In this document: one piece after another, positions 1 to 64,000 of the stretch
Layout: every line of letters starts with the position of its first letter
How positions within the stretch are numbered: position 1 is the stretch's first letter
From: Ilex aquifolium
Taxonomy: Eukaryota; Streptophyta; Magnoliopsida; Aquifoliales; Aquifoliaceae
Length of the DNA: 64,000 bases
Reading direction: 5' to 3'
Assembly (NCBI GenBank): GCA_951799425.1
Contig: OX637405.1
Location: 22,322,589 to 22,386,588, forward strand
Position numbers and translations under genes: made by a program
Notes under the pieces: generated by a model
Databases searched by the model: none
What the model was told of the DNA's origin: nothing
What the model saw: only the letters and a program-made list of their open reading frames with translations

Positions 1-307
1 CTCCCAATATCTTTTTGGGGGAATACATTACTGATTACTGCCTACATACTCAACTAAGTGCCTTCTCAGTCAGTTCCTTCCATTACAGGTTTCACAAACG
101 AAGAAGTCTTCTGAAGAGCCGATGGAGGTGAAGAGATCATCTAAGAAGGTGGAGGAGATGACGAGCTCACTCTTGGTGTTTTTTGAATAGAACCTGGGTC
201 ATTCCAAGATTCAACCTCAGCCTTGTATTTTCTACAAGTTCTACCTTTCTTAAGATGGGCGACCTTGGCCCTTACAGCTGCAGCATCTGGAGGTATCGAG
301 CTGGAAC

Positions 308-386
308 CTGAGAAATCAAAGTAAGCAGATCATTAAAATGGGAAGAAGAAAAGGAAGAACTAAAGATGACGAAATGAGAGCCTTAC
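308..386 (-). other. Candidate intron in the Tat-1 antisense gene
   Basis: On the minus strand the segment opens with gtaagg and closes with tttctcag, 79 nt in all. The flanking coding text reads ...EDPL before it and GSSS after it. In Tat-2 a GT-AG gap of 81 nt (6815-6895) sits at the homologous place, in the same phase (after the first base of the Gly codon), between ...KEVA and GSSI. Agreement of position and phase in two diverged copies is the main support. Splicing itself is inferred. Confidence 0.65.
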
Positions 387-600
387 CAAGAGGATCTTCA
401 GCACCAAATACGAATATTGGAATTGGAGTTTCAATTCTCACCTTGGAATGACTGAACCCGAATTGAGTGAGCACTGCAGGCTTGAGAAGCTCAGAATACT
501 TCTCTCGCTAACTACTCTCCAAGCCCAACAGGACTACACTCCTCAGCACTGAGATCAGGTCGGATACATGAAAATGATAAAGAGGAAACATGGTCAGCAA

Positions 601-721
601 AATAAAATAACAAGCTATGATGCTAGACAAGGCCTTCTCAGAAGAGACTTACCTAAATTTTAATAAAATAACGAGCTATGATGCTAGACCAGGCCTTCTC
701 AAAAGGGAGTTACACAAATTT
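601..721 (-). repeat. 60-bp tandem duplication in the Tat-1 antisense gene
   Basis: Positions 601-660 and 662-721 are two near-identical 60-bp copies sharing gctatgatgctagac and ggccttctca. On the minus strand each copy contains a gtaa-type donor-like motif (near 650 and 713). The homologous stretch in Tat-2 (around 6552) holds only one copy. Confidence 0.85.
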
Positions 722-1524
722 TCAGGGGCAGACCAAGCCCGAGGTACAGGGAGTGTATCAACTGCTTCCCTGGGGTTAAACTCCCACTCTTTCCCAAAAA
801 CGAAGAAGAAAAGCTTTTTTCATCCTTTGTGGGAGCTCGGAAAGTCGGAGATCAGAACTCGGGTCTTCACCTATTTGGCTATATATATGAAGGCATCAGA
901 AGGGGTGACCTTGACATTAAAGAATTTCATAAGCAAGGGCATCGTGCGGACACCAAGCTCATTCTTCTTAAAGAAAACCAGAAGCCCTACCAAAACTCCC
1001 CAGAAATTGGGAAAAAGTTGGGCAGGACAGAAGTTGAAATGTTGAAGAACATTTTTTAGGAAGGGATGCACAGGAAACCTAACGCCATTCTCGAATGAAG
1101 CAACGAAGAAACAAACCTTCTCAGGGACTATGGTATCATACGAAATATCCACGTTTGGAGTCCAGTACTGCATACCTCTTGGAAAACCAAACCGAGCAGA
1201 AAAGACGCTCAGAAAAGGAGGGGTGACCTCGCTAAAACCTACGAGGTCTGAAACCCGGGGAACGACCTTTGTGTCCCTAGCACAACCAGAAGTCCCAACT
1301 CCGCTCATCCTGGACTTCCCTTGTAGAGAGTTCTTAGATCTAGGAACAGGGCTGGACAACGGTAGAGGGACCTCTGCCTCCTCCTCGACATCGATAGAAT
1401 CGACACCAAGAAAATTATCTATCTCATCACCCCCGTCCCCCAGGTCATCCTCCTCTAGTTCAGGAGACCTATTGCCCATGGCAAGGGAGATGAATGAAAC
1501 AGTGGCTACAGAAGATGTGGACAT

Positions 1525-2237
1525 GGTAGGATAGGAGAAATGAAGGTTAAAAGAAGTGTAAAGGGGAGGAACGCTGGTAAAACAGTCCTTGAGAGCCCAG
1601 GGGTCAAGACACCAACAGCCAAAAAGAAAAATTCTAGCAATGGAATAAGGGTCCAAAAGGAGAGGAAGGAATGATAAGGAATGACCTCGATTCCTAAAGT
1701 AACAGAAACAGAAAGTCCATAAATGGAATAACCAGCTCGAATTCGAGGGATCTAGAATGCATAAGAAGCCCGAAAAGAAGAAAAGGAATAACGAGGTAGA
1801 TGACATACCTAATCAAAAGCAATCAACGATCGAATACCCGAAGTAAACTCGAAAATGGGAACAAGCCAGCAACGCAGGTGCTCCAGAGTAAATTTGGGCA
1901 CGTTTCGGTGAAACCCTAGGTCACCGGAAAATTGGGAAAGATGGAATAACAAAGGAAAAGGAAAGAAAGAAAAATATGGAGAAGAAGGCGAAGAGAATTC
2001 GAAATGATGAAGAATGCGGTTTCGTCAACTGGTGTGTTTAAGGCAAGTGTACGGACAGACACGTGGAGCTAGGGGATAAACAAACGTGCGTGAGAAATGA
2101 GGCGAAGCAACTCATTGCACGCTTATAACGCCGTAGAAATTCAAGAATGTCCCATCGTGCAAATCCTGAGGGCAAACCAGGTTAACCTCATTCACCCAAC
2201 TCAGAGGTTAGCCCCAGCTCAAGTAACTCACCTGACT
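1525..2237 (-). other. Leader and upstream region of the Tat-1 antisense gene
   Basis: Nothing recognisable is coded between the antisense start and the polypurine tract. On the minus strand a candidate leader intron runs from 1808 (ag|gtatgt) to 1694 (ttactttag), 115 nt. Tat-4 has a matching GT-AG pair at 51240-51359 and Tat-2 keeps the donor-like ctag|gtacgc at 5485. I see no convincing TATA box for the antisense transcript. Confidence 0.5.
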
Positions 2238-2257
2238 GAGGGCTGGCGGGCAATTTA
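2238..2257 (+). promoter_or_regulatory. Polypurine tract of Tat-1
   Basis: A purine-rich run (gagggctggcggg) ends a few bases before the 3' LTR. Tat-2 has the reverse complement (gttgccccccagcc) right after its left LTR, and Tat-4 has gttgccccccaatcc. This is the expected plus-strand primer site. Confidence 0.7.
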
Positions 2258-2846
2258 TGATACCCTAGAATTTGCCAAAGGTTGAACTCGAGAGTCAGCT
2301 CAGACTTCCCCAGCTCAGACACGCAGCCCGCCCTTGATTACGAGGAAGCTCCATTTAGACACCTCTTCTCCTGCAGTTACACCTCTACCAGTGCGGCATA
2401 AATGACAGGTGGCTTCCACCCCAAGTGCCACACAAACCGTAATAGTCGAATATCTAGGCAAAGAAGCCGCAACTACCTCAGCACTCACCACAACCATTGC
2501 ACAATAGGTGCAACCGTTACAATAGGTAGGCAGAAATCACGCAATCGATCAGGCGAGACCTTGGGCCAACTATAAATATGAGGCATTGACCTCTCAAAAA
2601 GTACACAAGCAATTGTAATTAGAAAAATGCTCTGTAATGTCATTTCTTTTCAATATAAGCCCTAGGAGCACGAGACTCCCTTAAAGAGTGGATTAGCCAA
2701 ACTCCCGAGCTGGTGAACCACTATAAACTCTCCATGTGTTAATCCCTTTTCCCTTGTTCGAATCTTAGGAGCCTAGGAGTTCAGACTGAGTTACTCAGTA
2801 CCCATCAATCTCTTACCTCTGTTCCATTGTGTTACATACATCATCA
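2258..2846 (+). repeat. 3' LTR of Tat-1 (589 bp)
   Basis: The LTR starts tgataccc and ends acatcatca. Text in the middle is clearly shared with the Tat-3 LTR (34177-34777), including gagctggtgaaccactata and gcacgagactccctt. A TATA box (tataaatatg) sits at 2571-2580. Only this LTR is in the window, so no LTR-pair age can be given. Confidence 0.85.
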
Positions 2847-3534
2847 ATATGAAATAAACACAATCTAACTGATTTAACTAAAATTAAACTAACATCCTAA
2901 ACATAAAAGTAAATTTCTAAAACATGAACTGGAAAGTAAATAGAAAGGTAGAGAGTGCAAGTTAGACGAATGCAGGAGACTCTAGCTGACTAAGTTGACG
3001 ATTATGGGCCACCACCAGATCTCTTCCCAAGTATCCTCAGGATATCTCTCTATGGTTCTCCTTATACTTGGTTATCATTTGCTCAAATTGAGTCATCCCT
3101 GTCTCGAGACTCAACAAAATCTGCCTATCAGTCCGATCATCTACTGGGATATACGGCTGCTGCTCCTCCTGCTGCTACTGTGGCTCTTCAAGTGGCTGAA
3201 AATCTGCACCTCCTAAAAACTAGTCTTCTTGTGGCTCGGGTGGTATTTCTTGATGTACCCCTGCCTGGATTCCATGGCTCTTTTTTAAAGACGTCTTGTC
3301 AAGGGGTGCCAGATGCTCGACAATAGGCCATGATGGATCTAAAATCATTCCCTTCTATCTACACAATTCAGATACTAAAATAGCAAAAGGAAGTAAGGGT
3401 TTTTTTTTATTTTCCACTGTCATTATCATTTGATCCATAATCAGAGTCGACAGGTCAATAGTATGTCCCATTCCAAAAGAGTACAGGAAATATGATTTCT
3501 CAATGAAGACTTTATTGTAAAACAAGCAAATTTA
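2847..3534 (-). mobile_element. Ath-1: fragment of an Athila-type second ORF, antisense
   Basis: Read on the minus strand, this stretch resembles the C-terminal half of the second ORF of Ath-2 (14834-15920). FGMGHTIDL aligns with AMGTGKSIDL, a following KKPLLPFA with KKPSLPFA, and IPVDDRTDRQILLSL with TDPRTDRQILFELL. It is an old fragment with several breaks and no LTR visible. The right edge at about 3534 is set by the next element and is approximate. Confidence 0.6.
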
Positions 3535-3818
3535 TGTAGGTGCAAATAACTAACTCAAACAAATTAAGAGATAGAAAAGCAATACTGAAAGTTAGAGAGA
3601 AATGGAAAGATATTTATCATCCGGTGTGTTCTTCATTAAAAAATGTAAGGCCGATTTATATGGCAAAACAAATAGCCTTCTTGCATTGTCAGTAGAAGGA
3701 TGGGGGACTCTCATACCCATTAAATGTGGTAACTATTTGTGTATTGTATGGTCATGTCCAAGTACTATTTGCTACTATTTATGTATAGTAGTCATCTAAA
3801 TTAATAGTATTTACAACA
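3535..3818 (-). repeat. 3' LTR of Cop-1 (about 284 bp)
   Basis: The right edge is well placed: the minus strand reads caagggggag then tgttgtaaatactatt, a polypurine tract followed by an LTR start. The left edge (tgtaggtgc at 3535) is a guess from the TG...CA rule. A TATA-like ccatataaatcgg lies near 3660 on the minus strand. Confidence 0.55.
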
Positions 3819-4205
3819 CTCCCCCTTGCATGACTATTTACATAACACTAGGGTCAAAAATCCAATTTTGATAAAATTGTTGGGATCCTAAGCATTGTTT
3901 TGTTAAAAACCTTGCTAAGTAAAACCTAGTGGGAAAAACCTTAGAGAAGGAAAAGGAGTACAAGACTCCCCCTGTTGAAGGCATCCATTTAAAATGATGA
4001 TTATTCAGCTTGATAGATCTTTGAGATGCCGCATTCCGATGTGGTTCACCAATTTCTGGAAAGTTGTCAGTGGGAGTGCTTTAGTGAATAAATCTACCAG
4101 ATTTTCAGTCGAATGAATTTGTTGAACATTAATATCACAATTTTTCTCTAATTTTTGTGTTTAAAAGAATTTTGATCCAATTGTTCCCAGAAAATTCACT
4201 AGAAA
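3535..4205 (-). mobile_element. Cop-1: 3' end of a Ty1-copia element
   Basis: On the minus strand the end of RNase H is readable (NCDINVQQIHS, then ENLVDLFTKALP and MRHLKDL), a signature of Tnt1/TAR-like copia elements. A short 3' untranslated part holds two purine-rich gggggag tracts, and the 3' LTR follows to the left. Everything 5' of RNase H is missing: at about 4200 the text changes abruptly to the oppositely oriented Cop-2. Broken, and lacking most of its length. Confidence 0.75.
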
Positions 4206-4437
4206 TAGGAAAGCACCCTCACATCTGCAAGACTTCATTTGTTAGCAGGCCTCCTCACTTCCTCGTTCACAGGAGTTGAACAAGGATAAGGTACATATAA
4301 ATTCAGGTACTCCTTCTCCTTTATGTGTTATATTATCTTATCATAAACTGTCAAGTAATCATAAAGCCTTTGTCACTTCTATTTCAACACACACCGAGCC
4401 TAGTTACTGCCAACAAACTCAAAAATGTGTTGAGTGG
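4206..4437 (+). mobile_element. Cop-2, left piece: copia segment before reverse transcriptase
   Basis: Plus-strand text such as KAPSHLQDFIC, LSYHKLSSNHKAF and ISTHTEPSSY is the conserved linker that precedes reverse transcriptase in Ty1-copia elements. The segment stops at agtgg (4433-4437). The same copia continues after the second agtgg at 28322, so Tat-2 inserted here. The left edge meets Cop-1 head-on at about 4200, and all of gag, protease and integrase are gone. Confidence 0.75.
4433..4437. repeat. Target site duplication of Tat-2, left copy (agtgg)
   Basis: The 5-mer agtgg lies directly before the left LTR of Tat-2 and recurs directly after its right LTR at 28322-28326. A perfect 5-bp duplication at both ends shows one insertion event into Cop-2. 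Confidence 0.92.
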
Positions 4438-5113
4438 TGATGGCATTATTCTATCGAGGACGAGCAGAGCGTATAGATGTGTGAGATCAAGTGCGCATGT
4501 CTGAGCTACAAGGCCCGTGCAAGTTGCTGATAAATGCTTAGGGAATTGAGGAAATGGAGATGTACACAATCAAATTATAGTGGTTCACCGGCCTGGGAGC
4601 TCGGCTAGTCCACTCTTCAATGGTTGCGTTGGGTGTATTACAGTGCAGTGTGGAGGAAATTAGGGTTCTTCCTGGCTCTATCGTCTCTAGGGTTCCTCAC
4701 TCCCTCTAATTGGAGGCTTACCCTGCTTTTATAGCCTCTTGCTTACCTCTAACTCGGATTTACTTCCTATAATCATGGGATCCTTCCACCTTACTCTCCC
4801 CAATGGAGGAGTTACCTAATCTCCATAGGGCTGGTTCAGTGGACTTTTCCCGAGATCTTTGCTTTCCATCCGTAGGATCCTCCTTAAGCTTTGGAGAGGA
4901 TCTCGGTTGGTTAAGGGTTTTGTGCCTTGAATTCAGCTTGGCTATTGCTTCGGAGGTGTTTGCTATCATCTAGCTGTCCCCTCATCGTTTCCCATATTAC
5001 CTCACTTGGGGGAGCTTTAATTTTGGTTTGACGAGCTCTGCGTGCCTTACCTGACCTCCTGAGCTGAGTTCATTTCTTGGGCTCGTGCTTAGGGTTTATT
5101 TTAGGTATCATCA
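4438..5113 (-). repeat. 3' LTR of Tat-2 (676 bp)
   Basis: The plus strand reads tgatgg...gtatcatca and matches 27618-28321 over its whole length, except that it lacks about 26 bp present near 27803-27835 of the other LTR. On the minus strand a TATA box lies at 4727-4733 (ctataaaagc). Confidence 0.93.
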
Positions 5114-5752
5114 GTTGCCCCCCAGCCCTTGACTCAAGCGAGCTTGGGCAGGGGCTGAGCTATTTTTAAACCAAGCTAGACCTGCGCGTGGCTGACCTTG
5201 GCTTGCACATGATTGAAGCCTTTTGACGGTTTGCAGTAATCATGGCTTTCCTCGATTCTCGTGCACATTTCAGCCCACGTTTATTAAGCTTTAAATGCAT
5301 AAACGGCTGTCTGAACCGTCTCCTCTCACTATTCGACTTCTTTTCCCGCGATTCCAGATTTCCCGGCTTGAAGCTTTCTGACTCTTGCTCAAAACCGAGT
5401 CCTTTGTGTTTGACTTGAGGATCCGCAGTGCTCCCTTCCTTCAATTTCGCTATGGATTGTTGTTCGTTTCTCTTCCCTAGCTAGGTACGCTTTTTCTGCC
5501 CCCTTTTCATCTTTTCTCGTTCTGGATCCCTTGAATTCGAGGTGGTTATTGCATTTCTGGGTTCATAGGTTCTTTTACTTCTGGTCCTGTAACTGTTGCT
5601 TGTCTCCTCTTCCTCATTTCGTGGATTGGAGTTCTATTGTGCACATACTTGCTGTTGGAAGCTATTGTGCTGACCCTAGGGTTATTAGGGAGTGTTTGAC
5701 TGGTGTTTCTCCTCTCTATCGTTCCTTTGATCTTCCTTTTTCCTGCCCAAAC
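5114..5752 (+). other. Polypurine tract and leader of the Tat-2 antisense gene
   Basis: The first bases (gttgccccccagcc) are the reverse complement of the polypurine tract for the minus-strand element. The rest is the upstream region of the antisense gene. A donor-like ctag|gtacgc at 5485 matches the start of the candidate leader intron in Tat-4 (51240) and Tat-1 (1808), but a matching acceptor is not obvious here. Confidence 0.6.
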
Positions 5753-6551
5753 ATGTATGCCTCTTCTGGAGCCACTTGCTCCTCTGTTTCTCTCTCAGAA
5801 GGTAGGTCTGCCGAGAAGGAGACTGAATTAGGGGAGGTGGGTGACGAAATCGACAATTTCCCCGGTGTTGATGTTGTTGACTCCGAGGTCAATACCGAGG
5901 AGCTTCCCTTATCGTCTTCTCCTATGCCCCCCAAGCCTAACAAAGGCAAGGGAAAAGTCAGTGGGGTTGGGGTCTCTGGTGGTACTTCATACCTAGTAGC
6001 TGCCCTAAAGCATGCCGAGCTCGTGGGCCCTAGCAAGGTCGACCCTTCCTTTGTGAAGATTTTCATTGCCCGCTATGGGTTTCCTGCTGGTGTCCAGCCC
6101 TGGTGTCCAGACAGCTCCACTCTTTATGTTGCCAAAGTTCATAAGATGGTTTGTTTCTTTGAGGTCGCATTTGAGAATGGTCTTCGCTTTCCTCTGCACC
6201 CTTTTATCAAGAACGTTTTGCAATATTTCAACGTTTGTCCCTCTCAGCTTTCTCCTAACTTCTGGGGTGTTCTGGTGGGTCTTCTGGTCTTCTTTAAGGA
6301 CCAAAACCTCGGGGTTCCCAACATTTCCCTGCTCTTGGACTTTTTAAACGTCAAGCTGACCTCTTCTGAGGGCTTCTTGTATATCTCCAAGCGAGCCAAA
6401 GCTAGGCAGATCATCTCTCATATTCCGTCCTCCCACAAACACTGGAAATAACGTTTCTTCTTTGTTGGGGGCACCAACTGGGAATACAACCCTGCTGATA
6501 GAACGGACACTCTTGGTATTCCCAAGGCCTGGACTATTCCAGAGAACTTGG

Positions 6552-6631
6552 GTGAGTCCTTGCTTGAGTTAACTGATTTCTGTTTTGAGAATCATAAGTT
6601 TCTGACTCTGCTCCGCTTTCGTTGTATTTAG
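6552..6631 (+). other. Candidate first internal intron of the Tat-2 antisense gene
   Basis: An 80-nt gap opens with gtgagt and closes with tatttag. It falls after the first base of a codon (TTG G|). Tat-1 shows a gtaact donor-like site at the same codon position, but its far side is altered. Less secure than the second intron. Confidence 0.5.
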
Positions 6632-6814
6632 GCACCCGACCTGAGCTTAGCGCAGAGGACGAGGAGGTAAGGTTGAAATTGATCAAGTGTGACCCGCGAA
6701 GGTACCCCGAGCTTATCCAACCCTGGGTTCTGGTTGAGAGAGGATTTAGTCCTCCTGGGATAACGATAGAAGCCCCGCCTCCCATTTCTGTTGTCATACC
6801 TAAAGAAGTAGCAG

Positions 6815-6895
6815 GTATCCTTTTTCCAATAGGTTGCGCTGCCTTCCTTCCTACTTCCTCATATATGCGTAACTGGCTTGGCTCAGATCTTCCAG
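6815..6895 (+). other. Candidate second internal intron of the Tat-2 antisense gene
   Basis: An 81-nt gap opens with gtatcc and closes with cttccag. Position and phase match the 79-nt gap at 308-386 (minus) in Tat-1, with GSS coded directly after both. Confidence 0.65.
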
Positions 6896-7269
6896 GGTCT
6901 TCCATAATGAGGTCCACTTCCGAAGAACTTCAAGCCAAAGTCGAGCTATTGAAAAAGAGTGGGAAAGGCAGCAAACGCAAGGCTCAAGTCGGCTCTGGAA
7001 GCGGCCCCGCTACCAGGGCTAAAGTCCCAAGGTTGGGGGTGCCCCCTAGCCAGGAGGCTTTTAACGCTCAGAGCTCCCTTGAGCACATGAGGGAGGAGTA
7101 TAGCACCATCAATGAGGCGAATGGTAAGCTTTGTGAGGATCTTGAGGTGCAGAAAGACCTGGTCAAGCAGAGGGATGGTGAGATTGCAGAGTTGAGGGAT
7201 GAAGCCACCACCTTGTGGGCCTCTGGATGGGTTGCCTTTTAGCGCAAGGCCTCCAAGACCTTCCCAGAT

Positions 7270-7274
7270 ATGGA
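7270..7274. repeat. Target site duplication of Ath-2, left copy (atgga)
   Basis: atgga precedes the left LTR, and the same 5-mer follows the right LTR at 18864-18868. Confidence 0.92.
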
Positions 7275-7478
7275 TGATTAAGGCCGAATAATCACACTTA
7301 TTATTAGGAATGATTGATATTTTAATTGTAAAAGTGTGATAAATATAAGAGTTTATCCAAGTTTGGGCGTTATGCTATTAAATGTTGATTTGTGATAACT
7401 TGCAGGACAAAAGCATAATTTTGGAGTTAAATTATGGAAAGACCAAGCGTAGCTCAAAGGAAAACACACTAGATCACG

Positions 7479-7580
7479 CGTCCGGACGGAAGAAGAATAC
7501 GCGTCCGGACGCGAGTGGCAGAAAGGCAACGAACTCACTAGAAGTTGCGTCCGGACGGAAGATAAACACGCGTCCGGACG
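7479..7580. repeat. Four CGTCCGGACG palindromes upstream of the Ath-2 TATA box
   Basis: Four perfect 10-bp palindromes lie in about 100 bp, arranged as two pairs (12-13 bp between copies in a pair), about 70 bp upstream of the TATA box. They are GC-rich islands in an AT-rich LTR. The right LTR has the same set with one copy altered. The motif returns eight times at 14468-14718. Confidence 0.9.
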
Positions 7581-7646
7581 CGTGTCGAAGATCTGCTGAT
7601 GCCAGACTTAGAATTTTGACGAGAATCAATCTCTTTTCTAGGGGAT

Positions 7647-7653
7647 TATAAAT
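7647..7653 (+). promoter_or_regulatory. TATA box of the Ath-2 5' LTR
   Basis: tataaat followed by acc, about 70 bp downstream of the palindrome cluster. The 3' LTR copy is at 18161-18167. The same ten bases, tataaatacc, recur at 14731 before the second ORF. Confidence 0.75.
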
Positions 7654-8353
7654 ACCAATTGAAGACTTTGTAAGGGCATCTTTTTTCCATTCTTTTTGCT
7701 CACGAATTCTTGGTGTATTTTGCAATTCTTTTATGGCCGGCTAGAAGGCTAAGCTAGGGCTAGGGAAAACCTCTCAGTGAAGTACGGTATTTTTATAGAC
7801 TTTGTAATTAATGATTTATGTTATTGTGTTAATCTATTTTCTAATCTTTTAGCAAAGTCTTTATTCTGTAAAAACTCCTGAGTTGTTGTGCCACGTACAT
7901 CGATTGCTTGAGTTTCCCTGCGAATAAATGACTGGTTATTCCACGCTTGAAGTGTTAGCATTGTTTCATAAAATAATATGATTAATGTATTATTCAGGTT
8001 TCTGAATAATCCTTTGATCATAACTTTTGGCCTCATGACTTGATTTGTTATTTGGGTTAACCGACATTTAATTCCTTTTTCAAATTAAGCCCCAAGTCTT
8101 TTATTATTACCGTATGGAATTGAGAGGGAGTACCTAATGCTCTAGTATTTTTATTACTGATTTTAATCATCCAAGTCAACTGTTTTCAATCAAAACTCTT
8201 CAAACAAACTTTTTATTTTTTTTTATTTTTAGTATTTGTGTGATTGTTTACTTGTTACAATTCCTTGTGGATTCGACCTCGGACTTCCGAGAATATATAT
8301 TACTCTGCTCAACCTACGCTTGGGTTTACACTTTTAAAGTTGAAGCATGTTTT

Positions 8354-8371
8354 TGGCGCCGTTGCCGGGGA
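8354..8371 (+). promoter_or_regulatory. Primer binding site of Ath-2
   Basis: tggcgccgttgccgggga lies six bases after the LTR end. This is the familiar plant Athila primer site for minus-strand DNA synthesis. Confidence 0.9.
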
Positions 8372-8525
8372 ATTGAAAAAAAAAACAAGGAGCCATCGCA
8401 TCTTTTGAGGTTTTCGGTATTTGCGATTCATCGGAGAACCGGTAACTTCGTTCCAATTTCTTGTATTTTCTGGCATTTTATTTATTTTTCGTTATTTATT
8501 TATTTAGATTTCGATTTTATTTAGT

Positions 8526-9640
8526 TTGTTTAGTTGTTTTATGAGCTCTTGGCATCGTGATTTGAGTGGACGTTTAATAAGAGAGGAGTTAGATACTTTG
8601 TTTGGAAATCTATTTGATTCATCTGATTTAAATTTTTATGTGCACACAATGGCTGTTAATCCTAACATTAATAGGCAGAATGAACTTCCCGCACATGAGG
8701 ACCATATTGATAGAGTAAGCAATCATGATGAGAATGATGTGGATAATTTGAATGTTAATCAGGGTAGGACTTTGCGTGAATATCTACAACCCGTACTTCT
8801 CACTGAACCGTCATACATCATTTTCCCATTGAATGCCATTCATTTTTTTTTCAAACCTGGCATGATTCAATTACTTCCAAAATTCCTTGGTATAGGTGAA
8901 GAAAACTCATATTTGCACATTAGAGAATTTGGGGATGTCTGTGCTACGTTCCATGACCAGAATGTTGCAATGGATATAGTCAGGCTGAAGTTATTTCCTT
9001 TTTCATTAAAGGAAAAAGCTAAAACTTGGTTATATTCGTTGAGATCTAGGTCTATAGGAACATGGCAGGAGATGCAGAAACAATTTTTAAAGAAATTTTT
9101 TCCCACACATCGCACAAACTCTTTGAAAAGACAGATAATGAATTTTTCCCAAAAGGAGTCTGAAAATTTTTATCAAAGTTGGGAAAGATTTAAAGACCTT
9201 CTTGCATCTTGTCTACATCATGGTTATGAAAGCTGGCGCATAATAAGTTTCTTTTATGAGGGTTTAGGCCCACAGCTGCGTCAATTTATTGAAATGATGT
9301 GTAACGGTGATTTTATGAATAAGGAACCAGATGATGCTTTTGACTATTTAGACCAATTAGCCGAGAATGCACAATCTTGGGATACTACATCCCAGGAACC
9401 ATCTAAAGGTAAAACTGCACAATCATCATCATCTGGTGGAGGTAAGTATCAATTGAAGGAGGAAGATGATATTGGGGCTAGGATTGCCACCTTAGCTAGG
9501 AGGGTAGAAGCTATGGAATATAAAAGGGTTAATGAGGTTGACACAATACCTGTTGAGGAAGTCTGTAGTTTTTGTGACACCCCCGGACACCCAGTTAAAC
9601 AGTGTCCAACATTGCCTGTTTTAAAAGAGGTTTTGCATGA
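8526..9640 (+). pseudogene. gag: Ath-2 gag region
   Basis: The region codes the capsid-like Retrotrans_gag domain: LFPFSLKEKAKTWLYSL, then FLKKFFPTHRTNSL and FYQSWERFKDLL (about 8985-9200). A CCHC zinc knuckle (CSFCDTPGHPVKQC, 9564-9605) follows. Known role: packaging element RNA into cytoplasmic particles. The ATG at 8526 is the first in a frame that continues well into pol, so gag and pol are probably one polyprotein. A later Met near 8650 (MAVNPN) is an alternative start. Confidence 0.85.
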
Positions 9641-12600
9641 TCAAGCAAATGCTGCAAACAATTTTTCAAAACCTTACAATAATCCTTATTCAAATACATA
9701 CAATCCGGGGTGGAAGAATCACCCCAACTTTAGTTGGAGGAATGAAAATAATGCATCACAACCACCTCAACAAAATTCCTTCAATGCTGCACCTTATGTC
9801 CCACCTCCTAAGAGAAGTATGGATGAAGCATTGACACAGTTCATGCAGAGTCAGTTAAATTATAATAGGCAAAATACTCAGGCCATTGATGATCTCAGAG
9901 GTACAGTCAATCAAACCACACAGGCTATAAATGACATTAGGAGTGCAATCACTAAACTAACTATTGACCCGTGTCATCAGGAGAAAGGTAAGTTCCCAGC
10001 ACAACCACAGCCAAATCCACAGGCTCAATTTTTTGTGAATGATACTGGCACTCCTAGTACTGAGCATGATCAGGTTAAGTCTATCACCACACTTCGTAGT
10101 GGGAAAGAAATTGATAAAACCATTCCTTCTCAAACTCAAAAATTTGAGAAAATTTCAAAACCTACGGAGAGTGATGATAAACTTAATCCCTCTGAAGTTA
10201 ATGAGCCTGAGAAGTATGTTCCTCGTGCACCATTCCCACAGAGATTGCTTACTTCTACCAAGCCTCATATGCACAATGATATGTTAGAAGTCTTTAAGCA
10301 GATAAAAATCAACATTCCCTTGTTGGATGCCATTAAACAAATACCTTCTTATGCAAAGTTTTTAAAGGAATTATGCACTGTAAAAAGGAAATTGAATGTG
10401 CAAAAGAAGGCATTTTTAACTGAGCAGGTTTCCTCCATCATACATCATAACACTCCACTGAAGTACAAAGACCCAGGTTGTCCTACCATTTCTTGTGTCA
10501 TAGGCAACCACAAAATTGAACAGGCTTTATTGGATCTTGGAGCTAGTGTGAACTTGCTCCCATATTCAGTATATGAACAATTAGGGTTAGGTGAATTAAA
10601 ACCCACTTCGGTTACACTCCAATTAGCTGACAGATCAATAAAAGTACCGAGGGGTATGGTGGAGGATGTCTTAGTACAGGTTGACAAATTTTATTTTCCT
10701 GTGGATTTCATAATTTTGGATACTCAACCTGTATTAAATGCTAATGCTCAAATTCCTGTTATTTTAGGCAGACCATTCCTAGCAACTTCAAATGCTTTAA
10801 TTAATTGTAGGAATGGTGTGATGAAATTAACTTTTGGGAATATGACATTAGAGCTCAACATTTTTCATGTGTGCAAACAACCAGAGAATGTTGATGAAGA
10901 TGTGCATGAGGTTAACATGATTGAGTCTCTTGTTCCAAGCAGATTATATGATTCTTCTCTATTTGATCCACTTGAAGCATGCTTGCTTGAACAATCTTCT
11001 ATGATAGAGATAGATGAACTCAATTCTGAAATTTCTGTTTCCACTGATGTGTTAAACTCTTTACAGGTACTTGAAATGAAAGAGTTGAGACAGAAATTTG
11101 AGGAGCTTCCACCAAGAATTGACCTACCAATCCCATCTAGTGAGAAAGCACCTAAGCTTGACCTCAAGCAGCTACCGGTTGAGTTAAAGTATGCATTTCT
11201 GGGAGATGATGCAACTTATCCGGTAATAATTTCTTCTCAATTGAATTCAGCACGGGAAGGTATGTTATTACAACTTCTTAGAGAACATAAAAAGGCAATT
11301 GGCTGGACTTTAGCTGATATAAAAGGAATTAGTCCATTAGTTTGCACTCACAAGATTTATTTGGAAGATAATGCTAAAACATCTAGGGAAATGCAACGTC
11401 GACTGAATCCACATATGAAAGAAGTTGTAAAGAAGGAAGTGCTGAAATTGTTAGACATAGGAATTATTTACCCTATTGCAGACAGCAAATGGGTAAGCCC
11501 CACACAGGTAGTTCCTAAGAAATCTGGAGTCACTGTAGTTGCCAATGAAAATAATGAACTTGTGCCAACTAGGACTGTTACTGGTTGGAGAATGAGCATA
11601 GACTACAGGAAATTAAATTCTGTTACTAGAAAAGATCACTTCCCTTTACCTTTTATGGATCAAATTTTGGAAAGGGTAGCATCACATTTGTATTATTGTT
11701 TCCTAGATGGCTATTCAGGATATAATCAGATTGAAATTGCCCTAGAAGACCAAGCAAAAACCACATTTACTTGCCCTTTTGGTACTTTTGCATATCGCAG
11801 GATGCCCTTTGGACTTTGCAATGCACCCGCGACTTTTCAAAGGTGCATGCTAAGTATTTTCAGTGACATGGTAGAGCGTTTTCTTGAAGTTTTCATGGAT
11901 GATTTTACTGTTTTTGGTGATGCTTTTGATGAATGCTTGTCAAATTTAGAGAAAGTGCTTCTTCGATGTGAAGAAAAGAACCTCGTGCTTAATTGGGAGA
12001 AATGCCACTTTATGGTTCAAAAGGGAATTGTTCTTAGTCACATTGTCTCATCTGAGGGAGTCCAGGTAGATAAAGCTAAGATAGAATTAATTGCTAATTT
12101 ACCTTCTCCCAAAACCCTTAAAGATGTTAGATCTTTTTTGGGTCATGCTGGTTTCTATCGAAGGTTCATAAAAGATTTTAGCTCTATATCTAGACCACTT
12201 TGCAATCTCTTAGGGAAGGATATACCTTTTGAGTGGGATGGGTTATGCCAAGAGGCTTTTGATAAGTTAAAGGGCATGCTCGTCACTGCTCCAATTATGC
12301 AACCCCCGAATTGAAGTCTTCCTTTTGAAATTATGTGTGATGCCAGTGACTATGTCGTAGGGGCAGTTTTAGGACAAAGGAATGAGAAAAAGCCACATGT
12401 CATCTACTATGCTAGTCGAACCTTAAATAGTGCACAGATGAATTATTCTACCACAGAAAAGGAATTACTGGCAGTAGTATTTGCACTGGACAAATTTAGG
12501 TCATATTTAGTAGGATCCCCCATTGTCATCTTCACAGACCATGCAGCTCTTAAATATTTACTGACAAAGAAAGATGCCAAACCTAGACTGCTTAGGTGGA

Positions 12601-14055
12601 TCCTCCTACTCCAAGAATTTGATATAACCATTAAAGATAAAAAAGGAGTAGAGAATGTAGTGGCTGACCATTTGTCTAGACTTGTGAGTGACATACCCAT
12701 TGAGACGGTGCCGATCAAGGACACTTTTCCTGATGAACAATTGCTGGCAGTTTCGGCAGTACCTTGGTTTGCTGATATAGTGAATTTTCTTGTTACAGGT
12801 AACATGCCACCAGCTTGGACTACATTGGATAAAAGGAAGTTCTTAACTGAAGTGAAAAGTTTTTTCTGGGATGACCCATATCTTTTCAAGTATTGCTCAG
12901 ATCAAATTATCCGGAGATGTGTGCCTAATGATGAGGTAAGTAGCATTCTATCATTTTGTCATTCGGGAGCATGTGGAGGCCACTTTTCTATGAAAAAGAC
13001 CGCTGTAAAGGTTTTGCAATGCGGATTTTATTGGCCGACAATTTTTAAAGATGCATATAATTTTTGTAAGGTGTGTGAGCGATGTCAAAAACTGGGGGGA
13101 TTAACCCGTAGAAATATGATGCCTCTAAATCCAATTTTGATAATATAAATTTTTGACTGTTGGGGCATAGATTTCATGGGACCTTTTCCCCCATCTTTTG
13201 GATATATGTACATTTTAGTGGGAGTAGACTATGTTTCTAAGTGGGTCGAAGCTATACCATGTCGGACAAATGATCATAAAGTTGTTTTGAAATTTTTAAA
13301 AGAAAATATTTTGTCCAGGTTTGGTATACCTCGAGCCATTATCAGTGATGGGGGATTGCACTTTTGTAATAAACCTTTTGAGAGTCGAATGAAAAAATAC
13401 GGTGTCACGCATAAAGTTGCGACTCCTTATCACCCTCAGACAAGTGGTCAAGCAGAGCTTGCCAATCGGGAAATTTCTTACATTTTGGAAAAAACGGTGA
13501 ACCCAGATCGTAAAGATTGGTCGTTACGACTAATCGATGCATTATGGGCATACCGAACTGCATATAAAACCCCGATTGGTATGTCTCCGTATAGATTGGT
13601 TTATGGAAAAGCTTGTCACTTGCCTGTGGAACTAGAGCGTAAAGCATATTGGACCATTAAAATGTTCAACTTTAGTTTGGACCAAGCCCGCACCGCACGA
13701 AAATTACAACTAAATGAGCTTGAGGAGATCCGGAATGAGGCATATGAGAATTCTAGAATTAGTAAAGAACGCATGAAGGTGTTTCATGATAAGAATATTG
13801 TGCGTAAAATCTTTACACCTGCACAGAAAGTTCTTCTTTATAATTCTAGACTTCACATCTTCAAAGGAAAGCTTCGAACCAGATGGAGTGGTCTGTACAT
13901 TGTTAAGGAGGTATTCCCCTATGAGAACAATAGAGATTGAGAATCCCCGTAATGGGAACACCTTTAAAGTTAACGGACAACGACTGAAACCATTCTTGGA
14001 GGAAGGTATTGTCGAAGTGGAATCCATCGAATTGATGGAGCCCCACTATGAATAA
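9641..14055 (+). pseudogene. pol: Ath-2 pol region: protease, reverse transcriptase, RNase H, integrase
   Basis: Domains in order: a Gln/Asn-rich spacer; protease with LLDLGASVNLLP (about 10525); reverse transcriptase with WRMSIDYRKLNSV (about 11590) and the catalytic FMDD (11892-11903); RNase H with MCDASDYVVGAVLG (about 12335), TTEKELLAVVFAL and FTDHAALKYLL; integrase with a zinc-binding HHCC part (about 12960-13090) and core motifs [19 protein letters not shown] and [10 protein letters not shown] (about 13220-13470). These make the enzyme set for copying and inserting the element. The region looks almost whole, with about two or three breaks. Confidence 0.9.
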
Positions 14056-14224
14056 TCTGTCTCTAACCATTTGGTGTATACTGTTGTATATTAGTGTCTG
14101 TTTTTTTCTCTTTAATTTTCTACAGATGCATGAGCACATTTTACGCGCATCCGGTATGGTCTCTCTATCCCTTATTTGATTTTACTCTCCGGATTCATAC
14201 ATTGAGGACAATGCAAATTTTTGA

Positions 14225-14241
14225 GTGGGGGGGGGGGGGTG
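14225..14241 (+). promoter_or_regulatory. Internal poly-G, polypurine-like tract of Ath-2
   Basis: gagtgggg continues into an uninterrupted run of about 13 G, after pol. It resembles the 3' polypurine tract at 17776-17788 (aagtgggggggtg). Athila elements are known to have such a tract between pol and the second ORF. The exact G count may be unreliable. Confidence 0.6.
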
Positions 14242-14467
14242 GAGCATTCACTTGATAATACAAAGTATACTGGATTTTGAATTTGAGCTTTGTGCACATG
14301 CAACTGTGTTACTGTTTTGTTTTTATTGTGTTTATTGTTTCATTTTTTTTAGATAGTCAAGTAGTATTTTTTTTAGGGACTTAGGAATTTTTATGAGAAG
14401 AATGGAGCCATTTGGGGAGGAATATGAAAATTTTTCTAAGTGTAGAGAAAGAACTCACTGGAACACC

Positions 14468-14718
14468 CGTCCGGACGCATAAATAAAGAGCACAACATAC
14501 TGGAAGTCGCGTCCGGACGGAACCAACGAGTCTGAACTCACTGGAAAACGCATCCGGACGGTTATTTGTCATGCGTCCGGACGGGAAAGCCAACCGTTTG
14601 AAATTCATGAGGCGCGTCCGGACGGTATAACCCCATGCGTCCGGACGTGTGATTTTTAAGGCTAATTAAGACGGCAGTTGAGGCGCGTCCGGACGGTTTA
14701 ACCCCATGCGTTCGGACG
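14468..14718. repeat. Eight CGTCCGGACG-type palindromes before the second ORF
   Basis: Copies lie at 14468, 14510, 14551 (one change), 14574, 14615, 14638, 14686 and 14709 (one change). Several follow the paired pattern ggcGCGTCCGGACGGt ... catGCGTCCGGACG seen twice in a row. The same motif occurs in the element's LTRs ahead of the TATA box. Confidence 0.92.
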
Positions 14719-14730
14719 CGTGTGAAAAAT

Positions 14731-14737
14731 TATAAAT
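14731..14737 (+). promoter_or_regulatory. Internal TATA box of Ath-2
   Basis: tataaat (then acc) is preceded by the eight palindromes and lies about 100 bp before the ATG at 14834. Palindromes-then-TATA copies the LTR layout, which suggests a separate promoter for the second ORF. The promoter activity is inferred. Confidence 0.6.
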
Positions 14738-14833
14738 ACCGACTGCCTGATCAGAATTTCTTGCACTGCAAGCTTCCAAGACCAGATTACATTCCTTCTT
14801 CTTCTTCTATATCTGCTTTTCATCACGTTTTGC

Positions 14834-15920
14834 CATGGCACCACCTAGAGCTTCTAGTTCAAAGAGACCCCGGGTAAATACTCAGGAGGAGGAGGACACC
14901 ACCTTTGATCCCGTTCGTTTCCAAACTTTGGAGGCACGGGTAAGATTTTTTAAATAATACGCCCAAAAACCTATAGTTTGCGAGAGAAAAATTGAATACG
15001 AGGACTTCGCTCGATTGGGAGTCCGAGATATTATCACTTTTAGACGTTGGGCAGGTTTCATGGGCAAAGAGTGGTTGTGTATCCCCATCTTGGCAAGAGA
15101 ATTCTTCAGCAACGCGGACGATCTCGGGAATGGCCTCATACAGACATATGTTCGGGGTATGGAGGTTAGGGTGGATGGTTTAGCCATTGCTAGGATAATT
15201 GGAATGACTCAGGCACGGGTGGTCAACCCGGACTACCCCCAGGCCTACCCCGCAGATGAGGTCGGTCGAGAACTTCTAGGGGATGATGATTTTGTGTGGA
15301 CGGGCAACACTAAGTACCTTCAACAGGGTGATCTGACCAATAAGTACAAGATACTGAACCTCATTTCAGTATCAAATATTTTGCCCTTGCTAATAAAAAA
15401 TCACATCTACCTGGACCGTGCTCGCCTGTTATATGCCATGGGTACAGGTAAATCCATAGACCTCCCCTCCCTGATTTTTTCTGAAATGAGGCGAGCTATC
15501 GTGGACCCGAAAAAACCATCTCTCCCTTTTGCTGGTTTGGCTACTGCCTTGTGCGAGCAAGCAGGAGTGGTGATTGATGCCACTATGGAGCGGGCAAAGA
15601 AAGTGGCGGCACTCAACTCTGGCACCCTGTTGAAAAGTCAGAGTGTAGCCAGGCCTGTTGCAGGAGAGAGGGGTCCAGGTGGTGAGCAGGCAGCACCACC
15701 AGGGGTGGAGCAGGGTGAGGAGGATTGGGATCAGTTCCTCAATATCGATGAGGACTTTGAGATACCAGTGGATGAGGACACTGATCCCAGGACTGACAGG
15801 CAGATTTTGTTTGAGCTGTTGAGAGGGCAGAGAGAGATGAGGAAGGAGATGAGAGAGTTGAGGGCGCAGATGAGGGGGCTAGGGCAGAGTTCTCAGGATC
15901 AGGCAGGCCCCTCATCTTAG
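14834..15920 (+). pseudogene. Ath-2 second ORF (putative plant transposon protein, env-position ORF)
   Basis: Begins MAPPRASSSKRPR at 14834, with a basic N-terminus. The body has FRRWAGFMGKEWLCIP, AREFFSNADDL and YVRGMEVRVDGLAIARI (about 15030-15200). From memory this matches the 'putative plant transposon protein' domain often found after pol in Athila elements. The C-terminus is acidic and then coiled-coil-like (TDRQILFELLRGQREM..., about 15790-15880). I see no signal peptide or clear membrane segment in the readable part, so an envelope role is not supported. Perhaps one break near the start. Confidence 0.8.
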
Positions 15921-16828
15921 GATGATTTCTTCTAGGTCCCGGTGTTTCGAATCTTTTCTTTTTTGGTTATTTTCCAGTTTTCTGTAGAAATCAAAGCCTA
16001 TTTTGGGTAGTTTTTGTTAGACTTGATTTCTTTTATCTTTTGAATATGCATTGTACTTGAATAATCATTATTATATAAAATGCATATTTTGTTTGGTGTG
16101 TTATCAAATATCTAAATAACATTGTTATGAATAAGTTGATACCACATAATAGAAATAATTTGCTCAACTTTGAATTTTCAACTGTTTAAGCATCACATAG
16201 AACTCTATTCTATATTTTTGTATCTCATATCATGTTCTTATAAAAACTCACAATTTGTGCACTTTAGACTTTGCCAAGTTGAAAATTTGTTAGGTATTTT
16301 ACTTTGAGAACTTGAAACATATAGTGGAGATGCATGAAAACTCTAGTGAATTTTGTTCCAATCTTTCTTGGAGGGTTATTTACATTTACTCAATAAAAAA
16401 TATTTTTATTCAGCTAATCTCCTTCAATAGTCTCATTATTTTTGTTTTGGTTAACACCAATATTGTGAATGATTGCTTGATTTTGAATTATTTGCATAAG
16501 AAGTGTGTTATCAAAAGCTCTTGAGATATGATTTTAGGCCATCTTTGTCATTATTTGAGCCTAAACCTTATTCTTTGAATATTATTATCCCTAGAAGCCA
16601 TGATTGAGCCTTTAAAGCAAAATTTTATTTCTTATACCCAACATATAATAACCAAGCCAATGAGAAAAAATAATATCTTTTACCCTTGGTTATCCTGAGA
16701 TTAAACTTTTATTGTTTATGTAATTTGGGAGATGTTGGTTAAGAAAAGAAAAAAAAAAAAAAAAAAGAGTTTTACATACTTGTGAATATTTGCATTAGAT
16801 GTCTAGCTGTGAAAAAAAAAACAGATTG

Positions 16829-16860
<32 letters not shown>

Positions 16861-17775
16861 ATAGCAAACATGTGTTTGAAAAGAAAAAAAATATGAGCAA
16901 GTGATGTAAATTGTGCTTCTAAAGGATGGAGAATGAAAAGGCTATGGAAAGAAGTTTGGTTGTGTAATGTACATGTTCTCTTGGGATAATCTTTTGAATT
17001 CCTGAATATCCTTCGTTTCAAAACTCTAATCCCAAGGCCCCATTACAACCTTAAATAAAAACCTATTTGATCTCAAGGGTGTATTGATGGATGCATGACT
17101 TGTGTGAATAAGAAAGAGAATGGTGATTATTTATTTATTGTGTGTTGATTTCCTTTCATGAGATTATGTCAAATCCTCTTCTTTTGGATTACGTTTTTTT
17201 TAATGGAACATGTGAGCACTATTTTGTGTTGATTTAAATATCATCCACTCACATGTGATACTTGAGTGTATAATCACTATAATCTGAGAGAATTATTTCA
17301 TGAGTGAATTATCTGTTGAGATTTGGCATTGAGACGAATAGTTGATAGTTGTAGAGGTGATTACCGGATAAATTACTGACTTGGTATAGTTAATTCACAC
17401 TACACACGAGTTTATATGAGAATATGATAAGTGCATGCATTTATATATCGCATAGTTCTATATGTTGTTTTACATGTGCTTATAAAAAGTTGCATCTTAG
17501 AATTTCAATATTGTGGTAGCAACCTATATTATAAAGTTGTTATTCAGATGTTTGATCACAGGGTGATGTTTGTGGGTATCATCTCTGGAAACCCTCACGA
17601 GACTATACTCGTCCACTAGGGAAAACCTAGGGGTTTAAAGGCTTGTTGCATATGCTAAATGCAATCGTGAGTCCTACGAAAGTGGTTTTGTCTTATTGCA
17701 CTTTGTTTTGTTTCCTAAAATCAGTGGTTGTATTTGTTTTATTGATATTTGTCTTACTAGGGACTAGCAAGATCT
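15921..17775 (+). other. Long AT-rich 3' non-coding region of Ath-2
   Basis: No coding signal is visible. A-rich microsatellite-like runs lie at about 16745-16765 and 16810-16862. Long 3' untranslated stretches are usual for Athila elements. Confidence 0.8.
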
Positions 17776-17788
17776 AAGTGGGGGGGTG
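17776..17788 (+). promoter_or_regulatory. 3' polypurine tract of Ath-2
   Basis: aagtgggggggtg abuts the right LTR start at 17789. This is the primer site for plus-strand synthesis. Confidence 0.85.
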
Positions 17789-18863
17789 TGATTAAGGCCG
17801 AATAATCACACTTATTATTAGGAATGATTGATATTTTAATTGTAAAAGTGTGATAAATATAAGAGTTTATCCAAGTTTGGGCGTTATGCTATTAAATGTT
17901 GATTTGTGATAACTTGTAGGACAAAAGCATAATTTTGGAGTTAAATTATGGAAAGACCAAGCGTAGCTCAAAGGAAAACACACTGGATCACGCGTCCGAA
18001 CGGAAGAAGAATACGCGTCCGGACGCGAGTGGCAGAAAGGCAACGAACTCACTGGAAGTTGCGTCCGGACGGAAGATAAACACGCGTCCGGACGCGTGTC
18101 GAAGATCTGCTGATGCCAGACTTAGAATTTTGACGAGAATCAATCTCTTTTCTAGGGGATTATAAATACCAATTGAAGACTTTGTAAGGGCATCTTTTTT
18201 CCATTCTTTTTGCTCACGAATTCTTGAGTGTATTTTGCAATTCTTTTATGGCCGACTAGAAGGCTAAGCTAGGGCTAGGGAAAACCTCTCAGTGAAGTAC
18301 GGTATTTTTATAGACTTTGTAATTAATGATTTATGTTATTGTGTTAATCTATTTTCTAATCTTTTAGCAAATTCTTTATTCTGTAAAAACTCCTGAGTTG
18401 TTGTGCCACGTACATCGATTGCTTGAGTTTCCCTGCGAATAAATGACTGGTTATTCCACGCTTGAAGTGTTAGCATTGTTTCATAAAATAATATGATTAA
18501 TGTATTATTCAGGTTTCTGAATAATCCTTTGATCATAACTTTTGGCCTCATGACTTGATTTGTTATTTGGGTTAACCGACATTTAATTCATTTTTCAAAT
18601 TAAGCCCCAAGTCTTTTATTATTACCGTATGGAATTGAGAGGGAGTACCTAATGCTCTAGTATTTTTATCACTGATTTTTAATCATCCAAGTCAACTGTT
18701 TTCAATCAAAACTCTTCAAACAAACTTTTTATTTTTTTTTATTTTTAGTATTTGTGTGATTGTTTACTTGTTACAATTCCTTGTGGATTCGACCTCGGAC
18801 TTCCGAGAATATATATTACTCTGCTCAACCTATGCTTGGGTTTACACTTTTAAAGTTGAAGCA
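17789..18863 (+). repeat. 3' LTR of Ath-2 (1,075 bp)
   Basis: Nearly identical to 7275-8347, with about a dozen substitutions and one-base indels by hand count. It has the same palindromes (one altered), TATA box at 18161-18167 and end gttgaagca, and is followed by atgga. Confidence 0.96.
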
Positions 18864-19195
18864 ATGGACTTCAACTTTCCTGTCCAAACTGAGGAGGAAT
18901 TGGAAGAGTCTGACTCTGATGGCGAGGAAGATATCCCGGCACTTCCAGCTAAAGCCTTAAACCAGGATGTGCCTACTCCTCCAGCTATTCCACGTTCTAC
19001 TCCCTTCTCTACTGACCTCGTGACCGAGGCCCTTGCACAAGATTTGCTAGTAGACAGAGTGGAGGTTCTTGGGGCCAGCTCTCCTAAGAATTCTGTTACT
19101 CTAGCTTCTGGGTCCTTGCCTGCTGAGCTGCCGGGCTTCTCTCCTACTACTAAGGCTCCATTTGTTGAACGTCAAAATTCCCCTTCAGAGACTTA
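18864..19195 (+). pseudogene. Antisense accessory gene of Tat-2, tail after the Athila insertion
   Basis: After the second atgga the text is again that of the Tat-2 antisense gene: an acidic stretch (EEELEESDSDGEEDIPAL) and a Pro/Ser/Thr-rich low-complexity tail ending in a stop at 19193-19195. Tat-3 (41105-41415, minus) and Tat-4 (58348-58522) have comparable Pro/Ser/Thr-rich tails. Confidence 0.7.
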
Positions 19196-19815
19196 GCATT
19201 TTTTTTCCTTTTTTTAACTCTGGATTCGTACTTTATGTACTTCTGACTTCATATTCTGAAATTTGACTTTTGTTTTGAAAAGTGGTGTACTGATTTCTAA
19301 CTTGAGACAGGATTCTGTTTTTACTTTGCCTTGCCTTTGCATATTCTCGTTGTATTCCCCTGCCTTGCCTTTGCATATTCTCCTTGTATTCCCCTTGCCC
19401 CCCTTCTTTAAGGGGTACTTCAGTTCTTCTTAAAGAAGAATAATTGAGTTTGAGAGGCCAACTGAGCTTTTGCTACGTAAGGAAGAACTCCCTAAGAGTT
19501 GTAGAGCTCAGAATTGACGCCTTCAGAGCTCTTCCCTTCTGCTTGGTTCCCCCATAGGGGTGCCTGTTGCTTCATCACTTACCTGAATGGCAAGAAGTCT
19601 GATGTTGGGGTCTTTCCCACACATATCCATTTAAACTGTGCTGTTGAGTGAATGAGAACCTCCAAGGCAAGGGTGCCAGGAGGTCCGTGTAACTATACGA
19701 ACTGTCCTTAGCTCTAAGCGATCTGAGAAGTTTCTTTAAAGAGATCTTTTAGAGGTTTATTTTCTTTGAGTGGTAATTTCCCCTTGATAATTTGGCGGCA
19801 TGCGGACCTCTCCTT
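19196..19815. other. Spacer between the two convergent coding units of Tat-2
   Basis: Non-coding. It contains a 34-bp tandem duplication (19327-19360 and 19361-19394, unit beginning tgccttgcctttgc) and ends at the hairpin array. Nothing else is recognised. Confidence 0.7.
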
Positions 19816-20155
19816 GTGAACCGAGGAGCCCATCGTGAGCTCTGGGGCTCTTCCTATGAACCGAAGAGCTCTTCGCGAGTTCCTGGGCTCTTTTTATGAA
19901 CTGAATAGTTCAGCGTGAGCTACGTGGCTCGTATTATGAACTGAATAGTTCAGTGTGAGCTACGTGGCTCGTGCTATGAACTGAATAGTTCAGTGTGAGC
20001 TACGTGGCTCGTATTATGAACTGAATAGTTCAGTGTGAGCTACGTGGCTCATATTATGAACTGAATAGTTCAGCGCGAGCTACGTGACTCGTATTATGAA
20101 CTGAATAGTTCAGCGTGAGTTACGTGGCTCGTATCATGAACTGAATAGTTCGGCG
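19816..20155. repeat. Tat-2 tandem hairpin array, 40-bp unit
   Basis: About eight to nine units of 40 bp, most uniform from 19895 to 20150. Each unit holds two short inverted repeats: gaactgaatagttc and gagctacgtggctc. The leftmost units are more diverged (gagctctggggctc). The array lies between the end of the minus-strand pol (20237) and the end of the plus-strand antisense gene (19195). Confidence 0.92.
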
Positions 20156-20236
20156 TTCTAGGAATGTTGAATAGCTACCCATGAATAAATCAAAAGCTTG
20201 CCGCTTTATTGAAAATCTCTTCGTTACAAAGGAGAC

Positions 20237-21640
20237 TTATTGAAAAAACCTTTTAAGGTGTTCTGCATTCCAACAGTGAGGTAAGATTTTTCCTTCCTCT
20301 GTTTGCAGCTCGTAATTTCCCGGTCTGATCACCCTTGATATGATGTAGGGTCCTTCCCAATTAGGTCCCAGCTTCCCATGAGTGGGGTCCTTTCTCACAG
20401 GCAGGAGTTTCTTAAGCACTAAATCCCCAGCTTTAAAGCTTTTGTGCCTAACCCTTCTGTTATAATACCTTGCTGTTTTCCTTTGGTAACTTTGGATGCG
20501 ATATAGAGCTCTGTCTCTCCTTTCATCTAGGAGATCGAGGTTCAGTAGGAGAGATTCATCATTGTGCTCAACGTCTGCAAACTCAACCTTAGGTGATTGG
20601 AGCCCCACCTCGATAAGTGTCACTGCCTCGGTTCCAAAAGCCAAAGCAAACGGGGTTTCCTGAGTTGTAGATCTGGCAGTGGTCCTGTAGGCACACAGCA
20701 CTGCAAGGATGTATTCTACCCACTTACCTTTTAGGTTTTCTAGTTTGGTCTTCAGAGCTGTCTTTATGGTTCTGATGGTGACCTCTGCTTGTCCATTGGA
20801 TTGAGGATGTGCCGGTGCTGAGAATTAGTTCTTTATCCCGAGCTCAGCACAAAATCTCTTAAACTTTGGGTTGTCAAACTGCTTTCCATTGTCAGATACA
20901 ACTGCTCTGGGAACCCCAAACCTGCAAACTATAGATTTCCAAACAAAGTTTTGCACCTTTTGTTCGGTGATTGTTGCCAAATGTTCGACCTCCGACCATT
21001 TGGTGAAGTAATACACCCCTATAATGGCAAACTTGCATTGTCCCATACCGGTGGGAAGGGGTCCAAGTATATCCAGACCCCATTGTTGGAAAGGTCATGG
21101 GTTTATCACCGAGGTCAATAGCTCGGGTGGACAATGGGAAATGTTGGCATGCTCCTGGCAAGTCTTGCATTTCTTGACCAATTCAGTGGCATCCTTGAGC
21201 ATAGTGGGCCAATAATACCCTTGCCTCAGTTTTTTTCCTGCCAAGGCTCGAGCTCCGATGTGATTGCCACAGATTCCCTCATGTACTTCTCTGAGTATAT
21301 AGTTGGCATCTTCGTCTCCCACGCATTTAACGAGAGGTGCTGAAAAACCTCGTTTGTACAGATTTCCCTGCAGCAAAAAAAATCTAGCTGACCTGGCTCT
21401 CAGTTTGGAGGCCTCCTTGGGATCGTCTGGCAAGGTTCCGTTCTGCAGGTATTCTATGATGGAGTCCATCCAACTCGGCTGAGCTACGATTGGGAGCACT
21501 TCTTCTTTCTCAATGCTCACTGAAGGCTCTAGAAGGTGCTCCACTGGTATTAGCATATCCAAGTCCTCTTGCGAGGCAGTTGCTAACCTTGCCAACGCAT
21601 CTGCTTGTGAATTTTCTGTCCTGGGAACGTGTCTGACCTT
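20237..21640 (-). pseudogene. Tat-2 integrase region
   Basis: On the minus strand the order is an HHCC zinc-binding part (CGNHIGARALAGKKLRQGYY then CKTCQEH, about 21200-21300), a DDE core (YYFTKWSEVE and VVSDNGKQFDNP, about 20860-21000), then AYRTTARSTTQETPFAL and a C-terminal part ending NAEHLKRFF. The integrase joins element DNA to the chromosome. About two or three breaks lie in the pol of this copy. Confidence 0.85.
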
Positions 21641-21689
21641 AACCTGCACAAACTTCTTGATTAGTTCTTGCACCTTTCTGAGGTAAAGG

Positions 21690-21965
21690 ACCATTTTTTT
21701 TCGCCCCTCACTTCGTAAGACTCCTCTATCTGTTTCACCACTAGTTGGGAGTCACTACAGATCTCCAGTTGTTCTGCCTCCATGGAGTGAGCAAGATTGA
21801 GCCCAGTGATGATAGCTTCATACTCAGCCTCGTTATTCGAGGCCTTAAACCCAAACCTGAGGGCATATTCGACATCTATCCCGTCCGGAGAGGTCAGAAT
21901 TAAACCTGCACCGCTTCCTTGAGCATTAGCAGCCCCATCTACTGAAAGTTTCCAAACGAGGAGGT
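21690..21965 (-). pseudogene. Tat-2 second, archaeal-type RNase H
   Basis: The minus strand codes WKLSVDGAANAQGSG, SNNEAEYEAIITGL and CSDSQLVVKQI, the D-E-D pattern of the archaeal-type RNase H. It follows the ordinary RNase H directly. Having both is a known hallmark of the Tat lineage and is the firmest family evidence here. Confidence 0.88.
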
Positions 21966-21989
21966 CAGGTACCAGTTGTGTGACCTCCA

Positions 21990-22330
21990 TGGGTGTTGCT
22001 GTAGTGAACTCTGCGATGAAATCTGCCAAAATCTGTCCTTTGATTGCAGTTCTCGGCTTATATCTGATATCGAACTCACTAAGCTCTATAGCCCATTTAA
22101 CCAACCTCCCTGAAGACTCTGGCTTATGCAGTACTTGCTTCATCGGCTGGTCTGTTGGAACCTCGATGGTGTGAGCTTGGAAGTATGGCCTAAGTCTCCT
22201 GGCTGTAGTTACCAAGGCTAAAACAAGTTTCTCCATCTTTGGATATCTCTCATCTGCCCCCCTCAGAGCTCTGCTGCAGTAGTAGACCGGTTGCTGAGCT
22301 CTGTCTCGCTCCCTAACCAATGTTTTACTA
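21990..22330 (-). pseudogene. Tat-2 RNase H (ordinary copy)
   Basis: YYCSRALRGADERYPKMEK, LRPYFQAHTIEVPTDQP and KWAIELSEFDIRYKPR form the RT-linked RNase H of Ty3-gypsy elements. It is followed by ADFIAEF, a common link to the second RNase H. Confidence 0.85.
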
Positions 22331-22368
22331 GTTGAGAAATCTGAAACAGCTAGGTAGAGAGTAAGGAC

Positions 22369-23150
22369 CTACCCTTCCAAGGGACTCACCAAAACAGGAG
22401 GGGAGCTCAGGTAATTCTTTAACGTTTTGAATGCTTCTTCGCACCATGTATCCCATTGGAATGCCCTCTTTAAAATTTGAAAGAAGGGCTGACATTTATC
22501 ACTCGATCTGGACACAAAACGACTCAGATAAGCTATTCTTCTAGTCAAGCGTTGGATTTCTCTTGTATTTGAGGGTGACTGCATGCTGAGCACAGCTTTT
22601 ACCTTTTCTGGATTAGCCTCTATTCCTCTGCTATTAACTATGAAGCCCAGGAACTTCCTTGCAGAAAATTCGAAGGCACACTTTGCAGGATTAAGCTTCA
22701 TCTTGTACTTTTTTAGGATCCGGAATGACTCAGCTAGGTGCTCAATGTGGAGCTCTGCCTTTAGTGACTTTACTAACATGTCATCGATGTAGACTTCCAT
22801 GGATGCTCCTATTTGCTTTTGGAACATTCTATTCACCAATCGCTGGTAAGTGGCTCCAGCGTTTTTCAACCCAAAAGGCATGACTTGGTAGCAATATGTC
22901 CCTTACTCAGTGATAAAAGAGGTCTTCTCTTGGTCGCTGGGGTCCACCCTGATCTGATTATAGCCCGAAAAGGCATCCATGAAGCTGAGGAGCTCGTGGC
23001 TAGTCGTGGCATCTACTATGAGGTCAATCCGAGGTAGGGGAAAACTATCCATGGGGCACGCTCGATTGATATCAGTGAAGTCAATACAGAGCCACCATTT
23101 GCCATTGGTCTTCTTGACAAGAACCACATTGGCTAACCAGATAGGATAGT
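22369..23150 (-). pseudogene. Tat-2 reverse transcriptase
   Basis: The minus strand codes WLCIDFTDINRACPMD, FMDAFSGYNQIRVDP, MPFGLKNAGATYQRLV and the catalytic YIDDMLVKS (about 22770), followed by LNPAKCAFEFSARKFLGF. This is a standard Ty3-gypsy reverse transcriptase core. Confidence 0.9.
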
Positions 23151-23559
23151 CTTCTTCCTTGATTGCTTTGGTGCGGAGGAGTTTGCTGACCTCCTCATTG
23201 ATTACCCTTTGTCTATCTGATGCAAAACTTCTTCTCTTCTGCTTAATGGGCTTGCAAGTGGGGTTTACGCTTAGCTTGTGGGTAATAACCGAGGGGTCAA
23301 TACCTTCCATGTCTTCTTGCTTCCAAACAAATACCCCAATATTTTCCTTCAAGAAATGAATGAGAAGATCCTTAATTTCTCTACTCAGTTTGGACCCGAT
23401 GTAAACAAGGTGTTCTGGCTCCTCGTCAAGCTGAATAGGTTCCAGCTCTTCTGATGACATTGGTCTCGTGTCCAGCTCATCCCTCATGTCGAGCTCATCC
23501 ACATGGATACTTTCAACTTCTTTTTGCTTCATCGAAGCCGTGTAGCATTCCCTGGTTAT

Positions 23560-23884
23560 ACACTGGTCCCCTCGGACCACTCCTACTCTATTTTCTGTAG
23601 GAAACTTTACAACCAGGTGATAGGCAGAAGGGATGGCCTTCATCGCATTAAGAGAAGGTCTTCCCAGTAGCATGTTGTATGCAGAAGGAACATCCACCAC
23701 TAGGAACTTCACAGGTGTGGTGGCTTGACACGGAGGGTCTCCCATAGTGAGTACCAGCTGGATGGACCCTAGTGGTAATACTCTCTCCCTGGAGAATCCC
23801 AACAGGTGGGCATTCACTGGCTCCAGCTTATCCCTTCCTATGTTCATTTTGTCAAAGGCAGAGGCAAAAATGATGTCTGCCGAG
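23560..23884 (-). pseudogene. Tat-2 protease region, C-terminal side of the S1 insertion
   Basis: Text MNIGRDKLEPVNAHLLGFS and VPSAYNMLLGRPSLNAMKA is the second half of the aspartic protease (the ILGRP-like motif appears as LLGRP). Solo LTR S1 separates it from the half carrying the active site. Confidence 0.75.
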
Positions 23885-25708
23885 TGATTGGTTGGAAATG
23901 CGTTGTTGTATCCTAACCTCTAAACATCATCTCTAAATGTGTGTATGGCTTATAGGAATGGGTGAGTGTCACTCTCACTCGGAATGATGCAAAAGATTAG
24001 GCAACAATGGAATGGTGATGGAAATGAATGGAATGAACAAAATATGTGAAATGAAATGCGGGTGTGTGAACAAAAGTGCTCCCCAATCGCAAAGAGTCTT
24101 TTGTGGTCGTGTGTTTTACTTGGAAAATATTCCAAGGTCGTCTCCTCAGGGAAGGAAAGGGAGTTTTGTGAAAGTGATTTTGCAAAAGTGAAAAGAAAAT
24201 GTAAAATCTTTTGTTTGAGTTTTGTGTTTGGTTTGTAAATGAAAATGCAAATAAAGCAAGTGTTGGCTAATCCAAAGGGTTCATTCCAATGGGAATACCA
24301 AATCAACTCAAAGCCTTCCTCCGATTGAGCATGAATGAACGATTGATTCGGGGGAAGCTAGGGACGAGATTGGTGAGTATCTAAGCATAAACCGTGACTA
24401 GGCCTACGGAATATCAAAGGCTCACCAACTCATCCACTCTCAACCCCGTCAAACCGAACCATTTGACTCTAAAGGGAGGAATGAAGAAGAGTTGAAAATG
24501 GTATTCCCAAGAGGAATTTTCCCTTGGATTAACCAACTTAAATCCTAGCTACTCATATTAACAATGCAAGACAAGCATAAAAGAAATGGACATGGAAGGG
24601 AAATGGAGCATGAAACTTAACTTGCAACAAGAAATCTAAAGCTATGAAGGAAAAATATGCAATACCCAATATAAAAGCTTGAAATGAAGAAAACTTAAAT
24701 AACAATGGTGAAATGAAGAACATGAAAGTAAACTTGCAATAAACTTGAAAGGAATGACATTAAAGACAATAAATGAAGCTTACAAGGTTCTTACATTAAA
24801 CTACAAGTGAAAGAGTGGAAGAAAAATGCAAAAACGTCACTTTGAGCACTATTCATCATCTTCCCCCTTGGAGCTTTCTATATCTAATCCTAAGCTTAGG
24901 TAGCCCCCTCAATACAAGCTTGTAATGTTGAATATATGGAGTGTATGTCTCTCATTTTCGTGCATGGTGGTCCCCCTAGCTGTGTGAATGAGCTCCCATC
25001 AAGAGAGGGCTGAATGGATGGCTTTGACAGGCTAGGGAGAGCATAGCCTGGCAGCCCACTTCCCTCCCCCTTCCTTCAATGTTCAAGCCTCAAAAGTCTT
25101 CCCCAAGGTGTAAGAGAGACATGGTTGTGTAAGGAAATGTTGGGGGAAACGTGGGAGAATCGATGGTGGGACCCCCAAGCAAGTGGGGCTGAGTTGCAGG
25201 AGCATCGGGGCTGCTTCAGGGGAGCGTACCGGTACGCGTACCGGTACCCTCTTTTCTGCTCTGGACCACTTTTGGTAGAATCGGCATAACTTTTGATCCA
25301 ACTGTCGGATTGGGCTGAAATGTTGACACAAAATATAAGACACCCAGATCTACAACTTTCATGTTTTGTACTTTTTCAAATTCTGAGTAGATCATGGTCA
25401 AAATGGAGGAACTCAGAGGAAGTACTTTCAAACGATGTGGCTGCTGATGCCCTTGTTCCCAAGCACCAATGCCTTCTTGATTTCTTCACTTTTAAGCCTC
25501 CAATTCTTCATGTATTGTGTCCATGCCTTCACCACACATCCATCAAGGTTGTAATGTCCTAAAATCAATCATTTAAGCTATAAAAGGTTGCAACATCAAA
25601 ATATCAACATTATAGACAATTTTGGCTAACACTAAGTATTTAAATGCAAAAGTTGAGTTATAATGCATGTAATGAGCCCTTCAAATATGCAATATTATGC
25701 GCTCATCA
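23885..25708 (-). mobile_element. S1: solo LTR (1.8 kb) of a Ty3-gypsy-like element
   Basis: The segment starts tgattgg, ends gcgctcatca, and is flanked by ccgag on both sides (23880-23884 and 25709-25713). It has no gag or pol, so it reads as a solo LTR left by recombination. Orientation is minus by analogy with plant LTRs that start tgatgagcgcata (from memory). It contains a perfect 22-bp palindrome at 25226-25247. The family is not certain. Confidence 0.8.
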
Positions 25709-26270
25709 CCGAGCTCCCGTTGTCAATCAGGACTCGATGAACTGTTCTGTTTGCCATGACAGCCCTTACCACCAGTGGGTCATCATGGGGATGTTGGCAA
25801 CCTTCCCAATCAGAGTCTGAGAAGGTTATAGCGGTGCTCAACCGGGGTGCCTTGGACACAGTATGCACCTCCAGTGCTTCTCTAGTTCTGATTCTTCGCA
25901 GGTGGGCCTTTCTACCAGAACTGGACTCCCCACCTCCTGCAAATCCCCCGAATATCACCCTGATTTCCCCTAAGGGTTGTTGATGTTGAGCAGGGGCTTG
26001 CTGTTGAGGTGGTGGAGGTGGAAGAGCTTGGTTTCGATCCTCATGAGCTATGTAGCGGCGCATATGTCCACGTTGAATCAGGTATTCAATCTTCTTCTTC
26101 AACTGGATGCAATCATCAGTGTGATGACCGTGATCTCTATGAAACTCGCATTACTTGGTGGGATCCCTCTTTGCTGGGTCTGCTTTCATCCGAGGTGGCC
26201 ACCTCAAAAACTTCTCATTTTGTACCTCATACAGAATTTGGGACACCGAGGCAGTTAGAGGAGTGAGCTG
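25709..26270 (-). pseudogene. Tat-2 protease active-site half and upstream zinc-finger-like part
   Basis: The minus strand codes ANRTVHRVLIDNGSS, with the protease D-N-G active-site triplet. Before it come a Gln/Pro-rich spacer and a Cys/His-containing stretch around HRDHGH and DDCIQLKKKIEYLI. Confidence 0.8.
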
Positions 26271-27440
26271 CCGAGGTGGATACCTTGGTTACAGCTTTAG
26301 CTGTGGAGGACCTATACGATCCCTAACATTTCCTCTTCTCTTTGGGGAGCGATCTCTGTCTCTTCTTGGAGACCTATCATGTCCTCTTTCTCTTCTGGGA
26401 CTTCGGTCCCTCTTTTTCTCCTCCTTCCCTTTTTCCTTTTGCGGGGACGAGCTCCCCACCTTAGAAAGAAGAGCTTCCTCACCATTAATGTACTTCTCTG
26501 CTTTAGCGAGCACCTCTGCCATGCTTGCTTACGGGTTTTTCGAGATAGAAAACATCAGGTCTTTAGACTGCACTCCCAAACGGGCTATAAACACAATGAT
26601 GGCAAACTTTTCATCCGGGACATCTACCTTTAGGGACTCCGAGTTGAACCTTTGAACATCAGATCTTAAGTTCTCTTGGGGGCCCTGCTTCACATTCAAC
26701 AGGTGGTAGCTCGGCTTTCTATATATCCGAGCTCCTATAAAGTGAGATACAAAAGCTATGAAAAGCTCTTTAAAGGATTAGATTGAGGCTGGTGGGAGCC
26801 TGTTAAACCAGGTCAGGGTAGAGCCCTTTAACGTGATGGCGAAGGCTCTGCAACGTACAGGATCCTGGTACCCATGCAGCTCCATCTGGTTCTTGTAAGT
26901 GTTAAGATGATCTACGGGATCTTTCGTTCCGTCAAAGGCCTCTATCTGTGGCATTCTGAACTTCGGTGGGAGAGGAAAGCGCAGCACTCCAGTGGTGAAT
27001 AGGGACTCAGTCTGTTGTACCAGGGCATCCATTGTAACCGGAGCCTTTCTCTTTACAGCCTCCTTCATGTGGTTGAGCTCTTGCTGGATGTCCTTGAAGC
27101 GCAGCTCCCAATGCTGTCCTCTCCTTTCCTGCTGGTAACGAAAAAAATCGTCCCTCTCGCCTTCATCGTTCTGACTTTGCACCTCTTCATTGTGGCCATA
27201 CCTAGGGGGTAGGTAGGGAATATGTCCCCTGGTCTGGCTGTTTTCTCCTCCTTCATTGACCTCTTTGAGAGGGTCCAAGTGTCGTTGTTCCCTGTAAGGG
27301 GGATTATTCTGGCCTTCTTGGGCCGGTCGTGCCTCTTGTGGGCGTTGTACGAGCTTCGAGAGCTCTACGTTTTCCTTTAGCAAACGTTGGTTGACAAGGC
27401 GAAGGGCCTCCATCTCATTGTTAGTGGGGGAATCCCTCAT
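26271..27440 (-). pseudogene. gag: Tat-2 gag region
   Basis: A coiled-coil-like N-terminus (MEALRLVNQRLLKENVELS) is followed by a charged segment, then the Retrotrans_gag core (FPLPPKFRMPQIEAFDGT, LNTYKNQMELHGYQDPV, TLTWFNRLPPASI). The C-terminal part is Arg/Ser-rich (RDRSPRRERGHDRSP), probably RNA-binding. About one or two breaks. Confidence 0.85.
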
Positions 27441-27600
27441 GGGGGGATTAGTCTCTTGGACGTTCTCGGGTTGTCTGTCGTTGGTAGCTTCCTACTGATC
27501 CTGCATCCGGGGTGGGTTTGTTTGGCTTCTGCTCATGTTTCGAGTTGATACCATCAGTCACTGAGAGATCAGTTTATTTGTAAATAGGAACAGTCGTTCC

Positions 27601-27614
27601 CACAGACGGCGCCA
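27601..27614 (-). promoter_or_regulatory. Primer binding site of Tat-2
   Basis: Minus strand tggcgccgtctgtg, three bases inside the right LTR. Tat-3 has the same 14 bases at 34780-34793. Confidence 0.85.
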
Positions 27615-27617
27615 AAC

Positions 27618-28321
27618 TGATAGTGTTATTCTATCGAGGACGAGTAGTGCGTATAGATGTGTGAGATCAAGTGCGCATGTCTGAGCTACAAGGCCCGTGC
27701 AAGTTGCTGATAAATGCTTAGGGAATTGAGGAAAGGGAGATGTACACAATCAAATTATAGTGGTTCACCGGCCTGGGAGCTCGGCTAGTCCACTCTTCAA
27801 TGGAGGTTCTTGCTCCTGTTTTCTTATTGATTGTGTTGGGTGTATTACAGTGCAGTGTGGAGGAAATTAGGGTTCTTCCTGGCTCTATCTTCTATAGGGT
27901 ACCTCCCTCCCTCTAATTGGAGGCTTACCCTGCTTTTATAGCCTCTTGCTTACCTCTAACCCGGATTTGCTTCCTATAATCATGGGATCCTTCCACCTTA
28001 CTCTCCCTAATAGAGGAGTTACCTAATCTCCATAGGGCTGGTTCAGTGGACTTTATCCCGAGATCTTTGCCTTCCATCCGTGGGATCCTCCTTAATCTTT
28101 GGAGAGGATCTCGGTTGGTTAAGGGTTTTGTGCCTTAAATTCAGCTTGACTATTGCTTCGGAGGTGTTTGCTATCATCCAGTTGTCCCCTCATCGTTTCC
28201 CATATTACCTCGCTTGGGGGAGCTTTAATTCTGGCTCGACGAGCTCTGCGTGCCTTACCTGACCTGCCGAGCTGAGTTCATTTCATGGGCTCGTGCTTAT
28301 GGTTTATTTTAGGTATCATCA
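27618..28321 (-). repeat. 5' LTR of Tat-2 (704 bp)
   Basis: The plus strand reads tgatagtgttattc...gtatcatca and pairs with 4438-5113. TATA box on the minus strand at 27934-27940. The second agtgg follows at 28322-28326. Confidence 0.93.
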
Positions 28322-29823
28322 AGTGGCATAAAGCCATGAAAGCTGAGATAGATGCTTTGGAATTGAATAACACTTAGGTTGTTACTGACTTGCCTCTTGA
28401 AAGGTGGCCATAGGGTGTAAGTGAGTTTACAAAATTAAATTCAAGGCTGATGGAAGCATTGATAAGTACAAAGCCAAACTAGTAGCTAAGGGGTATATGC
28501 AGCAAAAGGGGCTAGACTACCATGAAACCTTCTCCGCTGTTGTAAAAATGGTAACTGTTCGTACCTTGCTGTGGCAGCAACTAAGGGCTGGTTTTTGTAC
28601 CAGTTCGATGTAAATAATGCTTTCTTACATGGAGATCTAGAGGATGAAGTATATATGGAAATGCCACAAGGGTATTCTAAGGAGGGATAGTCAAAGGTTT
28701 GCAAGCTTAAGAAAGGTTTGTATGGCTTAAAGCAAGCTTCACGGCAGTGGAATTCTAAGCTTTCTAATTTTATTGTCTAACAAGGCTTCTAACAGTCCAA
28801 GGTAGACTATAGTTTATTCACAAGAGCCACCAAAGACTCCTTCACTACAATTTTGGTTTATGTGGATGACATCATAGTAGCTGGCAATGACATTAATATC
28901 ATCTAATCTCTCAAAGCCTCTCTCAATGAGAGATTCAAAATCAAAGACCTGGGGATATTGAAGTATTTTCTCAGTATAGAGGTAGCAAGATCAAAGAAGG
29001 GAATTTATATTTGCCAAAGAAAATATACGCTGGACATATTAGCAGATTTTGGAACAATTGGATCAAAACCAACCAAAATACCACTTGATCAAAACCTCAA
29101 ACTTTTGAAGGATGAAGGGGAACCTATCCCTGATCCTTCAATTTACAGGAGACTCATTGGAAGGTTGCTCTATTTGACCATAACTAGACCCGAAATTTCA
29201 TATGCAGTCCAATTATTGAGCCAATTTATGCAGAATTCTAGGCTTCCACATTTGAATGCAGCTCACAAAGTATTGACGTACATTAAAGGAGCACCAGGAC
29301 AAGGGTTTTTTTATCCTTCGGCTTCCAATATAAAGCTTAAAGCTTATAGTGATTCGAACTGGGTGGCATGCCCAGATATAAAGAAGATCAGTGACAGGGT
29401 ATTGCGTTTTCATTGGCTCTTCTTTGGTGTCTTGTAAATCCAAGAAACATAACACAATCTCTAGGTCCTCAGCTGAGGCTGAACATAGGGTCATGACCAG
29501 TGTGTGATGTGAATTAAGTTGGCTTAGATACTTACTTCATTATTTACGAATAGAACATCCTCAAGCAGCTATGCTATTTTGTGATAATAAAGCTGCATTA
29601 CACATTGCAGCAAACCCGGTTTTCCACGAGTGGACCAAACACATAGAGCTTGACTGCCATTTGGTCTGTGATAAAGTTCAAGCTGGGAGTATTGTAACTG
29701 AGCATGTAAACAGTGCCTCTCAAGTTACCAATATGTTAACCAAGCCTTTGTGTTTGGCCAATTTTTTCTCTCATCTATCCAAGATGGGAGTAGAAAACAT
29801 CTACTCTCCACCTTGAGGGGGGC
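28322..29823 (+). mobile_element. Cop-2, right piece: copia reverse transcriptase and RNase H
   Basis: After the agtgg duplication the copia text resumes with HKAMKAEIDALELNN. Reverse transcriptase follows: [46 protein letters not shown] and the catalytic LVYVDDIIVAG (about 28855-28885). RNase H comes next: YLTITRPEISYAVQLLSQFM, KAYSDSNWV and [15 protein letters not shown]. This is broken, with roughly half a dozen or more breaks, and its 5' half is missing. Confidence 0.88.
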
Positions 29824-30183
29824 TGCTGAAATATGAAGAACAGAGCAGTAATTGCCAACATGGCTTCCAACTAAGGATGAAGGGTCTGCCTATTCAGCAG
29901 TGTCAACATGGACCATAATGTCTAGAAGGAAGTTGGGATCACAACAATCTGCAAGAAAAAAAAATAAAAGAATCTTCCTTGATTGACAGTTGAAGTTTTC
30001 CTGCTTTAGTTTTTGTCATGTATTTTGTATAGCTTGCTATAATTAGTTTTGCCACTAATTTAGGATTGGTTAGAATATTCCTTTGTAAAGGCAAGGCAAT
30101 TGTGCAGATTTATATACAAGGAAGGAATGAGAATGCAATAATATAGTTCCTCCATTACTTTCAGTCTCGTCTTGATTTCAACA
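29824..30183 (+). repeat. 3' LTR of Cop-2 (about 360 bp)
   Basis: A purine tract (ttgaggggggc) precedes tgctgaaatatgaag, and the LTR ends gatttcaaca. A TATA-like tatatacaagg lies near 30110. The 5' LTR is absent, so no pair comparison is possible. The start could be 29827 instead. Confidence 0.7.
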
Positions 30184-31201
30184 CTTGCATAGTTCTTATT
30201 CTGTGAGCATTTCTTATACCTTAGGAGTATCTTAAGTCCCCAACCAAATCTTCCTCCTCTAAAATGGATAGCGAATTTTCGTCGTCCATTTTCCCCATTT
30301 CGTCTGCCTAACTCCCCTATATATCTATGACGAGGGCTCTCACAATTTTAAATTCAGATTTTTGGGCAAAACCTTCGTCTCTTTTGGGGTTTTTGGACAT
30401 TGTGGTGTTGATATTAAAATTGTCTGTGAGCGTGTGTTTACATGGCTAAGCTTGGTAAGAACTTGATCCTGTAATGGGTGAGCACAGTGTATTGTATTGG
30501 GTCTCAATTATTATGCACAGTCTATTAGTCATCCACTTTGCCAAGTAGATATGAACCTTGTACTTTCAAGTTAGGCCATGGTATCAGCTATTATGTAGAG
30601 TCTCTTAGTCTATCAGTTATTGTGCACATTCACATGGGAGTTGAGTCCTATTTTCAAATTTCAGTCCTATTTTAATTGATTTTTTTTTTTTGGGTTTGAG
30701 TTGTTGGAAGCAATTGAAATTCGAACAATACGGAGAATTGTATCCAAATTTCAATTTCTAACAGCCCATAAATAAAGGAATTCTATTTATAACGAACCTT
30801 GATCTGGTGGAGGACTATTTTGCATAGATTCATTGATAGTTATCGGTGCAATCTTTAGATGGGTAAGGAGTGTGTATCACTAGCTATTAAAGGGAACGAA
30901 ATCAAATACAAAACGTACATAAAAAACTAAAAAAAAAGTTCCCGGCGTTTGTAAACGTGGTAAACTACATACAAACTGCAGATAGTGCCTGTGTTTAATC
31001 CGGTCACTAGATTCCGACAGATATGATAGAGGCGTTTATTTTTCGCCAGAGGACATTTGCTGGCGTTTTCTTAAACGTTGGGAGCTTTGTCAACCCCAAT
31101 ATAGGTGACATTGTGGCCAAACGTCGGAGAACCACCAGAAATTGTTTTGACTGGCGGTTTTTTTTATGTTTTTCGGTGTTCACAAATGCCGGTGTTGTCC
31201 A

Positions 31202-31215
31202 TAATTCTTGTAGTG
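31202..31215 (-). mobile_element. CACTA-like terminal sequence
   Basis: Plus strand taattcttgtagtg is the reverse complement of CACTACAAGAATTA, the usual end of plant CACTA elements. The preceding 300 bp are locally GC-richer with repeated cggcg/cgttt words (about 30940-31200), as in subterminal regions. No matching left terminus was found nearby. Confidence 0.5.
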
Positions 31216-33306
31216 ACATCTATGATGAATATGATTACTGACACCAGTGAGGATTTCGATCCTTTTGTTCTTATTTTAGCTGATATCATAAATGGTTTGA
31301 CGAAGTTTTGGTGTCTATAATACCATGTAGTGACAATGCAATAGCATACAAGTTAGCTATAAATGCTAGTTTTATTAGAAATTTTGACGTATGGAAGTAG
31401 CATGCCCCTAATTTCAGTATGCCACTACCCCTTTCGAATATCTTGTCTTTAATAAATATTATACCATTTCCTTCAAAAAAAAAATATACACATCTACACA
31501 CAATCAAACACCAACCCACACAGAGAGTCGCATACAAACACACCCCAGTCATAAACGCCCATCAGACATATGAATGCACTAACTATAACCAGTGCCTAAT
31601 GGCGCGATGGAACATAAAATTCGAAAGTCAAAAAAATCAAATATATTATATTAAATAATAATATTTATTTCTTTCATTTCTTTGATTATATCATTTAAAT
31701 TTTATTTTTACCCATTATTTTCTTATAAATATCGACACTTTTATCAAAATACGTAAATCGACAAATTTTTTTCAATATGTGTACACTATTAGATATGGAT
31801 AATGTCTGAAATAAAAATTATATTAAATTACAAATTAATTAGATATTAAATGATTGAATATGTGATAGAAATGAGTGATATAATATTTTTGGGAAGAAAA
31901 TATGAAGGGGATAAACTTTCAAACTCGTAGATATTTTATTGTATAGATATTCATGTTTAATAGAGCAGTATATATTGGTATATACAGTGATATATGTATA
32001 CACTGATTAATAAAGCTATTGACATTGGAAGAAACAAAGTCAGACTCTTTTCGCCGAAATTTGCATTCAAACTAGCTGGCATATAGGTACTTGAGACAGT
32101 CACCAACCGATGTGCGTGTGCGAATTACTAAAAGTGTAATTTGCGTGTTTGTGTGACCGGGTGTATGATTCTAGAGTAATGATACCTAACTAAAATTTAC
32201 ATCTTAAATCAATAAAGATCATTCGATCAGTTGATCTTATTTAAAAAAAATTGACGTGACCCACTCATCTAATGGTCACCGTTCATTTAGAATATAAATT
32301 TGAGTTATATAGTATTTCCGATATTCTGTAGGTTGATCTTTTACTGTGATTTTGTGATTTCGGCAAACCCAACTTAATGAAGTTACTTACCGAAAAAAAA
32401 AACTTAATGAATCCTTTTTGTAAGTGCCCGGGAGAGAGTAGATGATGCATGAAAAGAGTAGCAAAATTTTTTATTCGATCATGTATTGGTACCCTTATAA
32501 TGTAGTTTTGAATACTTTGCTATTATAAAAATTTTGGATGTTAAGCATTGGTGCGGAATATTTGACATTTTCCGAGGAAGAATAAATCAGTGAGAAAATA
32601 ATTCACTGGTTGATAAAAAAAAATTAAGTTCAAGAATGACAAAAAATTAAAAATAAAAGCAAAATTAATATGAAATAGTAAATTCAATATTTTTTTTAGT
32701 GAAAATAAAATCTAAACAAAAAGATACAAAATAATTTTTCTAGTGCATTTTAACCCAATTATATATTTTAAGAAAATATAACGTTGTTTAAAATCTCTTA
32801 AATTTTGTATATTAATTAATTGTACATTAATTTTTCCCTAATTTTCTATCAATGTACACAATTACAAGTCCATAATAAAAACATTCTTCATTTAATCAGG
32901 AAACCTATTTGAGATTATTATAGATCTTATAGAGAAATTCTATATTCAAAATAACTTAAAATATTTTTGGGTAACAACATTTTATCTTTTGTATCAAATC
33001 ATGTTTTATTAGGTTATAGACTGTTGTTACTAAAAAAAAATGGTAAATGAAAAATAAAAATAGTTCTTAAAAAGTAGCTAATATTTTTTTTAAATAAAGA
33101 GAAGTATTATATTTTGGTTAATATACAAATAGATCAAGATGGTTACATCTGATTTACTCAATTTGAAAATAAAACATTTATTTTACTGGAAAATAAAGAG
33201 ACTAGAACCGTTATTAAAATTTTCAAAAATCTAGGGGAACAAATATAATGTATTAAATAATTTTATGATTCTTAATCAAAGGGGGTCCAAAAGTAAGAAG
33301 GGTCCA

Positions 33307-33334
33307 CCCTAGTCCCCATGTGGCTCCGCCACTG
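33307..33334. mobile_element. hAT-like terminal sequence
   Basis: Ends tggctccgccactg, the reverse complement of cagtggcggagcca, a common plant hAT terminus and similar to the ends of the complete hAT element at 44728-45514. The other end was not found. Confidence 0.5.
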
Positions 33335-33978
33335 CAGATGTTGTCTTAACTGATGTAAACAAGCCAAAAAAATGCTAATATATGTTAGGTTGCCATGTTT
33401 TAATCTAAATTAATCTCTAAACTAATAACACTAACTTACCCATTATTTGTATTAATTAACGTGCAATGTATGTGTGCATTAACTATTATTATCATATGTT
33501 AGCATCAGTTTGAAATATTGAAGTGGATTCACTATAATTACTTTCAATTTTTATTTTTTTTTGTAAGTATTTACTTTCAACTTTGGTCTGAACATAGAAT
33601 ACACTTGCTTTTCTTTGACTTTTCTTTTAAAAAAAAAAAATAAGTTGATGTAATTTTTCAGATTTTCCCTTTTCATTTTCCATACAAGAAGACAACCAAG
33701 TTTATTCGGCTTTGTGAATCAATTTCCACAAAGATACATAATGCTCAATATTATTTCTTTCTTTTCTCCCTAGCATCTCCCTAGCATATTGTTTTATATA
33801 TTCGACTCGAAATAGTGAATTTCGATCGCTCATTTAAATCTCTCATAATTGAATTTAAAAACTCCCATTAGGTAGTTTTATTGGTTTTTTTTTAATGCTG
33901 AATGAAACAATTATTTTAATAATGAACAACTAACCTTGACATAAATCAATAAATTTGATATTTAGACAATCCAAATGT

Positions 33979-34176
33979 TGTTGAAAAATAATAATAAACA
34001 TGATTTTTCATGTTGTAGGAGTTATTTTTATGTATTTAGTTTTTTGTATTAGTGGGTCATCAATTTGTTAGTAGTAGGGGATAAAGTAATTGTGGTATTT
34101 TAATTTTCCAAGTAATGAAAGAGTGAGGTCTTTATTATTTTTATTAGTCCATTATATAGTGAGATTATTTTGTATG
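33979..34176 (+). repeat. Left part of the 5' LTR of Cop-3
   Basis: tgttgaaaaataataat...attattttgta matches the first 198 bp of the right LTR (48285 onward). It then stops at the start of Tat-3. The rest of this LTR is not found on the other side of Tat-3. Confidence 0.88.
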
Positions 34177-34777
34177 TGATGGTACAACGAAAATGCCCAA
34201 GGTTGAGCTTGGTAACGCAGGTCATGCCACTTAGGTCGAGAGCTCTGCTCTTTTATGTTATTTGGAGACCTCGACCTCAGACCTCAAACTCCATGTGTCT
34301 ACATCTCGAGGAAGGTTGTGCAGAGAACAGTTGGATCCCACCAAGTACCCCCTTTGTAGCAACAGTTACTCAGCAGACGCAAGTCCCGTAACCGCCCTCA
34401 ACATCCATTGCAGCCGTTGCACAATAAAGGCGACCGTTACAAGGGAGGGGCAATGATCTCATCTCAGATCAAGCTAGACCCAGGGATAACTATAAATAGG
34501 AGGCAAAGCCCTCAACAGAAACAACAAGCCATTGTAGCCTCACTAAAATACTTTCTGTAAACTCCCCAGTACTCAATATATTCAGGAGCAAGAGACTCCC
34601 TTGAGAGTGGATTAGTCGAGCTCCCGAGCTGGTGAACCACTATAAACACTCTGTGTGATCACCCACGTATTCCCAGATCCTATTCTCAAGAGCCTTGGAG
34701 CTCAGACTGAACTAAACTTAACTGTTCAGTGCCCTTTATATTCTCATCACTGCTCAATCGTGTTAAGAACATCATCA
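34177..34777 (+). repeat. 5' LTR of Tat-3 (601 bp)
   Basis: Starts tgatggtaca and ends aacatcatca. TATA box tataaatagg at 34491-34500. Related to the Tat-1 LTR. Confidence 0.88.
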
Positions 34778-34779
34778 GT

Positions 34780-34793
34780 TGGCGCCGTCTGTG
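34780..34793 (+). promoter_or_regulatory. Primer binding site of Tat-3
   Basis: tggcgccgtctgtg, two bases after the LTR; identical to the Tat-2 site. Confidence 0.85.
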
Positions 34794-34837
34794 TGAACGA
34801 CTATTCCTGTTTAAAAAATATTGAAATTCTTCAGTAA

Positions 34838-36145
34838 TTGATGGTTTCTACGCGCAACATGAGCATAAGTCAGATAAGTCATCTTCGGTTACAGAACCAA
34901 CAAGAAGCTACCACTGGAAGACAGCAAGAAAAACCCCGTGATTTCTTGCCTACACGAGATCGATCCTCCCATGGTGGATCCCTTACCAAACAACGAATTG
35001 GAGGCCCTTATTTTAGCTAATCAATGCCTCTCCCATCAGAATTAGGAGTTACTAAATCTCCTTCAACGTCCCCAAAGGGTGTAGCCAGCCCAAGATGATC
35101 CCCTTCAGAGGGAACAACAACACAATAACCCCCTGAGAGATGTCATTGAGGGAGATGAGCGCAGCCAAACTGTAGGCAACGCCCATCATCGAGCTCGTAG
35201 GAACGAGGATAATGAAGAAGTACAGAGCCAAAACAGGGAAACTCGTAGGAATGAGTTTCCCCCACTACAGCGAGAAGGGAAGGAACAATATTGGGAGCAA
35301 CGCTTCAGGGACATCGAACAGGAACTCAACCACATAAAGGAGGCTGTAAGAGGCAAAACTCCAGTGACCATGGACGTCTTAGTTCAGTAGACTGAGTCTC
35401 CATTTACCGCACAGGTGCTGCATTTTCCGCTTCCACCAAACTTTAGAATGCCCCAAATTGAGGCCTTTAATGGGGCGAAAGATCTCATGGACCATCTCAA
35501 CACCTACAAAAATCAAATGAAGCTACATGGGTACCAGGACCCCAGAATGATGCCGAACTTTTGCCATCACCCTAAAGGGTTCAGCCTTAGCATGGTTCAA
35601 CAGGCTGACCCCGACATCCATCTCATCCTTGAGAGAGCTCTCCGTCTCCTTTGTCTCACAATTCATAGGAGCTCAGACTTATCGAAAGCTGAGCTACCAC
35701 TTGTTGAACTTGAAACAAGGACCCAATGAGAACTTGCGGAGCTATGTTCAGAGGTTCAACTCAAAATCTCTAAAAGTAGATGTCCTTGACGAGAAATTTG
35801 CCATCACTGCCTTCATTGTTAGGCTGGGAGTCCAATCAAAGGACCTGATATTCTCCATCTCCAAAACCCCACAAGCCAGTATGGCAGAAATCCTTACCAA
35901 GACAGAGAAGTACATCATGGCGAGGAAGCGCTTCTTTCTAAGGTAGGGAGCTCATTCACGAACAAAAGAGAAGAAGAAGAAGAGGGACTAAAGTCCTAGA
36001 AATGAGATAAGTTGAGACAGATCCCCAAGGAGAGACAGACCACTCTCTGAAAAGGAGAGGAGACATCAGAGATCGCCTAGGTCCTCCTCCACAGGAATTC
36101 CAGCCAAGGTTTGCACCTCAACAGTTCACCCCCCTCACAGCCACA
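34838..36145 (+). pseudogene. gag: Tat-3 gag region
   Basis: Homologous to the Tat-2 gag: NFRMPQIEAFNGAKDL, LNTYKNQMKLHGYQDP, QGPNENLRSYVQRFNSKSL and an Arg-rich tail. Broken in several places. Confidence 0.75.
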
Positions 36146-37200
36146 GTGTCCCAGGTCCTTTATGTGGTGCAGAACGAAAAATTCCTAAGGTGGCCATCTC
36201 GGATGAAGGCAGATCCTGCAAAAAGGGATGCAACAAAATATTGCGAGTACCACAGAGATCATGGCCATCTCACTGTTGACTGCATCCAGTTAAAAAAGGA
36301 GATCGGGTTCCTGATTCAACGAGGGCAACTACATCGCTTTGTGGCGCAAGATAATCAGAACCGAGCTCACCCACCCCAAGTACCTCAACAGCAAATCCCT
36401 GCACAGTATCAACAACATCTGGTAGAAATTAGAGTGATATCCGGAGGATTTGATGGAGGTGGGAAATCCAGGTCAGCCAGGAAGACTCACATGCGCAAAG
36501 TCAGAACTGAGGAGGTGCTGGAAGTACAAGCTATGTCCAAAGCACCTCGGCTGAGCATGGACATCACTTTCTCAGATGTAGACCTGGAGGGTTGCCAGCA
36601 TCCCCACGATAACCCTTTGGTGGTAAGGGCCATCATCGCCAACCGGACCGTCCATCGGGTTTTGATTGATAATGGGAGCTTTGCCGACATCATCTTCGCA
36701 TCTGCCTTCGACAAAATGGACATAGGTAGAGACAAACTTGAACCAGTTAGGGCTCACCTTCTAGGATTCTCAGGGGAAAGGGTGCTACCCCTGTGTTCAA
36801 TCCAACTTTTTCTAACCATGAGAGATCCACCTTGCTAGTCCACCAGCACCATGAGGTTCCTAATAGTCGATGCTCCCTCGGCCAAACAATGTTCTACTGG
36901 GAAGACCTTCCCTCAACGCCGTGAGGGCCATTTCTTTTGCCTATAACCTCGTCATGAAGTTTCACACTGAAAATGGCGTTGGAATGGTCTGAGGAGACCA
37001 GCGAGTGGCACGTGAGTGCTATATGGCATCTATGAAGAAAAAAGAGGTCGAGAATATCCAGCTGGACGAGCTCGACATGAGAGATGAGATGTGAACAAGG
37101 CCAATGCCTTCAGAAGAGCTGGAGCCTGTCCAACTTGACGAGGAGCCAGAGCATCTGGTATACGTGGGATCGAAGCTGCCCAGGGAAATTAAAGACCTCC
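36146..37200 (+). pseudogene. Tat-3 protease region
   Basis: Codes CEYHRDHGHLTVDC, a Gln/Pro-rich spacer, and ANRTVHRVLIDNGSFADII with the protease D-N-G active site (about 36640-36690), then DIGRDKLEPVRAHLLGFSGE. The part after 36840 is more decayed. Confidence 0.78.
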
Positions 37201-38165
37201 TTATTCAATTCCTCAGAAGAAATATGGAGGTATTTGCATGGAAATAGGAAGATATGCAAGGGATTGACCCCTCAGTCATCATGCATAAGCTCAACGTGAA
37301 TCCAACCTTCAAGCCCATTAAACAGAAGCGGAGGAGTTTTGCACCATAACGCCAAAAAACGATCAATGAGGTGGTCAGCAAACTCCTCGAAGCCAAAGCC
37401 ATCAGAGAGGTGGATTATCCGACCTGTTTAGCCTATGTGGTCCTCGTCAAAATGTAAAACGACAAGTGGCACCTTTGCATCGACTTCACTAACCTAAACC
37501 GCGCTTGCTCCAAGGACAGCTTTCCCTTACCTTGGATTGACCTAATCGTAGAAGCCACAGCTAGGCATGAGGTCCTCAGCTTCATGGATGCTTTTTTTGG
37601 GTATAACCAGATCAGAATGGATCCCAGCGACCAAGAGAAGACATCATTTGTAACTGAGTAGGGGACATACTACTACCAGGTCATGCCATTTGGGCTGAAT
37701 AACGACGGAGATACGTACCAGTGATTGGTGAACCGATTATTCTAAAAACAGATCGGAACATCAATGGAGGTGTACATTAATGACATGCTGATGAAGTCAT
37801 TGAAAGCTGAGTTTCACATTGGGCACCTTGAAGAGTCTTTCCAAATTCTCAAGGAGTACCAAATGAAGCTCAACCCAGCTAAATGCGCCTTTGGGGTCTC
37901 TGCTGAAAAGTTTCTGGGCTTCATAGTCAACAGCACAGGAATAGAGGCAAACCCGAAGAAGGTCAGGATAGTGATAGACATGCAACCACCTTTAAACACA
38001 AGGGAGGTTCAACGCCTAACAGGAAGGATAGTGGCCTTAAGTTGTTTTGTCTCCAGATCAAACGACAAGTGCCAGCCGTTCTTTCAAACCTTAAAAAAGA
38101 CATTCCAGTGGGATACACGCTGCAAGGAGGCATTCAAAGCCCTCAAAGAATACCTTAGCCCATCC
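37201..38165 (+). pseudogene. Tat-3 reverse transcriptase
   Basis: Recognisable words include FTNLNRACSKDSFPLP, FMDAFFGYNQIRMDP, MEVYINDMLMKSLKAE (catalytic region, about 37764) and LNPAKCAFGVSAEKFLGF. Strongly similar to the Tat-2 enzyme. Several breaks. Confidence 0.8.
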
Positions 38166-38890
38166 CCAGTCCTGGTGAGCCCTAGGGAGGGAGAAATGCT
38201 CACCTTATACCTCGTTGTTTTAGATTTCTCAACTAGCGTGATGTTGGTCAGAGAGCAAGACAGAGCTCAGCAACCAGTTTACTACTGTAGTAGAGCTCTA
38301 AGGGGGGCAGATGAGAGATATGCGAAAATGGAGAAGCTAGTCCTAGTTCTAGTCATGATAGCAAGAACGCTCAAACCATACTTCCAAGCTTACACCATTG
38401 AGGTCCCAACAGACAAGCCAATGAAGCAGGTGTTACACAAACTAGAATCTTTAGGAAAGCTGGTCAAATGGGCGATAGAGCTCAGTGAGTTCGATATTAG
38501 TTACAAGCCCAGAATTGCAATCAAAGGGCAAGTACTGGTAGAATTCATTGTAGAATTCACTGTAGCCTCAGAAGCATCCATAGAGGCAACCCAACCTCCC
38601 CACGTGAAAACTTTCAATAGATGAAGTTGCCAAAGCCCAAGGCACTGGTGCCGGATTGATTTTGACCTCCCTCGACATAATAGATATCGAATACGCCCTC
38701 AGGTTCAGATTCAAGGCTTTAAACAAACGAAGTTGGATACAAATTCGTTATTCTCGGGCTCAACATGACACATTCCATGGAGGCAGAATAACATGTGATC
38801 TACATCGACTCTCAGCTCGTGGTGAAACAGATTGAGGAGACTTATGAAGCAAAGGGTGAGAGAATGGTTTTATAACTGAGGAAGGTACAG
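38166..38890 (+). pseudogene. Tat-3 dual RNase H
   Basis: The ordinary RNase H reads YYCSRALRGADERYAKMEK and YKPRIAIKGQVLVEFIVEF (to about 38565). Weaker traces of the second, archaeal-type RNase H follow (about 38610-38860, including IDSQLVVKQIEETYE). The second domain is more decayed than the first. Confidence 0.72.
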
Positions 38891-40292
38891 GAGCTAATGA
38901 GAAAATTCGTGCAGGTTAAGGTCATGCATGTCCCCAGAGCTGAGAACTCTCAAGCTGACGCCTTAGCAAGGCTAGCTACAGCCTCTCAAGAGAACCTAGA
39001 CAAACTAATTCCAGTTGAGCACCTAGCTGAGCTGTTAGTAAGCCACGAGGATGAAGAAGTATTCCCTGCTCTGGTCCAGCCAACTTGGATGGATCCAATC
39101 AGGGAATAATTTCAGAATGGAATATTACTAGCAGATTCCAAAGAAGCCGCAAACCAAGAGTTAGATCATCCAGATTCACCCTCCTACAAAGAAATCTGTA
39201 CAAGCGGGGCTTCTCGGAACCTCTCCTCAAATGTATAGGGGACGAAGAAAGTGACTATATCCTAAGGGAAATCCATGAAGGCATCTGTGACAATCACATC
39301 AGAGCTCGAGCTCTGGCAGGTAAAACACTGAGGCAAGGTTATTTCTGACCCACCCTGCTCAAAGACGCAACAGAGCTGGTCAGAAGGTGTAAGACCTGCC
39401 AACGGCATGCCAACTTCCCACACTATCCACTAGAGCACCTCACCCCAATAATTAGCCCCTAGCCATTTCAACAGTGGGGATTGGACATACTTGGACCTCT
39501 TCCCACTAACACTGGACAGTACAAATTTGCCATCATTGGAGTGGACTATTTCACCAAATGGGCTGTGATGGAGCCCTTGGCAACAATTACAGAGCAGAAG
39601 GTTCATAAATTCACCTGAAAATCCATAATCTGCTAGTTTGGAATACACAGGACAATCGTCTTAACAATGAGAAACAGTTCGACAACCCTAAATTTAAAAA
39701 ATTACTTATGAGCCCCAGCTCATCCTCAGTCGAATGGACAAGCAGAAGTAACTATCCGAACAATAAAAATAGCTCTGAAGACCAAACTCGAAGCCTTAAA
39801 GGGACAATGGGTGGAACACGTTCCAGAGGTGTTATGGGCTTACAGAACTACAACTAGGTCAGCAACTCAAGAGACGTCGTTTGCCTTGGCATTTGGAACT
39901 GAGGCAGTAGCTTCTGCAGAGATAGGCTTCCCATCCTCGAGAACAGAGCTCTCCAAACCCAGGCATAACGATGAGTCCCTTCTGCTCAACCTCGACCTCT
40001 TAGATGAGAAGAGGGACAGAGCCTTGCAGCGCATCATGAGTTATCAGAGAAAGACAGCTCAATATTAAAATAGGAAGGTCAGGCATAGAAACTTCAAAGT
40101 CAGAGATCTGGTCCTCAAAAAAATCCTCCCTGCAGGAAAAGATCCTTCTCATGGAAAGTTAGGGCTCAATAGGGAAGGCCCATACATCATTTCCAAGATA
40201 ATCAGACCTGGGAATTACGAACTGCAAACGGAGGAAGGAAAGATTTTGCCGCATTCCTGGAACGCTGACCATTTGAAGAGATTCTTTCAATA
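38891..40292 (+). pseudogene. Tat-3 integrase region
   Basis: MHVPRAENSQADALARLATA leads in; then CKTCQRHANFPH-type zinc-binding text near 39395, FAIIGVDYFTKWAVMEPLAT (about 39520), AYRTTTRSATQETSFALAFG (about 39840) and a C-terminal NYELQTEEGKILPHSW. Several breaks. Confidence 0.78.
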
Positions 40293-40374
40293 ACCAAAGC
40301 ATTTGTAAAAGTTCATCATCAATAAAAACGACAAAGTTTCAGCTCAGTCAACATTCTATTGCTACCATAATCAC

Positions 40375-40870
40375 TCGATGAGCTTCTCAGCTCATAAATA
40401 CACGATAAGCTCCTCAGCTCATAAATAAACGATGAGTTCTTCAGCTCATAAATAAATGATCAGCTCTTCAGCTCATAAACTCACGATGAGCTCTTCAGCT
40501 CATAAGTAAACGATGAGCTCTTCAGCTCATAAATAAAAGATGAGCTCTTCAGCTCATAAACTCTCAATGAACTCCCTAGCTCATAAATAAATGATGAGCT
40601 TTTCAGCTCATAAATAAACAATGAGTTCTTCAACTCATAGACTCTCGATAAGCTTCCTAACTCATAAATAAACGATGAACTCTTCAGCTCATAAAATAAA
40701 TGATAAGCTCTTCAGCTCATAGACTCTCGATGAGCTCCACAACTCATAAATAAATGATGAGCTCTTCAGCTCATAAATAAACGATGAGTTATTCAGCTCA
40801 TAAGCCAACGATAAGCTCTTCAGCTCATAAAATCTCAATGAGCTCTTCCCCTCATGAACACTCAATGTGC
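40375..40870. repeat. Tat-3 tandem hairpin array, 27-bp unit
   Basis: About 18 units of about 27 bp built on gatgagctcttcagctcataaataaac. Each has a 5-bp stem and 4-base loop (gagct cttc agctc). Paired variants keep the stem, for example gagttcttcaactc. It lies just after pol, as in Tat-2 and Tat-4. Confidence 0.93.
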
Positions 40871-41104
40871 TCTTCATTTCATAAAGGTCAGGATAAACAC
40901 CTTTTTTTTTTTTTTTCAGGATAAACACCTTAGTTTGTGCTAAGATAAGCTCTTTGACATGCCCAACCATAAAGAAGCTCCTACCAAACAGCTAAGTTCA
41001 GCAAACAAAATGAAGACCTCATACTTGGCAAAATCCAGATTCACTTCCAGAAGAACAGAGTTATCCTTGAAGCAAAAGGGCAAAGGGAGATAAACAAAAT
41101 ATAA

Positions 41105-41420
41105 AATGGAGATTTTTTCAAGATTTTTTTTTTCATTCCCTCAAGAAGATCTAAGTACACGATCAAAAGTCTCTCTAAAAACTATCACAAAAGATGCAGC
41201 GGCCCTAAATCTATACAGATGGGCCAGTAGTGGCTTCAGGCACCTTAGAATGAGCAGCAAGAAGAGAAGCTTCAGATGAATAAGGAACAGAAGAAACAGT
41301 TGGGGAGAGGTCAAGAGGAGCCTCAGTAAGAACAGAAGCAGGAACTTCAACTTCAGTCGTGGGCAGAGCCACCTTAGAGCTCCCTACGTCTACCTTAGAA
41401 GAAACAGGCCCAGGTGTCTA
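41105..41420 (-). pseudogene. Tail of the Tat-3 antisense accessory gene
   Basis: The minus strand codes a Pro/Ser/Val/Glu-rich stretch (VALPTTEVEVPASV, APLDLSPTVSSVPYSS) comparable to the C-terminal tails in Tat-2 and Tat-4. The body of the gene is missing because the element is truncated at about 41420. Confidence 0.55.
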
Positions 41421-42190
41421 GTGAAACCACGTCCAAGCAAACATAGGATGTTCTTGACACAACTCATAGTGAAGTGAAAAAAGTCAAGAAAGTTCGCCTC
41501 GAAACTCTACGAGGTGAATTTAAGGCTTTATGTATGAGGGAATCCGAATTAGTTTCAGATTATTTCACAAGAATCTTGGTGGTTGTGAATATATTGAGAA
41601 CACATGGTGATGATCACTATGATGATACCCGGGTAATAGAAAAAAATCTTCCATTCATTGTACCCCATGTTTGACTATATTTTCGTAGCCATTGAAGAGT
41701 CTAACGATTTAGATACAATGACGATTGACGAACTCATGGGATCGTTGTTAGCCCATGAAGAACGGCTAGGCAAGAAGAAACAAGACCCACTAGAGAAAGT
41801 GCTATAAACCAAGCTTTCTTTCAAAAAAAAAAAAAAACAGAAAGAAAGAAAGAAAGAAGGCAAGATTGAATTCAAAGAGGTAGAAGGCGTGGACATAGTG
41901 TACGTGGTCGAGGTAGAGGAGAAAACTTTGGCCAAAATTTGTCCAACAAAGAAGAAAGTGGCCAAGAATCACACCGTGGAAGAGGATGAGGAAGAGGTAA
42001 CAATTTAAAGTCATATGGAGGGAGGTATGATAAATCTCATATTCAATGTTATAATTTTCACCGATATGGCCATTTTGCTTCCCAGTGTAAAAATAATTTT
42101 GTGGAAGAAATAACACACTTTGTAGAAGAAAAAGTTGCAGAGGTAGAGTCGACCTTGTTGTTGGCATACAAAGAAGAACAAAAGAGAGAC
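41421..42190 (+). pseudogene. gag: Cop-3 gag region (3' part)
   Basis: Copia-type gag text begins at about 41425 with TTSKQ, then VLDTTHSEVKKVKKVRLETL and LRGEFKALCMRESELVSDYF. A zinc-knuckle-like region follows near 42045-42090 (HRYGHFASQC). Broken; the front half is gone. Confidence 0.75.
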
Positions 42191-43470
42191 AAGAACGTGT
42201 GGTACCTTGACTCAGGTGTTAGTAATTATATGTGTGGGAAGTAAAGAGATGTTTGTGGAGCTTGATGAATCGGTGAATGAAAAAGTCACTTTTGGAGATT
42301 CTTCTCAAATTCCAGTAATGAGAAGATGTAATATTTTGATTCGTTTGAAAGAGAAAAGATACCAATTTTTTTTTAATATTTTTTATGTGCCAAACATGAA
42401 AAATAATATTTTGAACTTAGGACAACTCTTAGAGAAAGGTTATGATATTTGCATGAAAAATCATAATCTTTCAATAAGAGATGCAAATGGGAATTTGGAT
42501 GCTAAAGTGTTGATGACAAGATATAAAATATTTTTGTTAAATTTTCAAAGTGATGTGGCAAAATGCTTGAAAACACGTGTTAAAGATTCTTCTTTGTTAT
42601 GTCACTTGAGATTTGGGCAATTGAATTTTGGAGGACTAACTTTATTGTTTAGAAAGAAAATGATGAAAGGATTGTCTTCTATCAACCATCGTGATCAACT
42701 TTGTGACGGATGTCTAATTGAAAAGTATGCTAGAAAAAGTTTTTCCAAAGAATTCATTTCAAAAGCAATCAAACCACTTCAACTTGTTCACTCGGATATT
42801 TGCGACCCTATAGACCCACCATCATTTGGTAAGAACTGATATTTTTTAATCTTTATTAATGATTTTAACCAGAAAACGTGGGTTTATTTTCTAAAATAAA
42901 AATCAAAGGTGTTTGATATTTTCAAAAATTTTAAGGTTTTGATTGAAAAACAAAGTGGATATGAAATTAAGGCAATTAGATCCGATAGAGGAGGTGAATT
43001 CACTTCAAATGAATTCAAATATTTTTGTGAAGAAAATTGAATTCACCATCCTCTAACAGTTCCAAGATCACCATAACAAAATAGTATTGTCGAAAGGAAG
43101 AACCGAATCATTCTTGACATGGCTCGAAGTATGTTGAAGAGTAAAAAAATGCCCAAAGAGTTTTGGATGGAAGCTACTGATTGTGCCATCTACTTGTTAA
43201 ATCGGTGTCTCACTAGAAGTGTTCAAGACAAAACATCACAAGAAGCATGGAGAGGAATCAAGCCAAGTGTTTCTCATTTGTGGGTTTTTGGAAGTGCATG
43301 CTATGCATATGTGTCGGATGCGAAACGGACCAAATTAGATGACAAGAGTGAAAAATTTGTCTTCATTGGCTATGATTCAAGAAGCAAAGGCTACAAGCTT
43401 TACAACCTAAGCAATGACAATATAATCATTAGTAGAGATGTTGAGTTTGATGAAGAAGATGAATGGGATT
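42191..43470 (+). pseudogene. Cop-3 protease and integrase
   Basis: Protease motif VWYLDSGVSNYMC (about 42200), then the GAG-pre-integrase words LCHLRFGQLNFGGL and DQLCDGCLIEKYARKSF (about 42590-42750). The integrase core reads PLQLVHSDICDPI, IRSDRGGEFTSNEF and IVERKNRIILDMARSML (about 42780-43130), followed by GYDSRSKGYKLYN. Several breaks. Confidence 0.82.
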
Positions 43471-43589
43471 GAAACACTCCACAAGAAAACTATGATTTTT
43501 TTCCCATTCTTTGAACAAGAAGAGGAGCCCAATGAATTCATGGAGCTGCCCATTTAGTCTCCTCCACCATCACCACCATCACTCACCAA

Positions 43590-44720
43590 TGTGAAAGCAT
43601 CTTCATCATTATCCGAAGCAGGTTCAAGTGAAGGGCCACCTCGCATGTGGAGTCTTCGAAATATCTATGAAGAAACTGAAGTGATAACTCAAAGATTTAG
43701 TGATCTAACACTCTTTCGCCTATTTGCCGATTATGATCCCATAGGCTATGAGAAAGCAACACAAGACAAGAAGTGGTGAAGTGCCACATATTAAAAAATT
43801 GAAGCTATTAAAAGGAATGGAACATGGGGACTTGCCATATTCCCTAGAGGACAAAAGGCCATTGGAGTGAAATGGGTGTACAAGGTAAGGAAAAATGCCA
43901 AAGGTGAAGTGGAGTGGTACAAAACAAGATAGATTGCAAAAGGCTATAGTCAAAGACCGGGTATTGACTATGATTAGGTATTTGCACCCGTTGCTCATTT
44001 GAAAACAATTAGATTGATTATTTCTTTAGCTGCTCTAAATGACTGAAGAATTCACCAAATGGAGGAGAAGTCCACCTTTTTGAATAGGTGTATATTGAAC
44101 AACCATTGGGTTATGTTGTGAAAGGGCAAGAAGAGAAAGTCTTGAAATTGAAAAAGGCTTTATATGGATTGAAGCAAGCACCAAAGGCTTAAAACAGTAG
44201 ACTTGACAAGTATTTTGAAGCAAATTATTTTACCAAGTGTCCCCATGAACATGCTCTTTATAAAAAGGTGAATGATAATGGTGATATACTCTATACTTGT
44301 TTATATGTGAATGACTTGATCTTCGTAGGAAATTGTCCAAGAATGTTTGAAGAATTCAAGAGAGCATTTGCTAAAGAATTTGAGATGACTGACATTGGGC
44401 TTATGTCATACTACCTTGGCATTGAAGTGAAGCGAATGAAGGAAGGAATTTTCATCTCCCAAGAAGGTTATGCTAAGGAAATTTTGAAAATTTAAGATAC
44501 AAGATTATAAGCCAGTAGGTACACTCGTTGAATGTGGTGTAACATTGTGAAAATATGAAGATGGAGAGCATGTGGATTCCACCCATTTCAAGAGCTTAGT
44601 TGAAATCTTGAAGTACTTAATATGCACAAGACTGGACATTTTTTTGTGTGTTGGTCTTGTAAGTTGCTACATGGAAGCTCCTACCATGACCCATTTGAAG
44701 GCGACGAAAAGAATGCTTAG
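43590..44720 (+). pseudogene. Cop-3 reverse transcriptase
   Basis: IGVKWVYKVRKNAKGEV, YGLKQAPKA, ILYTCLYVNDLIFVGN (catalytic region, about 44290) and YYLGIEVKRMKEGIFISQ show a copia reverse transcriptase. A hAT element then cuts the frame at 44728. Several breaks. Confidence 0.82.
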
Positions 44721-44727
44721 ATATATC

Positions 44728-45514
44728 CAGGGGTGGAGCTAGAAATTTTTTTTAGGGTGGGCACACTAGTATGTTTTAATTTTTTTTAATAGACCGTAAA
44801 AGTTCATAAATTTATATTTATTAAAATTATATTTAATACTTTTTAAACATAAAAGATTAAAAATCGATATGCATAACATGAGCAAAAAAATAATAATTAA
44901 AACTTCTTATCGAAAATGCGACTAATTATTATTACTTATAATTGAACCTGATATGTTTTTATTATTTGAAAGAGTTACAAATTAATTTTATCAGCAATAT
45001 TTCTTTTATATACAAAATCGCGGCAACAATCTTCCGTTTATGATCCTATAGTTTACTACATAACGACACACATTTTTATACAATAACGAAATAACCCTAC
45101 AATTTAAAAAAAAATTATAAAATAACATTAATATGTTCAAAACATATTCGAACATGTCTAAAAGTTAACAATTATATTAGTTTTACTTAATTTGAGATTT
45201 AATTGATAGAGACTCATTGGTTTGTGACCATTGGATTAGATAGTAGAGTTTATTAAATATTAAGACTCACTATTATACTTAATATCGCAATGTATTAGGT
45301 CCTTAAATTAGGTTTCAATAACATTGTTCAAAAAATTAACAATCATTTAGGTAGGAGTCTATTCAAATCAATATCACCAGAATACAATATTAGGGTGGAC
45401 ATAATTAAATATGTCTAAATTTTATTTCAAAAAATACACGTTTAATAAGAAGCAAAAAAAAATTGAGGGGGGACATGTGCCCACCACCCTAGCCCAAGGG
45501 TGGCTCTGCCCCTG
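44728..45514. mobile_element. Non-autonomous hAT element (787 bp)
   Basis: The ends are caggggtggagctag and ...gggtggctctgcccctg, imperfect inverted repeats. The flanks are a perfect 8-bp duplication gatatatc (44720-44727 and 45515-45522), the size made by hAT transposases. The interior is AT-rich with no transposase coding. It inserted into the Cop-3 pol after that element had arrived. Confidence 0.9.
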
Positions 45515-45522
45515 GATATATC

Positions 45523-45780
45523 AAAGGAACACTTGATTATGAATTGTTATATTCTTGTTCTAACAATTCCAAGCTTGCGGGCTATTGTGATATTGATTGG
45601 GCTAGAGATATAGATAATAGAAAAAGTACTACTGGGTATGTTTTCTTCATGGGAGATACCGCATTTGCTTGGAGTTCAAAGAAGCAACCCATTGTTATTC
45701 TTTCGACTTGTGAAGTCGAGTTTTTGTCAAGCCATTGGGCTTAGAAATTTGTTGAAGGAGAATTTAATTCCAAAATTTTG
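45523..45780 (+). pseudogene. Cop-3 RNase H, first part
   Basis: KLAGYCDIDWARDIDNRKST, GYVFFMGDTAFAWSSKKQ and ILSTCEVEF are the copia RNase H core. Clear copia text fades after about 45780 and returns near 48130. Confidence 0.8.
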
Positions 45781-45929
45781 AATATTTTAGCTTCCTGTTG
45801 TATTGTCAAGATGTCCTCTTCTTTAGACAGTTCCATTACCATATATGTATGGGTCTACTAAACACCAACAATGATGATACCAAAAAAGACAACCTTTTGA
45901 ATGGATGGTTATCAATGGCATGCACAAAA

Positions 45930-45964
<35 letters not shown>
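45930..45964 (+). repeat. Poly-G run of 35 bases
   Basis: An uninterrupted run of G follows gcacaaaa. Such a run is rare in plant DNA and is prone to slippage and to sequencing or assembly error. It lies near where Cop-3 text is lost. Confidence 0.85.
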
Positions 45965-45965
<1 letters not shown>

Positions 45966-48110
45966 AGTGGTATTGATAATGTATAGATCTTTGTGGTGCT
46001 TGGAATCATATGAATTGGTCAAATAGATCTTAATTTTTTGTTATGTTCAACTGTTTATGGCTTCTTATTATTTTCGGTTATAGATTGTAGTGGTTTTGGT
46101 TATGGTTATGGAGGGGCTTCTGCATTTGGTGAATTAAATTTTGATACTTATTTGGCTACTTCACATAGTGTAGTTAACTATTTAGCTCAAATCTCATCAT
46201 TGAATCTTTAGTCTGAGTGTGTCATATTACATCTATAAGGTAGTTCAGAATGTATGGTTTTTGTGAATCATATTGCCCCTGTAAGGTATGGTCAATGGTT
46301 TTTTTTGAGTAATTATTTTTTAGTGATGGGTTTGTGTTGGTGAGAAGGAAAAAAAAGTCTTTTGTGGCTATTGTATAACAAATTTTCACAAGTGTGTTGG
46401 CGTGTATCTATAAATATATTGTTTTGTGGAAATTCAAAGTTTTTATGTTTATTTAAGACTGCATTGTTTTAATATGTTGGGAAAAGATTTAGGAGTTGTT
46501 TGTCTTGAGCACAAGCTTTATGATTTGTATGTGGTGGATATTAATTGGGTACGACATTGGTTTAGCAAGCAAAAGGCAAAAAACTAAAACTAAAAAGATG
46601 AAGGCAAAGAGTTAGTGTGTAAACTTCAAACCAATCACCTCATTTGGATTGGCTGCATTGTAACTTCGCGCTGTTATTGTCTTTGAACATGATGAGTTTC
46701 ATACGAAAAGTTTACACAACTAAGTTTAAGCTACATGCTAGCAACACAAAAGTTCACCACTTTTCACATATTGTCTGCTGATTTCCTCTTGGAACAATGC
46801 ATCAAATAATATTTTGTCATTTTAGTACCTGTTACTTGGAATTACTACTTGGTGAAGGCTTTCCATATTATTGCATTAACCGAGCTGAGATAGCTGCAGC
46901 CAGCATGGCTGGAACGGGGGAATGAGAAGAAGATGAAGCAACAGTCGTGGTTGAATCAATACCATCAATAGGAGTTTGAGTTGCTCGAGCAACAAGTAGT
47001 GAGCGCATGTTACGGTTCACCCCTAACCATACAACATAGGCAGATGTAAAGACGGCTAGAGGGGGGATGGATTGCCCCACTCATGATTTAAACTAGTATA
47101 TGTTTAACTTTGGATACCAAAGATTGTATTCCTGTCAGTTCAAGGTTGAGTGTGCTTTGCATAGAATTGTTGTTTAGGTTGCACAACATTTTTTTGGGTA
47201 GTGGACTTTAAATCATTTTTAGGTTCAAGGTCAGTATAGATGTTTAATTTCAATCTCTTTGCTTTTTTTTTTTTTTTTTTCCGGTAATTATTTCAACTTC
47301 TTTGTTATTTTGCCTCAATGAGTAAGTTTAGCCCCAAAGATTATGAAAAATTAGTTTTTCTACTTTGGCAGACATACACGTCAATTTTATGATTATTGCT
47401 CATGTCTCTTTCTCTCTATCTTATTATTGCAGAAGAGAGATAATGACCATTAGAATCAAACACATCAAAGCTTTAAATTGTAGGTAGTGGGCAAAGGACG
47501 ATGGTGCTCCAAAATCTCTCTTTTTTGTGAATATATGACTTTTGAAGCTTATTTGACTGTAGTGTTGTCTTTTTTTTTTTAAATGCCGCTTTAACTTGAT
47601 ATGACTGTGATAGGACTTGACAATTGAGAGGAGGAATATAAGATGTTTGAATGTGGTATTTGCAAAGGATTGAGAAACCACCTATTGAAATTATTTATTG
47701 TTTATGTATACATTTAGGAACTTGGCTTTGAAATCTGAATGTGAAATTTAGGGTGGGACAATATGCCTCCCATGAGTAAAAAGGAAATGCGTAATATTTA
47801 TTTCATCTTAGAGGTGGCAGATTTATTGTACAAGTTTTTCTGAAACGATTTGATGATATGACAAGGATGCAGCAGAAATATTGTTAATAATACTTGAGTA
47901 GTGGCTTCATTTTGAGATTACTTTTTTTTTTTTTGAGATCTATGCATTGGATTGAGGAATGATGAATGTTTAGATACAGGTCTATGCATTCTTATTTGTT
48001 GTTGTGGTATTGTCAAAATTCGATCAGTGTTCAAATATAAGTTTGTGTTTTTTCTTAATTGATTCGGATTGTTTTTAATGAACGATTGTTTGTATTATAT
48101 AGTGCATTCA
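45965..48110. other. Unidentified DNA inserted in Cop-3
   Basis: This stretch separates two parts of the Cop-3 RNase H and is not copia-like. The plus strand has a short Gly/Tyr-rich frame near 46080-46130 (CSGFGYGYGGASAFG). The minus strand has a 70-residue frame at 46868-47080 with an Ala/Ser/Thr-rich C-terminus. Neither is recognised. T and A runs are common (47265-47280, 47570-47581). It could be a captured host fragment, a decayed transposon or several insertions. Confidence 0.5.
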
Positions 48111-48284
48111 GACATGAACATTAACTAGTTAGAGAATATGTGACCAAGAAAGAGGTAGAACTCAAGTTTGTAAAGTCATAAGACCAAATTGCCGATATTT
48201 TCACTAAGCTCCTCAAGGAGGATGTCTTTTACAAATTGAGAAGTTTGCTTGCAGTTGAGAAGAAAAATCATGTTTAAGGGGAAG
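48111..48284 (+). pseudogene. Cop-3 RNase H end and polypurine tract
   Basis: Codes REYVTKKEVELKFVKS, DQIADIFTKLLKEDVFYKL and LLAVEKKNHV, the usual C-terminal end of copia pol, then the purine-rich aaggggaag next to the LTR. Confidence 0.82.
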
Positions 48285-48625
48285 TGTCGAAAAATAATAG
48301 TAAACATGACTTTTCATGTTATTGGAGTTATTTTTATGCATTAGTTTTTATGTATTAGTGGGTTATCAATTTATTAATAGAAGGGGACAAGTAATTGTGG
48401 TATTTTAATTATTCAAATAATGGAGGAATGAAGTCTTTATTATTTTTATTATTGCATTATGTAGTGATATTATTTTGTATGTCATGTGTTATATATGAGA
48501 GTTTATATATATCATATGTAATACACTCATATGGGTATGAGTAAATTGAAAAACTTATTCCTATCTTCAATAATCTCTTCTATTATATTTTTTGTGAGTA
48601 TGTGATAGTCCTCTAGATTCCAACA
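48285..48625 (+). repeat. 3' LTR of Cop-3 (341 bp)
   Basis: Starts tgtcgaaaaataatag and ends agattccaaca. Its first 198 bp match 33979-34176. Confidence 0.88.
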
Positions 48626-50255
48626 AATTGATGTAGTATAGTGATGCAATACATGAAAGAGCTATTAGTTTTTCTTTTGGTTTTATTCTGGAACTACCAA
48701 TATATGATTTTCTATTCTGTGGCTATGGAATGACTTCACAATACATCCATTGTATTCGAGCCCCACATTTACCATGAAAGTCAGAAAGAGAGTCTTTTTC
48801 ACCTGGCGTGACTAACAGCTATTTGTTATGCTTCAACCACTTTGGACAACAAAATGAAGGTGATGTTATACAGTGTTCAATGATTCGTTTGCGTGTTGAT
48901 CTTATAGACGAAGACACCTGGTTGTATTAGTCTGATTATCAATGGAAACACAAGTACAATTATCGTCTAATAAGTGTTACAAATGTGATATATGTAAAAA
49001 ACAATGTATAGATTCAAAACTTATTTTTATTATGGTATCGTGTGAAACATATATTATTCGCGAGGATAATTTATTGGTAGTTATTACATTATATCATAAA
49101 TGAGAATATATGTGAAATTCATTTTATGACCGAAACTAGTTTTTGAAGGTGTTATTCCATCCTGATCAAAAAAGAAAAGAAAAGATGTTATTCTATTAAA
49201 ATTTTTTTCATGTAGGATACCTTGGCGAATCTTCCTGTTGGGAAAATTTTCTTGACCATTCAATTATTCTTTGTCTCCCTCCCTGGACAAAGGATAAATA
49301 AACCATAATATTCTTTCAAATAAAAAACAGCTAGTGTAGAATACATGGCAGCAAATATCATTGAGAATTTGGACCATAAAAAATTAAAAAATAAAAGAAA
49401 AAAAAGGATAATAGAAGAAGCAAAGAGTAATGTACATTGAATCACATGAAATTTACTAGGCTGATTGCTTTATAATTCGAAATTTGTTAGCAACATATCT
49501 GTATATAAAATATCATTCAGACATAATTTAACAACTTAATTTGCAGAATAATTTTATTGTAGCAATTAAAGCAAAGTTCTAATGGCCTATTTTTCATTCA
49601 ACAAATGTAATAAATTAGGTACCTGAAATAAATCCCCAAGTTTACTATACAAATAATTTATTTCTAAATAAGAATTTTATCCCATCAGCCAGATGGAGGG
49701 AGATTAACCTCAAAACAAAGGTAAAATTAGTCTCTCTAAAATCTTACTAACAAGTCTATCATTTGAAACAAATAAAAACTTGGTTTGGAATATCTTTTTA
49801 GGTAAAACTTATTGTACCCACAAGTGGTTTGACTGTTTCCTACTCATCCATTTATAAATAAAAAATCATCGTATAACTCTGTATAGTAAGCCGAGTCTAA
49901 TCATGATTTTGCCGTCAACTGTTTAGCTTTGTTGAAAGATGAAATAAAGTCGTTGAGAAACGATTGTTAGAGAGAGGCTCCACATTTTCTCCAAAGTATG
50001 TGGTGAAGAGTGATGCATTGAGATCTACAGAGAAGGTCAGATGAATGCGAAGTAGGTAAGGTTGCAATAAAGTGAGATTTTGGTCACATTCCATTCCAAC
50101 TTGCGTACCAGCAACTACCAGCCATTAATTGTGAGCTTGACATTTGACGGCAAGGAGTTTTGATTGTGTGTTCTGTGCAGCTGTGCAGAAGTTAACTATC
50201 TGGGAATTTGGGAATTACTAGGATGTTCAGTCAGAATTTCTAGCCTCTTAGGGGT
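48626..50255. other. AT-rich region with nothing recognised
   Basis: No coding signal, terminal repeat or known element motif is visible. It may be the DNA into which Cop-3 and Tat-4 inserted. Confidence 0.6.
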
Positions 50256-50763
50256 TGAGCTATCGATTCAATAAGATGACAAAGGATAAAGATGAATAGA
50301 CAGAGATTTTATAGTGGTTCACCAATTCGGAAGTTTGGATAATCCACTCTAATGAAGTCTCTTACTCCTAGGGGTATTCTATTAATTGAGGGGAAGGAGA
50401 TTACACAGAGTAAATGCAAAGATGATTACTTGATTATAGTGTGAGAGATTTGATCTCTATTTATAGTTTGCAGTTGCTGGCGTGATTGTCTTGCGTGATC
50501 ACTGTCTCCTTTTCGTAACAAACACTATACTTGCGTATTCATCGTGATTCCCTTGAGGCTGTTTGTGACCCATCTGTCAGAATATTTGGTCGTTACGGGT
50601 TATATTCCCTAGGCGTGGCGTGACCTTTTGGATGGTGCCAACTGTCATTGTAATCGTGTGCACAAGGGTCTCGTTGCCGAAGATTCCCGACTTGCGCACC
50701 CCAAGCTAGTGATCATGAGTTGTCTGGTCCGAGCTTAACCTTAGTCGATTTTCAGTATCATCA
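50256..50763 (-). repeat. 3' LTR of Tat-4 (about 508 bp)
   Basis: The right edge (cagtatcatca, then gttgccccccaatcc) is clear. The left edge at tgagctatcg is approximate. It shares tatagtggttcacc with the other Tat LTRs, and has a minus-strand TATA box at 50459-50465 (plus atttata). Confidence 0.75.
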
Positions 50764-51528
50764 GTTGCCCCCCAATCCCTAGCCAGGTAAGCCTTGTCCG
50801 ACGTAGATTGAGAATGACCTGCACTATTATAGACAAGCTCAGCTCAGTTTATACTTAAGAGTCACACGATGGGACGTTTCCCCGGATTTTTGGCATTGCA
50901 CGCATGCGAGGAGTCATTCTTGCCTCGTTTATCGAGCACGTTCTGTGTTTATGTGCCACATGTTCGATCGTACGCGTTCTTTAAATGCCTTTGCAGGCTA
51001 AACCGCCAAAAGACCCTCTGTTCCAGTTTTTTTCATTTTTTTTCGAATTTCTCAGTGCCTTTACCAAAAAACCCTCTTCTTTCTCTGTCTCTTGTGATTT
51101 TGTCTTCTTCTTCTTCTTCCTTGCTATCCAAGATGACTCAGAGAGTACTCAAATCGTTCGGTGGTCTTCTTGAAGCTTGCTCTATTCTTCTCTAGTGCCC
51201 CTATTGGGTTCTCAATTGTCGATCGTCCTTAATTCCTAGGTACGCCTTCTTTCTTGCCCTTTTCTTTTCTTCTCTCTCCTAGGGTTTTGGTTCAACCTTG
51301 GATCCTACAAATCCGAGGTGGTTGCTCCACTTTTAGAACTTTCGCTTTTGTTATTTTAGGAGCCAGGGTCGTTCCTTGTCCTTTCTCCCCCTTTTCTTGG
51401 ATTCGTGCGGCAGAACTAGGGTCTTCCTCTTTGGTCGTTGGAGTATTGATCCTCGAGTCCTCGAGGACTGTTTCTTGAACGTTCCTTCTCTTTATGCTTT
51501 TTTTAGCCACTTTTCCCCTTGCGCCCTC
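50764..51528 (+). other. Polypurine tract and leader of the Tat-4 antisense gene
   Basis: Begins with the complementary polypurine tract (gttgccccccaatcc). A candidate leader intron runs from 51240 (ctag|gtacgc) to 51359 (gttattttag), 120 nt, at the place matching 1694-1808 in Tat-1. No certain coding before 51529. Confidence 0.55.
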
Positions 51529-51603
51529 ATGTCTGCTTCTTCTGAGGCCACAAGCTCTTTCGTCTCCCTCGCCATGACTGATAGATCTCCCGAGGTCGAG
51601 GTC
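51529..51603 (+). pseudogene. Start of the Tat-4 antisense accessory gene
   Basis: MSASSEATSSFVSLAMTDRSPEVE matches the N-termini in Tat-1 and Tat-2 before the text switches to CACTA sequence at about 51603. The Transposase_28-like core is absent from this copy. Confidence 0.7.
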
Positions 51604-51639
51604 CTATCTTGACATAGCAGACGGATCGAAGATCCCAAT

Positions 51640-53700
51640 GAACTCGATAATCTAGGAGATGTGTCTGGGATAGGTTGTGATGTAGGTGCATCAGATGATA
51701 TAGCCCTAACACGTATACGAGAGGATGCAGCTCTAGTAGGTGCATCAGAGGATGCAACCTTACTACCTGCTGCATATCCATCGAGATACTTAGCTAATTT
51801 CAAAAATTCACAGAACCATTGTATTTCTTTTGGAGACAAAGTGTATCACACAATTGGTTTTACATATAACTCCCCATTCTTTTGGAGGTGCAAATCTTTT
51901 CTGATATTTAGGTCCTCCAAATCCAGACGAGCTTTATCTGTGTCCTTACTCTTGCCATCAATACTCAACAACGTGCCAAGAAAACTACCACATATATTCT
52001 TCTCTATGTGCATGACATCAAAGTTATGTCGAATCTTAAGCACATGCCAATACGGTAGCTCAAAAAAAAAAAAAAAGCTCTTCTTTGTCCAATTAAGTTC
52101 CTCAGATGACCACTTTCTTTTTCAATTGTTTGGATGTTTCCCGAATTGCACATTTGCTAGACACTCCAATTGATCTAAAATCTGTTGCCCCATAACTTGC
52201 AAGGTTTTGATCTTTTCTCAATCTTACCATTAAATAACTTACTTCGTTGCCAACTATGATCTTGCGGCAAGTAATGACGATGGCCTATGTAGCCTATTTT
52301 ACTTCTTAATGGTTGTGATGATGCATCAAATTACAAGTGGGGCATGCCTTGTAACCTTTTGTACTCAATTCATATAGGTTACGATAAGAAGGAAAATAAT
52401 TTATGGACCACATAATAGGTGCACACATTTGGAATGTTTGTTTGCTACATGCATCAAAATTTACAGCACTTTCCCACAATTCTTTCAACTCATCAATTAA
52501 CAGGTGTAAGTATACGTCAATCTCCTTCCCAAGTGCCTATGGTCCTGGAATAAGCAATGACATCATGAAGAATGGATCACTTATACATTTCCAAGGAGGC
52601 AGGTTGTAAGGCATCAGTATTACAGGTCACATACTGTAAGAGTTTCTCTTGTTCCCAAAAAGGTTAAAACCTTCAGTGGCAAATCCAACCCTAACATTAC
52701 AAGCGTCTTTAGCGAAATCAGGATATTACTTCTCAAAGTCTTCCATTCTTTAGAATCACGAAGATGCCTTGAAAAATTCTCGTCATCCACTCACTTCTCT
52801 TGGTGCCACCTCATATCTATAGCTGTTTTCCTCGACATAAACAATCTCTATAACCTCAGTTTCAACGAAAAGTATCGCAAGATCTTATTAGGTATCTTCT
52901 TACCCTTACCATATTTGAGTTGATAGCTTGACTCCCCACATACTGTCCATTTATCCAATTTTTCATTCTTCTTCCAAAATAGAATACAACCGTACCTACA
53001 TGCATGAATGGGCATGTATCCCAATCCTAAAGATCTTAAGATTTTTTTAGCATCATAGATAGATGTTGGAAGAATATGACCTTTAGATAAAAGGTCTGCC
53101 AATAGCTCTAACATCAATGTTAATGAATTATTGCTTCACTTGCTCAATACCTTCAAATGAAGCAACTTAACCAAGAACGACAACAATGTATATTTTTTAC
53201 AACCAAGATACAAAACACATTGAGCATCCTTCAATAATTTTTCAAAAGTTTGAACTTCCTCACTATCAACATCCTCACATGTTTCTCTAGCATGAACACC
53301 CCCTAAATCATTATCCATGAACATTCCCCTACCAATATCTTCCAATATTTCAGGTATTTCGTCTTGATCATCATCTCCACTGTCTATCATATCATCCTTG
53401 ACACTATCAACATCATCATCATCATCTTCAAAAAATTGGATGACATTCATACAAACGGGTTCCCCATAGTGTACCCACGCCATGTAAGAGGTTATGATCT
53501 CTTTCACGTACAAATGATTTTTCAAAGTCTCATCATCATGCCATTCTGCATTCATGCAATTCCTACATGGACATCAAATTTTTTCATCTCGACTCGAACG
53601 TTTCATGGAAAAATTGACAAAATATTTGACCCCATCAATGTATTTCTCATCCAACCTATGCCTAATTGTCATCCAACTCTTTCCATAATTGAAACCCTAA
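51640..53700 (-). pseudogene. Decayed TNP2-type CACTA transposase (Transposase_21)
   Basis: On the minus strand, 5' to 3': a Transpos_assoc-type zinc-binding start (KYIDGVKYFVNFSM, CPCRNCMN, about 53550-53660), an acidic linker (about 53250-53450), SLGLGYMPIHACRYGCILFW (about 53000), VGFATEGFNLFGN (about 52680), LPPWKCISDPFFMMSLLIPG (about 52570), DELKELWESAVNFD, KGYKACPTCN, then VMHIEKNICGSFLGTLL and ARLDLEDLNIRKDLHLQ (about 51880-52010). Frameshifts and stops are frequent, and a run of about 15 A at 52062-52076 splits the frame. After YLDGYAAGS (about 51770) the text becomes low-complexity and is not typical TNP2. Confidence 0.85.
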
Positions 53701-53719
53701 AAAATCAAATATTTATCAA

Positions 53720-55260
53720 TATCATGTACCAAGCATCATGCAAACTATGTTGTCGACTCCTTGCTATTTTGGTAGGTGGTCCTATGCCATTCAAGAATGC
53801 ACATTCTATATAGTAGGAAGGATCTCTTACCGCTTCGTACATCTCTAACGAAAATCTGGCAACATCTCCCCTTAGTTCTCCAAGTACACAACATAGACTA
53901 GTGTTGTTGCTACACCCATGTAGTATGTACCTAGAGAACAATGAGATCTACCACATAGAATATCCAAGAGATGTAACGAGTTAAGCGGAGAGATAATAAC
54001 TACAATATAGACTTGTTTATTCGTAAATTGTCTGAAATTATACAATTCAAGAAATCTCCACCGGCAAAGAATACTCTATATCTGATGTGGATTCTTGAAT
54101 GGGTACTAAGGTTTCATGCAGACATGCATAAAATAGTACAAATTTTAAAACTTACAAACATATTGTATTGAAACCTTAATAAAAATTAAGATTTCAATAA
54201 ATCACCAAAACTTATAACTCGCCCATTCCTAGAAACAAAACAAAGCATTAAAAAAACTAGACATATATAATAATTGATCAAGTTTTCTTGCCAATCAAGG
54301 TATACGTGAGGATAATCTAAGCAATACCAATATATAATAAATATAAAGTTTGGGAGGACATAAACCTTGCCCATTTACGTAATAAATAAAAAAACTAAGA
54401 AGTCTGTTTGAATGATACAAGAAAGGTAACTATGGCCCACTATACTTTCTTTTCTTTCCTAACTTACATGTGAATGTATATATATGTGTGTGTGTGTGAA
54501 TGTAGTTTTCCCCAGCAAGTGGTGGGACCTCTTTCCACTAAAATGGTAGTATATATTTTAAGATTTTTATATAGAATCGAGAATTATCCCAAGTATCAAT
54601 CTTTTAGACTCATTAGATTTGGATGTACAAAATGACCCACAAACCAACACTAATTGATCAAGTTAAATAGAGTGTCCTTCTCATTTTTCTTTATGCATTT
54701 CGGTTTCCCCATAAATTTGGTCGAACCACCCGAAATAAAGGGGATTCGCAATCCAGAGCAGTTACAATCCCAACCCTAAATTATAATTCAAATTGTAAAT
54801 TCACTCACGATCCAAGTAACTTCACATCATAACTCCAACCTCAAATCGTAACCCTAACTTATTATTTCTTTTATTTTGATATTCATCAAATTCATATTTT
54901 GACAACACTTATGAGAAACATCGAATAAATATGTGTTAGCTATGGTTATATGGATGTATTATTACTATATAAAAATCACAAAACGAACCACAACCCAAAA
55001 TAATGTATGTTTCAGTATCACATACTAAATTTCTCACGATTGATCCAATTCTAGAGTAGATTTGTGAATCATAAAAACATCAATCAAAGTGGATGAATTA
55101 TTGGGCTCTAGAAATCTTTGCATTAGTAAATTCAAACTAAAGTGAAGGAATTAGTGGCTTCTATTCAAACTAGAGGAATACATAACATCCAAGATGATAA
55201 ACATAACCCAAAACTAGAAAAAAAAAAAAAAAATTCAATATATGAATATATACATGAAGA
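53720..55260. other. AT-rich upstream part of the CACTA element
   Basis: Beyond the first transposase codons no coding is seen. A short TA/TG microsatellite lies at about 54476-54500. An 18-base A run occurs near 55219-55233. Confidence 0.55.
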
Positions 55261-55270
55261 ACAAAAACCC

Positions 55271-55418
55271 AAAATGACGTCGTTTTGGATTAATAGTATC
55301 AAAATGACCTAGGGCATGAGATATTAGGAATGCTTGGAGGAATGTAACAATTGACCTAGGTCATGAGATATTAGGAATGCAAAATGACGTCGTTTTGGAT
55401 TAATAGTATCAAAATGAC
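55271..55418. repeat. Paired direct repeats in the order A-B-B-A in the CACTA subterminal region
   Basis: Unit A (aaaatgacgtcgttttgg..., 38 bp) occurs at 55271-55308 and 55381-55418, identical by eye. Unit B (gacctagg, then catgagatattaggaatg, 28 bp, one mismatch) occurs at 55306-55333 and 55353-55380. All four are in the same direction. Confidence 0.9.
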
Positions 55419-55499
55419 AAAGTTTTAATCAAGAAGAGTTGTTTTTTAAAGACTAAAAATGATGTCGTTTTGATTTTTTAAAACGTCGTACTAAAAATT

Positions 55500-55755
55500 T
55501 CTAAATAAATTATTGCAACGCAAATAAAAAAACATCACGAATTAATGTTTCATTTTCTTTTTACTTTAATTTTGATTTACAAAAAATAAAATTCAAATTC
55601 CGCGACGAAAAATTAAACTTCGCGATAAAAATTCCTAGAAAAATTATTGCGACGTAAATAAAAAATGTCACGAATTAATATTTTTATTTTATTTTTACTT
55701 TAATTTTGGTTTTAAAATAAAATTTATATTATGCGATGAAAAATTAAACGTCCCG
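55500..55755. repeat. Two imperfect copies of a roughly 125-bp subterminal unit
   Basis: Positions about 55500-55625 and 55626-55755 share attattgc(a/g)acg, cacgaattaat, actttaattttg and gaaaaattaaac. Words such as gcgacg recur up to the terminus (56000-56050), as is common in subterminal regions where CACTA transposases bind. Confidence 0.75.
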
Positions 55756-56065
55756 AAATAATATTTTGACTTTATTGTCATTTTTATTTTTTATTATTTA
55801 TTTTTGTGATGATTTAATACTATATACGACAAAAAATTTTTTTTTGTAAAAAATTGTCATTTACAGTCATTTCTCGCGCAAAAAAAAAAATTTGGGAAGG
55901 AACATTATTTTGCTACGCACTTGGAAAAAACGTCGTATTAAAATTACCAAAATAGAAATTTGCAACAAAATTATAAAATCTTCACGGTTAGTCTACTTTT
56001 TGCGACGTTTTTTAATTCGTTGCAAAAAAAAAAAAAAATTGCAAAAAATGATTTTTCTTGTAGTA

Positions 56066-56607
56066 CTTGAAAAAGGCTGTAGAAGAAGCCAGTGAATCTC
56101 TCAAAGGCTTCTGAGCTCAAGTTCGCTGAACTGTCTTTTGCGACGAACGACCTCAAGGCTTAACTGAAAGACTTGAGCTCATCCAAGAAGAGGCTTGAGT
56201 TTGAGTTCAAGCTCAAGGCAACTGAGTTCAAGCTTAAGACGAATGGTCTCGTCCAAGCTAAAAAGGATGTGCTGGCAGTACGAGAAGCAACCCAAACCAT
56301 GAAAGATGAGCTGAAGGAGCTGAGTGAGATCAACGCTGTCTATTTAAAGGAAATCAATGCAGGGAGGTCTAAGGTGGCTGAGAGGGACTCCCCCATTGTC
56401 GAGCTGGAGGATGAGTGTGCCACCACTTGGGCTAAGGGCTACTTTGCCTTCGAGACGCAGGCAATGAAGAAGTACCTAGAGCTAGATTTTGACTTCGAGC
56501 CTCCCCTTGGAGAGGAAGAAGAATAATTCTCTACTGAGGAAGGAGCTGATAAAGAGCCTACGACTATGAATAAGGTGGACACTTTGAGCTTGCTCTACCA
56601 ATGGCTG
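56066..56607 (+). pseudogene. Tat-4 antisense accessory gene, coiled-coil part
   Basis: Codes a Lys/Glu/Leu-rich helical stretch (RLEFEFKLKATEFKLK, TMKDELKELSEINAVYL) and the conserved end VELEDECATTWAKGYFAF, matching AELRDEATTLWASGWVAF of Tat-2 near 7190-7240. A long coiled coil is likely. Compared with Tat-2, about 1.2 kb of this gene between 51603 and 56066 is replaced by the CACTA element. Confidence 0.72.
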
Positions 56608-58347
56608 AGATCCGAAATGTGTACACCCAAGTGCAGGAGGTCAAGTTGTAGTTATAATCCGGTTAAGTCTGGAGTCGAATCCATAGGGAACTAATGTTAG
56701 TGTTTCGGGGTAAATAGTGACAGAGACCAAAGTGACTAAAACCCTTGAGATTTGAAGATATGATATTCAAGGAATTTCCTGGATAGAATATAAGATTCTC
56801 TCCAAAGGGTTTTTCTAGAAAAAATATAATATTCTTTCAAATGTAAAAGTCACTTTTTAGCTCAAGGATGTGAACATGTAGTCAATCATCCAGTTGTTAT
56901 ATTTGTGCTTGAGAACTCAATTAACCCATGTGTCAACATCAAGTTAATTGGAAGATAAAGATGGACTGTGAGAATTAAGAGCATGGTTCCGATGTCTTTG
57001 TAGAGATTTACAAGAATTGTATGTGCCGAGATTCAACCAGTCTACAAACAAGCAAGTAATTCTACAAGTCATCCAACCACTGTGTTAATATTTCATTCTT
57101 AGTTGAAGCATAATAATGGTGAAGATTGAAATGTAGTCATGAAGATCTAGTTGGAGTACTTGCAAAGAACCAATGAATCCTCCTATGCCAAGAGTCATCT
57201 TGTCATAGAAAGGACTCATGGTTGTACAAAGTACCTTAGCTTTGTTATATGCATTCAATCATTCAATAAGTAATCAACAGATAAAGCATTAAGCATAAAT
57301 GAAATGCACAACAATAACTTCCGAATGATTTATGCATGTCCATCACCTCTTACTAAAGAGTGAATGAGAAACTATTCACTCTTCATGGCTTTGACAAAGC
57401 TAGAAAAGTGAGTGATTCTAATCCCTCCAAGTAGAGGAGTTACAAGAGAAACTACACTACACAATAAGCCTATCTTCGATGAAGATTGAGTGAATCACTT
57501 TCCACCCTTCAAGGCTACAAGAGAGCTAGAAAGGTGAAAGAGTTTCACTCCTCTAAATGAAGAAAAAAGTCTTTACAATGGAAGCTAATGAAACTAATAG
57601 TGAAAGTAGAAAGGTAGTTATTTGGGAGGGTTTCCTCCTGAACCAAAAGTTGATCTATCTCTCTATATCTCCTTCTATTACAAGTCCAAAGAGGAGGTAT
57701 TTATAGGCAAGGAGGAGGGGGTAAAGAAGAGTAAAAGAATAGTCCTAGGTGCTTAAAGTCCAAGTGAATGCCCCAAGATTTGGATGAAAAATTAACCACT
57801 CTGCATACTATCTGGGGAATACGTTCGAACGTGGGATGGCGTTCGAATGTTGACTCCTATCTTTTGTGATGGACGTTCGAACGTTGACTGGAGTTTGAAC
57901 GTGGTACTCAAGTGGCTTTAGTCACCCACAGTAGATAGAAGTTAGCAAGCCATGTCTCATCACCCTGGCAGTCTTCTGGAAGTCCTTAAATAATTCAAGA
58001 TGGTGTTCGAACGTGGATTGGCGTTCAAATGTTGTACTCAAGTAGCTCTTGTTCTTCTGTGACAATAACTGCAACACGCCATATGCCATCACCCTAGCTC
58101 TCTTCTAGGGGCCCTCAATTATTTCAAGATGGGCGTTCGAACGTGAATTGGTGTTCGAACGTGGGTGCTTTGCTTGTTCTTCCTCCAATTTTCTTCCAGA
58201 ACACGTGGGTGTTGCATGAAAGTTTGATGTTTATTGACTTTAGACCTTTGTACAATCTTTTTCCTGAAATTTCATTATTGAAACTCTATCAAAGCATAAT
58301 TAGTCTTATAAAAAGCATAGTAAGATGCTAATTTTAACTATTAATCA
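56608..58347 (-). mobile_element. S2: solo LTR (about 1.74 kb), family uncertain
   Basis: It separates the coiled-coil part from the tail of the Tat-4 antisense gene. The 5-mer ggctg lies on both sides (56603-56607 and 58348-58352). The right end reads ttaatca; the left end lacks a clean TG unless it overlaps the flank (tgagatcc). On the minus strand a TATA box lies at 57699-57705, with CGTTCGAACG-type palindromes upstream at 57822-58161. No gag or pol. Confidence 0.65.
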
Positions 58348-58522
58348 GGCTGCCCCTGATGTGGCCCCAACGACTACTTCTAAAGGGTTGGAGACTTTTG
58401 AGCTTACTCTACCTATGGCTACTTCTAATGTGGTGGAGTCTTCAGCCCCCACTCTTCCTGAAGACCATTCAATCCCAGTTGTTTCCAAGTTAGAACTGGT
58501 TCCTACTTTGCCAGAGGGTTAG
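58348..58522 (+). pseudogene. Tail of the Tat-4 antisense accessory gene
   Basis: Pro/Thr/Ser-rich text (PDVAPTTTSKGLETFELTLP, SSAPTLPEDHSIPVV) up to a stop at 58520-58522, comparable to the tail at 18864-19195. Confidence 0.6.
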
Positions 58523-58935
58523 GCCAACATTCCTGACCTTGAGCTGCCCAGAGATGCTGAAGAAGCCACTACTCCTACAGTAGATGCAAAGTTTTTCGAT
58601 ATTTTTTGCTTTCTTTTGTTCTTGTAACTTTTCAACTTTTAGCTTTGTAACTTCCTTCAGGTTAGTTTTGAATAATAATTGGTTTTGAAACATTCTGTCT
58701 TAGCAATTTTTTTCTTTCTTCATGCTTGATGTGTATGCTTGATGTGTGGAGATATGTCTCCTTCCTTGCTCCCTTCTTTAAGAAGGGTATTTGGTTTTCT
58801 GAAGGCAGTTTATTTCAAAATTTCCTATTTGTAAGGTCAAGTTTGAGGTCTGTGCATCCCCCCTAGACTTGGACTTATAGACCGTTTCTGAGCTTGTAGG
58901 GCTCTGCTCATTAACTGAAAGATCTTCATTTATTT
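58523..58935. other. Spacer before the Tat-4 hairpin array
   Basis: Non-coding and T-rich, the counterpart of 19196-19815 in Tat-2. The short direct repeat gcttgatgtgt occurs twice at about 58724-58747. Confidence 0.6.
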
Positions 58936-59495
58936 ATGAGTTGAAGAACTTATCTTATATTTATGAGTTGTGAAGCTCATCATTTATTTACGAGATGGGG
59001 ACATCGTCTTTAGTTTATGAGCTGGAGAGCTCATCATTTGTTTATGAGTCAAGAAACTTATCTTTGGTTTATGAGTTGAAGAGCTCAACGCTTGTTTATG
59101 AGCTGAGGAACTCATCTTTTTTTTTTATGAGCTGGGGAGCTCATCAATTTGTGAGTTGAATAGCTCATCATTTGTTTATGAGCTAGGGAGCTCATTGTTT
59201 GTTTATGAGTTGAGGAACTCATCTTTAGTTTATGAGCTGAAGAGCTCATAGTTTGTATATGAGTTGAGGAACTCATCTTTAGTTTATGAGCTGCAGAGCT
59301 CATCATTGGTTCATGAGCTGGGAAGCTCATCTTAATTTTATGCGCTGAAGAGTTCATCATTTGTTTATGAGTTGAGCAACTCATGTTTAATTTATGAGCT
59401 AAGGAGTTCATCGTCAATTTATAGGCTGAATAGCTCAATGCTTGTTCTTGAGCTAGGGAGCTCATCTTATGTTTATGGATTTGATAACTCAACAT
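58936..59495. repeat. Tat-4 tandem hairpin array, 27-28-bp unit
   Basis: About 20 units, the reverse complement of the Tat-3 unit. Each has a short stem: gagctgaagagctc, gagttgaggaactc, gagctagggagctc. Paired changes in the two arms keep the pairing in many units. Confidence 0.92.
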
Positions 59496-59599
59496 AATTT
59501 CTAAGGGAATGATCTGAAACTTTCATTCATTACTAAAGATTTTTACAAGGGGTCCCTCATTTTTTTTTTTGGTTTTCTAGCTCAGCCCTGCTATTGGTA

Positions 59600-60785
59600 G
59601 AATCTTTTTAAGTGGTCTACTTTCCACGAGAGAGGTAGGACTTTCCCTTCTTCAGTTTGTAACTCATAGTTTTCAAGTCTGACTACCCTTGTGACTATGT
59701 ACGGGCTTTCCTAGTTGGGACCTTGCTTCCCATGTGCAGGGTCCTTCCCAGCCAGGAGGAGCTTCTTTAGGACAAGATCTCCTACTTTGAAACTTCTTTG
59801 CTTGACCCTCCTATTGTAATTTCGTGTTGTCTTCCTCTAATAATCTGTGATGCGCTGCAAGACGATGTTCCTCTTCTCATCTAACAGGGCAAGATGATCT
59901 GTCGTTCCGTTCTAAATTTGTGAGCTCTATCCTTGGAGACAGGGCACCTATTTCAATAGGGACCACTACCTCAGTGCCATAGGTCAGAGCAAAAGGCTTT
60001 TCATTTGTGGATGTTCTAGCAGTGTTTTTGTAAGCCCATAGTACCCCCGACAGATGCTCCACCCATTGGCTCTTTGAGGCTTTGAGTCTAGTTTTTAGAG
60101 CAGCCTTGATAGTTCGGATGTCGACTTCTACTTGCCCATTGGATTGCGGATGAGCTGGTGCAGAGAAATAGTTCTTTATACCTAGCTCAGCACAAAACCT
60201 TTTGAACTTTGAATTTTCAAATTGCCTCCCATTATTTGAGACAAGGGCCCTTTGAATCCCAACCTTGCAGACTATAGATTTCCAAACAAATTTTCAAACC
60301 TTCTATTCTGTGATCTTCGCAAGGGGCTCCACCTTAGCCCATTTAGTGAAATAATCAACCCAAGCTTATTGGGAGGGGTTCAAGTATATCCAGTCCCCAT
60401 TGCAGAAGGGTCAAGGGCTTACTAATGAGGTGAGCAGCTTTGGCAGACAGTGTGGGATGTTTGCATGAAGTTGACAGACCTTGCATTTCTTGACTAGCTC
60501 CCTTGCATCCTTAAGTATTATTGGCTAGAAATATCCCTACCTCAGTGCCTTATGGTCTAAGGTTCAAGCTCCAATGTGGTTTCCACAAATGTCCTCATGA
60601 ATCTCCCTGAGGAAGTAATTTGCTTCGTCTTTCCAATGCATCTGAGGAGGAGTGAAGAGAAGCCTCTTTTGTACAATTTCCCCTTGGATGAGGATGAATC
60701 TGGATGACCTAGTCCTTAGCTTCATTGCTTCTTTTCTCCTCTGGCTTTGTATGCCTCCTTGATCTGTCACACCACAAGTTGTGAG
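59600..60785 (-). pseudogene. Tat-4 integrase region
   Basis: The minus strand holds ICGNHIGA (about 60570), core words and the C-terminal AYKNTARTSTNEKPFALTYG (about 59990-60050), similar to Tat-2 and Tat-3. Many breaks. Confidence 0.75.
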
Positions 60786-61382
60786 TCACTGTGTATTATG
60801 AGTTGTTCACTTCCATAGAATGAGCTAACTTGAGCCCGGCGATCACTACTTCATACTCTGCTTCGTTGTTTGGAGCCTTAAAGTTAAATCTAAGGACGTA
60901 CCCCAAGTCTATTCCATATGGAGAGGTCAGTATCAATCTAGTTCCAATACCTTATACATTAGCCACCCCATAAATTGAAAATTTCCATGTCGAGAGATCG
61001 GGGACAAGGTGGGTTAGGTCCTGAGGTGCCTCTTGTCCTGCAAGAATGGTGAATTTTACGATAAAATCAGCTAAAATATGCCTCTTAATAGCGATTCTAG
61101 GCTTATACATGATGTCAAACTCTCTGAGATCGATTGCCCATTTCACTAGTCTTCTTGATGACTCTGGCTTATGCAACACTTGCTTTATCAGTGGATCTAT
61201 GGGGATCTCTATTGTATGAGCTTGGCAATGAGGCCTGAGCCTTCTTGCTGCTGTTACCAGGGCTAGGACCAGTTTCTCCATCTTTGAGTACCTCAGACTC
61301 TACTGCAGTAGTAGACTGGTTGATGAGCTCTATCTTGCTCCCTTACCAGTGGTGTACTTGTGGAAAAATATGAGACATCTAT
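60786..61382 (-). pseudogene. Tat-4 dual RNase H
   Basis: The ordinary RNase H reads MEKLVLALVTAARRLRPHCQ and KWAIDLREFDIMYKPR (about 61080-61280). The archaeal-type copy starts at STWKFSIYGVANV (about 60960-60990) and goes on to about 60790. Several breaks. Confidence 0.75.
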
Positions 61383-63036
61383 TGACCCAATACTTGGTTT
61401 AGAAAAGTTTTGATGTTAAAAAACACTCTTGTGTAACTAATCATCTTCTTGTGAGCTTAATTGATAGTGTTGCACAGGTTTGACACAAGATCTGATGGAT
61501 GTTCAATGTGTTACACTATGTATGATGAACCAAAAGAGAAGATGTGATGATTAAATATGAAAATAAAGGAAGATAAATTCATCACTAATATTGGTTGAGT
61601 GAATATGAGAAGATCCAACTACATGAAGAGAATGAGCATCATGGATATAGGTGGCTTAAATTAATTGATTAATGCACATATAAGGAGAACTTGAAGATGT
61701 TGAGGATCATTGTTATATGATCATCATTCAAGTAAATAATGTGATTATGTTGGTTGAGAAGAATAGTTGAAAGATCAATGCAAAGAAGTGCAAGAAACAA
61801 ACAAAAAGGGAAAAATGTTGAAATTGTTAATTTGACATAGTCTAGGTAATATGGGAATATCTTTTTACACAGAAGTCCAATTGACTTGGTTCAAGTGTGG
61901 ATGGAAACAAGACTTCAAGATCTATAAAGTATTGTGAAATAGTAATTTTTTTATTTGGATGTCTTCTAGGTGAAACAAGGCATGGAAGTTGGAGCTATTG
62001 CACTAAAGGCTTATAGTGGAGAGTTTCAGATATGTCTCGGTATTATGGACATAAATTTCTACTCAAATGCCCAAATAACAGATTCCAATGGGGTTGAAAA
62101 GTAGACATCAAGGGTTACAATTTTGTATGAAATAGCCTTCTTCAAATTCTAATTTTTTCAGGATCAAAATCGCATTGGAAGAAGGTGTCAGTGCATGGAT
62201 ATGGTATACCAGTTGGATGAAGAGGTATACCGGATGAGAAAGCGGCATGCCGAATGGGTTGAAACGATAGGTCTATGAGCTCCCAGTACTTTCCTCTACA
62301 AGCTAAATCAGAAGCCTCTGCATGATTCCGGTATGTCGAATGGAGAAGCGGCAAGGACTTTAAACACATATAAATGTTGATCCGTTATGCCGGATGGGGA
62401 ACCGGCATACCGGTTTGTGTCCGTTTTGTCTTCTAAAGGCTAGTTTTTCTTCCCCAATTTATTCCTCTATAAATGGGGAATCAAATTCCATTGAAGCAAT
62501 AATTGTAATAAGATTTTTTGGGGAGTTCTTAAGCATTAAAAGTGTGACATACATATTGAGGAAAGATCAAATTGTGAGATTTGGGCTATAAGGCCAATTA
62601 TATTTTTCTCTCTCTTTGAGTTTATATGAGTGATGTGTTGCTTGTAAAGAGAGGATAAAATTTTTGTATTGAGTGAGCTTCAAAGTGTATCATTTGAGAA
62701 GTTGATTGTAAAGGTGTGTCTTCACCTACCAAAGAAGACAAGTTTGTAAAGGGTTTGATCTTCACCCATATAGGAGATCGAGATAGTGAAAGGAAAGCTC
62801 TGTGGAGGAGGAAAAAGAGGATGTAAGCCATCATCTATAAATCGTGTTTGTTCTTCTTCTTCCTTACTATTTACATAATTGCATCATCTATATCACATTA
62901 CTTATATAAATTTCTTATCATACATATAATCATACAATCATTTACATTGCATATTTAGTATGATTTAAAGAAGTCCAAAATTAGTCACACACTTCCAACC
63001 TAATTCACCCCCTCTTAGGTTGCTTTTGGGCCAACA
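61383..63036 (+). mobile_element. S3: solo LTR-like insertion (about 1.65 kb), family uncertain
   Basis: It splits Tat-4 between RNase H and reverse transcriptase. The left end is near tgacccaatac and the right end is gggccaaca; attg occurs at both junctions (61381-61384 and 63037-63040). A plus-strand TATA box (tataaat, 62468-62474) is preceded by GGTATACC and CGGCATGCCG palindromes (62213-62412). No protein domain. The exact ends and the duplication length are uncertain. Confidence 0.6.
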
Positions 63037-64000
63037 ATTGCAAGGTAAGAACCCCCCTCTTCTCGAGGGCTAACCAGAACTGGGGGTGATCTGAGGTATT
63101 CCTTAAGAGTTTTGAATGCCTCCCCACATCGCTCATCCCAATGAAATGTTGCTTTCAGTATTTGAAGAATGGCTAGCACTTGTCACTTGATTCGGAGAGG
63201 AATCAACTTAATGTTGTAATTCTTCCTATCAGACGTTGGACTTCCCTTATATTTGTGGGTGGCTGCATGTCCATCACCGCTTGAACTTTTTCTGAATTTG
63301 CCTCGATGCCTCGGCTGTTTACTATAAAAACACATTTCGTAGGATTGAGCTTCATCTTGTACTTCTCGAGTATTTGAAAAGATTCTTCGAGGTGCTGGAT
63401 GTGGAGCTTGGCCTTTAGTGACTTTAATATTGTGTCATCGATGTAGACTTCCATAGATGATCCAATCTGCCCTTGGAAAATACGATTCACCAGTTGTTGA
63501 TAGGTTGTTCTTGTATTTTTGAGCCCACACGGCATGACTTGGTAACAGTATGTCCCCTGCTCGATTACGAAGGACGTATTTTCTTGGTCGTTAGGGTCAA
63601 TTCTAATCTGGTTATTTTATGAGAAGGCGTCTATGAAACTGAACAGCTCATACAGAGGCGCCATTTGCCATTAGTTTTTTTTCACAAGCACAACATTCGC
63701 CAATTAGGTCGGATAATCCACCTTCCAGATGGCTTTGACATGGAGGAGCTTAGAGACCTCTTCGTTTATGACTTTTTTGGCGTTCTGGGACAAAGCTTTT
63801 TTGTTTGTGCTTTATGGACTTGAAAGTCAGATCGACGCTGAGGTTATGCATGATGACTGATGGGTCGATTCCCTACATGTCTTCTTGATTCCAAGCGAAC
63901 ACCTCGATATTTGCCTTCAAAAATTGAATGAGGAGGTGTTTGACGTCCTTGAGCAATTTGGATCCGAAATAAACTAGGTGCCCCGAGTCATTGTCTAGTT
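63037..64000 (-). pseudogene. Tat-4 reverse transcriptase (continues beyond the window)
   Basis: The minus strand codes MPCGLKNTRTTYQQLVNRIF, MEVYIDDTILKSLKAKLH (catalytic region, about 63435) and LNPTKCVFIVNSRGIEAN, clearly related to Tat-2 and Tat-3. Upstream text to 64000 matches the region before the Tat-2 reverse transcriptase. Several breaks. Confidence 0.8.

Follow-up and report, generated by a model that had tools for sequence, protein, structure and literature searches.

A probable multi-exon, spliced gene on the antisense strand of Tat/Retand retrotransposons in Ilex aquifolium

Retrotransposons and antisense genes at the locus

We analyzed a 64,000-nt window of the Ilex aquifolium genome (assembly GCA_951799425.1, contig OX637405.1, positions 22,322,589-22,386,588, forward strand), which by self-comparison consists of nested plant repeat DNA (Table 1). 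The initial annotation had treated Tat-2 as an element apart from the pol copy at 20237-27491. Instead, self-comparison shows that the two are parts of one minus-strand element, the Tat-2/Tat-3 element, into which another element is nested at 7275-18863. The LTRs of the nested element (7275-8347 and 17789-18863) are 99.0% alike and it is bounded by the target duplication (TSD) ATGGA. This element is young, and we take it to be of the Athila type. One of its ORFs (14958-15920, sense direction) matches Pfam PF20167 (Transposase_32). The gag end of the gag-pol stretch in the Tat-2/Tat-3 element was assigned from position, and the ORFs at 26778-27491 and 20237-20824 of this stretch have no Pfam match. 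Tat-4 is arranged like the Tat-2/Tat-3 element, with an insertion in its antisense gene whose right end, TTTTTCTTGTAGTA, presumably resembles a CACTA-type end; the remnant of exon 5 beyond it has 62% identity to P0121 over 74 aa. For Tat-1, the 3' part alone is present in the window. A second set of tandem repeats, also found by self-comparison, lies at 58915-59490. The lineage name Tat/Retand was assigned from element structure. Calculated from the coordinates without the nested element, the stretch from pol to the 3' LTR of the Tat-2/Tat-3 element is about 3.5 kb; in Retand elements this stretch measures 2,933-6,566 bp (PMC11963269).

Table 1. Features of the window in order of position; a slash marks an exon-intron border.
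Feature	Positions	Strand	Remarks
Tat-1 exon 4	70-307	-	decayed
Tat-1 intron 3	308-386	-	phase 1, 79 nt, TTG/GTAAGG...TCTCAG/GTTCC
Tat-1 exon 3	387-567	-	frameshifted; its two ends read in two frames
Tat-1 intron 2	568-713	-	GTAACT...TTTCAT; acceptor mutated, CAT for CAG
Tat-1 exon 2	714-1524	-	ATG at 1524; TRP28 exon, with stops; PF04195 E 2.6e-7 for 871-1500
Tat-1 putative leader intron	1694-1808	-	GTATGT...CTTTAG, 115 nt
3' LTR of Tat-2/Tat-3 element	4438-5113	-	91.8% match to 27618-28321
Tat-2 region aligned to leader intron	5485-5583	+	donor GTACGC kept; acceptor place is CTG
Tat-2 exon 2	5753-6551	+	TRP28 exon; PF04195 E 2.2e-9
Tat-2 intron 2	6552-6631	+	phase 1, 80 nt, GTGAGT...ATTTAG
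Tat-2 exon 3	6632-6814	+	
Tat-2 intron 3	6815-6895	+	phase 1, 81 nt, CAG/GTATCC...TTCCAG/GGTCT
Tat-2 exon 4 head and part of exon 5	6896-7274	+	joined by internal deletion
Nested LTR element	7275-18863	+	inside Tat-2 antisense gene; gag, protease, RT, integrase domains
Tat-2 end of exon 5	18869-19196	+	acidic C-terminus, stop at 19196; resumes after nested element
Tandem repeats	19808-20160		between antisense gene and pol of Tat-2/Tat-3 element
gag-pol stretch, Tat-2/Tat-3 element	20237-27491	-	RVT_1, RVT_3, Integrase_H2C2 matches; opposite to antisense gene
5' LTR of Tat-2/Tat-3 element	27618-28321	-	self-comparison
Tat-4 putative leader intron	51240-51359	+	GTACGC...TTTTAG, 120 nt
Tat-4 start of exon 2	51529-51612	+	ends at insertion
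Insertion in Tat-4 antisense gene	51613-56065		right end given in the text
Tat-4 remnant of exon 5	56060-56526	+	coiled coil, final EEEE then stop

The gaps first noted in this DNA were said to lie in genes that run against their element, and ORFs and self-comparison bear this out for all of them: a TRP28-type gene runs against its element in Tat-1, Tat-2 and Tat-4 alike. This gene is the known TRP28 (PF04195) gene of Tat/Retand Ty3/gypsy elements, and its copies in the window are damaged. PF04195 scores above the curated cut-off in two window copies and is found in 15/15 members of a relative set that includes these two. A hemopexin match is weak (2/15 members, best E 0.0024), and TRP28 is the only Pfam family with real support. 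A search for solved-structure (PDB) relatives at E up to 1 returned none, and two AlphaFold2 models of the TRP28 exon had pLDDT values of 54.5 and 54.9, too low for a fold search. A published survey of Retand elements (PMC11963269) found a TRP28 antisense ORF in 97% of recently active clusters, counting 104 antisense ORFs and tabling 63 clusters, some of them with Smc-like ORFs. The gene described here is the same in carrying PF04195, in its antisense orientation, in its position between pol and the 3' LTR, in the tandem repeats nearby, and in the coiled-coil-like (Smc) ORFs seen in some elements. It differs in that the survey lists its ORFs separately (PMC11963269), whereas we find exons of what is predicted to be one gene with three conserved coding introns. 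The main text of the survey does not contain the word "intron", and our literature search found no report of introns in this antisense gene; we know the Grande gene23 (2013), Retand (2006) and Steinbauerova (2011) papers from citations of them, so an earlier report may exist.

Intron edges and phases across copies

The initial annotation described GT-AG gaps at 308-386 (minus strand) and 6815-6895 (plus strand) at the same codon and phase before a shared GSS, and both the edges and the alignment agree. The two introns interrupt the same codon in phase 1, seven codons past an aligned V and ahead of the shared GSS, and the exon lengths on either side are equal between the copies. Between conserved anchors, which were hand-chosen by the analyst, Tat-1 and Tat-2 share two in-frame GT-AG pairs, one of which is this intron. 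When 20,000 dinucleotide-shuffled pairs were examined as a control, 29 shared any in-frame GT-AG pair and 4 shared a GT-AG pair with as many identities as Tat-1/Tat-2. The reading frame of Tat-1 shifts across the 79 nt of intron 3. The Tat-2 intron 3 in the window (81 nt) has no stop, and its length is an exception because 22/29 measured family copies have 83 nt at this place. This was the one coding intron originally claimed; the claim stands, and two further introns had been missed, intron 2 (6552-6631; 568-713 in Tat-1) and intron 4. At intron 2, exon 2 ends in PENL followed by the donor GTGAGT, and exon 3 opens with xRPxLxAED. Intron 4 (phase 0, ...GAAT/GTAAGT...CAG/) lies between exon 4 and the coiled-coil exon 5 in family copies; the window Tat-2 copy lost it together with about 773 nt in an internal deletion near 7047. 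A 61-bp tandem duplication (88.5%) at 601-722 overlaps intron 2 of Tat-1.

For a genome-wide view we scanned 800,232,872 bases of the same genome for exon 2 and scored 150 of the 7,717 first-look candidates. We read 58 copies, including the Tat-2 copy of the window: the 30 best matches (Tat-2 family, 88-100% identical), 20 diverged copies from lower down the scored list (about 69-82% identical), and 8 Tat-1-like copies (about 49-55% identical to Tat-2 exon 2). In these 58 copies, which were picked as best matches and are mutually related so that counts are not independent, the antisense gene is interrupted at fixed places by three coding introns about 80 nt long, in phases 1, 1 and 0. Among introns measurable at 40-150 nt, both edges are GT-AG at intron 2 in 25/28 Tat-2-family and 18/19 diverged copies, at intron 3 in 17/29 and 13/19, and at intron 4 in 25/28 and 20/20. 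Intron 3 edges are often broken: taken singly, GT is present in 22/29 and AG in 23/29 Tat-2-family copies, and each is present in 16/19 diverged copies, counting as misses two copies (L041 and L043) for which the donor place is probably misplaced since their exon 3 ends differ. For the Tat-1 window copy and seven Tat-1-like copies, leaving out one (L057) in which no exon 3 was found, GT and AG are present in 8/8 and 5/8 at intron 2 and in 7/8 and 7/8 at intron 3. Intron 4 is weakly supported in the Tat-1-like copies, being measurable in 4/8 and having both edges in one. Most intron lengths are not divisible by 3; this holds for introns 2, 3 and 4 in 26/28, 27/29 and 25/28 Tat-2-family copies and in 14/19, 15/19 and 15/20 diverged copies. 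The GT and AG of the introns fall at breaks in conservation. Conservation of GT-AG edges in further Tat copies had been named beforehand as one half of a test, and the edges are indeed kept across the copies of this genome.

A leader gap ahead of exon 2 had also been proposed, and the claim survives in part: the gaps at 1694-1808 in Tat-1 and 51240-51359 in Tat-4 have GT-AG edges at aligned places, but the acceptor is not common to all families. The donor TAG/GTA is invariant in Tat-1, Tat-2 and Tat-4 and is found in 43/50 Tat-2-family and diverged copies and in 7/8 Tat-1-like copies (L057 does not align). An acceptor AG is present in Tat-1, Tat-4 and 5/7 aligned Tat-1-like copies. The same place reads TG in 29/30 Tat-2-family copies, with a gap in the remaining one, and has no AG in 5/5 aligned diverged copies, one of which has AG a base further on. 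The 169 nt ahead of the ATG (5584-5752; 1525-1693; 51360-51528) align gap-free across three diverged copies, and in the frame of the ATG they are coding-like. Given the TG acceptor and these coding-like 169 nt, the leader intron is unproven outside the Tat-1 and Tat-4 types. The last 63 nt of the supposed leader intron likewise align gap-free and are coding-like in Tat-1, Tat-2 and Tat-4, and in Tat-4 there is one stop in the coding-like stretch ahead of the ATG. For an N-terminal coding extension through the leader the frame is open and coding-like, yet the exon 2 ATG is kept in 30/30 Tat-2-family copies, and exon 1 showed no in-frame ATG in any of the three window copies. A block in 5485-5583, GGATCC...GAGGTGGTT, is kept in three diverged copies and, we presume, resembles an intron-mediated enhancement motif.

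Reading frame, selection and antisense placement

Removal of the introns restores a constrained reading frame, as seen in both stop counts and dN/dS. The spliced frame runs for about 550 codons from the ATG into exon 5. In the diverged copies it contains a mean of 1.42 stops and is free of stops in 11/19; in the Tat-2 family the mean is 2.89, with zero stops in 2/27. These counts left out copies without three measurable introns (3/30 Tat-2-family, 1/20 diverged and 6/8 Tat-1-like copies), and the two Tat-1-like copies with all three measured have a mean of 4.5 stops, neither being stop-free. Unspliced, the means are 16.4 (minimum 7) for diverged and 24.3 (minimum 5) for Tat-2-family copies. 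With a single intron left in place (2, 3 or 4), the means are 16.3, 13.3 and 5.7 in the diverged copies and 15.4, 12.0 and 7.4 in the Tat-2 family. To measure selection, we compared 27 Tat-2-family with 19 diverged copies, a set that holds no Tat-1-like copy. Pooled dN/dS in the spliced frame is 0.19, 0.19, 0.40 and 0.14 for exons 2, 3, 4 and 5 (the first 100 codons of exon 5), indicating purifying selection. In the two other frames it is 0.73-1.74, and the contrast between frames is large, with pairs that are not independent. Between Tat-1 and Tat-2, dN/dS for exon 2 is 0.24 (225 codons).

The antisense placement is regular across the genome. When 150 scored aORF places were compared with 150 scored RT matches, 23 aORF places had a scored RT within 20 kb, and in 23/23 the aORF is opposite in strand to RT. 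RT also lies downstream of the aORF in 23/23 pairs, at a distance of 5.4-8.1 kb in 22; the 23rd pair is the window copy with the nested element. The antisense gene therefore belongs regularly to the element and carries introns that run antisense to the genomic RNA. A 120-nt probe over the spliced exon 2/3 join had 338 candidates, of which 40 were scored. Their 65 matches include no copy lacking intron 2 and never pass the join by more than 4 bases; an intron-free copy of like age should outscore them. The initial annotation had argued that antisense orientation lets introns escape loss at replication, and the lack of an intron-2-less copy among those scored and the 23/23 opposite RT placements fit that argument.

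Relatives, origin and meaning of the antisense gene

A protein search returned 2,410 relatives, of which 120 (P0001-P0120), many from other assemblies, were listed and examined. To compare the end of exon 2, we aligned 45 rows, comprising 43 of the 120 listed relatives and two window copies. Past the end of exon 2, the first residue is R in 27 rows, H in 9, C in 5, G in 2 and L in 2, and is followed by E in 42/45. A split codon N/GT codes for R, C, G or S, which fits 34/45 rows; the donor GT is not kept in the other 11/45 (H or L), where the nine H rows would fit a G-to-A change at CpG and the two L rows would not. Pair identity among the 45 rows falls from 0.654 over the 30 residues before the exon 2 end to 0.273 over residues +4 to +20. 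A shifted frame would give an exon 3 motif in four ORF tails, compared to 0 of 41,590 control positions, with a motif that was defined after such tails had been inspected. In P0124 the intron 3 donor is at the same codon. In P0128, from another genome, intron 2 is present and exon 3 is fused to exon 4 without intron 3, so intron 3 was either lost there or gained elsewhere. Searches of viral and prokaryote contig collections found no relative. Searching proteins with the C-terminal part as a single sequence found no match, and a three-row profile of this part found 10. Many exon 2 ORFs among the 120 relatives stop just ahead of tryptophan codons (SSHK-W, GGRH-W), a pattern that C-to-T decay of TGG within methylated repeats would produce.

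Ogre is a Tat-group element. Its gag-pol intron is, as here, a spliceosomal intron within a plant Ty3/gypsy element, but there the intron is in sense orientation and only some of the transcripts are spliced (PMC6317226), while the introns described here are antisense. Maize Grande gene23 resembles our gene in being an antisense accessory gene, and has its own promoter and a nuclear protein (as cited in PMC7264820 and PMC11963269). Spliced antisense genes are known in deltaretroviruses: hbz of HTLV-1 and APH-2 of HTLV-2 are antisense retroelement genes whose transcript is spliced and whose product is a nuclear protein with a regulatory role (PMC10186651). They resemble the gene described here, for which splicing is predicted, and differ in belonging to animal viruses, in a transcript start in the 3' LTR and in encoding a different protein; here there are three predicted coding introns. 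A review has asked for attention to antisense and spliced transcripts (PMC7264820).

We considered several other explanations for these data. The gaps might be fast-evolving spacers or in-frame insertions between separately translated antisense ORFs rather than introns, as would suit the stop-free 81 nt of the window Tat-2 intron 3, which leave the frame open, and the separate counting of antisense ORFs in the published survey (PMC11963269). This is very improbable given the 83 nt at intron 3 in 22/29 measured family copies, lengths that are mostly not multiples of 3, constraint on the downstream exons in the frame that splicing gives, and the position of GT and AG at conservation breaks. A gene that is spliced might also be a relic, its introns drifting on in dead copies of a gene that no longer matters to the element. 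The stops in many copies and the broken window copies are what a relic would leave; dN/dS of 0.14-0.40 over four exons between families, 0.24 for exon 2 between Tat-1 and Tat-2, and 11/19 diverged copies without stops in the spliced frame make it unlikely. It has been proposed for antisense ORFs that the transcript acts mainly as RNA, through double-stranded RNA or control of silencing, with coding secondary (PMC7264820). We consider this improbable here, given that such a role would not need the protein-level constraint in the four exons tested.

Capture from a host gene together with its introns, as suggested in the initial annotation, would explain why the gene has introns, which antisense capture could keep. 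We find no support for it: only TRP28 is backed in Pfam, no solved-structure relative was found at E up to 1, and, according to the survey, TRP28 has no similarity to sequences outside transposable elements (PMC11963269). In addition, intron 3, absent from P0128, may have been gained, and we give host capture little chance.

Based on these data, we propose that the antisense TRP28 region of Tat/Retand elements is very probably one spliceosomal multi-exon gene, whose introns persist since the genomic RNA is sense and introns are not spliced there. It is most likely that the TRP28 ORF and the coiled-coil ORF are exons of one gene, with the predicted order exon 2 (TRP28), a phase 1 intron, exon 3, a phase 1 intron, exon 4 (a linker), a phase 0 intron, and exon 5, which would encode the coiled coil and an acidic tail. 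The antisense pre-mRNA would be spliced in cells to give a TRP28 and coiled-coil protein of an estimated 600-700 residues or so. In the sense genomic RNA the introns would read CT...AC, stay unspliced and be copied into each new element. Grande GENE23 and HBZ suggest by analogy that the protein may bind DNA in the nucleus as a dimer and tune the element's transcription or integration.

It is quite possible, and we advance it tentatively, that an LTR-retrotransposon lineage keeps a true multi-exon gene, long selected, with introns sheltered on the antisense strand. Such an intron-bearing gene would have entered the lineage once as DNA or been assembled there, given the matching introns in the elements of other genomes, and the introns may by themselves restrict the protein to nuclear antisense pre-mRNA and never the packaged genome. 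The separate-looking pieces on the reverse strand of such elements are probably one spliced gene. If so, the annotated protein is cut short, with TRP28 as its N-terminal part and the coiled coil as its C-terminus, and what should be expressed and tested changes, as the TRP28 product has so far been judged from single ORFs (PMC11963269). Splicing of this gene would also provide a clear rule by which introns can be retained in mobile elements and would make the origin of the gene testable through intron positions.
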